A program made the position numbers and the translations under genes. Shown piece after piece: positions 1 through 37,717 of a DNA stretch of 37,717 nucleotides. The notes beneath the pieces are model-generated. The model searched no databases. It was not told the DNA's origin and saw nothing but the letters and a program-made list of their open reading frames with translations. This DNA comes from a virus. The stretch covers positions 1-37,717 of the IMG/VR virus record IMGVR_UViG_3300034375_007853; one strand, 5' to 3'. Numbering within the stretch: the first letter of the stretch is position 1; every line of letters starts with the position of its first letter.

Positions 1-912
1 GTCGAGAAATATCGACCTAAAACAATCCAAGAATGTATCTTACCAGATCAATTACAAAATACTTTCTCTAAGATTGTTGCTAATGGTGAAATACCGAATA
101 TGTTGTTTACTGGTACAGCAGGTCTAGGTAAAACAACAGTCGCAAAAGCAATATGTAATGAACTTGATCTTGATTATATTATTATCAATGGTTCCGAAGA
201 AGGTAATATCGATACTCTTCGCGGAAAGATCAAACAGTTTGCTTCATCTGTATCACTATCTGGTGGTTACAAAGTCGTCATTCTAGACGAAGCAGATTAT
301 CTTAATCCTCAATCGACCCAACCAGCTCTTCGTGGATTTATCGAAGAATTTTCTGACAATTGTCGATTCATTCTTACATGTAACTTTAAGAATCGTATCA
401 TTGAACCACTTCATTCTCGATGTGGTGTTTATGAGTTTAATACTTCTAAAAAAGATATGGTTCCTCTTGCAGAAAAGTTTCTTGGTCGATTAGAGTTTAT
501 ACTTCAAAACGAAAATGTTGAGTTTAACAAAAAAGTATTAATTGAACTGATTATGAAGTATGCACCAGATTGGCGCAGAATCATAAATGAATGTCAACGT
601 AATTCAATCAGTGGCACATTAAGTTTAGATGCTTTACATACAACATCTAATTATGACGACTTATTTACTTTCTTAAGATCAAAAGACTTTAAAAAGATGA
701 GAGTATGGGTCGCGAATAACATAGATACTGATGCAAGTGCAATATTTAGAGCATTATATGATCGTATGAATGACAAAGTTGAAGCTGCAAGTGTACCTCA
801 ACTCGTACTTATACTTGCTGATTATCAATACAAGAATGCTTTTGTTGCTGATCATGAACTTAATGTTGTTGCTTGTCTAACCGAAGTAATGGCGAATGTT
901 AGTTTTAAATAG
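1..912 (+). CDS. 44: Sliding-clamp loader large subunit (T4 gp44-like), 5' partial
   Basis: AAA+ ATPase that, with gp62, loads the gp45 sliding clamp onto primer-template DNA. The frame is open from base 1. The visible N-terminus begins VEKYRPKTI, the usual start of gp44/RFC-type loaders, so only a few residues are missing. Walker A is GTAGLGKTT, Walker B is VVILDEAD, and an SRC-type motif follows in LHSRCGVYEF. The C-terminal third is helical, as in the clamp-loader collar. The next gene starts inside its 3' end, and gp62 and RegA follow, which reproduces the T4 order 44-62-regA-43 with an oxygenase inserted. Confidence 0.93.
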   Translation, partial: VEKYRPKTIQECILPDQLQNTFSKIVANGEIPNMLFTGTAGLGKTTVAKAICNELDLDYIIINGSEEGNIDTLRGKIKQFASSVSLSGGYKVVILDEADYLNPQSTQPALRGFIEEFSDNCRFILTCNFKNRIIEPLHSRCGVYEFNTSKKDMVPLAEKFLGRLEFILQNENVEFNKKVLIELIMKYAPDWRRIINECQRNSISGTLSLDALHTTSNYDDLFTFLRSKDFKKMRVWVANNIDTDASAIFRALYDRMNDKVEAASVPQLVLILADYQYKNAFVADHELNVVACLTEVMANVSFK

Positions 913-1432
913 CAAACCTCTTTTAGCTACAGTTGAGTTAGAATTAGAAGATAGAGATTTCTTAATAGCTAAAATCAGAGAAAAAGCATCAAAAGAACAA
1001 TCTAAAACAAGCATTAGATTAAATACTGCATACTGTAAAATATATCAGCCTTACAAGTTTAATGAAAATACTTTTGAGAATTGTAGAAACGTATTTTCAC
1101 AAAAAGTATCAGAAATGATGAAGGGCAGATATAAAGTAAATAGTGACATATGGGGATTAGATTACGAAAATGGTGAAGGTACAGCAATGCATCATCATGA
1201 AGGACCACATCAAAGATTATCGGCCATATATTACTTAGTTGCAGATGAAGGGTGTGGAAGTTTAGTGTTTCAAAACCCTGATATTGAAATAGAACCAAAA
1301 CCAAATATGTTTGTATTGTTTGATTCCTCTTTAGTGCATGGTGTTTTACCTGCGATAAACGAAGAAGCAAAAAGAACATGTATAGCAATGAACTTGAGAT
1401 ATTTACATGAACCCATTCGACTATCTGAATAG
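896..1432 (+). CDS. 2OG-Fe(II) oxygenase-like protein
   Basis: 178 aa, probable non-haem iron, 2-oxoglutarate-dependent hydroxylase. A histidine-rich stretch at residues 99-102 (HHHE) gives a plausible H-x-E iron pair. The third ligand would be H148 in SSLVHGVLP, with R160 as the 2OG-binding arginine. The layout (HH.., YYL, G.L.F..P, L.HGV.P, R....N) fits the phage '2OG-Fe(II) oxygenase' family. The substrate is unknown. It overlaps the clamp-loader gene by 17 nt and gp62 by 26 nt, so it is translated within the replication operon. Shine-Dalgarno pairing is weak and coupling to gene 44 is likely. It is an accessory gene wedged between 44 and 62. Confidence 0.72.
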   Translation: MLVLNSKPLLATVELELEDRDFLIAKIREKASKEQSKTSIRLNTAYCKIYQPYKFNENTFENCRNVFSQKVSEMMKGRYKVNSDIWGLDYENGEGTAMHHHEGPHQRLSAIYYLVADEGCGSLVFQNPDIEIEPKPNMFVLFDSSLVHGVLPAINEEAKRTCIAMNLRYLHEPIRLSE

Positions 1433-1793
1433 TATAAACTGGACAAAGAAAAATATCATGAAAGATGATATTGATGAGAAAGCTTATAATCCATTTCTTG
1501 TAAATCGTACGCTTTCGTATTTCCAAGATACAATTGCTTATGCTAATATCATGAATCAGTATCATCATCTTGATAATCGTTTACAATACGAATTTTATAT
1601 AAATATAATCAGACAAAGAAAAAGATTCTCGAAATGGATCAAACCTGAAACCAGCGAGGACATTGAGGTGATTATGGAGTATTATGGATATAGTAATGAA
1701 AAGGCCAGACAGGCACTCCCACTCCTCAGTTCCGAGCAATTAAAACAAATAAAACAAAAGGTGGATAAAGGTGGACGAAGAACAAATAGTTGA
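1407..1793 (+). CDS. 62: Clamp-loader small subunit (T4 gp62-like)
   Basis: 128 aa partner of gp44 in the T4-type clamp loader. The N-terminus MNPFDYLNSIN followed by a short helical protein is characteristic of gp62 in marine T4-like phages, which is shorter than T4 gp62. The assignment rests strongly on position, between gene 44 and regA. It overlaps the upstream oxygenase gene by 26 nt and regA by 23 nt, which suggests translational coupling. No catalytic motif is expected, because gp62 is structural. Confidence 0.82.
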   Translation: MNPFDYLNSINWTKKNIMKDDIDEKAYNPFLVNRTLSYFQDTIAYANIMNQYHHLDNRLQYEFYINIIRQRKRFSKWIKPETSEDIEVIMEYYGYSNEKARQALPLLSSEQLKQIKQKVDKGGRRTNS

Positions 1794-2184
1794 ATGGACA
1801 CCAGCTTCAATGCTGGAAGTCATACTAAACGAACCAGACGATTTCCTAAAGGTACGTGAAACACTTACACGTATCGGTGTAGCCTCAAGACAAGGTAACA
1901 AATTATTTCAATCATGTCATATACTTCATAAACAAGGCAGATATTTTATAGTGCATTTTAAAGAACTATTCTTGTTAGATGGACGTAAAGCAAACCTAGA
2001 AGAAGGTGATATTGCTAGAAGAAATAGTATTGCTACTTTATTAAGTGATTGGGGATTAGTTACAGTTCAAAACCAAGAGCAACTTCAACCAGTTGCTCCA
2101 TTGAGACAAATTAAAGTCATATCATTTAAGGAAAAAGATGAATGGGAGCTTTGTGCAAAATACAACATCGGAAATAAACAGTAA
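1771..2184 (+). CDS. regA: RegA translational repressor
   Basis: 137 aa RNA-binding repressor that silences early phage mRNAs by competing with ribosomes at initiation sites. It matches T4 RegA closely in memory: EPDDFLKVRETLTRIG, then QSCHILHKQGRYFIVHFKEL, then ISFKEKDEWELCAKYNIGN at the end. The start is GTG at 1771, preceded by AAGGTGG. It extends about 15 residues further N-terminally than T4 RegA. It sits after gp62 as in T4. RegA in T4 represses gp44, gp62 and gp45 as well as itself; equivalent targets here are an inference. Confidence 0.93.
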   Translation: MDEEQIVEWTPASMLEVILNEPDDFLKVRETLTRIGVASRQGNKLFQSCHILHKQGRYFIVHFKELFLLDGRKANLEEGDIARRNSIATLLSDWGLVTVQNQEQLQPVAPLRQIKVISFKEKDEWELCAKYNIGNKQ

Positions 2185-2794
2185 ATTTATAGAAGATGTT
2201 AGAGCAGGAAAACCTCACTTCTTTGGTAAAATAAACAAAGTCAAAGATTTTTCTTTTATAGATTGGGTTAAACTTATCGAAGGACACCCAAAAGATGACC
2301 TTAATGGTGAGCAAAAGAAAAAGCTTAAAGTATATAAGTATAAGCAAAACGCAATAGAATTAAGACACTTAGAACGTAGAGATTCCGTGCCTCAATGGTT
2401 TAAAGACCTGCTACAGCGTATGCGTATTACATTTCATCGGAACCATATTACAGCAATAGGGTTTGGAAGTTTTACTGCAGATGCAGAAAGTTTTAAAATA
2501 CACCGCGATAGAATGGACGTGGTATATTTACAAGTTTTAGGTAGGGTGAAATTATCATTGTGGAAACCAACTGTTCCAGTTTCACCATTACACAATACTC
2601 TTGTATCTCCAGAAGATACATTTAACCCAAAATCAGATTTAGATAAAGCAGAAAAGTTTTGGGAAAGAGTATTTGAACCAGACCAGTTGTTATGGATTCC
2701 AAGAGGTACGTATCACTATATCGAACCTTTAGAAACTCGATTAGCAATTTCTTTTGGAATTGAGGGTCCTACAAACCCAAAAACGTATATATAG
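2138..2794 (+). CDS. JmjC/cupin-like oxygenase
   Basis: 218 aa protein with a C-terminal double-stranded beta-helix resembling JmjC/ribosomal-oxygenase cupins. The likely iron ligands are H122 and D124 (FKIHRDRMD) and H193 (GTYHYIEP). WIPRGTYH is typical of the last ligand strand in cupin-8/JmjC proteins. JmjC proteins usually hydroxylate protein side chains, but the target here is unknown. It overlaps regA by 47 nt, so its expression is tied to the replication operon. It is the second oxygenase-type gene inserted between core replication genes. Confidence 0.65.
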   Translation: MNGSFVQNTTSEINSKFIEDVRAGKPHFFGKINKVKDFSFIDWVKLIEGHPKDDLNGEQKKKLKVYKYKQNAIELRHLERRDSVPQWFKDLLQRMRITFHRNHITAIGFGSFTADAESFKIHRDRMDVVYLQVLGRVKLSLWKPTVPVSPLHNTLVSPEDTFNPKSDLDKAEKFWERVFEPDQLLWIPRGTYHYIEPLETRLAISFGIEGPTNPKTYI

Positions 2795-2798
2795 TACT

Positions 2799-2824
2799 GT
2801 ATATGCCGGGTGGTCCGGGTATAC
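2799..2824 (+). other. GC-rich hairpin before hsp20
   Basis: An imperfect inverted repeat. Outer stem GTATA/TATAC (2799-2803 with 2820-2824), short internal bulge, inner stem CCGG/CCGG (2806-2809 with 2815-2818), five-base loop. No T-run follows, so it does not look like a classical intrinsic terminator. It lies just after the stop codon at 2794 and 32 nt before the hsp20 start. It could be an mRNA stabiliser, an attenuator or an RNA thermometer component. Confidence 0.45.
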
Positions 2825-2855
2825 ACTAACCTTGCTTAAACTTTAGGAGGTAAAT

Positions 2856-3323
2856 ATGACAGGCGTTAGAAGCTTATTCCCACGCGCAAGTTTTGTTGGC
2901 TTTGATCATTTCTTAGCAGAAGTAGATATGGCTGCGAAACAAGCAAAAGATAACTATCCCCCACACAACATTGTCAAATACACAGATGATGATTATCATA
3001 TTGAGTTAGCCGTTGCTGGTTTCTCTCAAGATGAGTTGAATGTTGACGTGAAGGATAGAACCCTTACCGTAACAGGTGAGCATCAAACTAGAGGCCGAGA
3101 ATTTATTCATAGAGGTATCTCAACGAAAAAATTCAAGCGTGTCTTTAGGCTGTCCGAGTACACACAAGTAGTTGGAGCCGATCTAGTGGATGGAATACTG
3201 GTCATCAAATTGAAAGTAGTCGTCCCAGAAGATCAGCGTCCTCGTAGTATTGAAATTAAAAAACATGACAATTACGAGGAGATAATTAATGAAAACACTT
3301 CAGAAAAGACTGCAACGTCTTGA
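2856..3323 (+). CDS. hsp20: Small heat-shock protein (Hsp20/IbpA-like)
   Basis: 155 aa ATP-independent holdase chaperone. The alpha-crystallin domain runs from about residue 38 to 130, with NIVKYTDDDYHIELAVAGF at its start and the strand LTVTGEHQTR. The usual C-terminal I-x-I-like region is replaced by RSIEIKKHD. The start is preceded by AGGAGG, one of the strongest Shine-Dalgarno sequences in the window. Hsp20 genes are common in marine T4-like phages, where they are thought to protect folding or assembly during infection. Its 3' end overlaps the next small gene by 35 nt. Confidence 0.93.
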   Translation: MTGVRSLFPRASFVGFDHFLAEVDMAAKQAKDNYPPHNIVKYTDDDYHIELAVAGFSQDELNVDVKDRTLTVTGEHQTRGREFIHRGISTKKFKRVFRLSEYTQVVGADLVDGILVIKLKVVVPEDQRPRSIEIKKHDNYEEIINENTSEKTATS

Positions 3324-3411
3324 TACTGAAACTGTAGGGTATGTACAATCAGGCGTCATTATTGGCGTGATTGCTTCACTACCTTATTGGTTTTTAACAA
3401 CAGTATTATAA
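3289..3411 (+). CDS. Small membrane protein
   Basis: 40 aa. A basic N-terminus (MKTLQKRLQRL) is followed by one hydrophobic helix (about residues 20-40, GVIIGVIASLPYWFL). The start has a good GAGGAG Shine-Dalgarno. It overlaps hsp20 by 35 nt in another frame. Conserved mini-proteins of this type are frequent in T4-like marine phages. No function can be assigned. Confidence 0.6.
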   Translation: MKTLQKRLQRLDTETVGYVQSGVIIGVIASLPYWFLTTVL

Positions 3412-3422
3412 GATAAAAGCAC

Positions 3423-3452
3423 GTGGCAGTCAGGCAGTTGTTTGGCTGCCAC
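3423..3452 (+). other. Hairpin with two alternative stems
   Basis: GTGGCAG (3423-3429) can pair with CTGCCAC (3446-3452). A second GGCAG (3433-3437) can pair with the same CTGCC (3446-3450). The two mutually exclusive stems lie 13 nt before the ATG of the glycosyltransferase-like gene, where a ribosome would bind. No T-run follows, so a terminator is not well supported. Confidence 0.4.
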
Positions 3453-3464
3453 ACTTGGAATATT

Positions 3465-4157
3465 ATGAAAGCATATCTGATTATGGATTTTGATAATCCA
3501 GTATCCGTCGCATACTCTAAAATGTCTATAGAATCTTTTAAATGTGTAGAAGATTTGATAGAGATTATTCCTATTCAATGTACTAAACCAAAAGATCTCG
3601 TTTGGATCGATGAAGTCGATCAATGGGGAGTAGGTCCTATGATTGAAATAGAAGGACTTAAATTTTCTTTTTGGCCTCATCAAGTAATAAGAAGTGGAGA
3701 TAGAAATTGGACAGAAATAGAAAAAGCAGTTGTTGTAAGTCATTTAAAACTCATGTTAAAAGAAGAGCAAGAACGATTTATTATTATGGAACATGATGCT
3801 TATCTAACAGATGAAGAAAAATTTAGAAGTGATTTCAAAAGAATGACGAACTATGCAATATGGATGCCTGGAATTGCAATGGAATGTTATTCAATAAGCA
3901 ATAAATTTAAAGACTATATGAAATGGTTTATTGTAGAAAAGAACTGGAACACTTTTGCTGGTGGACCTATGGGTTACATAGAAAAAATTTCAAGAGAATG
4001 GAAAAGATTGTGGCCAAAAGATGGAAGGAAAAACTTATTAACAGATAATTCATCTGCACCAGTAACTCAAATTTACTCTAAATCGTTAGGAGTAACAATA
4101 GATCATTTATTACCAGACAAATATGCGGAGCAACCAAATCTTTTTATCATTGATTAA
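3465..4157 (+). CDS. GT25-like glycosyltransferase
   Basis: 230 aa. The central segment VVVSHLKLML...FIIMEHDAYL resembles the glycosyltransferase family 25 core (cognate motif 'SH...w......lILEDDA'). The acidic pair that binds metal and sugar-nucleotide appears as EHD. Possible substrates are lipopolysaccharide-type glycans, a phage protein or modified DNA bases; the sequence does not decide. I start it at ATG 3465 rather than a GTG at 3423, because the latter lies in the hairpin and adds no family-like residues. It stands alone before the polymerase promoter. Confidence 0.55.
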   Translation: MKAYLIMDFDNPVSVAYSKMSIESFKCVEDLIEIIPIQCTKPKDLVWIDEVDQWGVGPMIEIEGLKFSFWPHQVIRSGDRNWTEIEKAVVVSHLKLMLKEEQERFIIMEHDAYLTDEEKFRSDFKRMTNYAIWMPGIAMECYSISNKFKDYMKWFIVEKNWNTFAGGPMGYIEKISREWKRLWPKDGRKNLLTDNSSAPVTQIYSKSLGVTIDHLLPDKYAEQPNLFIID

Positions 4158-4186
4158 TGTACTTTTAATTTTACTTGTGGTAGAAT
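4158..4186 (+). promoter_or_regulatory. Promoter of gene 43 (TGTACT-17-TAGAAT)
   Basis: The -35-like TGTACT (4158-4163) and -10-like TAGAAT (4181-4186) are 17 nt apart. The 20 bases at 4170-4189 are identical to those before gene 41 (12137-12156). The expected start of transcription (about 4193) is at or next to the ATG at 4194. AGGG at 4187-4190 is a weak Shine-Dalgarno alternative. Confidence 0.7.
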
Positions 4187-4193
4187 AGGGACT

Positions 4194-6677
4194 ATGAAAT
4201 ATTATACAAGTGTCGAACGTCAAGCAAATACTATCTTGCTTCGCGGTTATAAAGATGGTAGAAGACACATCGAAAGAATACCTTTCAAACCTGTATTATA
4301 TCCAGTCAATCCATCAGTTCAATCAGAATGGAAATCAATTAACGGTAAAAACGTAGAACCAGTTACATTCGAAACGATGAGTGAAGCAAATAACTTCATC
4401 AAACGTTATGAACATGTAGACGGTATTGAAATCCATGGTCAAAACAATTTCATCTTTCAATTTATCACAAATGTTTGGCCAGAAAAAATCAAATTTAATC
4501 GTGACGAGATAAACGTTACAACCATCGATATCGAGGTAGAATCAGAAGAAGGTTTCCCTATTCCCGAAGAAGCAAACTATCCTCTTATTTCAATCACAAC
4601 TAAAAATAATAAGGACAACAAATATCACGTATTTGGTATGCGAGATTATAATGTAACTCGCGATGATGTTGTATATCACCAATATGATACTGAATTTGAT
4701 ATGCTCGATAACTTTCTAAAGTTTTGGAATGATCCTGATTATATGCCAGATGTAGTTACTGGTTGGAACGTAGAATATTTCGATTTAACATATCTCGCGA
4801 ACAGAATATCAAAAGTTATTGGTCCTCAATCAATAAAAAGACTATCACCTTGGGGTATAATGCCAAGATTGGAAGCTGGTATAGATCGCGGACAACAAGT
4901 AACTTATTGTAAGATTAATGGTTTGCAAATACTTGATTATCAAAAATCATTTAAAAAGTTTTGCTTAAACACGTATGGTCAACAAGAATCTTATCGTCTA
5001 GATCACATTGCACACGTTGTATTGGACGAAAGAAAATTATCATACGAAGAGTTTGGTTCCCTTAACAACTTATATAAAGAAGATTATCAGAAGTTTATCG
5101 ACTATAATATTCGAGACGTCGAACTCGTTGATCGTTTAGAAGAGAGATTGGGTCTTATTACTTTGATCATGACGATGGCATATAAAGCTGGTGCAAATTA
5201 TGTCGATACCTTTGGAACTACAAACATTTGGGATTCAATCATCTATCGAATGTTGAATAAAGAAAAAGTCGCTGTTCCATTTAAAAGCGAGAAAGTAAAA
5301 ACACCATTCGCTGGTGGCTATGTAAAAGAACCTCATGTCGGTGGTCATGATTGGATATGCTCTTTCGATTTAAATTCACTTTATCCTAATATTATCGTTC
5401 AATGGAATATGAGTACTGAAACGGTGATAGATGGTTATGAAAATGATATTAGTGTAAGTAAAGCGCTTGATGGATTATTTCCAGATACAGGTGATTATAC
5501 ACTTGCCCCTTCTGGTGTAAGATTTAGAAAGGATATAGAAGGCGTTATTCCAAGAATCATTCGTCAATATTATGATGATAGAGTAGTGATCAAAAATGAG
5601 ATGATCAAAGCTCAAATAGAAAATGAAAAAGCTACTACTAAAAAATTGAGAGATGAAATTGATGCTCTCAATAATCATCAGATGGCGATTAAGATTTTGA
5701 TGAACTCTCTTTATGGTGCACTTGGTAACAAATACTTTAGGTATTTTGATCAACGTGTAGCCGAATCTGTTACTCTTACTGGTCAGTTAGCAATCCAATG
5801 GGCAGAAAAAGCAGTTAACGATGAAATAAACAAGATGTTTAAAACAGACAAAGATTATGTTGTCGCAATCGATACAGATTCTCTGTATGTTAAAATGGAT
5901 GCATTTGTAAAACAATTTAAACCAAACAATCCAGTTAAATTTCTCGATGAAGTTTGCATCAAATTAGAAGATACTCTAGAAAATGCTTATCAAAATCTTC
6001 ATGATAAACTCAATTGCCTAGATAATCGAATGGTTATGAAACGAGAAGTTATCGCTGATCGTGGTGTATGGATTGCAAAGAAAAGATATATTCTAAATGT
6101 ACACAATTCTGAAGGTGTGCAATATGCTAAGCCTAAACTCAAGATGATGGGTATAGAAGCAGTTAAATCCTCTACTCCTCAAATATGTCGAAAATACTTT
6201 AAAGATATATTCAAAACTATTCTTACTGGTTCTCAAAGCGACATGCAAAAAGAGATTGAAAGATATGAAGAACATTTCAAATCTCTTCCAGCTGATGAAG
6301 TCGCGTTTCCTCGAGGTGTTAGCAACATAACCAAATTTACTCGAAGAGCTGCACCTGGTTATGCAAAAGGAACACCTATACATGTAAGAGGTTCTATCTT
6401 GTTTAATCAACTTATAAAAGAAAAAGGATTATCGACTCAGATCGAAGAGATTAAAAACGGAACCAAAATTAAATTCGCGTATATGAAAAAACCAAATCCT
6501 ATTAATGAAAACGTTATTGCATTTCCTCATGGTTTGCCTAAAGAATTTGGTTTAGATAATTATATTGATTATGAACTACAGTTTGAAAAAACTTTCTTAG
6601 AACCACTCGAACCGATAGCAGAAGCGATAGGATGGAAATTAAAAGAAGTTGCAACGCTAGAAGATTTTTTTATATAA
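4194..6677 (+). CDS. 43: DNA polymerase, family B (T4 gp43-like)
   Basis: 827 aa replicative polymerase with proofreading. The 3'-5' exonuclease motifs are Exo I with D112 and E114 (TTIDIEVE), Exo II GWNVEYFDLTYL and Exo III YNIRDVELVDRL. Polymerase motifs are A (DLNSLYPNI), B (KILMNSLYGALGNKYFRYFD) and C (IDTDSLYV). All catalytic acidic residues are present, so it should be active. The length is slightly below T4 gp43 (898 aa). It works with the clamp loader upstream and with helicase 41. It has its own promoter of the TGTACA family, which may separate its expression from the 44-62-regA unit. Confidence 0.98.
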   Translation: MKYYTSVERQANTILLRGYKDGRRHIERIPFKPVLYPVNPSVQSEWKSINGKNVEPVTFETMSEANNFIKRYEHVDGIEIHGQNNFIFQFITNVWPEKIKFNRDEINVTTIDIEVESEEGFPIPEEANYPLISITTKNNKDNKYHVFGMRDYNVTRDDVVYHQYDTEFDMLDNFLKFWNDPDYMPDVVTGWNVEYFDLTYLANRISKVIGPQSIKRLSPWGIMPRLEAGIDRGQQVTYCKINGLQILDYQKSFKKFCLNTYGQQESYRLDHIAHVVLDERKLSYEEFGSLNNLYKEDYQKFIDYNIRDVELVDRLEERLGLITLIMTMAYKAGANYVDTFGTTNIWDSIIYRMLNKEKVAVPFKSEKVKTPFAGGYVKEPHVGGHDWICSFDLNSLYPNIIVQWNMSTETVIDGYENDISVSKALDGLFPDTGDYTLAPSGVRFRKDIEGVIPRIIRQYYDDRVVIKNEMIKAQIENEKATTKKLRDEIDALNNHQMAIKILMNSLYGALGNKYFRYFDQRVAESVTLTGQLAIQWAEKAVNDEINKMFKTDKDYVVAIDTDSLYVKMDAFVKQFKPNNPVKFLDEVCIKLEDTLENAYQNLHDKLNCLDNRMVMKREVIADRGVWIAKKRYILNVHNSEGVQYAKPKLKMMGIEAVKSSTPQICRKYFKDIFKTILTGSQSDMQKEIERYEEHFKSLPADEVAFPRGVSNITKFTRRAAPGYAKGTPIHVRGSILFNQLIKEKGLSTQIEEIKNGTKIKFAYMKKPNPINENVIAFPHGLPKEFGLDNYIDYELQFEKTFLEPLEPIAEAIGWKLKEVATLEDFFI

Positions 6678-6681
6678 AGCA

Positions 6682-6710
6682 TGTACAATCACATTCATTT
6701 GTGATAGGAT
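6682..6710 (+). promoter_or_regulatory. Promoter (TGTACA-17-TAGGAT)
   Basis: TGTACA (6682-6687) and TAGGAT (6705-6710) are separated by 17 nt and preceded by TTGTG as in the gene 43 and 41 promoters. The predicted start of transcription falls on the ATG at 6717. Confidence 0.65.
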
Positions 6711-6716
6711 ATAATA

Positions 6717-7283
6717 ATGGAAATAGACTTATCTCACTTAAAACCACCGAGATCTGACGGTTGGGGTTTTTTACCACCAACGCAAGAAATCTTTAATATT
6801 TTTGAAGAGGTTAAACAGATTGCAGTACCATATAAAATTATGGAAATTGGTTTTAATGCTGGTCATTCTACGACATATCTTTTAGAAATATTTCCAGAAT
6901 CAGAAATACATTCAATTGGACCATCGCCTAAACATGGTAACCAAAATGTAATTAGAGGAATATATGATGATAGATTTAAATTCTATCAAATGACGACTGA
7001 AGCATTAAGAGATACGGGATTTAAAGAAAAGTTTGATTTAGGTTTTATAGATGGTCACCATTCTATAGAATGTGCTAGTCTTGATATAGACTATTGTATA
7101 AATTATTTAAATTGTGATTATGTACTGATTGATAATATGGAAAGAAATGATGTTAAAAAAGCAGTACACCAATATAATCAACAATTAGAATTAGTAAAAC
7201 ACTATACTTATGTTAACACTTGGAAAGGTAAAACTAAAGTATTAGAAATGGATTTTTATCATGTACTTCGTAACAGTATTTAA
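6717..7283 (+). CDS. Class I SAM-dependent methyltransferase
   Basis: 188 aa. The SAM-binding loop is IMEIGFNAGHSTTYLLE (about residues 41-57). FIDGHHSIECASLDIDY matches the 'DGdHsye' motif of the Methyltransf_24 group, and the LIDN strand follows. These enzymes often methylate sugars or small molecules, but the substrate here cannot be told. Its last 23 nt overlap the primase-like gene. It is transcribed from its own early-type promoter and probably leads the operon that runs through the UDP-sugar dehydrogenase-like gene and uvsX. Confidence 0.75.
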   Translation: MEIDLSHLKPPRSDGWGFLPPTQEIFNIFEEVKQIAVPYKIMEIGFNAGHSTTYLLEIFPESEIHSIGPSPKHGNQNVIRGIYDDRFKFYQMTTEALRDTGFKEKFDLGFIDGHHSIECASLDIDYCINYLNCDYVLIDNMERNDVKKAVHQYNQQLELVKHYTYVNTWKGKTKVLEMDFYHVLRNSI

Positions 7284-8217
7284 AAATACTTTTGATAATA
7301 AAACTCATAAGACACATGAATGTGCTAACATTGATGAGTTTATTAAATTATTGAAAGCAGCATCGATGCTTCCTGGCCAAAAAGGTGGACCAATGTCCTC
7401 ACCGTTGTTATCGATGGCAGTGTATAAAGAAGGTACAACAAGATCTAACGATAATGTTGAAAAATGGTCAAGATGGGTAGCTGTCGACGTTGATGAATTA
7501 GAACCTGATGAAAACTATGCAGAAAATCCATTAGGTTGGTTAAAAGATAAACTGAATGAAATCATTGGTGATTATCATTATATTGTATATTCTACTGCTT
7601 CTAGTAGAACAGAACAACCAAAGTTTAGAATTGTATTTCCTCTTACAGATGAAATTGAACGAGATCGTATCAAACATTTTTGGTTTGCCCTGAATACAGA
7701 AATAGAAGGATTAGCAGATAAGCAAACAAAAGACTTATCTCGAATGTTTTATGTTCCAGCTGTTTATCCTGGAGCATATAACTTTTTCTTTATAAATGAA
7801 TCAGATAGATATATAAATCCTGACGAATTAATGGCTAAACACCATTATGAAGAAAAACAAGGTAAATCATTTTTAGACCGATTACCAGAAGCATTAAGAA
7901 AAGAAGTAGTAGAGTATAGAAAAAGTCAACTTAACAACACTGACATTAAGTGGACTAGCTATGCTGACTGTCCTTTTTTTCCTAAACAACTTGGCACTGA
8001 ATATAGAACAATAACAGGAACAGGTTGGTATCATAAGATGTATCAAATCATGATTGCTATTGCTGGTAATGCGATCAAAAGAGAATATCCTATCACGAGT
8101 AAAGAAATTGCAGAAATGTGCAGACAACTTGATCGTGAGACGGGTAATTGGTATGAAAACAGACCGCTTGAGAGGGAAGCCGATCGAGCTTTAGAATGGG
8201 TATACAAAAATGGATAA
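7261..8217 (+). CDS. Primase-like protein (AEP/PrimPol type)
   Basis: 318 aa. WVAVDVDE supplies an acidic D-x-D-x-E cluster, followed by YSTASSRTEQPKFRIVFPL and DLSRMFYVPAVYPG. This arrangement resembles replication-protein/primase domains of the archaeo-eukaryotic primase superfamily found in phages and plasmids. It is unlike T4 gp61, a DnaG/TOPRIM primase. Its place between polymerase 43 and uvsX supports a role in DNA replication. It overlaps both neighbours, by 23 and 8 nt. It may be the functional substitute for gp61, although gp61 could be encoded outside the window. Confidence 0.6.
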   Translation: MYFVTVFKNTFDNKTHKTHECANIDEFIKLLKAASMLPGQKGGPMSSPLLSMAVYKEGTTRSNDNVEKWSRWVAVDVDELEPDENYAENPLGWLKDKLNEIIGDYHYIVYSTASSRTEQPKFRIVFPLTDEIERDRIKHFWFALNTEIEGLADKQTKDLSRMFYVPAVYPGAYNFFFINESDRYINPDELMAKHHYEEKQGKSFLDRLPEALRKEVVEYRKSQLNNTDIKWTSYADCPFFPKQLGTEYRTITGTGWYHKMYQIMIAIAGNAIKREYPITSKEIAEMCRQLDRETGNWYENRPLEREADRALEWVYKNG

Positions 8218-9076
8218 AAATAAATTAAGAATTGGTATAGTAGGTCATGGCTTTGTAGGTAGAGCAGTTGATTATGGCTTTGAAGTACGTAATGTTGAAA
8301 AGTTTTACGTTGATCCTAAATATGATACAAATATAGATGATCTCGTAGAATGGAAACCTAACTTAAGTTTTATATGTGTTCCTACTCCAATGATGAATGA
8401 TGGAACCATTGATGCAACTTCAGTTTATGATTCAGTATTTAAATTATTAAATCATGTTGATGGTGGTATTGTGATTAAATCAACGATTACACCAGAAGTT
8501 GTTGAAAGATTAGTTAAAAAAGCTGGAACACAAACTAAAATGAAAAAGCTTGTGTACAATCCAGAGTTTCTTACAGAAAAAAATGCAGAAGAGCAATTTA
8601 TTAATCCTAAATATCAAATTTTAGGTGGTCATAGAGAATCTACTGCGTCTGTACAAGAGATGTTCAGAACATATTCTAATGTAAATCGATGTGAATTTCA
8701 TCACATGGGTTTATTAGAAGCAAGCTTTGTTAAATATGCTTTAAATTGCTACTTAGCAACTAAAGTTACATTTTTCAATCAATTATATGATACATGTCAA
8801 ATGACAGGTTCTAACTTTAATATCATTACAAGAGCAATTGCTGCAGATGAAAGAGTTGGAAACACTCATATGAAAGTTCCTGGTTATGACAAAAAACGAG
8901 GATATGGAGGTGCATGTTTCCCAAAAGATGTAAAAGCATTTATGCATTTTGCTGAAGGAAATATGTCGCTCCTAAAAGAAGTAGACCGTATTAATAACAA
9001 TTATCGTAAAGATTACGACAAAGATGAAAGAGAGGTGGCCCAAAATGTCAATTATGGACAAACTGAAAAAGAATAG
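8210..9076 (+). CDS. UDP-glucose/GDP-mannose dehydrogenase-like, short form
   Basis: 288 aa NAD-dependent enzyme of the family that oxidises UDP-glucose or similar to the uronic acid. The Rossmann loop is GIVGHGFVG (residues 9-17), then ICVPTP, STITPE and NPEFLTEKNA. The catalytic cysteine is C236 in GGACFPKD, and K175 is in the central domain. Family members are usually 390-450 aa; this one ends soon after the catalytic Cys, so the C-terminal UDP-binding Rossmann domain is missing. No frameshift is visible and the stop overlaps the next gene, so it is likely a natural short version. It could supply a sugar acid for glycosylation, but loss of that domain makes this uncertain. Confidence 0.82.
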   Translation: MDKNKLRIGIVGHGFVGRAVDYGFEVRNVEKFYVDPKYDTNIDDLVEWKPNLSFICVPTPMMNDGTIDATSVYDSVFKLLNHVDGGIVIKSTITPEVVERLVKKAGTQTKMKKLVYNPEFLTEKNAEEQFINPKYQILGGHRESTASVQEMFRTYSNVNRCEFHHMGLLEASFVKYALNCYLATKVTFFNQLYDTCQMTGSNFNIITRAIAADERVGNTHMKVPGYDKKRGYGGACFPKDVKAFMHFAEGNMSLLKEVDRINNNYRKDYDKDEREVAQNVNYGQTEKE

Positions 9077-10088
9077 TAAAGTTAAATTCACAAACGTATT
9101 ATCAGAATCAGAGTTTTTTACTGAAAAAGAATTTACTCGAACTGATGTTCCTATGGTAAACGTTGCTTTATCTGGTGATATGGATAAAGGACTTACTGCA
9201 GGATTAACAGTGCTTGCTGGTCCAAGTAAACACTTTAAAACAAGTTTTGCGCTGCTTATGGCTTCTGCATATTTGAAGCAACATGATGATGCAGTATTAT
9301 TGTTTTATGATTCAGAGTTTGGTTCCCCACAATCTTACTTTGAAACTTTTGGTATTGATACTAGCAGAGTATTACACACACCTGTTACTAATGTTGAAGA
9401 GCTAAAGTTTGACTTAGTTCATCAATTAGAAGAGTTAGATAAAGGTGATAAAGTTATTGTTGTAATTGATTCTGTTGGTAACTTAGCATCGAAGAAAGAA
9501 TTAGAAGATGCATTGAATGAAAAATCAGTTGCTGATATGTCAAGAGCAAAAGCACTAAAAGGTTTATTTAGAATGGTAACACCATATCTACAAATGAAAA
9601 ATGTACCACTACTTGCAGTGAATCACACCTACAAAGAAATCGGTCTATTTCCAAAAGACGTTGTAAGTGGTGGTACAGGTATCTATTATTCTGCTGATAA
9701 TATTTGGATTGTAGGTCGAAGACAGAATAAGAAAGGAACAGAAGTCACTGGTTATGACTTCATAATAAATGTGGAGAAATCACGTTATGTTAAAGAAAAG
9801 TCAAAGATTCCTGTCTCAGTTTCTTGGGAAGGTGGTATCAGCCGTTGGTCTGGTCTTCTTGATATTGGTCTTGCCCTTGGGTTTGTTAATAAACCTAGTG
9901 CTGGATGGTATGTACGTACCAATCCGCAAACTGGTGAATCTGAAGACAAAAAATTCAGAGAAGCAGAAACAAACTCAATAGAGTTTTGGAATCCAATCTT
10001 AGATGAAACTAACTTTAAAGAGCAAGTAAAACAAGCTTATTCAATCAATGGAAGTAGTATAGAAATCGATATCGAAGAAGATGAGTAA
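9045..10088 (+). CDS. uvsX: UvsX recombinase (RecA-like)
   Basis: 347 aa strand-exchange protein for recombination-dependent replication and repair. Walker A reads AGPSKHFKTS (T4 UvsX has GPSKSFKSN), Walker B is VIVVIDSVGNL, and VPLLAVNHTYKEIG matches the loop L1 region. The acidic C-terminal tail (EIDIEEDE) is typical. I start at ATG 9045, because GAGGTGG at 9032-9038 is a good Shine-Dalgarno for it; an in-frame ATG at 9024 has none. It overlaps the dehydrogenase-like gene by 32 nt and the following oxygenase by 8 nt. Confidence 0.95.
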   Translation: MSIMDKLKKNSKVKFTNVLSESEFFTEKEFTRTDVPMVNVALSGDMDKGLTAGLTVLAGPSKHFKTSFALLMASAYLKQHDDAVLLFYDSEFGSPQSYFETFGIDTSRVLHTPVTNVEELKFDLVHQLEELDKGDKVIVVIDSVGNLASKKELEDALNEKSVADMSRAKALKGLFRMVTPYLQMKNVPLLAVNHTYKEIGLFPKDVVSGGTGIYYSADNIWIVGRRQNKKGTEVTGYDFIINVEKSRYVKEKSKIPVSVSWEGGISRWSGLLDIGLALGFVNKPSAGWYVRTNPQTGESEDKKFREAETNSIEFWNPILDETNFKEQVKQAYSINGSSIEIDIEEDE

Positions 10089-10803
10089 GAACATTCAGCA
10101 ATTCGATAAACCATGGAATCATCTCATCATTGATGATTGGTTAGATCAAGAAGATTTTGATCAAATCGTTGAATATGCAAAAGTGCATCAATCTAAAATT
10201 ACAATTGCATCGAGAACATGTGTAAAATATAATTGGTTCTTTGATTATACTGGAAAATTTATAAAGCTTAGAATAGTCGATGAGACAGCAAGATATCCAG
10301 AGTGGCTAGATAATGAATCACCAAAATGGCCAATGGAGTTCGGTGAACGTATGGCTAAAAAATACTATCGAGACATTCTAGATTTTAGAGTTAAATTAGG
10401 TTATAAAGACATTGCTGAATATCAACCAATGTTTACTATGACTTTAAGTTACTTCGACAAAAACTTCGATTATAGAAGGAGTCATACTGATGGTGTATGG
10501 AAATTATTTTCAAGTACACTATACGTATCAGAACAAAATGAAGGAACTACAATGACGAGTGATCGTTACTCTGAAGATTATGTAACTGTGCCTTGGAAAC
10601 AAAATAGATTGCATTGTTTTGTCAGAGATTTAGAAAATACTTGGCATAATTATAAGGCTGACGGAATAAACGAAAGAGTAACGATCAACTTTTGCTTGAG
10701 ACCTAATGAGTTTTGGAGTTGGGGAGAATCTTGGCCTCATGGAATCAAATCTTCTCCAGGAGAAGGTGTTTTAGAAAAATATTTTGAGAAGAAAGATGAT
10801 TAA
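10081..10803 (+). CDS. 2OG-Fe(II) oxygenase
   Basis: 240 aa. The iron triad is visible as H135-x-D137 (SHTDGVWK) and H189 (ENTWHNYKAD), with R199 as the 2OG-binding residue (ERVTINF). This is the prolyl-4-hydroxylase-like layout seen in many T4-like marine phage proteins. The substrate is unknown. It overlaps uvsX by 8 nt and the next gene by 8 nt, so it belongs to the same operon. Confidence 0.75.
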   Translation: MSKNIQQFDKPWNHLIIDDWLDQEDFDQIVEYAKVHQSKITIASRTCVKYNWFFDYTGKFIKLRIVDETARYPEWLDNESPKWPMEFGERMAKKYYRDILDFRVKLGYKDIAEYQPMFTMTLSYFDKNFDYRRSHTDGVWKLFSSTLYVSEQNEGTTMTSDRYSEDYVTVPWKQNRLHCFVRDLENTWHNYKADGINERVTINFCLRPNEFWSWGESWPHGIKSSPGEGVLEKYFEKKDD

Positions 10804-11116
10804 TATTGATAAAGTAAGCGAAAACGTACATTATGAAATGATACCTGCATCAGATACTGATAATGATCAAGCATGGGATATTAGAATACTTGAAGGTGAT
10901 TTTACTGAAAGTGTTATACGATTTGGTAATGTTGGATTTAACGAAGAAAAAGATTGTTTAACATTTAATTTTAAATTAATAAATTCTCCAGACGACGATC
11001 TGACTGAAGAGAATTTGTTCTTACAACAATTTGCTGGTGCTATATTAGAAGACATATTAGAAAAAGCAGTTGCAGATGGCTCAGCAGTAATTAAAGAAAA
11101 AGGTAGTTTAGCATGA
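10796..11116 (+). CDS. Conserved small protein of unknown function
   Basis: 106 aa, acidic, predicted mixed alpha/beta, no motif I recognise. The start at ATG 10796 is supported by GAGAAGAAAG just upstream; an in-frame TTG at 10784 is less likely. It overlaps both neighbours, so it is part of the uvsX-kinase operon. No signal peptide or membrane helix. Confidence 0.6.
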   Translation: MINIDKVSENVHYEMIPASDTDNDQAWDIRILEGDFTESVIRFGNVGFNEEKDCLTFNFKLINSPDDDLTEENLFLQQFAGAILEDILEKAVADGSAVIKEKGSLA

Positions 11117-11553
11117 AAGGAAAAATATTAGTAATGGGTCTGCCTGGTGCAGGTAAAACGTGGTTAGCAGAAAGACTAGCTGTTGAATGGCAATGTGCTT
11201 GGTTTAATGCTGATAGAGTAAGAGCTATGGCAAATGATTGGGAGTTCTCTCCAGAAGCAAGAATAAGACAAGCAGAAAGAATGAGAAACATTGCCGACTT
11301 TGAAAAGAGCAAAGGACGAAGAGTCATATGTGATTTTGTTTGCCCTACAAGAGAAACAAGAGAAACATTCGATGCTGATTATGTTATCTATCTTGACACT
11401 ATTAAAGAAGGTCGATTTGAAGATACAAATAAAATGTTTGAATCACCTGTAGGTTATGAAGGTAACATGTGGCGAGTAGACAAATTTTATTCTGACGACG
11501 AAATCAAAGAGATGGCTAGAAAAATTAGTCATATTATAGATGCAGTCAGTTAG
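11113..11553 (+). CDS. P-loop kinase (APS-kinase-like)
   Basis: 146 aa. Walker A is MGLPGAGKTWLAERLA (residues 8-23), followed by FNADRVR and VICDFVCPTRETRE, a pattern shared with adenylylsulfate kinases (CysC) and related small kinases. The usual lid arginines are not obvious. It starts within the preceding gene (ATGA overlap) and overlaps the DUF2061 gene. DUF2061 proteins occur next to CysC-like kinases elsewhere, as I recall, and the third gene is a nucleotidyltransferase, so the three may form a unit. Whether the substrate is APS or another nucleotide or sugar cannot be decided. Confidence 0.65.
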   Translation: MKGKILVMGLPGAGKTWLAERLAVEWQCAWFNADRVRAMANDWEFSPEARIRQAERMRNIADFEKSKGRRVICDFVCPTRETRETFDADYVIYLDTIKEGRFEDTNKMFESPVGYEGNMWRVDKFYSDDEIKEMARKISHIIDAVS

Positions 11554-11734
11554 AATATCAATTTATAAGACTTTGACATGGAGAGTGTTAGCAACTGTTG
11601 TGACATTCTGTGTGGCATATTTTATAACAGGTAATACTGTTGCAAGTCTCAGTATCATGGGTATTGATGGTGTGATTAAGATGGTATTTTATTATTTACA
11701 TGAGAGATTTTGGAATCTCGGAGGAGAACTATAA
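11540..11734 (+). CDS. DUF2061 membrane protein
   Basis: 64 aa. It carries the DUF2061 signature: YKTLTWRVLATVVTF near the N-terminus, a central ITGN, and KMVFYYLHERFWN at the C-terminus. Two hydrophobic segments are likely (residues about 15-30 and 34-52). The family's function is unknown. It is sandwiched with overlaps between the kinase and the nucleotidyltransferase. Confidence 0.8.
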   Translation: MQSVRISIYKTLTWRVLATVVTFCVAYFITGNTVASLSIMGIDGVIKMVFYYLHERFWNLGGEL

Positions 11735-12123
11735 TGGATTGGTCAAGACCAACAGTTCAAATGCTAGGCAGATGGCAGCCATGGCACGATGGACACACAG
11801 AACTATTTAAAAGATGCCACGATAAAACAGGACAAGTTGCTATCATGGTAAGAGATGTTGGTGGTAAGAGTGCAATGGTAAAAGGACAAGAGGATAATCC
11901 TTTCGTATTTAGCGACGTAAGACGAAGAATTGAAAGTCGTTTAGTACAAGAAGGTTATGTTCCTGATGAGGACTTTGAAGTTATGCTTGTACCTAATATT
12001 GTTGATATTAGTTATGGTCGTGGTGTAGGTTATACATTTACAGAACATGATCTTGGTACAAAAGTACATGATATCAGTGCAACTAAAATACGAGAAGGAA
12101 TGCGTGAAAGAGGCGAATTATAA
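11734..12123 (+). CDS. Cytidylyltransferase-like nucleotidyltransferase
   Basis: 129 aa. The HxGH family motif appears as GRWQPWHDGH near residue 12, and ISATKIRE at the C-terminus corresponds to the ISxTxxR motif. Together these define the nucleotidylyltransferase superfamily (NMN, FMN, pantetheine-phosphate and glycerol-phosphate types). GRxQPxHxGH is most like NMN adenylyltransferases of the NadM/NadR kind, but the substrate is not certain. The start is at 11734 with GGAGGAG upstream. It completes the kinase-DUF2061-nucleotidyltransferase cassette. Confidence 0.75.
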   Translation: MDWSRPTVQMLGRWQPWHDGHTELFKRCHDKTGQVAIMVRDVGGKSAMVKGQEDNPFVFSDVRRRIESRLVQEGYVPDEDFEVMLVPNIVDISYGRGVGYTFTEHDLGTKVHDISATKIREGMRERGEL

Positions 12124-12124
12124 T

Positions 12125-12153
12125 TGTACATATGAATTTACTTGTGGTAGAAT
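12125..12153 (+). promoter_or_regulatory. Promoter of gene 41 (TGTACA-17-TAGAAT)
   Basis: TGTACA (12125-12130) and TAGAAT (12148-12153), 17 nt apart. The 20 bases at 12137-12156 are identical to those in front of gene 43. The predicted start (about 12160) is next to the ATG at 12162. AGGAG at 12154-12158 could also serve as a Shine-Dalgarno if transcription starts further upstream. Confidence 0.7.
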
Positions 12154-12161
12154 AGGAGTCT

Positions 12162-13559
12162 ATGAATATAAATCTTGAACAAACAATTTTAAAGAATATG
12201 CTTACAGATGAAAAGTATATGCGCAAAGTATTACCTTTTATCAAACCTGATTATTTTGAAGGTGTATATCGACAATTGTTCAAAGAAGCTGGCAAATTTG
12301 TTGCTAAGTACAATAAACTCCCTAATCTTGAAACGTTTAAAATAGAAATAGATGAATCTACTGCATTTAGTGAAGAGCACTATAAACATGCAATTGAAAT
12401 ACTACCACTCATTTTTGAATCAGACAAAACAGATCAAGCTTGGTTAATCGATCAAACTGAGAAATGGTGTCAAGATCGTGCTATTCATAACGCGATCATG
12501 GAATCAATTACGATTATTGATGGTAAGCATCAAAAGCTAACGAAAAATGCTTTACCTGATTTATTAACTAAAGCGTTGGCAGTGTCGTTTGATACCAATG
12601 TTGGTCACGACTACTTAGAAAATGTAGATGAACGATATGATTTTTATCATGAGCAAGAGGATCGGATTCCATTTGATTTGGAATATTTCAATCTGATCAC
12701 AAAGGGAGGGCTACCGAATAAGACCCTCAATATCGTTCTAGCAGGGACTGGCGTAGGTAAATCGTTATTTATGTGCCACTGCGCTGCCAACGTCCTAACA
12801 CAAGGTCGAAATGTTCTTTATATTACCATGGAAATGGCAGAGGAACGTATCGCTGAAAGAATAGATGCTAACTTACTTGATATACCTATCAGTCAAATTG
12901 AAAATCTTGCAAAAGATGACTATACCAATAGAGTACAAAACATAGGTCAAAGAACCAATGGTAAACTTATCATCAAAGAATATCCAACAGGTTCAGCAAA
13001 TGTATCTCACTTCAGAGCATTACTCAATGAACTTAAACTAAAGAAAAACTTTATACCTGAAGTTATATTCGTCGATTACCTTAATATTTGTGCTTCATCA
13101 AGAATGAAATCTATCGGAGGTGCAATCAACACGTATTCTTATATCAAAGCAATTGCAGAAGAAATGAGAGGATTAGCAGTTGAATTTAATGTACCTATTA
13201 TGTCTGCTACTCAAACAACAAGAACAGGTTACAGTAGCTCTGATCCAGGTCTTGAGGATACTTCAGAATCTTTCGGTCTGCCTGCTACAGCAGATTTAAT
13301 GTTTGCTATCGTATCCAATGAAGAGTTAGATAGATCTAATCAGATACTAGTAAAACAATTAAAGAATAGATATAATGATCCAACACAATACAAAAGATTT
13401 GTTGTAGGTGTAGATCGATCTAGAATGAAACTAAAGAATATCGTTGACGCAGAAAAAAATCTTGTTAACGATCAGCCTGAAGATACTGGACCTGTATTTG
13501 ATAATAGTAAATATGCAGAACGCCAGAGATCAGATAAATTAAAATCATTAGTGGTATAA
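12162..13559 (+). CDS. 41: Replicative DNA helicase (T4 gp41/DnaB-like)
   Basis: 465 aa hexameric 5'-3' helicase. The N-terminal DnaB-like helical domain covers roughly residues 1-150. The RecA-fold domain has Walker A GTGVGKS (195-201), YITMEMAEERIAERIDANLL (the DnaB H1a/H2 region), Walker B VIFVDYLNI, and a sensor-like MSATQTTR. The short C-terminal tail is poorly conserved. It acts at the fork with polymerase 43 and a primase. Its promoter shares an exact 20-nt block with that of gene 43, so the two are probably co-regulated. Confidence 0.96.
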   Translation: MNINLEQTILKNMLTDEKYMRKVLPFIKPDYFEGVYRQLFKEAGKFVAKYNKLPNLETFKIEIDESTAFSEEHYKHAIEILPLIFESDKTDQAWLIDQTEKWCQDRAIHNAIMESITIIDGKHQKLTKNALPDLLTKALAVSFDTNVGHDYLENVDERYDFYHEQEDRIPFDLEYFNLITKGGLPNKTLNIVLAGTGVGKSLFMCHCAANVLTQGRNVLYITMEMAEERIAERIDANLLDIPISQIENLAKDDYTNRVQNIGQRTNGKLIIKEYPTGSANVSHFRALLNELKLKKNFIPEVIFVDYLNICASSRMKSIGGAINTYSYIKAIAEEMRGLAVEFNVPIMSATQTTRTGYSSSDPGLEDTSESFGLPATADLMFAIVSNEELDRSNQILVKQLKNRYNDPTQYKRFVVGVDRSRMKLKNIVDAEKNLVNDQPEDTGPVFDNSKYAERQRSDKLKSLVV

Positions 13560-13562
13560 ATA
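13555..13562 (+). promoter_or_regulatory. Late promoter TATAAATA
   Basis: Exact T4-type late promoter box, overlapping the stop codon of gene 41. It ends 4 nt before the ATG at 13567, so the mRNA would begin at or just after the start codon. No Shine-Dalgarno lies between. Confidence 0.75.
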
Positions 13563-13566
13563 TAGC

Positions 13567-13800
13567 ATGACTCCCTTAGATTATACATTATTTACTCTAC
13601 TTTGTATGATTGGTGCATACTGGTGGGGTTGGAAAAAAGGTGACTGGTCAGGATCAGTTGGTATGACACATAAATTTCTAAAAGCCTTACATGAGATGGG
13701 AATATCTTGTGAAGTCGAAGGCAGAGATGTCTATATTATTTCAGCAGTTTTAGATAAAAAAATAAGAGTTGAGAGAGATGACGACGGAACAGACTTTTAA
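13567..13800 (+). CDS. Small membrane-anchored protein
   Basis: 77 aa. One N-terminal hydrophobic helix (about residues 6-22, LFTLLCMIGAYWWGW), then a soluble tail of about 50 residues. Not recognised. It follows a late promoter at leaderless distance and opens the late operon that leads to the cell-wall hydrolase. Its 3' end overlaps the next small gene by 23 nt. Confidence 0.55.
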   Translation: MTPLDYTLFTLLCMIGAYWWGWKKGDWSGSVGMTHKFLKALHEMGISCEVEGRDVYIISAVLDKKIRVERDDDGTDF

Positions 13801-13933
13801 AGAATTAGAAGAAGCATTTGGTGATGGATATACATGCACAAAAGTGATACGTGACGATGGCACAGTCGCAATACAGTGTACAAAAAATGAGCGAAATACA
13901 GATAAACAATCAGAAGTTCTTACAGAAACTTGA
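13778..13933 (+). CDS. Small soluble protein, unknown
   Basis: 51 aa, starting MTTEQTFKELEEAFGDGY. It overlaps the preceding gene by 23 nt and the following oxygenase by 47 nt. GAGAGAG just upstream could act as a ribosome binding site. No recognisable motif. It is supported only by the packing and a plausible ribosome site. Confidence 0.4.
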   Translation: MTTEQTFKELEEAFGDGYTCTKVIRDDGTVAIQCTKNERNTDKQSEVLTET

Positions 13934-14567
13934 AGATCTAAAGAACGATTTCCTTAATAAGCCTAATTATAACGATAAAAAATATCGTGTATCTAGTGCT
14001 AACTGGAATAAATGCAACGTAGAAGATTTCTATTGTGGTAGAACGTATTTAGATCACATGTTAAGAAATCAAGATGCCCATCCAGGATATCCTGAAGAGC
14101 ACATGGCTCAACCTATAGCACACATGGTAAGAATAGATCCAGATATATGGACTGATTATAGGGATAAAGCAAGAACAGAATTTTGCATAGATATAGGTGC
14201 ACAACATGCAGCTCTTACAAATTATTATCCTCCTGGAGGTTTTGTAGGATGGCACACTAATTGGGATGCATGTTGTTATCAAGTATTGTTTACTTGGTCA
14301 CGAACTGGCGATGGTTATTTTCGATACTATGATAAAGAAAATGATGAAATGATTACAATCGAAGATAAACCTGGCTGGCAAGCACGTCACTTCTATTTCG
14401 GTAGAAAGGACGAAATTAAATACCATTGCTGGCATTCAGCATATACATGGTCAGAGCGAATCACGCTCGCTTATAAGTTTGATAATGGTGGTATGGAATC
14501 TGCACATAATAAGACTGCGATTCTTTTAAGAGATCAACTTATAGAGGAGATAGAATCAGATGAATAA
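13887..14567 (+). CDS. 2OG-Fe(II) oxygenase-like, H-x-N variant
   Basis: 226 aa. The likely iron-binding region reads FVGWHTNWDACC, giving H123-x-N125 instead of the usual H-x-D. The distal histidine is H183 (HCWHSAYTW) and the 2OG arginine R191 (SERITLAY). D127 two residues later might compensate. The substrate is unknown. I start at ATG 13887, since MSEIQINNQ resembles a natural N-terminus; ATG 13857 and GTG 13851 are in-frame alternatives. It overlaps the SleB-type gene by 8 nt and so is probably expressed late. Confidence 0.65.
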   Translation: MSEIQINNQKFLQKLEDLKNDFLNKPNYNDKKYRVSSANWNKCNVEDFYCGRTYLDHMLRNQDAHPGYPEEHMAQPIAHMVRIDPDIWTDYRDKARTEFCIDIGAQHAALTNYYPPGGFVGWHTNWDACCYQVLFTWSRTGDGYFRYYDKENDEMITIEDKPGWQARHFYFGRKDEIKYHCWHSAYTWSERITLAYKFDNGGMESAHNKTAILLRDQLIEEIESDE

Positions 14568-15174
14568 AAACGATATTTTTATATTCATGTCAGGAATGAT
14601 TACACTTGTGTTTATTTACTTTTTAATGATAATAGACGCAAAATTAAATAGTGCAAGGGGTGATACACTTGTACCTGAACCATTACCTACAGAATCACTT
14701 ATTATGGTACACGATACAGAAACAGATGAAATAGTAGAAGTACCATTTTATGATGTTCCTGTTGAAGTACCATTATACACACCAGATACTTTAGAATGTA
14801 TGGCACTTAACATATATCATGAAGCAAGAGGTGATAACTACGCTGGTAAAGTCGCAGTGTCAGATGTAGTTTTAAATCGTGTAAACGATACACGTTATCC
14901 AAATAACATTTGTGATGTAATATACCAAGGTGGAGAAGAAAGAGGACGATGTCACTTCTCATGGTACTGTGACGGACGTTCTGATACACCCTTCGATGAT
15001 ATTGCTTGGCAAGAAGCTGAGATGATTGCAAGAGAAGTATTAGAGAATGATAAAGGATTGACTGAAGGTGCAACTCATTATCATGCATATACTATACGAC
15101 CTGATTGGGTTGATGATAGAGGAATGCAGATGGTTGGACGTATTGGCGATCATGTATTTTATAGGTGGAATTAA
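14560..15174 (+). CDS. Cell-wall hydrolase, SleB/Hydrolase_2 type (endolysin candidate)
   Basis: 204 aa. An N-terminal hydrophobic helix (about residues 6-25) is followed by a linker and a SleB-type domain from about residue 78. ECMALNIYHEARGD contains the catalytic glutamate E88, and VVLNRV, CHFSWYCDG, GATHYHA and IGDHVFYR are the conserved blocks. The family cleaves peptidoglycan glycan strands. The single N-terminal helix suggests a membrane-tethered or signal-anchor-release lysin, which would not need a classical holin for export. It lies in a late operon, as expected for lysis, with small membrane proteins both upstream and downstream. Confidence 0.85.
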   Translation: MNKNDIFIFMSGMITLVFIYFLMIIDAKLNSARGDTLVPEPLPTESLIMVHDTETDEIVEVPFYDVPVEVPLYTPDTLECMALNIYHEARGDNYAGKVAVSDVVLNRVNDTRYPNNICDVIYQGGEERGRCHFSWYCDGRSDTPFDDIAWQEAEMIAREVLENDKGLTEGATHYHAYTIRPDWVDDRGMQMVGRIGDHVFYRWN

Positions 15175-15837
15175 TTGTTTGATATAAATTTAATTGAATT
15201 ACCTGAAGTTAAACAGGTAAATGAAGATGGAACTCGTTATTATACTGATGGTGGTGAAAAGAAATATCCATCAGTAACAACTATTTTAGGTGCTGATCCA
15301 GAAAAACTTAAAAGTATAGCTCAATGGAGAGAAAGAGTAGGCGATGAAGAGGCAAATAGAATATCTACTCAAGCTGCAGGAAGAGGAACAAGAACTCACG
15401 CACTAATTGAATCATATATTATGAACGAAGAATTACCTGATTCAATGCCAGATGCTCAAGGTTATTTCTTAGCTATGAAAAATACCATTGATAGTTATGT
15501 AAACAACATCAGAGTTGTAGAAGGAAAAATGTTATCAGATCATCTGCGATGCGCGGGTACAGTTGACTGCATTGCTGAATATAGAGGTGAAATGGCAATT
15601 ATAGATTGGAAAACTTCTAATCGCATGAAGAGAAAATCTGAGAATGCTATGCAAGGTTATTTTAAACAAGCTGCAGCTTATGCAGTTATGTTTGAAGAAA
15701 ATACAAAAATACCTGTTAAAAAACTTGTAATAATTATGTCTACATCGAACGGAGAATGTCAATTATTTGTAGAAGATAGAGATTCTTGGATAGATAAGTT
15801 TATTGAGATGAGAGACTATTACGAGAGTATACAGTGA
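15175..15837 (+). CDS. PD-(D/E)XK nuclease (RecB/Cas4-like)
   Basis: 220 aa. The order KYPSVTTIL, GRGTRTHALIE, CAGTVDCIAEY and AIIDWKTS is typical of phage RecB-family exonucleases. H in RTHALIE, D in GTVD and D-x-K in IIDWKT form the active site. The start codon is TTG, directly abutting the stop of the hydrolase gene; AGGTGG upstream is its ribosome site. It probably degrades or processes DNA ends during recombination or packaging. Confidence 0.85.
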   Translation: MFDINLIELPEVKQVNEDGTRYYTDGGEKKYPSVTTILGADPEKLKSIAQWRERVGDEEANRISTQAAGRGTRTHALIESYIMNEELPDSMPDAQGYFLAMKNTIDSYVNNIRVVEGKMLSDHLRCAGTVDCIAEYRGEMAIIDWKTSNRMKRKSENAMQGYFKQAAAYAVMFEENTKIPVKKLVIIMSTSNGECQLFVEDRDSWIDKFIEMRDYYESIQ

Positions 15838-15900
15838 AAAACTTAAAAAGTATATATACTATAGTGAAACGGAGGGGAGAGACAGATATCCTTTAATATT

Positions 15901-16050
15901 ATGGCACAAAAATCTTTAAAATACGTATCTACTGTATTCAGTACACCTAAGAAAACTTCTATTGCAACCGCAGATATTATGGTTAAGAAATCTTCTATGA
16001 ATAAAAACAAAAGAAGATCTTATAAAGCATATAGAGGACAAGGCAAATAA
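15901..16050 (+). CDS. Small basic protein
   Basis: 49 aa, very rich in Lys, Ser and Arg (begins MAQKSLKYVSTVF, ends RRSYKAYRGQGK), so it may bind nucleic acid. A strong GGAGGGGAG lies at 15871-15879, but about 20 nt from the ATG, which is too far for normal use. A TATATATACTATAG tract at 15851-15864 could carry a -10 box. Not recognised. Confidence 0.5.
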   Translation: MAQKSLKYVSTVFSTPKKTSIATADIMVKKSSMNKNKRRSYKAYRGQGK

Positions 16051-16053
16051 TTA

Positions 16054-16061
16054 TATAAATA
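16054..16061 (+). promoter_or_regulatory. Late promoter TATAAATA
   Basis: Exact late box ending 5 nt before the ATG of the TonB-like gene at 16067. No Shine-Dalgarno is present. The predicted transcript starts at the initiation codon. Confidence 0.78.
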
Positions 16062-16066
16062 TCTTT

Positions 16067-16660
16067 ATGAGGTATTTAATTTCACTATTATTAGGTTCAT
16101 CTATAACCTTTTCATTATTCTTTATCATGACCATGCTTATTGCAACTGGTCGTGGTGCTTTAACTGAAGCTTCATCATTTCGTATAACAGACTTTGTTAT
16201 GGTTGAGAGAAATGAAGTTGTTGAAACAAGAGAAAGAAAACCAGAAAGACCTCCAGAACCAGAACTTCCACCAGAAATACCAGAAGCTTCACAAGCAGAT
16301 AGTTTTGATAACACTATGACAGTATCAATGTCTGCTCCTACAGTAAATGCTGGATTTCAAGTTGGTGGAGTTGGATTTGGTGTCAGTGATGGAGAATACT
16401 TACCAATTGTAAAAGTAGCACCTGTATATCCTGCTCGAGCATTACGTATGGGTGTCGAAGGATACTGTGTTGTTGAATTTACAGTGATGCCAAATGGTTC
16501 TACAAGAGATGCATTTGCCGCTGAATGTTCTAATTCAGTATTTGAGAGAGCATCTGTTGAAGCTGCATTAAAGTTTAAATATAAACCAAGAGTTATTGAT
16601 GGTGTAGCCATTGAAGTTCCTGGTGTATTAAATAGGATAACATTTGAGTTAGCAGAGTAA
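16067..16660 (+). CDS. tonB: TonB-like protein
   Basis: 197 aa. An N-terminal inner-membrane helix (residues about 5-27), a Glu/Pro-rich periplasmic linker (KPERPPEPELPPEIPE, about 58-73), and a C-terminal TonB domain (about 108-197). The last contains VAPVYPARALRMGVEGY, VVEFTVMPNGS, FERASVEAALKFKYKP and a final RITFEL. All parts of a cellular TonB are present in order. TonB couples the inner-membrane ion gradient, through ExbB/ExbD, to outer-membrane transporters. No ExbB/ExbD homologue is evident, so it would need host partners. Late timing makes nutrient uptake a less obvious role than contact with the outer membrane during lysis or curli-type secretion. That role is speculation. Confidence 0.88.
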   Translation: MRYLISLLLGSSITFSLFFIMTMLIATGRGALTEASSFRITDFVMVERNEVVETRERKPERPPEPELPPEIPEASQADSFDNTMTVSMSAPTVNAGFQVGGVGFGVSDGEYLPIVKVAPVYPARALRMGVEGYCVVEFTVMPNGSTRDAFAAECSNSVFERASVEAALKFKYKPRVIDGVAIEVPGVLNRITFELAE

Positions 16661-16661
16661 T

Positions 16662-16955
16662 ATGGATTTTTTGGCATTAGTTGGTGAGTTAGGTGCTCCT
16701 ATAGCAGGTTCTTTGGTAATGGGATTCTTTATATTCTTAGTTATAAAACAAATTCTAGAAGGTATAGTCGACCAAGTTAAAACGTTAACGATATTCTGTA
16801 AGTCATTAGAGAATAGAGCTCGTACTATGTCCAATGAAATGATTAAGATCGATATGTTAGTCTCATCTGCTTTGGAATTAAGACCTGATATTGAAAGAGT
16901 AGCAAGAGCAGAAAACTTTATAGAGGATGGAAAAGTAGATGCAAGACGTGACTAA
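16662..16955 (+). CDS. Single-helix membrane protein with coiled coil
   Basis: 97 aa. A hydrophobic helix at residues about 10-32 (PIAGSLVMGFFIFLVIKQIL) is followed by a heptad-like helical tail. Topology and sequence resemble the 96 aa protein two genes downstream (17017-17307), so the two are likely paralogues. Short membrane-plus-coiled-coil proteins of this kind can be holins or spanin/BhlA-like proteins. The gene begins 2 nt after the TonB-like gene and overlaps the 25-residue gene that follows. Confidence 0.6.
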   Translation: MDFLALVGELGAPIAGSLVMGFFIFLVIKQILEGIVDQVKTLTIFCKSLENRARTMSNEMIKIDMLVSSALELRPDIERVARAENFIEDGKVDARRD

Positions 16956-17016
16956 ACAATTAATCCCTTGGTTTGTAGCAGCTTTTATTTGTTTTATTTT
17001 TATATGGATAGCATAA
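16939..17016 (+). CDS. Mini transmembrane peptide
   Basis: 25 aa, almost entirely one hydrophobic helix (begins MQDVTKQLIPWFVAA). It overlaps the previous gene by 17 nt, and its stop codon directly abuts the next ATG. Its position between two paralogous membrane genes and the exact abutment argue that it is translated. A role as holin, pinholin or antiholin is possible but not shown. Confidence 0.45.
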   Translation: MQDVTKQLIPWFVAAFICFIFIWIA

Positions 17017-17307
17017 ATGGAAGGTGATATTGTACAATTAATCAGTGAGTATGGATTTCCAGTTATTATGGCAACTGGTATGGGTTACTTTATTTACTTT
17101 ATATGGAACTTCATTGGTGAACATATAGATCCAGCTTTACAAGAACAGCATATGGCACTGATTCGTGTTATAGATCAAGTGCGTATGTTAGACCAAGATC
17201 TAATACGATTACAGCAAAAAGTAGACGTTGTATTAGAATATAGAGAACAAGAAAAGATGAGGAAAGAAGGTGAAATTTCAAGTCGGGGACAAAATAAGAA
17301 AGCCTAA
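17017..17307 (+). CDS. Single-helix membrane protein with coiled coil (paralogue)
   Basis: 96 aa. A short N-terminal segment, a hydrophobic helix (residues about 14-34, VIMATGMGYFIYFIWNFIG), and a long amphipathic helix rich in Gln, Leu, Asp and Arg. It has the same layout as 16662-16955, including the 'ELGAP/EYGFP' turn before the helix. It overlaps the next gene by 38 nt. The holin-like size and late operon suggest a membrane or lysis role. Confidence 0.6.
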   Translation: MEGDIVQLISEYGFPVIMATGMGYFIYFIWNFIGEHIDPALQEQHMALIRVIDQVRMLDQDLIRLQQKVDVVLEYREQEKMRKEGEISSRGQNKKA

Positions 17308-17467
17308 AGGCTATGCATTTGACGGAACAATCGTATCCGTTTTTCAAAACACAAAAGGTGATATTAGGATCGTTGCTGAGCTAGACGGAAACGGAATGCT
17401 TCATATATTTTCTGAATCACAGCTAGAGCATAGAGACAACCCACAGCAAATAGATATTCAGTTTTAA
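17270..17467 (+). CDS. Small KOW/SH3-like protein
   Basis: 65 aa. FQVGDKIRKPKGYAFDGTIVSVF and GMLHIFSESQLE resemble a widespread small family in alphaproteobacteria and their phages with a KOW/SH3-like beta barrel. The start is GTG at 17270 with AGGAAAG upstream. Its 3' end lies over the convergent minus-strand ORF at 17364-17555. Function unknown. Confidence 0.65.
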   Translation: MKFQVGDKIRKPKGYAFDGTIVSVFQNTKGDIRIVAELDGNGMLHIFSESQLEHRDNPQQIDIQF

Positions 17468-17555
17468 CGCTCATCTCCTCGCCAAAATTTCCAAACATCC
17501 AATAGATGAATATTCCTAAAGGATAAGCAGCAAACAACATAAAGAAGTATTTCAA
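17364..17555 (-). CDS. Possible two-helix membrane protein (TTG start)
   Basis: 63 aa if started at TTG 17555, just after the cyclase stop. Two hydrophobic helices (YFFMLFAAYPLGIFIYWMFG and YLFAVGCLYALAVI) are joined by a short charged loop, a class II holin-like topology. A longer in-frame form from ATG 17633 would start inside the cyclase gene. It overlaps the convergent plus-strand gene by 104 nt, which weakens the case. TTG is used elsewhere here (15175), and AAGG lies upstream. Confidence 0.42.
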   Translation of the reverse strand: MKYFFMLFAAYPLGIFIYWMFGNFGEEMSVKTEYLFAVGCLYALAVIQKIYEAFRFRLAQQRS

Positions 17556-17565
17556 AACGTAAACC

Positions 17566-19635
17566 TTACTTAGTTGTTGCAATAAATGTTCCGTCCCAAT
17601 CTTCTGGTAGATCTTGTGTCTTTTGAAATTCACATCGTTCGATCCACATAGAATAATATCCTCTCATCTGTTGATCGAATGCTGTCTCTAATTTCTTACA
17701 AAGAGCAATTGCTTCATCGAACTTCTGTGCTCTATATAACTCATGCATTTCTTCGTGAGCTACTTGAGCATCATACCATTCTTCCATTTTTTCTTGAGCA
17801 TCAAGTACTGTGTATATTCCTATACCAACTGACTTACCCTTTACAGCTAGGTCATCGACCTTAAGATAAAAGAAATCATCTTTTGTCTTTTGATATGTAG
17901 CATCACCGACTAGTAATAAGCAACCATATTCTTTACATTTAGATTCTATACGTGCTGCTGTCGATACTGAATCACCTAATACATCATAACTATGACGAGA
18001 TGTGGAACCCATCTCACCAAGATAACCTATACCTGTATTGATACCTGCTCCCATGCCAACTGGAGGACGACCTTGTCTTTTTACTTCAATGTTAAATTCT
18101 TCGACTGCTCTTAACATTTCAATACCTGTTTTTACAGCAGAGTAAGCATGATTAGGATCATCGTTTGGAGCGTTATGAACATGCATACTTGCATCACCAA
18201 TATACTTTATAATCATACCATCTGCATTTAATACTGGTTGTGTAATAGCATCCATATAACCATTCATAAGTTTTGTCAGACCTTGTACATCATCACCAAA
18301 TGATTCTCCTAATGGAGTAAAGCCACGTAAATCTGAGAATAGTATTGATATCTCTCTTTTAGTTCCTTTCTTAATAATGTCTGGATTCTCTTGTAACAAT
18401 TTAACAACTGTTGGTGAACAGTAACCTTCAAATTGTTTCTTAATTCTTTCTTTCTCTTTGTATGTTAAATAGTACTTATTAAATGAAGCATGTGCAAAGA
18501 CTAGTAGGGAAGAAATAGCAGAGTAAAATGTATCAAATAGAATAAGGTAATTATTCCAAAGATAGAATCCTGCGTATACTTGTCCCCCAACTAATACACC
18601 TACTCCTATTAAAGCAAACCTTGTCGGTGCTTTCCATGTAACAAATAAAACTTTAAGCATTGCTGATAATAAAACAACTAATGCTAATAAATCATACCAA
18701 TAAGATTTCTTAATGATTGTCTGATTTAAAACAGTTTGTAATAAGTTAGCTTGTACTTCATGTGGGAACATAGCACCAACGGGTGTTGATACTGGGTTAT
18801 TAAATCCTTCAGCTGTTAATCCCCAAATGTAAACCTTACCACCTAAATCTTCTGCAACTAAGTCTGATGCTGATACTCTTGGAAACTCATTCCAATAAGA
18901 TATCAATACGTCACCAGTAGGTGTAGTTGCAAGAGGCGGTTGTCTACCCATTCGTACCCATTCAACTCCGATATCAGGCGTAACTCTTAATTGATATGAT
19001 GTCTCATCAAAGAATGCTCTTATTGTTTCTAGTACTAATGACGGATATAGCTGATCATTTGCATTGACTAGAAGTGGAGCAGATCTTACAGTTGCATCAA
19101 AGTTTGGAGTACCTGGTAGGTTAGGAGTTGCATTTGTTACACCAACACCATAAGTGTTAGCTTGCAAAATCGGAAGAGGTGAAATTATGCCAGGAAAGTT
19201 CCAGACATAGTCAGCCGCTGCACCTCCTCCTAAAGTAGCAGTACCTACAAACGGTGCTAATCCTGTTTGAGTTTGTGTCGTAGGTGCTGCTGCTAGAATA
19301 GATAAACGATTAATCAGAGCTTCAGCGAATATTTCATCGCCTCCGAATCTATCTTCTTCTGAAAAGATTTGAGTAAATACATGAACGTTTGATGGATCTG
19401 TATTCCACATAAGTTCTGCATAAACATCACGTGGCCAAGGATATTGACCATATTGTTCTATTGCTTTCTCATCAATATCAACAAGTACAAAGTCTGGTAC
19501 TTGCTCTATTTCATGTGATTGGTGTAAGTAATCAAACCATGACCATTGTATGTTCTCAACAATGTATGGTGAAGATACTTTAAGACTAAAAAGTAGTATT
19601 ACTGTAACTAGTACTGTCTTCCAACTATACATCAT
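17566..19635 (-). CDS. CHASE2-domain adenylate/guanylate cyclase-like protein
   Basis: 689 aa. An N-terminal helix (about 7-22) precedes an extracytoplasmic CHASE2 sensor (about 28-305, starting FDYLHQS.. and PDFVLVDIDEKAI). Three transmembrane helices (about 315-385) and a class III cyclase domain (about 425-590) follow. Metal-binding D435 (ILFSDLRGF) and D481 (KYIGDASM) are present, as is the adenine-selecting pair K477 and D551 (YDVLGD). The transition-state Arg is R562, but the Asn expected four residues earlier is Ser558 (GDSVSTAARIE). It should therefore bind ATP, but catalysis may be weak. CHASE2 cyclases often pair with FecR-domain proteins in bacteria; a FecR protein is at 35191-36321. 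It overlaps the curlin-like gene by 4 nt and should be co-translated with it. Confidence 0.9.
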   Translation of the reverse strand: MMYSWKTVLVTVILLFSLKVSSPYIVENIQWSWFDYLHQSHEIEQVPDFVLVDIDEKAIEQYGQYPWPRDVYAELMWNTDPSNVHVFTQIFSEEDRFGGDEIFAEALINRLSILAAAPTTQTQTGLAPFVGTATLGGGAAADYVWNFPGIISPLPILQANTYGVGVTNATPNLPGTPNFDATVRSAPLLVNANDQLYPSLVLETIRAFFDETSYQLRVTPDIGVEWVRMGRQPPLATTPTGDVLISYWNEFPRVSASDLVAEDLGGKVYIWGLTAEGFNNPVSTPVGAMFPHEVQANLLQTVLNQTIIKKSYWYDLLALVVLLSAMLKVLFVTWKAPTRFALIGVGVLVGGQVYAGFYLWNNYLILFDTFYSAISSLLVFAHASFNKYYLTYKEKERIKKQFEGYCSPTVVKLLQENPDIIKKGTKREISILFSDLRGFTPLGESFGDDVQGLTKLMNGYMDAITQPVLNADGMIIKYIGDASMHVHNAPNDDPNHAYSAVKTGIEMLRAVEEFNIEVKRQGRPPVGMGAGINTGIGYLGEMGSTSRHSYDVLGDSVSTAARIESKCKEYGCLLLVGDATYQKTKDDFFYLKVDDLAVKGKSVGIGIYTVLDAQEKMEEWYDAQVAHEEMHELYRAQKFDEAIALCKKLETAFDQQMRGYYSMWIERCEFQKTQDLPEDWDGTFIATTK

Positions 19636-20330
19636 TGTCCTTGTGTTACTGATACACTACAACCACCTACAGTATAACAAGTCTGAGATAGTGAATATGA
19701 TTGTGATGTTGTTCCTTGTTGTGTTAAATTTAATGTTGTAGGGTCTGTACCTGAAAGTAAGATGCTTGCTGAATGCTGTGCCCAAGCACCTTTTTGTAAT
19801 ACTGATATATCGTTGTAGTCATTATTTGTTTGTAGACCTATTGTTTTTGCACCATCACCTTGCTGTCTTAACCATATATCATTATAACTACTAAAGATAA
19901 GACTTGTAAATGTATGACCACTAGTGCTTCCCTGATTTGTTTGATGACCTTGCAAATGATTATAATTTCCATGTATGTCTAATCTTGCATAATGTCCGCC
20001 ACCTTCATTACCATCGTCTCCGTATGTCGTAGATGTTGCATTATCCCATGCCGTTCCCTGGGCCCAACGAATAGTATTATCAGTTCCAGATAAATGCCAT
20101 AATTCAATTACGTTATTTGTTCCTGAGCTATTTTCTTGTATTAAAGTTAACTCAACATTATTACCAGAAACGTATGAACTAGTATCGTACATTTTAATTA
20201 TATTATAATCTCCTACCTGTACTACATTTAAATCAAAATAGTTTCCACTTGTTTGTTCGATAGTGATTTCGTTATCTTGTGCCAAAAGAAATGCTGGCAA
20301 TAGAAGTATTGCAAGTAATAGATGTTTCAT
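19632..20330 (-). CDS. Secreted curlin-like repeat protein
   Basis: 232 aa. A clear signal peptide (MKHLLLAILLLPAFLLAQ) is followed by DNEITIEQ and about 200 residues rich in Asn, Gln, Ser, Thr and Gly. Imperfect repeats of the type N-x-I-x-x-x-Q-x-G-x-x-N resemble curlin repeats of CsgA/CsgB. The C-terminus has a Cys pair (SQTCYTVGGCSVSV). The second curlin-like protein (34515-35222) also begins DNEIFIEQ after its signal and also carries two cysteines near its end, so the two are related. It is expressed from the late promoter at 20336-20343 and coupled to the cyclase gene. It is expected to be exported, possibly through the CsgG-like channel. Confidence 0.72.
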   Translation of the reverse strand: MKHLLLAILLLPAFLLAQDNEITIEQTSGNYFDLNVVQVGDYNIIKMYDTSSYVSGNNVELTLIQENSSGTNNVIELWHLSGTDNTIRWAQGTAWDNATSTTYGDDGNEGGGHYARLDIHGNYNHLQGHQTNQGSTSGHTFTSLIFSSYNDIWLRQQGDGAKTIGLQTNNDYNDISVLQKGAWAQHSASILLSGTDPTTLNLTQQGTTSQSYSLSQTCYTVGGCSVSVTQGQ

Positions 20331-20335
20331 GTATC

Positions 20336-20343
20336 TATTTATA
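20336..20343 (-). promoter_or_regulatory. Late promoter TATAAATA (minus strand)
   Basis: TATTTATA on the plus strand, read as TATAAATA on minus. It ends 5 nt before the ATG of the curlin-like gene at 20330 and overlaps the end of the acetyltransferase gene. No Shine-Dalgarno follows. The 12 bp TATTTATAAATA at 20336-20347 contains the box on both strands, but no plus-strand gene follows. Confidence 0.75.
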
Positions 20344-20749
20344 AATATTCGAAATTATTCGTGGTCTCGTTTTCAGATACGAGCTCTGCTCCATTACGAA
20401 TGTGGAACCTTTCTGCCATTTGAGTCTTAGGACTCATTGTTACGAATCGAGACATTCCTCTTTTTCGTGCTTCCTCTATGACTCTTAATACGATATCTCT
20501 ACCTGCACCTTTTTGATATGACCATACAGAATAGAATACAGCGATATCACCAGGTTTACTTTCAAGCAATCCCTGTTCGGTCTTTGGTACTTTATTACAG
20601 AATGCTACACATATAACTGCATTCTCTGTTTGAAACATTTGGAAATGATTTTGTTGTCGTACTGAGGCAGGGATATTAGGTCGGACTGGATCATCCTTTA
20701 CTAACTTCTCTGCTAATTCCAGAGGAATTTTATCTAATAATATAGTCAT
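20339..20749 (-). CDS. GNAT-family acetyltransferase
   Basis: 136 aa. The acetyl-CoA-binding motif A is YQKGAGRDIVLRVIEEARKRG (with Q/R-x-x-G-x-G as QKGAGR), followed by strand RFVTMSPKT and AERFHIRNGAELV. The acceptor substrate is unknown. It lies between the probable structural gene and the curlin-like gene on the minus strand. An AATAAATA box at 20759-20766 may be its promoter. Its last codons contain the late promoter of the curlin-cyclase pair. Confidence 0.78.
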   Translation of the reverse strand: MTILLDKIPLELAEKLVKDDPVRPNIPASVRQQNHFQMFQTENAVICVAFCNKVPKTEQGLLESKPGDIAVFYSVWSYQKGAGRDIVLRVIEEARKRGMSRFVTMSPKTQMAERFHIRNGAELVSENETTNNFEYL

Positions 20750-20758
20750 AACAAAAAT

Positions 20759-20766
20759 TATTTATT
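20759..20766 (-). promoter_or_regulatory. Possible late promoter AATAAATA (minus strand)
   Basis: One mismatch from TATAAATA, matching the relaxed NATAAATA form known from marine T4-like phages. It ends 9 nt before the ATG at 20749, with no Shine-Dalgarno. Confidence 0.4.
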
Positions 20767-20771
20767 AAGTA

Positions 20772-21536
20772 TTATTTATCTACCAATATTATGTCAAAAG
20801 TTGATGATATATTTGTGCCTGTTGAAGCAATTGCTCTAACCTCAATATCTGTTTTTTCTGGTAAACGAAACGGTACTTCATATATTCTTTGATGAAGTCC
20901 ACCTGGAACGTCCATAACATCTCTTGTTCTAAAAATTAAACCAGTATCCACTTCTCTCGTATATAAGTTAGCAGTTACGGAATCATTATAAGCACCTACT
21001 CCTATATTCCAGGTTTTCACATAACCTGTTTTACCAGCAGGTATTGTATAGAGTGCTAAATTTGTTTGTCCTTGACCATATACTGTACCTGTTCCAACTG
21101 TTGCAATTTTTGCCAATACTGTACCAGTACCACTTGCACCTGTTGATATCAACACATCGCCTTTATTCGTTTGTAATGAACCAGCAGAAGCAACAAATGC
21201 TCTATAAACTCTCAAAAATGATTGAGTTGAAACTGCACCATCTACTGTAAGTGTTTCTTCAATCTCATTATAGTTAGCATCTAATCCTTGAACTGTAACT
21301 GTTCTTGCACCTGTTCCAGCAGCACCATCTTGTGCATCAGCACCATATACATAAATTGTTGAAGCAACTGTTAGGTAAGTGTAAATTCCACCTTGTTCCC
21401 ATATTGTTTCTGGAGCACCACCTACATTTGGATTTCTACCAAATTTATGAATGTTAGTAGTACCAAGTATTCGTCCCTCGCTGAGGTCGATTAATTCTGA
21501 TATTGCAGTATTTGCTAAATATTTACTTATTGCCAT
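20772..21536 (-). CDS. Probable virion structural protein
   Basis: 254 aa from ATG 21536. The sequence is rich in Gly, Thr, Ala and Val, with alternating beta-strand patterns and a C-terminal receptor/jelly-roll-like segment (IPAGKTGYVKTWNIGVGAY...). The composition is typical of head-decoration, tail or fibre-associated proteins of marine T4-like phages. No catalytic motif. It follows an exact late promoter at leaderless distance, in line with a structural role. An upstream in-frame TTG at 21551 overlaps the promoter and is unlikely. Confidence 0.6.
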   Translation of the reverse strand: MAISKYLANTAISELIDLSEGRILGTTNIHKFGRNPNVGGAPETIWEQGGIYTYLTVASTIYVYGADAQDGAAGTGARTVTVQGLDANYNEIEETLTVDGAVSTQSFLRVYRAFVASAGSLQTNKGDVLISTGASGTGTVLAKIATVGTGTVYGQGQTNLALYTIPAGKTGYVKTWNIGVGAYNDSVTANLYTREVDTGLIFRTRDVMDVPGGLHQRIYEVPFRLPEKTDIEVRAIASTGTNISSTFDIILVDK

Positions 21537-21540
21537 GTTA

Positions 21541-21548
21541 TATTTATA
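21541..21548 (-). promoter_or_regulatory. Late promoter TATAAATA (minus strand)
   Basis: Exact box on the minus strand ending 4 nt before the ATG at 21536. The intervening bases (TAAC) leave no room for a Shine-Dalgarno. Confidence 0.75.
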
Positions 21549-21556
21549 CAAGTTGT

Positions 21557-21593
21557 TGATTTTATTAGAAAAAGAAAATCTCTAATAAAATCA
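21557..21593. repeat. 13-bp perfect inverted repeat between divergent genes
   Basis: TGATTTTATTAGA (21557-21569) pairs exactly with TCTAATAAAATCA (21581-21593) around an 11-nt A-rich loop. It sits between the minus-strand structural gene and the plus-strand early promoter, where neither unit ends. Possible roles are an insulator that stops antisense read-through, an operator or a DNA cruciform. GTTGATTTTATT recurs as a direct repeat at 21555-21566 and 21610-21621. Confidence 0.65.
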
Positions 21594-21644
21594 TATACTT
21601 GTGCAAGCAGTTGATTTTATTGGAGTTATAGTTACTAAAAAACA

Positions 21645-21672
21645 TGTACAACTTCTGCCAATATGGGATAAT
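21645..21672 (+). promoter_or_regulatory. Early promoter (TGTACA-16-GATAAT)
   Basis: TGTACA (21645-21650) and GATAAT (21667-21672). The upstream block 21611-21649 (TTGATTT, ATTGGAGTTATAGTT, AAAAAACATGTAC) is repeated in the promoter at 37208-37244. ATATGGGATAAT is shared as well. Unlike most family members, a normal leader with AAAGGAG follows. Confidence 0.72.
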
Positions 21673-21694
21673 AGACCTAAATAAAGGAGATTAT

Positions 21695-21886
21695 ATGTTA
21701 GAAACTAAAATCGTAAAAGGAAAAGAAATAAAGAAGTTTAAACCTTCACCACTTGCAATCAAAGTAACACATTTGGCTCGCGATGAGTGGGATTTACAAG
21801 ATCTTGATTGGATTATAGACGCAATCAAATTACATAAGATGAATGTACAACAAGAACAACTTATAAGGAGCTCATATGCAAAATAG
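21695..21886 (+). CDS. Small early protein, unknown
   Basis: 63 aa, Lys-rich N-terminus (MLETKIVKGKEIKKF), no membrane helix. The start at 21695 is set by AAAGGAG 8 nt upstream; an in-frame ATG at 21644 lies in the promoter. First gene behind a strong early promoter, so a host-takeover role is possible. It overlaps the next gene by 11 nt. Confidence 0.6.
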   Translation: MLETKIVKGKEIKKFKPSPLAIKVTHLARDEWDLQDLDWIIDAIKLHKMNVQQEQLIRSSYAK

Positions 21887-22304
21887 AACAGAAAATTTTA
21901 TGTTTAGAATCGGTGATTATCAAGATGCTGAAGGATGGCAAAAAATTGATATGATCAAAAAAGCAGTAAAACAAGCAAACAAACAAATACGTGAAGACTA
22001 TGCAAAAGAGTTTCCACCATCTGATATGTTTAGAAACTTCAAACCAACTACACTTCGTGTATGTCTAAAAGGACGTAAACCAAAACAAAAGTTTGAAAGA
22101 CGATTATGGAGTTGGAAAGAAGATAAGTTTGTTACTAAACTTCGTGGTCACTCACATTTTGGTGATATCTTAGGTGGACTAGAAAATGCAGGAAAAATTG
22201 ATGTATATCTACAATATCGATATCCTGAAAAGTTTGTTCCAGGATTTTCCACCGTCTTTGCAAAGAAATTCCGTACAGTTATAGCTGCAGCTTTTTCAGA
22301 ATAA
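21876..22304 (+). CDS. Conserved hypothetical protein
   Basis: 142 aa, basic, starting MQNRTENFMFRIGDY, with an Arg/Lys-rich middle (KGRKPKQKFERRLWSWK). AAGGAG precedes the ATG. It overlaps the previous gene by 11 nt and the next by 1 nt. Not recognised. The basic charge would allow nucleic-acid binding. Confidence 0.55.
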   Translation: MQNRTENFMFRIGDYQDAEGWQKIDMIKKAVKQANKQIREDYAKEFPPSDMFRNFKPTTLRVCLKGRKPKQKFERRLWSWKEDKFVTKLRGHSHFGDILGGLENAGKIDVYLQYRYPEKFVPGFSTVFAKKFRTVIAAAFSE

Positions 22305-22552
22305 TGGATATTAAAGAAGTAGAAAAACTCAGTTTAGACGAAGCTAAAAAAGTAGCTTTAGAAAAGATTGATAGTTTACCAAATAGAACTATCAATCAAA
22401 AGCTACGCAATAATAGACTGAGAGAAGACATCAATAGTTATACATCAATGACTCAAGTTATTGGAACACTATATAGATTACAGCTTGCAAACGAAGGTAT
22501 GCATGTAACTGGATCTAAATGGCAAGAAAAGTATAAAAAAGGTGTACATTAA
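22304..22552 (+). CDS. Small helical protein, unknown
   Basis: 82 aa, predicted all-helical and highly charged, no cysteines and no recognisable motif. It is coupled to the preceding gene (TAATG overlap). The TGTACA of the next promoter lies in its last codons. Confidence 0.55.
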   Translation: MDIKEVEKLSLDEAKKVALEKIDSLPNRTINQKLRNNRLREDINSYTSMTQVIGTLYRLQLANEGMHVTGSKWQEKYKKGVH

Positions 22553-22571
22553 GGTAAATTTGTGATATACT
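22543..22571 (+). promoter_or_regulatory. Promoter (TGTACA-17-TATACT)
   Basis: TGTACA (22543-22548) and TATACT (22566-22571), preceded by TTGTG. The spacing matches that in front of genes 43 and 41. The expected start (about 22578) is 4 nt before the ATG at 22582. Confidence 0.65.
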
Positions 22572-22581
22572 GGTACCAGCT

Positions 22582-22917
22582 ATGGCAATGATATATTGTA
22601 ACTCAGTAAACTACGATTATTCTGGTAGACGACGTAAAAGGGTGATGCGTGCAAAGCGCAAATCTACTCCTTTATCTTCCTTCAAAACCCTTACGTCGTC
22701 TACATCTCCCCTTGTTTTAGCACAACTTAAAAAACAAAGAGAGATTAAGTCTTTAGATATCACTGACTTCAAAGATTTATCACACATGAAAAGGAAGGAA
22801 ACAAATCAATATACAGGAGACGAATTACTTGGTATTGCAACTATGCATAAATCAAATGCAGTACCAGTATCTAAAAACACAGACGCAAAAATATTTGCAA
22901 CAATGAGAAGAAATTAA
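22582..22917 (+). CDS. Basic early protein, unknown
   Basis: 111 aa. The N-terminal half is strongly basic (SGRRRKRVMRAKRKS, residues 14-28), followed by Ser/Thr-rich and charged parts. Not recognised. It is monocistronic, with its own TGTACA-family promoter and almost no leader. The charge suggests an RNA- or DNA-binding early protein. Confidence 0.5.
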   Translation: MAMIYCNSVNYDYSGRRRKRVMRAKRKSTPLSSFKTLTSSTSPLVLAQLKKQREIKSLDITDFKDLSHMKRKETNQYTGDELLGIATMHKSNAVPVSKNTDAKIFATMRRN

Positions 22918-22920
22918 ATG

Positions 22921-22949
22921 TATACAATAAACAAAAAACTTGATATAAT
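22921..22949 (+). promoter_or_regulatory. Promoter (TATACA-17-TATAAT)
   Basis: TATACA (22921-22926) and a consensus -10 TATAAT (22944-22949). The spacer is 17 nt, as in the other members. The predicted start is next to the ATG at 22958. GGAG at 22950-22953 could act as a ribosome site only if the mRNA starts upstream. Confidence 0.6.
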
Positions 22950-22957
22950 GGAGTATT

Positions 22958-23356
22958 ATGAGCAATAATTGGGTAAAAGACATCAATAAGATGCACAAGA
23001 AATATGGTGTACATGATTGGATTAAGAAAAATCCAGGATCGTACAGAGACTATCTATCATTTAGGATCAGATTTATACAAGAGGAACTAGATGAGTTAAA
23101 ACAAGCAGAACTACATCGTGATAACGAAGAAGTTGTCGATGCACTCATCGATATCTGTGTTGTTGCGATTGGAACTCTCGATGCCTTTGGTGTTAACGCA
23201 TATGAGGCATGGGACGAAGTCTTTAAAGCCAACATGAATAAATTTGTTGGTACAAAGCAAAATCGACCTAATCCACTTGGATTGCCAGACTTGGCTAAAC
23301 CAAATGATTGGGTTCCACCATCACATATAGGTAATCATGGCAAATTACCAAAATAG
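22958..23356 (+). CDS. mazG: MazG-like nucleotide pyrophosphohydrolase
   Basis: 132 aa all-alpha NTP pyrophosphatase. The metal-binding helices are FIQEELDELKQAE (E-E-x-x-E, about residues 44-56) and EEVVDALIDICVVAIGTLDAFG (E/D-x-x-D). The family hydrolyses NTPs to NMP and pyrophosphate. In phages it may clean the nucleotide pool or lower (p)ppGpp, though this is debated. It heads the nucleotide-metabolism genes DUF5664, 42 and dCMP deaminase. Confidence 0.82.
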   Translation: MSNNWVKDINKMHKKYGVHDWIKKNPGSYRDYLSFRIRFIQEELDELKQAELHRDNEEVVDALIDICVVAIGTLDAFGVNAYEAWDEVFKANMNKFVGTKQNRPNPLGLPDLAKPNDWVPPSHIGNHGKLPK

Positions 23357-23364
23357 GAGATATA

Positions 23365-23697
23365 ATGAAATACGACGACGACATCAAAGAAAAACCACCA
23401 ATACATCTTATACCGACTGAAGTACTAAGATCAGTTGCTACTGTACTCGGTTTCGGTGCCAAAAAATATGCTGAGCATAATTGGCGAGATGACTTAAACG
23501 TGACTGCACAAAGCAGAACATATTCATCAATTCAACGACATCTGTTTGCATGGCTAGAAGGTCAAGATATCGATCCTGATAGTGGCCTTCATCATATCGA
23601 TCATGCTATCACGCAAGCAATAATTCTTAAAATGTCCATTTTATATGCTCCTGAAATGGATGATCGTTACACAACTACGAGAGGTAAAGATGTTTAG
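23365..23697 (+). CDS. DUF5664 / dATP-dGTP diphosphohydrolase-like protein
   Basis: 110 aa. GFGAKKYAEHNWR, SSIQRHLFAWLEGQD, DPDSGLHHIDHAI are the three conserved blocks of the phage family annotated as DUF5664 or dATP/dGTP diphosphohydrolase N-terminal. Clustered His, Asp and Glu suggest metal binding. It overlaps gene 42 by 8 nt. The product probably shapes the dNTP pool together with MazG and gp42. Confidence 0.75.
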   Translation: MKYDDDIKEKPPIHLIPTEVLRSVATVLGFGAKKYAEHNWRDDLNVTAQSRTYSSIQRHLFAWLEGQDIDPDSGLHHIDHAITQAIILKMSILYAPEMDDRYTTTRGKDV

Positions 23698-24394
23698 ACT
23701 AACAGTAAAAGATATCCAAAGCAAATTCGTTTGGAACTATCGTAATGAGATGTTTGTTACTGATAAGACTGGTGTAAAAATGCTAGAGATACCAGCAGCA
23801 TCATTCTTATGTACTGAACCAGCGATCTTTGGTGTACCAAATGAAGATTACATAGAACGTGAAATTGGTTGGTATATGAACCAATCACTTAATGTAAACG
23901 ATATTCCTGGTGGCCCTCCAGAAATATGGAAACAAGTTGCAGATAAAGATGGTTACATCAATTCCAATTATGGTTGGTGTATCTTTGCTGAAGAAAATGG
24001 CAATCAATATTCGCATGTGTTGGACGAATTATCACAGAATCCTAATAGTCGTCGTGCTGTGATGATATATACTCGTCCAACCATGCATCAAGATTATAGT
24101 ACAAATGGAATGTCAGATTTCATGTGTACTAATGCTGTACAATATATGATAAGAGATGGCTATCTCGAAGTCATTGTACAGATGCGAAGTAACGATGTTA
24201 TTTTTGGTTATCGTAACGACTTCGCCTGGCAAAACTATATTGCCAGTAAATTACAAAATGAACTTAATCTAAAAGGTAGAAACATATATTGGCAAGTTGG
24301 GAGTTTACACATTTATGAACGACATTTCAATTACGTGGAAGAAAAGATATCTGAGCTTGGCATCGGAAATAGCTCAATGGTCGAAGGATCCTAG
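23690..24394 (+). CDS. 42: dCMP hydroxymethylase (T4 gp42-like)
   Basis: 234 aa member of the thymidylate-synthase fold that makes 5-hydroxymethyl-dCMP from dCMP and methylene-tetrahydrofolate. It follows T4 gp42 closely: TDKTGVK, INSNYGW, RRAVMIYTRP, MSDFMCTNAVQY, QMRSNDVIFGYRNDFAWQNY and WQVGSLHIY. The catalytic cysteine is C146. D177 occupies the position that is Asn in thymidylate synthases and Asp in dCMP-specific enzymes, so dCMP rather than dUMP is the substrate. Phage DNA is therefore predicted to carry 5-hydroxymethylcytosine or a derivative. GAGAGG precedes the ATG. It overlaps DUF5664 by 8 nt and dCMP deaminase by 80 nt. Confidence 0.95.
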   Translation: MFRLTVKDIQSKFVWNYRNEMFVTDKTGVKMLEIPAASFLCTEPAIFGVPNEDYIEREIGWYMNQSLNVNDIPGGPPEIWKQVADKDGYINSNYGWCIFAEENGNQYSHVLDELSQNPNSRRAVMIYTRPTMHQDYSTNGMSDFMCTNAVQYMIRDGYLEVIVQMRSNDVIFGYRNDFAWQNYIASKLQNELNLKGRNIYWQVGSLHIYERHFNYVEEKISELGIGNSSMVEGS

Positions 24395-24764
24395 AACTAA
24401 AGTCGGTGCTGTAGCTGTTGGTGGCGTAGGTCAAATCCTTGCTACTGGATTTAATGGCTTTCCTAGAAACATACAAGACTCTGATTACAGATTAAAAGTC
24501 AGAGAGATTAAAAATAAACTTGTTGTACATGCAGAACAGAATTGTATTTACAACGCTACAATTAATGGAGTATCTCTTGAGGGTTCTACATTATTTGTAT
24601 CTGGGTTACATATCTGTAGAGAATGTGCAAAGGGTATTATACAAGTTGGTATAAGTAAAGTCGTATTATCACAATTAGAGATTGTTAAAGAAGGCTGGGA
24701 AGAATCAATACAAGAAGCAAAAGATATGATGCTTGAAGCTGGTGTAGTAATAGAGGAAATATAA
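24315..24764 (+). CDS. cd: dCMP deaminase
   Basis: 149 aa zinc enzyme that converts dCMP to dUMP for dTMP synthesis. The zinc site has H72 and catalytic E74 in VHAEQN, and C101 and C104 in CRECAK. WSKDPRTKVGAV at the N-terminus is typical of the T4 and cellular enzymes. It starts 80 nt before the end of gene 42. As in T4, it competes with gp42 for dCMP and so sets the balance between hmC and T precursors. Confidence 0.93.
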   Translation: MNDISITWKKRYLSLASEIAQWSKDPRTKVGAVAVGGVGQILATGFNGFPRNIQDSDYRLKVREIKNKLVVHAEQNCIYNATINGVSLEGSTLFVSGLHICRECAKGIIQVGISKVVLSQLEIVKEGWEESIQEAKDMMLEAGVVIEEI

Positions 24765-25111
24765 TGTTTAGACGTACTACAAAAACAACTGGAACTAAAA
24801 CTAGAAACGTTAAACGTACTAGAACAGATAATACTAATGGAACGACTACGTTTAGCACGAGTGTAGGAAACAGAAATCATAGAATGACTCAGTCATTCAA
24901 CAGCAAAGGTCAAAGTAGAACACAGGTTACAGTTCGAAGAGCTGGAGGTTGGATAGAGAGAACAACAGTTTCTTCTTCATCAGTGGTTCGGCCAAAAAAG
25001 AGAAAGAGTTATAAGAGAATGAATAAATGGGAAAAGTTTAAAACTAACTTAAGTTATTTTTTTATATTTTTATTTTTTATATACGCAATATTTGTATCAG
25101 GTGGAAATTAA
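24764..25111 (+). CDS. Basic membrane-anchored protein, unknown
   Basis: 115 aa. A Thr/Arg/Lys/Asn-rich N-terminal part (residues 1-75), a basic patch (RPKKRKSYKRMNKWEK), and one C-terminal hydrophobic helix (SYFFIFLFFIYAIFVSG). The expected topology is a tail-anchored inner-membrane protein with a basic cytoplasmic domain. Not recognised. It starts on the last base of the deaminase stop codon. Confidence 0.55.
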   Translation: MFRRTTKTTGTKTRNVKRTRTDNTNGTTTFSTSVGNRNHRMTQSFNSKGQSRTQVTVRRAGGWIERTTVSSSSVVRPKKRKSYKRMNKWEKFKTNLSYFFIFLFFIYAIFVSGGN

Positions 25112-25113
25112 TT

Positions 25114-25461
25114 ATGGCAAAGAAATATACAAAGACACATGAATGGATCGAAGAAGGTAAAGATGGAAAATACTGGGTAGGTATTAGTCAAGTTGCTATT
25201 GAAATGTTAGGTGATGTTGTATATCTTGAAAAAGGTAAAGATGAAGACGATGTTGTAGGAGCAGGTGATGAAGTTATGGTTATTGAATCTGTAAAAGCAG
25301 CATCTGACATTTATGCACCAGTAAATGGTTCTATTCGAGAATTTAATGAAGATCTTATTGCAGAACCTAGTAGCATTACATCAAATGATTGGTTATTTAA
25401 GATGGAAATTGCAGATCCTTTCTTAAATGCTTTAGATGAACTAAGTGACGAAGAAATATGA
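25114..25461 (+). CDS. gcvH: Glycine cleavage system H protein
   Basis: 115 aa lipoyl-carrier protein of the glycine cleavage system. TKTHEWIEEGKDGKYWVGIS, LGDVVYLE, VIESVKAASDIYAPV and a final DWLFKMEI are in family order. The lipoylation site is K61 in ESVKAASD. It is slightly shorter than cellular GcvH (about 128 aa) but complete. P, T and L partners are not encoded nearby, so it must work with host proteins. Glycine cleavage makes methylene-tetrahydrofolate, the one-carbon donor used by gp42 two genes upstream. It overlaps the next gene by 4 nt. Confidence 0.93.
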   Translation: MAKKYTKTHEWIEEGKDGKYWVGISQVAIEMLGDVVYLEKGKDEDDVVGAGDEVMVIESVKAASDIYAPVNGSIREFNEDLIAEPSSITSNDWLFKMEIADPFLNALDELSDEEI

Positions 25462-25922
25462 TTTCACCTGAACAACAAGTAGTTATAGACCAATTAAAAG
25501 GATTAACTTTTGATCAGACTTTGGTTGATGAGGTTGGTAAGTTTACTAAACACGTAATACAAAAAGCTAGGATATTTGAATCATATGAACATAAAAAGGC
25601 TTCTGTTTGGGAAAAAAGAGATTTTCCAACAATTGTAAAAAATACTTATGATGGTCTTTTTGCTGAATATTATTTAGTAAAACACCTTGGGTTTAAAACT
25701 GATCCTCACAAGTGGAAAGATTTAGTCAGCACAAATGGTGTTAAGACAGAAGTTAAAACATTTGCACCAGGAGGAAAGCAGAAACACATCAAGCAATTAA
25801 CAGAAAAAAGAAAAACTAAATATAGTTTTGTAATTATGTTTGAAAGAACTGGAAAATCATATCGGTTTGATAGCGCTTGGTCATACATCGATGGTGAATA
25901 TGAAGAAATATATGTCGATTAA
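25458..25922 (+). CDS. Putative PD-(D/E)XK nuclease
   Basis: 154 aa. The core AEYYLVKHLGF followed by DLVSTNG-VKTEVKTF gives the E.....D...E-x-K arrangement of restriction-endonuclease-fold nucleases. The length suits a single nuclease domain. It is placed between gcvH and the hypermodification genes. One possible role is cutting unmodified host DNA, which modified phage DNA would resist. That role is an inference from context. Confidence 0.55.
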   Translation: MISPEQQVVIDQLKGLTFDQTLVDEVGKFTKHVIQKARIFESYEHKKASVWEKRDFPTIVKNTYDGLFAEYYLVKHLGFKTDPHKWKDLVSTNGVKTEVKTFAPGGKQKHIKQLTEKRKTKYSFVIMFERTGKSYRFDSAWSYIDGEYEEIYVD

Positions 25923-27081
25923 AACAACTAAATACTACGATGAATTTCTGAGATACTATTCTCTTGCTTTAGAACAACAAAAGCTTTGTAATGTTTCTAG
26001 CGAAGAGCCTTATGGTATGGTTTCTCATATGGACTCAGGTATACCTGACGATCTTATGTGTAACGTTGAATTATATGATGTAGTTGAACGTAAGTATGCA
26101 GGATTTTCTCAGATAGTCAACGATGTATTTTATGGTTGGACTGATCAGCATCCATATTGGAAAAAGATGGAAGCTGGTAAGATCACAATGCAAAGAGAAG
26201 CAGTAGCAAAAGATTGGACAGGAAAACATAAAGACTTTGGTTTACCTGAATGGTTATACGTTTTTATATTACATAGGGTTACTGGTTCAGCCATCAATTA
26301 TGGTACTAAACCTTCAGGTTATTACAATACGCTTCTATTTAATTTACATAGAGCAAAAGATATCGAAGGAATGGTTGAGATTGTAAACAAACATCCTAAA
26401 CCATTCTATACTTCTATTGGTTATCAATTTCCTGCATTTCCAAAAATACCTGAAGGCAAACCATATAAAAGAGGCGGTGATTATTTCCTATCAGAGTATG
26501 CTCCAAAACTTGCAAGAGAAATGGCAGAATGGTTGGAAAGTGGAGGTAAAAGAGATTTACGAGAGATTGGTTCATTCATGTTAGATTGGAATGTAAATCA
26601 CGGATTAAGAAAGTATCAATTCCAATATGCAGCTGTAGTTGCAGATGTTGCTGATTGGTACCCACAATATGTTAACAGAGAATCAATGTTTTATTATGGT
26701 ACAAATGCAGTTGAGTGTATATCTTACCTCGCTAATCCTACCGAAAAAATAAAAAAAGAAATATTCCTTGATAAAGTTATGGAAAAAATATATGAAGACA
26801 CAGGTTCATATCCATATAATGCAGAAGATGTATGCTGTGACTTTATAAGATGGGTAGAAAATTATATTCGACCAGGAAATGATTATAATCATTTAAACTT
26901 TGATAAAGTATGGTCATCATGTAAAATTACAGATCATCCTTTTGGAAGACAGAAAGCAATGTTAGATATGGGAATAGTAAAAACCTTTAATGGTATTAAA
27001 AACCATCCATCAGATGATGCAATGTTAAAAGAAGCAGGTCTAACAGTAGAAGAGTATAAAAACAAATGCAAGCAGATATAG
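25912..27081 (+). CDS. aGPT-Pplase/AADT-like base-hypermodification protein
   Basis: 389 aa. LHRVTGSAINYG (near residue 110) and the C-terminal YPQYVNRESMFYYGTNAVECI resemble the alpha-glutamyl/putrescinyl-thymine pyrophosphorylase group, later described as amino acid:DNA transferases acting on activated hydroxymethyl bases. With gp42 upstream, the base is more likely hydroxymethylcytosine than hydroxymethyluracil. It shares its C-terminal pattern with the next protein and is probably its paralogue. Start ATG 25912 is my choice; ATG 25900 is equally in frame. It overlaps its neighbours by 11 and 16 nt. Confidence 0.5.
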   Translation: MSIKTTKYYDEFLRYYSLALEQQKLCNVSSEEPYGMVSHMDSGIPDDLMCNVELYDVVERKYAGFSQIVNDVFYGWTDQHPYWKKMEAGKITMQREAVAKDWTGKHKDFGLPEWLYVFILHRVTGSAINYGTKPSGYYNTLLFNLHRAKDIEGMVEIVNKHPKPFYTSIGYQFPAFPKIPEGKPYKRGGDYFLSEYAPKLAREMAEWLESGGKRDLREIGSFMLDWNVNHGLRKYQFQYAAVVADVADWYPQYVNRESMFYYGTNAVECISYLANPTEKIKKEIFLDKVMEKIYEDTGSYPYNAEDVCCDFIRWVENYIRPGNDYNHLNFDKVWSSCKITDHPFGRQKAMLDMGIVKTFNGIKNHPSDDAMLKEAGLTVEEYKNKCKQI

Positions 27082-28040
27082 CAGAATTTATCGATCAACC
27101 TTATGACAACATCGAGTATAAGAATACTTCGATTGTTGATATGAAAGGTAATAAGCCAAAAGAAAGTTGGATGAAAGATTGGACACAAGAACAACGATTC
27201 GAAAAATTCTTTGAGTTCTGTGATAAGTTTGATAAGAGAGAAGATAAGTTACTTAAAGAAGATTATCAAATCTTTTCTCATAGATTGCATTGGCATGAGC
27301 ATCCATTTTGTGAGAAGATGCAAGAAGTAAAAAGCAGTCGAGATAGATTATGGTATACACTTGTATTCTCTTTTACGAATGAACATTGGGGAACTCTTAC
27401 TAAATTAATGGAAGAAGGCGAAGATGCATGTAGAGAACACTTTTCTAAAAACAGGCATGCACGAAATGATTTATTCCAAATCTACTATCCAAAAGATACT
27501 GTAGTAAAAGAATGGTTATTAGAAGGACCGAAAAAAGCAGCAGATGCTTTACATCACACTCTTGAAAACGTAGATAGGCCGTATACGATGATGGAGTATT
27601 CAAAGATACTTGAAAAGTATTTTAAAAAGTATCAAGCTTTTCGAAGTCCTTTATACCCATGTAAAAATGCATCAAGATATTTGGCTATGTCATATCCTCA
27701 TATCGTAGATCCTGAATCAATACTATTTGGTGGAACTGGTCACTTCGATGGAATGCAACAAATATTTGGTGGAAAGAATTTAAATGGTAAAGTTAGATAT
27801 GATATTGATGAAAATGGTAAATTCGTTCCAAAGAATGCAAACGCAGAATTGTGGTTAGAACAGATGAACACACTTGTAAATCATCCAAAGAATCCAATGA
27901 CATCACAAAAATATTTAAATGTAGAAGATAAAACATGTTTCTTTTACAAACACATTGCAATCACTCATGGTGTAAAAAGTCCAACAAAAAGAATACCTTA
28001 CACATGGATATTTCCAAATAAATTTAGTTTAAAGAAATGA
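27066..28040 (+). CDS. Second aGPT-Pplase/AADT-like protein (paralogue)
   Basis: 324 aa. YPHIVDPESILFGGTGHFDGMQQIF aligns with YPQYVNRESMFYYGTNAVECISYL of the gene before it; PCKNASRYLAMS corresponds to its LRKYQFQYAAVV. Both also have a late cysteine-containing motif (EDKTCFFY against EDVCCDFI). A tandem divergent duplication or a two-subunit enzyme is likely. The annotated function rests on the neighbour and on operon context. It overlaps the next gene by 4 nt. Confidence 0.45.
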   Translation: MQADIAEFIDQPYDNIEYKNTSIVDMKGNKPKESWMKDWTQEQRFEKFFEFCDKFDKREDKLLKEDYQIFSHRLHWHEHPFCEKMQEVKSSRDRLWYTLVFSFTNEHWGTLTKLMEEGEDACREHFSKNRHARNDLFQIYYPKDTVVKEWLLEGPKKAADALHHTLENVDRPYTMMEYSKILEKYFKKYQAFRSPLYPCKNASRYLAMSYPHIVDPESILFGGTGHFDGMQQIFGGKNLNGKVRYDIDENGKFVPKNANAELWLEQMNTLVNHPKNPMTSQKYLNVEDKTCFFYKHIAITHGVKSPTKRIPYTWIFPNKFSLKK

Positions 28041-28993
28041 GAGTAATTACAAATCCAACGTATAACATACCTAAACTCAAAACATCTCATGTTTTAGGTT
28101 GGTCTCTTATTTGGTCAGATCAATTAAAAGCAGATATCGATAATAAATGCTCTGATAAAGTTTTACAATATGATGAAATCTTTATTGACCATGGTGTAAA
28201 CTTCAGCGGAGCTCTTAACTTATTTGGTGGTGCAAATAAACAAATATATGATAACATCAATCGTGTATTCTCTCATGCTAATGTTACTTCACTTGATTTT
28301 GATATGCCTGATCTTGGTGCACAATTAAAGTCAAGAGTAAAAGCACCTACCACCTATGAAGGAATAACTGAAGAGTGGTGTGATAAACTATCTGCAAGAT
28401 TAAAGAACGTTCCATCACTAAAACAACAAGAGTTAACTCATTTGTCAGGCGTATCTGTAGGTGATTCACATACATCTGCATTCTCTCGAAAAGATGATGT
28501 AGTACTTAGAACAAATGGTAAAACATTATTTGGCCAATTGAGAAGAGGATTAGAAGAGGATTTCAGAGGTATGACACCAAAAGGAGAAATCACATTCTGT
28601 TATGGTTCTATAGATATAAGACACCACTTATTAAGGCATGATGATAAGTTAGAAGAGCTGATTACAGAATATGTAAAACAAGGCGATAAATTTGGTGATG
28701 TAAAATATGCAGCTCCTGTTCCAGTTGAATACGAAGAAAGAAGATTGCCAAAAACTGGTTATTATAAAGGAACACCATTTTTTGGAACAAGAAAAGAGCG
28801 ATATGATTTAACAATGAGATTTATTGATTTACTAAATAAGAAATCAAACGGCAGAGTTGTAATGCCACCTGAAGATTGGTATTCAATGGATCCAGAAAAA
28901 TATGCTAAGACATATATGGAAAATGGTTCGAGTGTACACATAGCACCACCATATTATCGTAGAAACGATTGGGGAACAACATGTTTAATGTAA
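28037..28993 (+). CDS. SGNH/GDSL-like hydrolase or acyltransferase
   Basis: 318 aa. The block I motif is SVGDSHTSAF with S144 as nucleophile. A GSIDIRHH segment near residue 190 resembles the oxyanion-hole block, and D.......H in the C-terminal region (VHIAPPYY) could supply the rest of the triad. SGNH enzymes hydrolyse or transfer acyl groups. In this cluster it may tailor a substituent on a hypermodified base or sugar. Coupled by 4-nt and 13-nt overlaps to its neighbours. Confidence 0.55.
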   Translation: MRVITNPTYNIPKLKTSHVLGWSLIWSDQLKADIDNKCSDKVLQYDEIFIDHGVNFSGALNLFGGANKQIYDNINRVFSHANVTSLDFDMPDLGAQLKSRVKAPTTYEGITEEWCDKLSARLKNVPSLKQQELTHLSGVSVGDSHTSAFSRKDDVVLRTNGKTLFGQLRRGLEEDFRGMTPKGEITFCYGSIDIRHHLLRHDDKLEELITEYVKQGDKFGDVKYAAPVPVEYEERRLPKTGYYKGTPFFGTRKERYDLTMRFIDLLNKKSNGRVVMPPEDWYSMDPEKYAKTYMENGSSVHIAPPYYRRNDWGTTCLM

Positions 28994-29976
28994 CCACAGA
29001 TACAAGAAACAAAGACATACCAGGAAATATGACAAGAGCTGAAGCTCGTCAATTATACCTTGATATGTGGGGTACATTTAACACCAAATGTCCTCCTCCA
29101 GCAGTACAACACCTTGCTGGAGACAAATATGTGTTAAGAGCAGATTTAGCACCAGGTGGATTAAAAGCGTTTGGTGCAGAAAGAGTTATAGCAGAAACAA
29201 AAGAAGATACGCTTGTATATTGTGCGCCACGCCAAGGTCATGCCCCTGACGCCATAGCAATGTTAGCGGAAATGTATGACAAAAAAGTGGTCTTCTTTTG
29301 TCCTGCTAGCACAACAGTTTCAGATCATCAGGGTTCATTGTTTGCTTATGACCACGTTGATGTAAGATTTATAAAGATAGCAGCCATGCCAGTGTTAAAT
29401 GCTTATGCGAAAGAATGGGCAGAAAGAAACAATGCTAAGTACTTACCATTTGGATTGACTGGTGAAAAGACAGTTACTGCAGGTCTTATTAATATGGCCG
29501 TACATATTGAAAACTCACTTGGAAAACAACCATCACAAATATGGTGTGCAGTATCTACAGGTACAATGATTAGAGCTTTACAGATCGGATGGCCAAATGC
29601 TGAAGCGCATGGAATTGCAGTTGCACGTAACATACATCCAGGAGAAATCGGTGAAGCAAAAGTTATTTCAGCGACTGTACCATTTTTAAAAGCAGATCCT
29701 ATTGCAGAGACAATGCCATTTCCAACAACATCTGCTTATGATGCAAAAGCATGGAAAGGTTTTATAGAACAAGGAAAGAAAGATGCAATATTCATCAATG
29801 TTGGTTCAGACCAGCATATTAATCGAAACTTAGATAAAGTAAACGTCAATGAGATTAATAGTAAACGTGAATGGAAAGATATGGGAGATTTTTTAAAGAA
29901 TCGAGCATACGATAAAGATATTGAAGTAATTAAATTAGACTTAAAAAAGAAAGCTAGCTTAGAGGAGTTTTTATAA
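28981..29976 (+). CDS. PLP-dependent enzyme-like protein (fold type II)
   Basis: 331 aa. YVLRADLAPGGLKAFGAERVIAE, VYCAPRQGHAPDAIAMLAEM, KYLPFGLTGEKTVTAG and IWCAVSTGTMIRAL follow the order found in ACC deaminase/D-cysteine desulfhydrase-type enzymes (PLP lysine, SN-like region, glycine-rich phosphate loop). The likely Schiff-base lysine is in GGLKAFG. The glycine loop is degenerate (STGT). PLP enzymes occur in known thymine-hypermodification pathways, where they act on the attached amino acid. Start at ATG 28981, because an in-frame TTG at 28969 lacks support. Confidence 0.5.
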   Translation: MFNVTTDTRNKDIPGNMTRAEARQLYLDMWGTFNTKCPPPAVQHLAGDKYVLRADLAPGGLKAFGAERVIAETKEDTLVYCAPRQGHAPDAIAMLAEMYDKKVVFFCPASTTVSDHQGSLFAYDHVDVRFIKIAAMPVLNAYAKEWAERNNAKYLPFGLTGEKTVTAGLINMAVHIENSLGKQPSQIWCAVSTGTMIRALQIGWPNAEAHGIAVARNIHPGEIGEAKVISATVPFLKADPIAETMPFPTTSAYDAKAWKGFIEQGKKDAIFINVGSDQHINRNLDKVNVNEINSKREWKDMGDFLKNRAYDKDIEVIKLDLKKKASLEEFL

Positions 29977-30407
29977 TGTACAAATATAATGAAGGTGAAC
30001 TATTAAGACAACTACAAGAATATGTGGATAAAACTTATAATGAACATTATTCACAGAATCAATTTCAAGCCACAGAGTTTATTATAGATGGTGGTCATGG
30101 TGAAGGATTCTGTATAGGTAATATTTTAAAGTATGCACAACGATATGGAAAGAAAGAAGGTAAGAATCGAAAAGATCTTTTGAAAGTTTTACATTATGCT
30201 CTCATTGCTTTATATGTACATGATAAAGAGAACGGAGGAGTTAAAGATTATTTTTCACCACATAAAGCTATAGCGAAGGCGCACATTGATGATGCGTATG
30301 ATAGTAACTTAAGTCATACACGAAAACAAAAGGCACTTTATATGGACGATACAGATGAAGAGAAAGAAGCATATTATGCTGACGAATGGAATAAGCCAAT
30401 AGGATGA
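29976..30407 (+). CDS. DUF3310-like protein
   Basis: 143 aa. GFCIGNILKYAQRYGKK followed by KDLLKVLHYALIAL is the conserved core of phage DUF3310 proteins (GNaiKYi.R..kK....DL.Ka..Y). The remaining C-terminal 55 residues are charged. Function unknown. AGAGGAG precedes the start, which overlaps the stop of the PLP-enzyme gene. Confidence 0.7.
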   Translation: MYKYNEGELLRQLQEYVDKTYNEHYSQNQFQATEFIIDGGHGEGFCIGNILKYAQRYGKKEGKNRKDLLKVLHYALIALYVHDKENGGVKDYFSPHKAIAKAHIDDAYDSNLSHTRKQKALYMDDTDEEKEAYYADEWNKPIG

Positions 30408-30556
30408 TGTGGAGAATTTGGGCAAAAGCATTAGGTGATAAGACTGGCAAATCAAACAGAGAAGCTGATCTTATCGCTATAATAAGAACAATAATAGTGT
30501 TGGTTTACTTAAGTACTAACATTATGATTGTAATGGGTATAATTCATCATTGGTGA
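30404..30556 (+). CDS. Small membrane protein
   Basis: 50 aa. A charged N-terminal half (MMWRIWAKALGDKTGKSN) and one hydrophobic helix (IIRTIIVLVYLSTNIMIVMGI). It overlaps DUF3310 by 4 nt (ATGA). Not recognised. Confidence 0.5.
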   Translation: MMWRIWAKALGDKTGKSNREADLIAIIRTIIVLVYLSTNIMIVMGIIHHW

Positions 30557-30559
30557 TTT

Positions 30560-30727
30560 ATGATTTTAAAAAGACTATTAGATAATGATATGAAAAAGAA
30601 AGAAAATTTAGATGCGCTTGGCGTGGACATCGACTTAGATAATGTATGGAAAACAAAACACACAGCACTATTAATTGTTGTGGGTATTGTTTTGATTGTA
30701 TCAATTGCAGTAAGTGTGGTATCATGA
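30560..30727 (+). CDS. Small membrane protein
   Basis: 55 aa. A charged cytoplasmic part of about 33 residues (MILKRLLDNDMKKKENL..) and a C-terminal helix (LLIVVGIVLIVSIAVSVV). It starts 4 nt after the previous gene and overlaps the next by 4 nt. Confidence 0.5.
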   Translation: MILKRLLDNDMKKKENLDALGVDIDLDNVWKTKHTALLIVVGIVLIVSIAVSVVS

Positions 30728-30831
30728 GTAGATATGGTAAAGGCAAAGAACCACTCGGTCCTAAATGGGAAGCTGTAGTATTTTTTGCTATGGTTATTTA
30801 CTGTGGAATTGTACTTTATTTCTTAGCTTGA
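30724..30831 (+). CDS. Mini membrane protein
   Basis: 35 aa, starting MSRYGKGKEPLGPKWEA, then one hydrophobic helix. The start is ATG 30724 in the stop of the previous gene (ATGA). An in-frame ATG at 30646 would run through the whole previous gene and is less likely. Confidence 0.5.
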   Translation: MSRYGKGKEPLGPKWEAVVFFAMVIYCGIVLYFLA

Positions 30832-30839
30832 TATAAATA
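30832..30839 (+). promoter_or_regulatory. Late promoter TATAAATA
   Basis: Exact late box directly after the previous stop codon. It ends 7 nt before the ATG at 30847, and no Shine-Dalgarno is present. Confidence 0.65.
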
Positions 30840-30846
30840 CATTAAC

Positions 30847-30945
30847 ATGTTTATTTTAGGACAAATAGGAATGAAAGATGACCCGTACTCGGAAAATATC
30901 TCGTTGGTTGTTCAGAGCCTATCTTGTCTATTCAATAACGGCTGA
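30847..30945 (+). CDS. Possible mini-ORF behind a late promoter
   Basis: 32 aa, starting MFILGQIGMKDDPYSEN. It is the first ATG after the late promoter. It overlaps, in another frame, the more convincing 39 aa membrane ORF at 30878. It may be a short leader ORF or not translated. Confidence 0.3.
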   Translation: MFILGQIGMKDDPYSENISLVVQSLSCLFNNG

Positions 30946-30997
30946 CATACTTCTATTGCTTGGATTAATATATGGGGCATACTGGTTCTATTCTTGA
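30878..30997 (+). CDS. Small membrane protein
   Basis: 39 aa, basic N-terminus (MTRTRKISRWLFRAY) and one hydrophobic helix (ADILLLLGLIYGAYWF). AGGAATGAAAG lies upstream. It overlaps both the mini-ORF before it and the next gene by 26 nt. Confidence 0.45.
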   Translation: MTRTRKISRWLFRAYLVYSITADILLLLGLIYGAYWFYS

Positions 30998-31154
30998 TGA
31001 AAGAGAATCTCTAATTAAATATTGCGAAGGATTATACTTCGAATTATTTGGTACACACCATGATTTTAGTTCTTATACACAAGAGGAACTAAGAGAGAAT
31101 GCTTATATATTAGAAGAAGGAATTAGTGGTAGTCAGTATAACCAGGATCATTAA
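30972..31154 (+). CDS. Small acidic protein, unknown
   Basis: 60 aa, starting MGHTGSILDERESLI, soluble and acidic. The 3' end overlaps the convergent CoxS-like gene by 32 nt. Not recognised. Confidence 0.45.
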   Translation: MGHTGSILDERESLIKYCEGLYFELFGTHHDFSSYTQEELRENAYILEEGISGSQYNQDH

Positions 31155-31614
31155 ATCTTATTCTTTTAGCGGCTAATTCAATAGCTTCAATAATCTTTGT
31201 GTAACCTGTACATCTACATAAATTACCTGCTAAATGGTTTCTTATTTCTCCTCGTGTAGGATAAGGATTATCATCTAGTAATTTCTTTGCCATCATCAAC
31301 ATACCTGTACCACAGAAGCCACATTGTAAAGAACCTAATTCTTCGAAAGCTTCTTGTAATGGGTGTAATTGATGATTATTTGCCAGACCTTCGATCGTCT
31401 GTACTTCTGAACCGTTAGCTTTGACTGCTAACATAATACATGAGTTAACTACTTCACCGTCGACTATAACCGTACAGGTACCGCAGTCTCCCACGTCGCA
31501 TCCCAACTTGGCACCAGTGAGGTCTAAATATTCTCTTAGAAATTTTAAGAGCGTAGTCTCTGGTGGCACGTCGGCAGAACGTTTCTGTCCATTTACCCGA
31601 ATTTCTACCTGCAT
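31123..31614 (-). CDS. 2Fe-2S iron-sulfur protein, CoxS/xanthine dehydrogenase small-subunit type
   Basis: 163 aa, full family length. The plant-type ferredoxin domain binds one cluster through C39, C44, C47 and C59 (GCDVGDCGTC...NSC). The C-terminal helical domain binds the second through C98, C101, C133 and C135 (LQCGFCGTGM and NLCRCTGYTK). All eight ligands are present. In cells this subunit passes electrons from a molybdenum-cofactor large subunit (CO, xanthine, aldehyde or nicotinate dehydrogenases) to a flavoprotein. Neither partner is in the window. The start codon overlaps the stop of the upstream methyltransferase (TAATG), so it belongs to a late phage operon. Its base composition looks somewhat more GC-rich than its surroundings. 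Confidence 0.93.
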   Translation of the reverse strand: MQVEIRVNGQKRSADVPPETTLLKFLREYLDLTGAKLGCDVGDCGTCTVIVDGEVVNSCIMLAVKANGSEVQTIEGLANNHQLHPLQEAFEELGSLQCGFCGTGMLMMAKKLLDDNPYPTRGEIRNHLAGNLCRCTGYTKIIEAIELAAKRIRFNDPGYTDYH

Positions 31615-32243
31615 TAATCAGAAGCAACGACCATGGCAAAAGGTTTCATTTTTCCTGAACATGTAGTTAAAGAAGTTTGAATGCCTGAGCCATCGACGTT
31701 TTTAAATAAAGGCTTAATGAAATTAACAAATTCAGCATGCGATCTCCAACGGTTTTGTAATGGGTGGTGGTCTTCGTAGATATGATCAGGTCGACCAACT
31801 CTACTTGTAAAAATCCATTTCTTTGCAAACTGTTTATAGTGATTTATCATACGAACAGGATCTTTAATATATTCTAAAACTTCTACACATAGACCTACTT
31901 CCCATTGCTTTCTTTCTGCACTAGCTGGAAGTGGTTGTCCACCCTTTGCTCTGTACTGCCATAGATCAAGTAGATCAAAATCTAAATCATGTTGTAACAT
32001 ACATTTTTTATTGAGATCTATTGAAAAATAGTCTTCGTTATGTTTAGCATATTTTTTAATAAATTCGTTTCCAGCACCAAGATCAAGCATTGAACAATTA
32101 TGAGGAATCTTAGTAGTAATCGTATCGTATATTTCACCCCATCGTGCAGACTCTTTCCACTGTTCTGGAAAAAAATGTTCTTTAAAAGCTCTAGAGCATA
32201 ATCTTATTACATTTTGAGGAACATACGTTGGTGAGTATGACAT
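31614..32243 (-). CDS. SAM-dependent methyltransferase-like protein (paralogue B)
   Basis: 209 aa. Motif I is CSMLDLGAGNEFI, followed by YFSIDLNKK (acidic end of strand 2) and a VGLCVEVLEYIKDP segment of Methyltransf_11 type. It shares WEVGLCVEVLEYIKDPVRMI.HYKQFAKKWIFTSR with the equivalent part of the next protein upstream in the operon, so the two are paralogues. A good AGGAG lies before the ATG. Substrate unknown; sugars, lipids or virion proteins are possible. Confidence 0.68.
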   Translation of the reverse strand: MSYSPTYVPQNVIRLCSRAFKEHFFPEQWKESARWGEIYDTITTKIPHNCSMLDLGAGNEFIKKYAKHNEDYFSIDLNKKCMLQHDLDFDLLDLWQYRAKGGQPLPASAERKQWEVGLCVEVLEYIKDPVRMINHYKQFAKKWIFTSRVGRPDHIYEDHHPLQNRWRSHAEFVNFIKPLFKNVDGSGIQTSLTTCSGKMKPFAMVVASD

Positions 32244-32253
32244 AATTTATCTC

Positions 32254-32901
32254 CTATGGTGTACAAACACCAATCAAAAATGGTTTTGGAAATCCTGTTC
32301 CATAAGTTACAATATCTGTAAAGATTACATCACTTACAGTTACGCTTGTAAAATGCTCATTTAAGAATACTATCCATTCGTCTCTTGTCCAACCATTTTT
32401 AAAAGTCAGTCGACTTTCTCTGAAAGCTATGTTTTCTTCAGTTATAGGTCTAATTGTTAAAACCCAATTTGTTGCATACTGTTTATAATGATCTAATAAT
32501 CTACCTGGATCTTCAATGAATTGAAGTACTTCTACAAGAAGACCAATATCCCACGTCCTATCAAAAGTAAGAAGAGATCCATCTAAATCGTGAACCTCAT
32601 CTGCTGCAGGATTTACGTCAACACCATGATAATCAGTACAAGTAATTGCATTGAGTATATCTTTGTCTCCACAACCTAAGTCAAGTATTGATGAACCACT
32701 TGGAACATAATCTGCAACATCAGTGTGAATTGCTCTCCATCTATCTTTGATGCTATGCATGCTAGCTAGTTTTGATTTATAATCGGAATCTACAGAACTT
32801 GCTGTCCAATCTTTTGATAGTATATTGTTATCACTATCAAGTGTTAAACCGTTTGCTCTTATAGTTTCAAATTCTGTAGTGAATGTAGATTTATCTGTCA
32901 T
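32254..32901 (-). CDS. SAM-dependent methyltransferase-like protein (paralogue A)
   Basis: 215 aa. Motif I is SILDLGCGDKDIL, then YHGVDVNPAADEVHD, then WDIGLLVEVLQFIEDPGRLL. It heads the minus-strand late operon methyltransferase A - methyltransferase B - CoxS. The TATAAATA late promoter ends 7 nt upstream, without a Shine-Dalgarno. Confidence 0.68.
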   Translation of the reverse strand: MTDKSTFTTEFETIRANGLTLDSDNNILSKDWTASSVDSDYKSKLASMHSIKDRWRAIHTDVADYVPSGSSILDLGCGDKDILNAITCTDYHGVDVNPAADEVHDLDGSLLTFDRTWDIGLLVEVLQFIEDPGRLLDHYKQYATNWVLTIRPITEENIAFRESRLTFKNGWTRDEWIVFLNEHFTSVTVSDVIFTDIVTYGTGFPKPFLIGVCTP

Positions 32902-32908
32902 AATAATT

Positions 32909-32916
32909 TATTTATA
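32909..32916 (-). promoter_or_regulatory. Late promoter TATAAATA (minus strand)
   Basis: TATTTATA on the plus strand. It drives the methyltransferase-CoxS operon, whose ATG is at 32901. It is divergent from the csg late promoter 32 nt away. Confidence 0.75.
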
Positions 32917-32948
32917 CAAATCAAATCTTTGTTTTAAACCATTTTACA

Positions 32949-32956
32949 TATAAATA
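32949..32956 (+). promoter_or_regulatory. Late promoter TATAAATA of the csg operon
   Basis: Exact late box 24 nt before the csgF-like ATG at 32981. It is followed by GGAG at 32971-32974, so this transcript has a normal short leader, unlike most late genes here. Confidence 0.78.
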
Positions 32957-32980
32957 GTTAAAAGCAATATGGAGTAGATT

Positions 32981-33466
32981 ATGCGCTTTGCACTTATACT
33001 AATGTTAGTATGCAATGTGGCGTTGGCAGATACAATTACGTTTGGATTTAAGAATCCATCGTTCAGTGGTGTTGGTCAAGGTTCACACTATCTTACTGTA
33101 GAAAATCAAGAATCATCAAGAGAAAAAGCAATTCAAGATGCACTTGATGCTGCAGAACGAGCAGCACAAAGAGAAGAGGATAACTCAACTCTTGCTAAGT
33201 TTATTCGTAACCTTGAGTCAAGAATTTATGCTCAGTTATCAAAGACTTTAGTCGAGCAAATGTTTGCAAACGAGGATCCAGTATTGTTTGGTAGTTTCGT
33301 ATTAGAAGGTTCAACTGTCTCATACGAAGTAGTTACAAATGACGACTTAACCCAGTCAATTGTTCTGATCATAGTAGATCCTGAGGGTTCACAAACTTCA
33401 ATTGAGATTCCTATTGGTACGGGTAACTTTGGTATGACATACGACGCAATTAATGGAGCACCCTAA
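32981..33466 (+). CDS. csgF: Curli assembly protein CsgF-like
   Basis: 161 aa. A signal peptide (MRFALILMLVCNVALAD) is followed by the CsgF N-terminal signature TITFGFKNPSFSGVGQGSH. In E. coli this segment (TMTFQFRNPNFGGNP) inserts into the CsgG channel. The remainder is an alanine/glutamate-rich helix and a C-terminal beta domain (QTSIEIPIGT...), again CsgF-like. CsgF caps the CsgG pore and links it to curlin nucleation at the cell surface. First gene of the plus-strand operon; its stop overlaps the next start (TAATG). Confidence 0.9.
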   Translation: MRFALILMLVCNVALADTITFGFKNPSFSGVGQGSHYLTVENQESSREKAIQDALDAAERAAQREEDNSTLAKFIRNLESRIYAQLSKTLVEQMFANEDPVLFGSFVLEGSTVSYEVVTNDDLTQSIVLIIVDPEGSQTSIEIPIGTGNFGMTYDAINGAP

Positions 33467-33648
33467 TGGCAATTAAACTTGGAGAATCAGTAAGAGAACG
33501 AGGTAAAAGATTTTTATGGAAACATGATTATCTTAAAACACATTCAACAAAATCTTTACTTGAGAAATATGAATCATTAAATACGATACCAAAGGTGAAA
33601 CAAAAAGTAAGGAATGAACTAGTACGGAGACATGCGTTATCTACTTAG
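33466..33648 (+). CDS. Small basic protein between csgF and csgG
   Basis: 60 aa, strongly basic, helical, no signal or membrane helix (MAIKLGESVRERGKRFLW ...). GGAG precedes the ATG. It overlaps both csg genes, by 1 and 17 nt. Function unknown; cytoplasmic location is expected. Confidence 0.6.
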   Translation: MAIKLGESVRERGKRFLWKHDYLKTHSTKSLLEKYESLNTIPKVKQKVRNELVRRHALST

Positions 33649-34531
33649 TACAGTAGTATTATTTCTTGTAGGATGTTCTGGAATACCTCAATATACTGAA
33701 ACACCTCTTGACTGTGATCCTTATATCGAAAGAGAAAGAACTCTTGGAGAAGCAATTACATCGATACCGAATGCGGTAAGATCGACACTTCCTCTTGTGT
33801 GTAACGATGAGCCAGAGATTATAGAACTTCCATCGTATGTACAGCTACTCAATCTACCACCAGCAGAACAAATGCCTATCGTTGCTGTTTATAGCTTTAC
33901 AGATCAAACAGGACAAAGAAGATCTGTAGAAAATATTGCATCATTCTCTACAGCAGTAACTCAAGGTGGTACAGCATTATTAATTGATGCTTTAAAATCA
34001 GCTGGAGGAGGTAGCTGGTTTCGAGTTGTAGAGAGACAAGGATTAGATAATCTTGTACGAGAAAGACAGATTATAAGAAGTACAAGAGAAGAGTATGCAG
34101 GTGTCAATTCAGAAGCGCTAAACCCACTTTTATTTGCAGGAATGATTATTGAAGGTGGTATTATTGGATATGACACAAATATTGAAACAGGAGGACGTGG
34201 TGCACGTACTCTTGGAATTGGCGTCAGTACAGAATATCGTAAAGACGTCGTTACGATTTCACTTAGAGCCGTGTCGGTTCTAACTGGAGAGATTATATTA
34301 AACGTCCAATCCCGAAAAACTGTATTCTCATTCGGAGGAGGCGGTGATTTGTTCCGATTCATTGAAGATGGAACACAACTATTAGAGTATGAGGACGGAG
34401 TAGGTATGAATGAGCCAGTAACATATGCTGTTCGTACCGCAATAGAGGCCGCAGTATTGGCTCTTATTCGTCAAGGTGACCAAAGAGGATACTGGACTAT
34501 AACAGGAGAAAACAATGAAGAAAATATTTAG
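33632..34531 (+). CDS. csgG: Curli secretion channel CsgG-like lipoprotein
   Basis: 299 aa outer-membrane lipoprotein pore of the type VIII (curli) secretion system. Lipobox LFLVGC with lipidated C15. Family blocks are LLNLPPAEQ, VAVYSFTDQTGQ, NIASFSTAVTQGGTALLIDAL, RVVERQGLDNLVRERQIIR, MIIEGGIIGYDTNIETGG, GARTLGIG, YRKDVVTISLRAVSVLTGEI and FRFIEDG. Compared with E. coli, F56 of the constriction is kept (F105) but N55 is replaced by Ser and the Y51 region differs. About 50 additional N-terminal residues with two cysteines precede the core. All strands of the barrel insert appear present, so a functional pore is expected. Confidence 0.93.
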   Translation: MRYLLSTVVLFLVGCSGIPQYTETPLDCDPYIERERTLGEAITSIPNAVRSTLPLVCNDEPEIIELPSYVQLLNLPPAEQMPIVAVYSFTDQTGQRRSVENIASFSTAVTQGGTALLIDALKSAGGGSWFRVVERQGLDNLVRERQIIRSTREEYAGVNSEALNPLLFAGMIIEGGIIGYDTNIETGGRGARTLGIGVSTEYRKDVVTISLRAVSVLTGEIILNVQSRKTVFSFGGGGDLFRFIEDGTQLLEYEDGVGMNEPVTYAVRTAIEAAVLALIRQGDQRGYWTITGENNEENI

Positions 34532-35222
34532 CGCGCTTATCTTCATGTTACTTTCTGTCTCAGTATTCGCTCAGTCTGATGACAATGAAATATTCATTGA
34601 ACAATCGGGTGATACACTAACTCTGTATATAGAACAAGATGGTGAAGGAAACAAAGTCGGAGGAAACGATTTCACTGGTACAGCGACCGATATGGTCATT
34701 ACTGGTGCAAATCTTACTTTTGATATCGATCAAATAGGTAATAACAACCTATTGTTTGGTACATTGACCTCAGCTTCCTCTACCTACAACCTTCTTTTTA
34801 CAGGTGACTCTAACAGCCTTGACTGGTTGATTGGAGACCTCGGCACAGCTGAGACTACTACTTTTGATTTAGACATCACAGGTAGTTCGAACACTATAGA
34901 TTTTGACCAAGGATCTGTTGCCAATGCAGATTATCTAGATTTAGATCTAGCTGTCATTGGTTCTTCAAACGTCTTTGATATAGACGTTGAAGGTACAAAC
35001 AGTATTTGGAACTTTGATATTACTGGAGGCAGTAGTAACATTAACACTGAACAATCTGATGGGTCTGACCACGAAATCAATCTGATTCTCGATGGCGACA
35101 CTGCAGATATTGATATTACACAGACAAATGGTACTTGTCCTGTAGCTGCAAGCTGCTCAAGTGTCGTGAATCTCGATGTAACTTCTGACAATGCAACAAT
35201 TCAGATACTTCAGGAAGACTAG
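34515..35222 (+). CDS. Secreted curlin-like repeat protein (second copy)
   Basis: 235 aa. Signal peptide MKKIFSALIFMLLSVSVFAQ, then SDDNEIFIEQSGDTLTLYIEQ. Imperfect strand-turn repeats rich in Asp, Ser, Thr, Asn and Gly follow, such as FDIDQIGNNN, LDITGSSNTIDFDQ and FDIDVEGTNS. The protein is more acidic than E. coli CsgA. Two Cys (CPVAASC) lie near the C-terminus, as in the minus-strand copy. It is placed directly behind csgG with AGGAG at its start, the classical position for a substrate of the secretion channel. Amyloid formation is plausible but unproven. Confidence 0.75.
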   Translation: MKKIFSALIFMLLSVSVFAQSDDNEIFIEQSGDTLTLYIEQDGEGNKVGGNDFTGTATDMVITGANLTFDIDQIGNNNLLFGTLTSASSTYNLLFTGDSNSLDWLIGDLGTAETTTFDLDITGSSNTIDFDQGSVANADYLDLDLAVIGSSNVFDIDVEGTNSIWNFDITGGSSNINTEQSDGSDHEINLILDGDTADIDITQTNGTCPVAASCSSVVNLDVTSDNATIQILQED

Positions 35223-36321
35223 CCTTATAATTATAAGCCTAATGATGGGGTCGGCCTACACACAGACCGATCCCATCGGCGAAATCATCGAATCAACAGG
35301 GATTGGCTCTATTCTCAGAGACAACAACCCATTAGAACCCACCGTTTCCACTTCAATACAGCTCTATGATGAGGCTCAGACAGGAAATGGCCGTATGTTG
35401 ATTGAATTTTTAGATAACGAAGAGCTTTCGTTAACAGAACAGACCAAAGTATACATCGACGAGGTCTATTACGATCCCAATCCAGACCTATCCCGAATGA
35501 CAATGCGATTTGCAAGAGGTACAGCAAGATTTGCATCAGGTACAGGAGGCAGGATCAATAAAGCAAACGTAGAATTAACCACTCCGACAGCTCAAATCGC
35601 TATCCGAGGCACAGATTTTACCACTACAGTGGACGAGTTAGGACGCTCCCTGATCATGCTGTTACCAGACGAGGATGGAAATGCATCTGGAGAGATCGAT
35701 GTCATCAATGAAGGTGGTACTGTCACGCTGAATGAGGCATTTTCTGCCACGATGGTGTCTTCAATTGCCTCTACACCTACGACACCCGTCGTTGTACAGG
35801 ACCTGACCCCATCTCTGATCGATAATATGTTTATTGTATCTCCTCCGCAGGAAGTACGTGATCGAATAGAAGAAGAAATGAACGAAGATGCCAACGAAGA
35901 CAGTGGAATCCTTGATGTCGACTTCCTCGAATACAACGAATTAGAGTCTGACGACCTTGAAGATACTACTGAAGATTTCTCTTACAGTGAGTTAGATATC
36001 AATCTACTCGATGTCGATTTTCTTACCGACCTCCTCGATATCATCGAGGCCCTCGACGCGACGATGGTCAGAGATGAGCCTCAACAAACAGATGATTTTT
36101 CTGTACAGTTACGTGGCGCGGTTATGGGAACAAATACAGACAGCCAATATAACATCTTTACAGAAGATAATATGATCGTCTTCTATCGTAATGTCAATGG
36201 AACCATTCGGCTTACCCTTGCCTCCAATGCCAATGTCACAATTGAAACAAGAGTTGAAGGTTATGAAGGTATCATAGACCTGAATGAAGGATCCAATTCC
36301 TTTATACAAATCATACAGTAG
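35191..36321 (+). CDS. FecR-domain secreted protein
   Basis: 376 aa. A signal peptide of about 25 residues (RKTSLIIISLMMGSAYT) is followed by a FecR domain (about 28-170): IGEIIESTGIGSILRDNN, GRMLIEFLDNEELSLTEQTKVYIDE, and TPTAQIAIRGTDFTTTVD, the end of the family. The C-terminal half is very acidic (NELESDDLEDTTEDF) with a final beta segment. FecR-domain proteins with CHASE2 cyclases are a recurring pair in bacteria. It overlaps the curlin-like gene by 32 nt and has no Shine-Dalgarno, so it is probably coupled. Codon and base use look richer in G+C than the rest of the window. Confidence 0.85.
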   Translation: MQQFRYFRKTSLIIISLMMGSAYTQTDPIGEIIESTGIGSILRDNNPLEPTVSTSIQLYDEAQTGNGRMLIEFLDNEELSLTEQTKVYIDEVYYDPNPDLSRMTMRFARGTARFASGTGGRINKANVELTTPTAQIAIRGTDFTTTVDELGRSLIMLLPDEDGNASGEIDVINEGGTVTLNEAFSATMVSSIASTPTTPVVVQDLTPSLIDNMFIVSPPQEVRDRIEEEMNEDANEDSGILDVDFLEYNELESDDLEDTTEDFSYSELDINLLDVDFLTDLLDIIEALDATMVRDEPQQTDDFSVQLRGAVMGTNTDSQYNIFTEDNMIVFYRNVNGTIRLTLASNANVTIETRVEGYEGIIDLNEGSNSFIQIIQ

Positions 36322-36330
36322 GCTTACAGC

Positions 36331-36338
36331 TATAAATA
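36331..36338 (+). promoter_or_regulatory. Late promoter TATAAATA
   Basis: Exact late box, 9 nt after the FecR stop codon. It ends 5 nt before the ATG at 36344, and ACCCC between them is not a Shine-Dalgarno. Confidence 0.78.
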
Positions 36339-36343
36339 ACCCC

Positions 36344-37018
36344 ATGGACTTTACATTTATTCCAGACTATCACATCCCAGACCTTCCCTTGAAAAGGTAC
36401 GTCGCCCAACTCCCGAATGATACCTATAAAGATCCTCAACTACAAAAAATCCTGCACAATACCCTACCTCTCGTAGAGAAGGCGTTCGGACTTGAATTAC
36501 TGCCTACATATTCCTATCTCAAAAAGTATAAAGAAGGAGATATACTACTACCCCATAGGGATAGACCTGCCTGTGAATACTCTGTTTCCCTCTGTATTGA
36601 TACCAATACCCTCTATCCATTCCTCCTACAGTACCAAGGACAACCTGTCGTATATCCTTTTGTGATGCAACCAGGTCAGGCAGTACTCTATAAAGGACCT
36701 GTGATGCGACACTGGAGACCTCGGTTAACCAAACATATCGTACATAAATGGTCTGGGTATGAGATCAATGTAGATCAACCGTATGCCTACCAGTGTTTAC
36801 TGCATTATGTAGATAAGAATGGTTTCTACGCGAATCAGGCCGGAGATGTCTTTATCGATGTAAAGAATGGTGTTATACTACCTGGAGAAGGCGGAGAAGA
36901 GAAATATAGCAGTGAAGGTGGTACATCCGGCTCTGCAATGAAAAAAATGGATCCCTATGCCGATATAGATGGCGACTGGCAATATCATCTGAGTTATATG
37001 ACCGATCTGGGGGACTGA
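36344..37018 (+). CDS. 2OG-Fe(II) oxygenase-like protein
   Basis: 224 aa. The iron site is H71-x-D73 (LLPHRDRPACEYSVSL) with distal H123 (VMRHWRPRL). The core spans about residues 45-160. The remaining Gly/Glu-rich tail is unusual. The start is set at ATG 36344 by the late promoter; in-frame upstream codons lie in the FecR gene. Likely a hydroxylase of unknown substrate, expressed late. Confidence 0.7.
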   Translation: MDFTFIPDYHIPDLPLKRYVAQLPNDTYKDPQLQKILHNTLPLVEKAFGLELLPTYSYLKKYKEGDILLPHRDRPACEYSVSLCIDTNTLYPFLLQYQGQPVVYPFVMQPGQAVLYKGPVMRHWRPRLTKHIVHKWSGYEINVDQPYAYQCLLHYVDKNGFYANQAGDVFIDVKNGVILPGEGGEEKYSSEGGTSGSAMKKMDPYADIDGDWQYHLSYMTDLGD

Positions 37019-37239
37019 TCTCCCGGCCCCAAAAAAAATTTCTGGATAAGTACATGATTGTGCTTGGAATCACACTGATGCGGTTAACCTATGCATAGGG
37101 CTTCGAAAAAGGGTACCTATGTTATAAAAACGCACTGGGGATTCCCCAATACCGCAACTATATCTCTAACGATATCATATACTTACGCTGTTTTTTCGTA
37201 AGTCTTTGATTTGATTGGAGTTATAGTTGTAAAAAAACA
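37019..37239. other. Structured intergenic region without genes
   Basis: No ORF with a plausible start. It contains an A8 run (37031-37038), the perfect 12-bp palindrome CCTATGCATAGG (37088-37099), a TGGGG/CCCCA hairpin (37136-37148), and a 7-bp hairpin ACTTACG/CGTAAGT with a T6-containing loop (37181-37203). The block ATCATATACTT (37174-37184) and the following promoter elements repeat those at 21590-21649. It is where the late operon ends and an early unit begins. Possible roles are transcription stop, origin or regulator binding. Confidence 0.55.
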
Positions 37240-37268
37240 TGTACTTATCACAAATAATATGGGATAAT
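37240..37268 (+). promoter_or_regulatory. Early promoter (TGTACT-17-GATAAT)
   Basis: TGTACT (37240-37245) and GATAAT (37263-37268). The upstream ATTGGAGTTATAGTT (37214-37228) and AAAAAACATGTAC (37232-37244) are identical to the copy at 21619-21649. It is followed by a leader with AAAGGAG. Confidence 0.72.
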
Positions 37269-37312
37269 GGTACCATAATTTGATAAACATGATGAATAAA
37301 GGAGTAAACAAT

Positions 37313-37582
37313 ATGAATCTAAACACAATATTAAAGAACATCAGAGATATCGATAACATGCAAGATCTTGTTGCGATTAACGAAGCTTTAAGAGATCAGC
37401 ATAATGTCATCAAGAAAATGGCTGCAAGAGCTGCAAAAGCTGTATATAGACGTGCTGATAAGATCAAGATGTCTAACGGCAAGACCGGTACCATCATCGA
37501 GATTAAACGTACAAAGGCCGTTGTTGATATCGAAGGTGAGCGTTGGAGAGTTCCATTGACAATGATCGTAGGTAAAGTTTAA
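37313..37582 (+). CDS. Small early protein with KOW-like C-terminus
   Basis: 89 aa. The helical N-terminal half is followed by a beta-rich end (SNGKTGTIIEIKRTKAVVDI) that resembles a KOW/SH3-like nucleic-acid-binding fold. The start at ATG 37313 is set by AAAGGAG; an in-frame ATG at 37280 lies upstream of it. It is under an early promoter and overlaps the next start codon (TAATG). Confidence 0.6.
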   Translation: MNLNTILKNIRDIDNMQDLVAINEALRDQHNVIKKMAARAAKAVYRRADKIKMSNGKTGTIIEIKRTKAVVDIEGERWRVPLTMIVGKV

Positions 37583-37717
37583 TGATTGAGCGCGCGATAG
37601 AGTACGTCAAACGCGTTGGGGTAGACAGGGCCATTGACCTCGTCATACAGACTGACCCGCTGACCCTCAGTAAATACGCGACTGCTTCTGACGACGGTTC
37701 TCGACTCGTAGGTCAGA
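37582..37717 (+). CDS. Hypothetical protein, 3' partial
   Basis: The frame is open to the window end (45 codons, starting MIERAIEYVKRVGVDRA). Its start overlaps the preceding stop codon. The base composition is clearly more GC-rich than the early genes before it, which may mark a recent acquisition. Not recognised. Confidence 0.5.
   Translation, partial: MIERAIEYVKRVGVDRAIDLVIQTDPLTLSKYATASDDGSRLVGQ

Follow-up and report, generated by a model that had tools for sequence, protein, structure and literature searches.

Why does a marine virus carry curli secretion genes together with a FecR-domain protein and a CHASE2 cyclase, and do these parts work as one system? The DNA analysed here, hereafter the window, is a 37.7-kb fragment (37,717 nucleotides) of a T4-like marine virus with a family B polymerase, UvsX, and a DnaB-type helicase. 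Its polymerase is nearest to that of Phage C48C1 (54%), followed by those of cyanophages (45%). The genes csgF and csgG were found in pelagimyophages by Zaragoza-Solas et al. (2020; PMC7029224). In pelagipodo- and pelagimyophages, the complete module, which also contains FecR, a second CsgA/B, and an adenylate cyclase (AC), was described by Wittmers et al. (2022; PMC9599517); they found it expressed in the sea and transferred between virus families, and proposed a linked function. Some phage modules lack AC or FecR (PMC9599517). The initial annotation of the window held that no such system had been described in a phage, which is contradicted by Wittmers et al., who described exactly this module. 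Pelagiphage curli modules abound in the ocean. The window carries the pelagiphage T8SS (curli)-FecR-CHASE2 cyclase module broken into two operons on opposite strands; the split and a chimeric cyclase are what is unusual in it.

The Module Is Split Between Opposite Strands

Curlin 2 and the cyclase lie on the minus strand, about 12.7 kb from csgF, csgG, curlin 1, and fecR on the plus strand (Table 1), where a 60-aa ORF separates csgF and csgG. The curlin-like gene and the CHASE2 cyclase gene had been called coupled, and the two minus-strand ORFs (20330-19632 and 19635-17566) do overlap in an ATGA. The FecR partner that had been placed in the csg operon 15 kb away is also real, with its start about 15.6 kb from the cyclase start.

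Table 1. Features of the split module in the window
Feature	Coordinates	Strand	Description
Small membrane-protein ORF	17364..17633	-	Overlaps cyclase end; likelier start TTG at 17555; module membership uncertain
CHASE2-TM region-class III nucleotidyl cyclase	17566..19635	-	689 aa; type-A catalytic domain
Curlin 2	19632..20330	-	232 aa; signal peptide, curlin-like strands, C-terminal Cys pair, terminal strand VSVTQ
T4-type late promoter box TATAAATA	20336..20343	-	5 nt before curlin-2 ATG; overlaps stop codon of upstream gene
TATAAATA box	32949..32956	+	24 nt before csgF
CsgF	32981..33466	+	PF10614, E 2e-13
CsgG outer-membrane pore	33632..34531	+	PF03783, E 8e-52
Curlin 1	34515..35222	+	PF07012, 17.8 bits, below cut-off 20.7
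FecR-domain protein	35191..36321	+	Signal peptide, FecR domain, helical linker, C-terminal beta domain ending FIQIIQ (curlin-type strand)

All six genes (CsgF, CsgG, two curlins, FecR, adenylate cyclase) are shared with the module of Wittmers et al. (PMC9599517), which comes from the same marine phage group. However, that module has a conserved, colocated order, whereas curlin 2 and the cyclase form an operon of their own in the window. The cultured phages HTVC008M (KC465899) and Melnitz (MZ577095) also carry homologues of all six genes, but in contiguous loci. CsgG, CsgF, and curlin-repeat proteins are common to the window and the E. coli curli system (csgBAC/csgDEFG); unlike in E. coli, CsgC, CsgD, and CsgE were not found in the window, and FecR and the cyclase are added.

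Among the loci examined, only the window virus has curlin 2 and AC placed on the opposite strand at this distance from csgF. An assembly artefact is unlikely because two further contigs match the window collinearly and agree with the layout: L004 with 25516-7569 (99.8%) and L084 with 26333-37717 (99.5%). In three other loci (L023, L041, and L025), AC alone is divergent and lies upstream of csgF.

The Six Genes Occur Together in Related Phages

We fetched loci from IMG/VR by cyclase or CsgG. The exact order csgF-csgG-curlin1-fecR-curlin2-AC was found in 113 loci, and co-occurrence in relatives, which had been suggested as a check, held wherever the sequence downstream of csgG exceeds 6 kb, as all of these loci carry AC (30/30). 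Together with the cultured HTVC008M and Melnitz, these counts support the earlier proposal that the two operons constitute one secretion-plus-signalling unit. The six FecR records of the phage collection all belong to HTVC008M and Melnitz and have CsgG and AC as well. No csgG was seen within L221 and L223, two AC loci that extend more than 6 kb upstream; the L223 contig carries it at another place, and the L221 contig ends at fecR, leaving the sequence before this gene uncovered. A cNMP-binding domain was found in none of ten phage records, and a phage-encoded cyclic-nucleotide receptor was rejected as a candidate, none being recognisable in these records.

The Two Curlins Differ in Their C-termini

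The Melnitz curlin orthologues pass the Pfam PF07012 cut-off, with the curlin-2 repeat among those above it. Curlin 2 of the window gave no Curlin_rpt (PF07012) match in a Pfam search, but it aligns with Melnitz curlin 2 (BLASTP 2e-13) and contains eight [hydrophobic]x[hydrophobic]xQ strands versus 1.8 expected. Its assignment as a probable curlin thus comes from homology to orthologues and the strand excess and is weaker than a Pfam assignment. The AlphaFold model of curlin 2 (m360547cfe8bf) is all-beta with a pLDDT of 85 and a pTM of 0.84, and showed no significant match to PDB entries, including solved curli. Curlin 2 varies widely in length among relatives, and that of HTVC008M carries a PA14 domain. 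The C-terminal Cys pair once thought common to both curlins belongs to curlin 2 only, with 116 of 131 sequences having it, compared with none of 138 at the C-terminus of curlin 1; the two cysteines of the window curlin 1 are not at its C-terminus.

Putative Late Promoters

The curlin 2-cyclase operon had been assigned a late promoter of its own. The box is indeed present (Table 1), and its spacing is over-represented: in the window and stretches of Melnitz (42 kb) and HTVC008M (34 kb), 11 of 23 occurrences of TATAAATA stand 4–7 nt (mode 5) before an ORF ATG, as opposed to 0.55 when averaged over all permutations of the same letters. These cases include curlin 2 of the window and csgF of HTVC008M. 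In the window itself the box is no rarity, with ten found against 5.9 expected, and this one stands only 5 nt before the ATG. In T4, the late promoter box occupies positions -13 to -6. With this geometry, transcripts from the boxes at 4–7 nt would have the A of the AUG as their first nucleotide and be leaderless. The spacing supports late expression, as far as motif positions can indicate. The window retains both halves of the module though they are unlinked, and a TATAAATA box stands ahead of each half.

A Chimeric Cyclase With a Phage-Specific Active Site

The window cyclase matches the CHASE2 domain (PF05226) with an E-value of 2.3e-30 (106 bits; cut-off 26.3) and the Guanylate_cyc domain with 2.9e-18, above the Pfam cut-off. 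Its active site comprises D435, D481, K477, D551, S558, and R562. Two metal-binding aspartates (D435 and D481), the substrate lysine (K477), and the transition-state arginine (R562) of class III cyclases are present, and the transition-state asparagine is replaced by Ser558. The same replacement recurs in 86 of the 139 readable phage cyclases, which we call type A and which include those of the window and Melnitz. They have Asp instead of Ser/Thr at the second substrate-specifying position and Ser for the transition-state Asn, and retain the metal aspartates, Lys, and Arg. The remaining 53, designated type B and including HTVC008M, have Ser and Asn at these positions. The Asp/Ser pair of type A was absent from 78 cellular homologues and from the 30 best alphaproteobacterial relatives of the type-A catalytic domain (0/108 in total).

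The loss of the catalytic Asn could mark a degenerate relic. The catalytic domain is, however, the most conserved part of the type-A enzymes, with a mean identity of 83% compared with 49% for CHASE2, and its dN/dS is 0.058 versus 0.133 for CHASE2 (an approximate method, pairs with dS below 1.2). The cyclase is therefore under selection, and strong purifying selection on the type-A catalytic domain is indicated by these substitution patterns. Established cyclases such as Rv1900c lack the Asn as well, so its absence is compatible with activity in other cyclases (PMC4886424). Given this conservation and dN/dS, we rejected the relic, which we regard as highly improbable. The catalytic-domain lineage with the replaced transition-state residue poses a ready biochemical question on what the phages make with this cyclase.

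Unlike the HTVC008M cyclase, with its canonical Asn active site and short C-terminus, and the Melnitz cyclase, with a type-A active site, the window cyclase combines a CHASE2 domain of a type-B clade with a type-A catalytic domain like that of Melnitz. The CHASE2 domain falls within a clade of 34 type-B sequences (support 0.998), and the catalytic domain in the monophyletic type-A clade (support 0.994).

A FecR Protein Ending in a Curlin-Type Strand

The FecR domain (PF04773) was detected with an E-value of 4.7e-9, and the model of the protein resembles the PupR signalling domain (6ovk; Foldseek E 2.8e-4). The protein has no cytoplasmic anti-sigma N-terminus and TM helix; the signal peptide is followed by the FecR fold from about residue 30. 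The model (mean pLDDT 80, pTM 0.54) shows a helical, partly disordered linker and a well-predicted C-terminal beta domain (residues 321-375). The motif [hydrophobic]x[hydrophobic]xQ occurs in the last 14 residues of 136/137 phage FecR, 130/133 curlin 1, and 96/128 curlin 2 sequences, as opposed to none of the CsgF, CsgG, and AC proteins and 34/1750 unrelated ORFs. Among cellular FecR proteins near CHASE2 cyclases, it was found in two of 28, one of them on a phage contig in a MAG. The shared terminal strand is short, and FecR has no full curlin repeat (no Q.G..N).

The pairing of FecR with CHASE2 cyclases in bacteria, on which the initial annotation drew, is borne out: a phage-type FecR lies within 10 kb in 26 of 78 cellular loci, and such pairs have been published (PMC5192318; PMC5498481). 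The Burkholderia BiofilmReg operon (PMC5192318) and S. meliloti CyaD1/D2/K with SMc02177 (PMC5498481) combine a FecR-domain protein with a CHASE2 transmembrane sensor, as in the window. Unlike the phage module, these bacterial pairs come without curli genes, no FecR C-terminus of the curlin type has been described for them, and the Burkholderia output is a histidine kinase. An S. meliloti cyclase with its CHASE2 domain deleted makes cAMP constitutively (PMC5498481), and therefore CHASE2 restrains that enzyme.

Neither CsgG nor curlin was found at the 78 cellular CHASE2-AC loci examined. A phage-like CsgG is present in five of 385 alphaproteobacterial genomes, at loci with CsgF and mostly with curlins, and neither FecR nor AC lies within about 9 kb of these five csgFG loci. 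An alphaproteobacterial curli operon was therefore rejected as the source of the entire module. The cells covered here thus appear to have FecR-CHASE2 and CsgFG-curlin as separate units, whereas phages have them joined, in agreement with Wittmers et al.

The FecR Domain and the FecR C-terminus Co-diverge With Different Partners

We compared pairwise distances over 87 dereplicated loci, corrected for CsgF, CsgG, and other parts. The FecR domain co-diverges with CHASE2, with a partial correlation of 0.52 (linear; bootstrap 0.42–0.59) or 0.23 (rank; 0.12–0.33). The C-terminus of FecR shows no such relation to CHASE2 (0.05 linear, 0.00 rank) and is instead correlated with curlin 1 (0.36–0.40). Simple linkage would predict the opposite, because the usual gene order puts the 3' end of fecR between the sequences for the FecR domain and for CHASE2. 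A partial Mantel test gave 0.45 versus a null maximum of 0.13. Co-divergence can also stem from shared recombination tracts. Curlin 2, whose repeats align poorly, showed no co-divergence with CHASE2 or FecR. We found no prior description of a FecR domain co-diverging with CHASE2 and its C-terminus with curlin 1, of a phage FecR ending in the same short strand as curlins, or of the linked Asp/Ser active-site change in a phage cyclase clade.

Does FecR Couple Curlin Secretion to the Cyclase?

We propose that, late in infection, CsgG/CsgF would form an outer-membrane pore through which the two beta-rich, curlin-type proteins would be exported. As an adaptor, the FecR protein, either secreted or periplasmic, would make two contacts: the C-terminal beta domain with its curlin-type end strand may dock on or cap curlin, and the FecR domain may touch CHASE2, the periplasmic sensor of the inner-membrane cyclase. 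A change in cyclic nucleotide would thereby signal, across the inner membrane, the state of secretion of curlin or of growth of the fibre; host effectors would presumably read it, because the phage records show no recognisable cyclic-nucleotide-binding protein. The module could be one functional unit without the need for one operon. The co-divergence pattern is the main, if indirect, support for this mechanism. Against it weigh the shortness of the shared terminal strand, the lack of co-divergence of curlin 2, the missing PDB match of the curlin-2 model, the absence of clumping in Melnitz cultures, and the phage modules that have no AC or no FecR. We give slightly less than an even chance to one functional unit in which FecR links the secretion of curlin to the CHASE2 cyclase, with the adaptor step being one that we infer. 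If true, it would come down to two small protein interfaces, one for curlin and one for CHASE2, and would explain why the cyclase and FecR accompany curli genes in phages and not in bacteria. A more elaborate version is doubtful: self-sensing amyloid secretion, in which the FecR adaptor with its curlin strand couples fibre export to the CHASE2 cyclase, and the phage-specific Asp/Ser catalytic domain, altered in kinetics or nucleotide choice, converts secretion progress into a cyclic-nucleotide signal.

For Wittmers et al., FecR and the cyclase would control curli gene expression in an iron- or cAMP-responsive manner, and the fibre would be the sole output, for aggregation or "sibling capture". 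The analogies with E. coli CsgD/cAMP speak for such control (PMC9599517), but it sits poorly with a phage FecR that has a signal peptide and lacks a cytoplasmic anti-sigma domain, with ten phage records devoid of a cNMP-binding protein, with T4-type late boxes on parts of the module, and with Pelagibacter being reported to have no curli genes (PMC9599517); we consider it unlikely. We think it no likelier that the CsgG/CsgF pore serves lysis timing or nutrient uptake, with curlins plugging or gating it and FecR and the cyclase sensing the open pore, as proposed for Melnitz (PMC9004378) and pelagimyophages (PMC7029224). Cultured cells infected with Melnitz were not seen to clump by Buchholz et al. 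(PMC9004378), which fits a pore. Two curlin genes are nevertheless retained, and the variable length of curlin 2 and its PA14 domain in HTVC008M suit a surface-exposed product better than a plug; the no-curlin premise of the Melnitz paper is contradicted by its own record, in which curlin associated repeat proteins are annotated.

Curli export and the FecR-CHASE2 cyclase could also be independent neighbours that hitch-hike together, as their separation at the alphaproteobacterial csgFG loci and at the cellular CHASE2-AC loci would allow. This is less probable still, since both halves persist when unlinked, as in the window, or rearranged, as in L023, L041, and L025, phage FecR bears the curlin-type terminal strand, and the FecR domain and CHASE2 co-diverge. 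As for the small membrane-protein ORF at the end of the cyclase gene, it was seen only in the window and in the near-identical contig L004.

Rearrangement and Gene Content of the Module

The order of the curli-cyclase module varies among the related loci. A second type of rearrangement is found in three IMG/VR contigs (L023, L041 and L025), in which only the cyclase gene is inverted and lies divergently, immediately upstream of csgF, with curlin 2 still placed after fecR. The 60-aa ORF between csgF and csgG may be a small mobile gene, since its matches occupy different places in other loci, frequently immediately 3' of the cyclase. Curlin 2 ranges from 163 to 506 aa, and in HTVC008M (L003:10638-11963) it carries a PA14 domain (E 2.7e-6) ahead of the curlin repeats, which together suggest a variable adhesive cargo. 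The reported absence of csgA/csgB from Melnitz (PMC9004378) is contradicted by the phage's own GenBank record, whose annotation of that operon lists a pair of curlin-associated repeat proteins along with a FecR protein and the cyclase.

The TonB-domain gene follows a TATAAATA box; among the other module loci, only the near-identical contig L004 carries a relative. As FecR proteins usually signal with TonB-dependent receptors, a tie between this gene and the module is possible. The gene of the [2Fe-2S] protein adjoins two paralogous methyltransferase-like genes.

Late Promoter Boxes Close to Start Codons

Across the window, the HTVC008M locus and the Melnitz record, 11 late promoter boxes precede a start codon by 4-7 nt, most often 5, against a mean of 0.55 for permuted sequences. 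This excess suggests that the late mRNAs of pelagimyophages and their relatives would be leaderless.

Table. Coordinates in the window unless a locus is named; boxes lie 4-7 nt ahead of start codons.
Feature	Position	Strand	E-value
TonB C-terminal domain protein	16067-16660	+	3.9e-14
Two small membrane proteins, downstream of TonB-domain gene	16662-16955, 17017-17307		
Glycine cleavage H-protein-like gene	25114-25461	+	8.7e-25
[2Fe-2S] protein, xanthine dehydrogenase small-subunit type	31123-31614, 31614-32901 (next to the methyltransferase-like genes)	-	1.5e-29 (Fer2_2)
60-aa ORF	33466-33648	+	
TATAAATA boxes	13555, 16054, 36331	+	
TATAAATA boxes	20343, 21548, 32916	-	
TATAAATA boxes, HTVC008M (L003)	6267, 7549, 31119	+	
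TATAAATA box, HTVC008M (L003)	18929	-	
TATAAATA box, Melnitz (L002)	27434	-

Follow-up and report, generated by a model that had tools for sequence, protein, structure and literature searches.

In molybdenum (Mo) hydroxylases the small subunit (S) has two [2Fe-2S] clusters, by which electrons pass from the Mo site to FAD. Genes for one subunit of a multi-subunit host enzyme are known from phages, amoC, pmoC and dsrC among them. Another, fwdF, for an iron-sulfur subunit of formylmethanofuran dehydrogenase, is one of the viral genes in PMC10904782. Nicotinate dehydrogenase is a four-subunit enzyme with a split Mo subunit, and its gene make-up is given as NdhF, NdhS, NdhL and NdhM in PMC10331938. 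Here we describe a phage gene for a predicted S subunit of this type. Like the single-subunit auxiliary metabolic genes it represents, on a virus, one subunit of a multi-subunit host enzyme; in contrast to nicotinate dehydrogenase, the phage has S alone. We found no description of a phage-borne Mo-hydroxylase S subunit in a literature search aimed at it, the coverage of which left most subscription papers outside.

Phage record and operon structure

The sequence analysed (hereafter the window) is an IMG/VR virus record of 37,717 bases. By its DNA polymerase it comes closest to Phage C48C1 (54% identity), a phage listed under Kyanoviridae, and on this basis we assign the record to a T4-like phage, as a fragment of its genome; C48C1, the nearest complete relative, measures 156 kb. 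No tRNA genes, sought as a clue to the host, were found in the record. The features of the S locus are given in Table 1.

Table 1. Features of the S operon and its upstream region.
Feature	Position	Strand	Basis
S subunit, two [2Fe-2S] clusters, split-L Mo hydroxylase type (predicted), orphan, 163 aa	31123..31614	-	ORF, Pfam, cysteines, paralogue match, model
mt2, methyltransferase-like protein	31614..32243	-	weak UbiG match below cut-off; TAATG overlap with S gene
mt1, MetW/Methyltransf_23-like methyltransferase, first operon gene	32254..32901	-	ORF list, Pfam
TATAAATA late-promoter-like box, 7 bases before mt1 ATG	32909..32916	-	box scan
Divergent TATAAATA box, 24 bases before csgF; neighbour, outside S operon	32949..32956	+	box scan

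The S gene is the last of three minus-strand genes in a row, following mt1 and mt2. It overlaps mt2 in a TAATG, and the same overlap occurs in L005, an IMG/VR contig of a related phage, which supports the translational coupling to a methyltransferase proposed in an earlier note on this DNA. The late promoter proposed there has its counterpart in the TATAAATA box ahead of mt1, and in L005, too, a box closely precedes the mt1 ATG. Ten TATAAATA boxes are present in the window, an unremarkable number (5.9 expected; ten reached in 9 of 100 shuffles). Counting only ATGs that open a frame of at least 77 aa, six of the boxes precede an ATG by 4-7 bases and a seventh does so by 24. Because the boxes are placed before genes, and because one stands upstream of mt1 in L005 too, the sequence argues for their being late promoters. 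The six close boxes, at 13555(+), 16054(+), 36331(+), 20343(-), 21548(-) and 32916(-), precede frames of 77-254 aa, and late messages from them would have little or no leader if transcription begins at the customary distance.

The two methyltransferases differ strongly between the window and L005, with protein identities of 47% and 56% and dS values of 1.63 (mt1) and 1.76 (mt2). In alignment blocks of 100 columns the identity is 0.46-0.74 over the methyltransferases and 0.84-1.00 on either side. The divergent block covers approximately 31600-32960 of the window and 1853-3130 of L005, its borders falling in the promoter region and near the S start. From this alignment, the two methyltransferases were replaced as a block between otherwise closely similar phages, with S and the TAATG overlap retained. 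A counterpart of mt1 was not found in the phage collection that we searched, and mt2 gave no match in the 22 genomes of the closest cellular family, a search in which an empty result carries no weight.

Elsewhere in the window, a seemingly orphan GcvH-like lipoyl-domain protein (25114-25461, plus strand; 102 bits, below the curated cut-off of 117) would likewise be a small carrier component of a host enzyme with several parts. A PLP-enzyme-like gene (28969-29976, plus strand; PHROG 'threonine dehydratase') has a different open frame in its place in L005 (4770-5528).

Sequence and predicted fold of the S protein

The S frame starts with ATG and has no internal stop. Its product contains a Fer2 domain (41.8 bits, cut-off 21) followed by Fer2_2 (102.4 bits, cut-off 30.3) and eight cysteines, the arrangement of the S subunit of xanthine-oxidase-family Mo hydroxylases. 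All eight cluster cysteines, reported as intact in the earlier note, are indeed in place (39, 44, 47, 59, 98, 101, 133 and 135). Eleven NCBIfam models match the protein and none reaches its cut-off; therefore it is claimed by no named enzyme. A stand-alone plant-type ferredoxin, with its single Fer2 domain, was ruled out by the second domain (Fer2_2, 102 bits).

Using AlphaFold with 40 sequences we obtained a model with a pLDDT of 91.5, which replaced an earlier one built on 13 sequences (pLDDT 61). The two-domain S-subunit fold is present in the predicted structure, which matches S chains of CO dehydrogenase (CODH) with a TM to query of 0.90-0.91 and that of nicotinate dehydrogenase with 0.90. 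CoxS/CutS of aerobic CODH (1FFU, 1N5W, 8UEM) are the best-scoring solved matches in both sequence and fold and are alike in two-cluster architecture. NdhS of the Eubacterium barkeri nicotinate dehydrogenase (3HRD chain D), about 45% identical to the phage protein, would have the same S fold according to the model (TM 0.90/0.92). Among the viral models of BFVD no match was obtained at E<=0.001.

Comparison with bacterial operons

A scan of genome contigs gave 219 relatives of the phage S protein, of which the best 80 were kept; the closest of these is 78% identical, and searches within one class (369 genomes), one order (296) and one family (22) gave no relative above 77%. Among the best 80 of 219, a flavin gene lies directly upstream of S in every locus, L1 is present in 79 and L2 in 72, and in the missing cases the coordinates run off the locus end. 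L1 and L2 are fused in one locus (L072), and in several L1 lies one to two kilobases further downstream. The L1 motif AMRGFG was found in all 18 loci inspected of these 80, and neither AYxCSFR nor AYRGxGR, which we take to be the CODH forms of L, in any of them. Among solved structures, chains A and B of nicotinate dehydrogenase (3HRD) are the best relatives for L1 and L2. Judged by these features, the nearest cellular genes belong to FAD-S-L1-L2 operons with a split Mo subunit, a four-gene make-up like that of NdhF, NdhS, NdhL and NdhM in PMC10331938.

CO dehydrogenase was rejected as the partner on account of the L1 motifs, by which the 18 orthologous operons inspected differ from it. The description 'CoxS-type' in the earlier note thus holds only if taken broadly, for the small subunit of any Mo hydroxylase, and is too loose beyond that, since none of these 18 operons has the CODH motif. 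Of the host counterparts listed there (CO, xanthine or aldehyde dehydrogenase), what stands is a host Mo hydroxylase, which would be of the split-L, nicotinate-dehydrogenase-like kind and not CO dehydrogenase.

Seven bacterial genomes together hold 39 S-type matches. In each genome one of them shares 71-77% identity with the phage protein, and the remaining 32 do not exceed 51%, a pattern that shows orthology with the S of FAD-S-L1-L2 operons and not with other S paralogues. In the bacterial family of the closest relative, matches at E<=1e-60 are limited to 9 of the 22 genomes. A tree of 82 rows groups the two phage sequences (support 100/100) and attaches them, by a stem 0.67 long, to an unresolved fork that also holds marine gammaproteobacterial rows; this does not single out a donor, and the transfer does not look recent. 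Recent acquisition is disfavoured by this long stem and by the G+C of the S gene, which at 0.394 falls within the range over 17 genes measured (0.315-0.436).

The cellular operons often have permeases as neighbours, of the lactate-permease type in L008 and of the sodium:solute symporter type in L014, and also an HMGL-like enzyme and a zinc alcohol dehydrogenase. These neighbours hint at an organic acid as the substrate of the cellular enzyme.

Distribution among phages and absence of partner genes

The S gene is present in four other IMG/VR contigs. Three of them (L002, L003 and L004) represent the same phage, with 99.4-99.7% DNA identity and an identical S gene, and L005 represents a relative in which S is 96% identical and in the same place. 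The gene is accordingly found in a related phage, as the earlier note had suggested checking, and a chimeric assembly, also raised there, was ruled out by the same position of S in the three same-phage contigs and in L005. Considering protein, alignment and motif scans of IMG/VR, the last of which asks for the precise codons of GNLCRCTGY and would overlook variants, S was seen only in these four contigs, together with a chance match, L180, that was rejected as a carrier (GNLCRCTGY out of frame within a phage tail-type gene; S profile only 14 bits). Within IMG/VR, an orphan Mo-hydroxylase S subunit was thus seen in this phage group only. The neighbourhoods of 77 other csgF loci, many of them short, contained S in no case (E<=1e-3) and the methyltransferases in none (E<=1e-5).

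The phage collection yielded 13 records with an S-like match, of which 12 were examined (H10, a near twin of H9, was left out). An L-type subunit adjoins the match in 11 of the 12, and the twelfth record ends 31 bases past it; therefore these records look like bacterial operons, not orphans. Several of the records H1-H13 hold xanthine-dehydrogenase-type operons of bacteria and are likely host DNA or prophage flanks.

Between the window and L005 the S gene shows 13 synonymous and 6 non-synonymous codon changes, and its dN/dS of 0.108 compares with 0.082 for csgF, 0.039 for csgG and 0.074 for the DUF3310 gene. The S gene is under purifying selection. It is a metabolic gene of host type, its surroundings are truly those of a phage and related phages have kept it, so that it can be classed as an auxiliary metabolic gene.

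S subunits of this family are encoded together with flavin and Mo subunits, which was not seen for the phage gene in about 47 kb of phage sequence. The PF02738 profile gave no match and no large subunit in the window, phmmer with the cellular flavin (M), L1 and L2 subunits gave no match in the window or in L002-L005 (E<=0.1), and no partner subunit was found in L214, which reaches approximately 7 kb beyond L002 on the right. The lack of flavin and Mo subunit genes, stated in the earlier note for the window, thus extends over the ~47 kb. A scan of IMG/VR for L1 by exact patterns gave no relative. Although the record is a genome fragment, it is unlikely that the partner subunits lie elsewhere in the phage genome.

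Conserved and changed residues

To describe the S type at residue level we used 11 marker columns, defined on 79 orthologues (L085 was left out for its long branch) versus 20 of the 32 other paralogues. The phage protein keeps 10 of the 11 marker residues and the 20 paralogues 0-2. Their conservation might reflect the needs of the S-type fold and not docking, two roles that the sequence comparison does not separate. Of 40 columns invariant in the 80 cellular relatives (best 80 of 219) the phage protein keeps 39. Among the 87 columns that do not vary in 11 marine relatives, 80 are unchanged in the phage, compared with 46-59 in the paralogues.

The seven changed residues are E10Q, S55V, L60I, P103T, S108M, D126N and A127H; in L005, positions 10 and 126 retain E and D, leaving five changes common to both phages. 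Among the best 80 of 219 cellular relatives, position 103 is P in 79, and position 127 is A in 75 and G in 5. Both positions lie near the ligands of the C-terminal cluster. Some paralogues have S, A or N at 103 and one has H at 127, and therefore the phage changes there need not break function.

Possible roles of the phage S subunit

The simplest reading is that S works in a host enzyme, because it is complete and constrained, corresponds to a single cellular paralogue and lacks a partner among the viral genes. We give a little less than an even chance to its being an auxiliary metabolic gene that supplies an exchangeable S subunit to a split-L Mo hydroxylase of the host. The phage would make a complete, cluster-bearing S subunit late in infection, which would take the place of the host S in a four-part FAD-S-L1-L2 enzyme, nicotinate-dehydrogenase-like, and would use its two [2Fe-2S] clusters to hand electrons on from the Mo site to the flavin subunit of the host. 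The enzyme could thereby be kept running while host proteins are no longer made. We infer three things here: a host equipped with the enzyme, assembly of the subunits, and electron flow. Counted against supply are operon mates with no evident link to such an enzyme, the occurrence of the gene in one small phage group only, the 9 of 22 family genomes with a match, P103T and A127H, and the 7 of 87 marine-invariant residues changed. Since the match to one particular paralogue indicates the likely partner, an exchange of subunits by virus and host is directly testable with four cellular genes and one phage gene, and it would help to identify an uncharacterised marine enzyme through what a phage finds worth taking.

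A more specific proposal, which we consider rather doubtful, is that S is an exchangeable relay subunit that docks into one specific host Mo hydroxylase and redirects its electrons via the residues around the C-terminal cluster. If true, a virus would steer a host redox enzyme by swapping one subunit. Supply, competition and rewiring look the same at the level of sequence. The changes S55V, L60I, P103T, S108M and A127H, common to both phages and made at positions that are invariant in the 11 marine relatives, would fit a phage S that pushes out the host S and slows, stops or diverts electron flow in the host enzyme by means of its altered residues around the C-terminal cluster; yet both cysteine sets are kept, although a plain blocker could do without intact clusters, and functional-looking paralogues also vary at 103 and 127, making this unlikely.

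It is quite unlikely that S is a stand-alone two-cluster carrier serving, in phage or host, some redox enzyme that is not a Mo hydroxylase. Its clusters are conserved and no partner genes were found in the ~47 kb, but a free carrier would not obviously need the 10 of 11 S-type markers. The earlier note had also offered electron supply to oxygenases, which finds no support: 2OG oxygenases take electrons from 2-oxoglutarate itself, so that the 2OG oxygenase and JmjC-type genes present here need no such donor, and S keeps residues specific to its partner type.

The late-promoter-like box, the operon in common with methyltransferases and the persistence of S while these were exchanged could also reflect a repurposed late protein, a virion part or a factor acting together with the methyltransferases, retaining the old fold and clusters. 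This is distinctly improbable, as the partner-type markers are kept, no link between methyltransferases and S is seen, and the methyltransferase sequences changed wholesale beside an unchanged S. A neutral passenger without function, which the narrow distribution would allow, is very improbable given a dN/dS close to those of csgF and the DUF3310 gene and given that gene and overlap were kept through the block exchange of their neighbours. A complete viral enzyme with its other subunits in the unsequenced part of a larger genome (156 kb in C48C1, the nearest complete relative) is also very improbable, because S does not lie beside M as it does in all 80 cellular relatives (best 80 of 219) and the L1 pattern scan of IMG/VR found no relative.

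Curli-type genes of the window

Beyond the divergent box lies a curli-type module (32981-36321, plus strand) with CsgF, CsgG, a curlin-like protein recognised by eye and FecR. Its second part lies elsewhere (17566-20330, minus strand) and encodes a CHASE2 nucleotidyl cyclase together with another curlin-like protein. Curli modules have already been published for pelagiphages (PMC9599517); PMC9004378 and PMC7029224 were also consulted on curli modules in phages. In the 77 other csgF loci, many of them cut short, the genes stand in one row (csgG in 76, curlin-like in 70, fecR in 64, second curlin-like in 48, cyclase in 43), whereas in the window the module is split in two.
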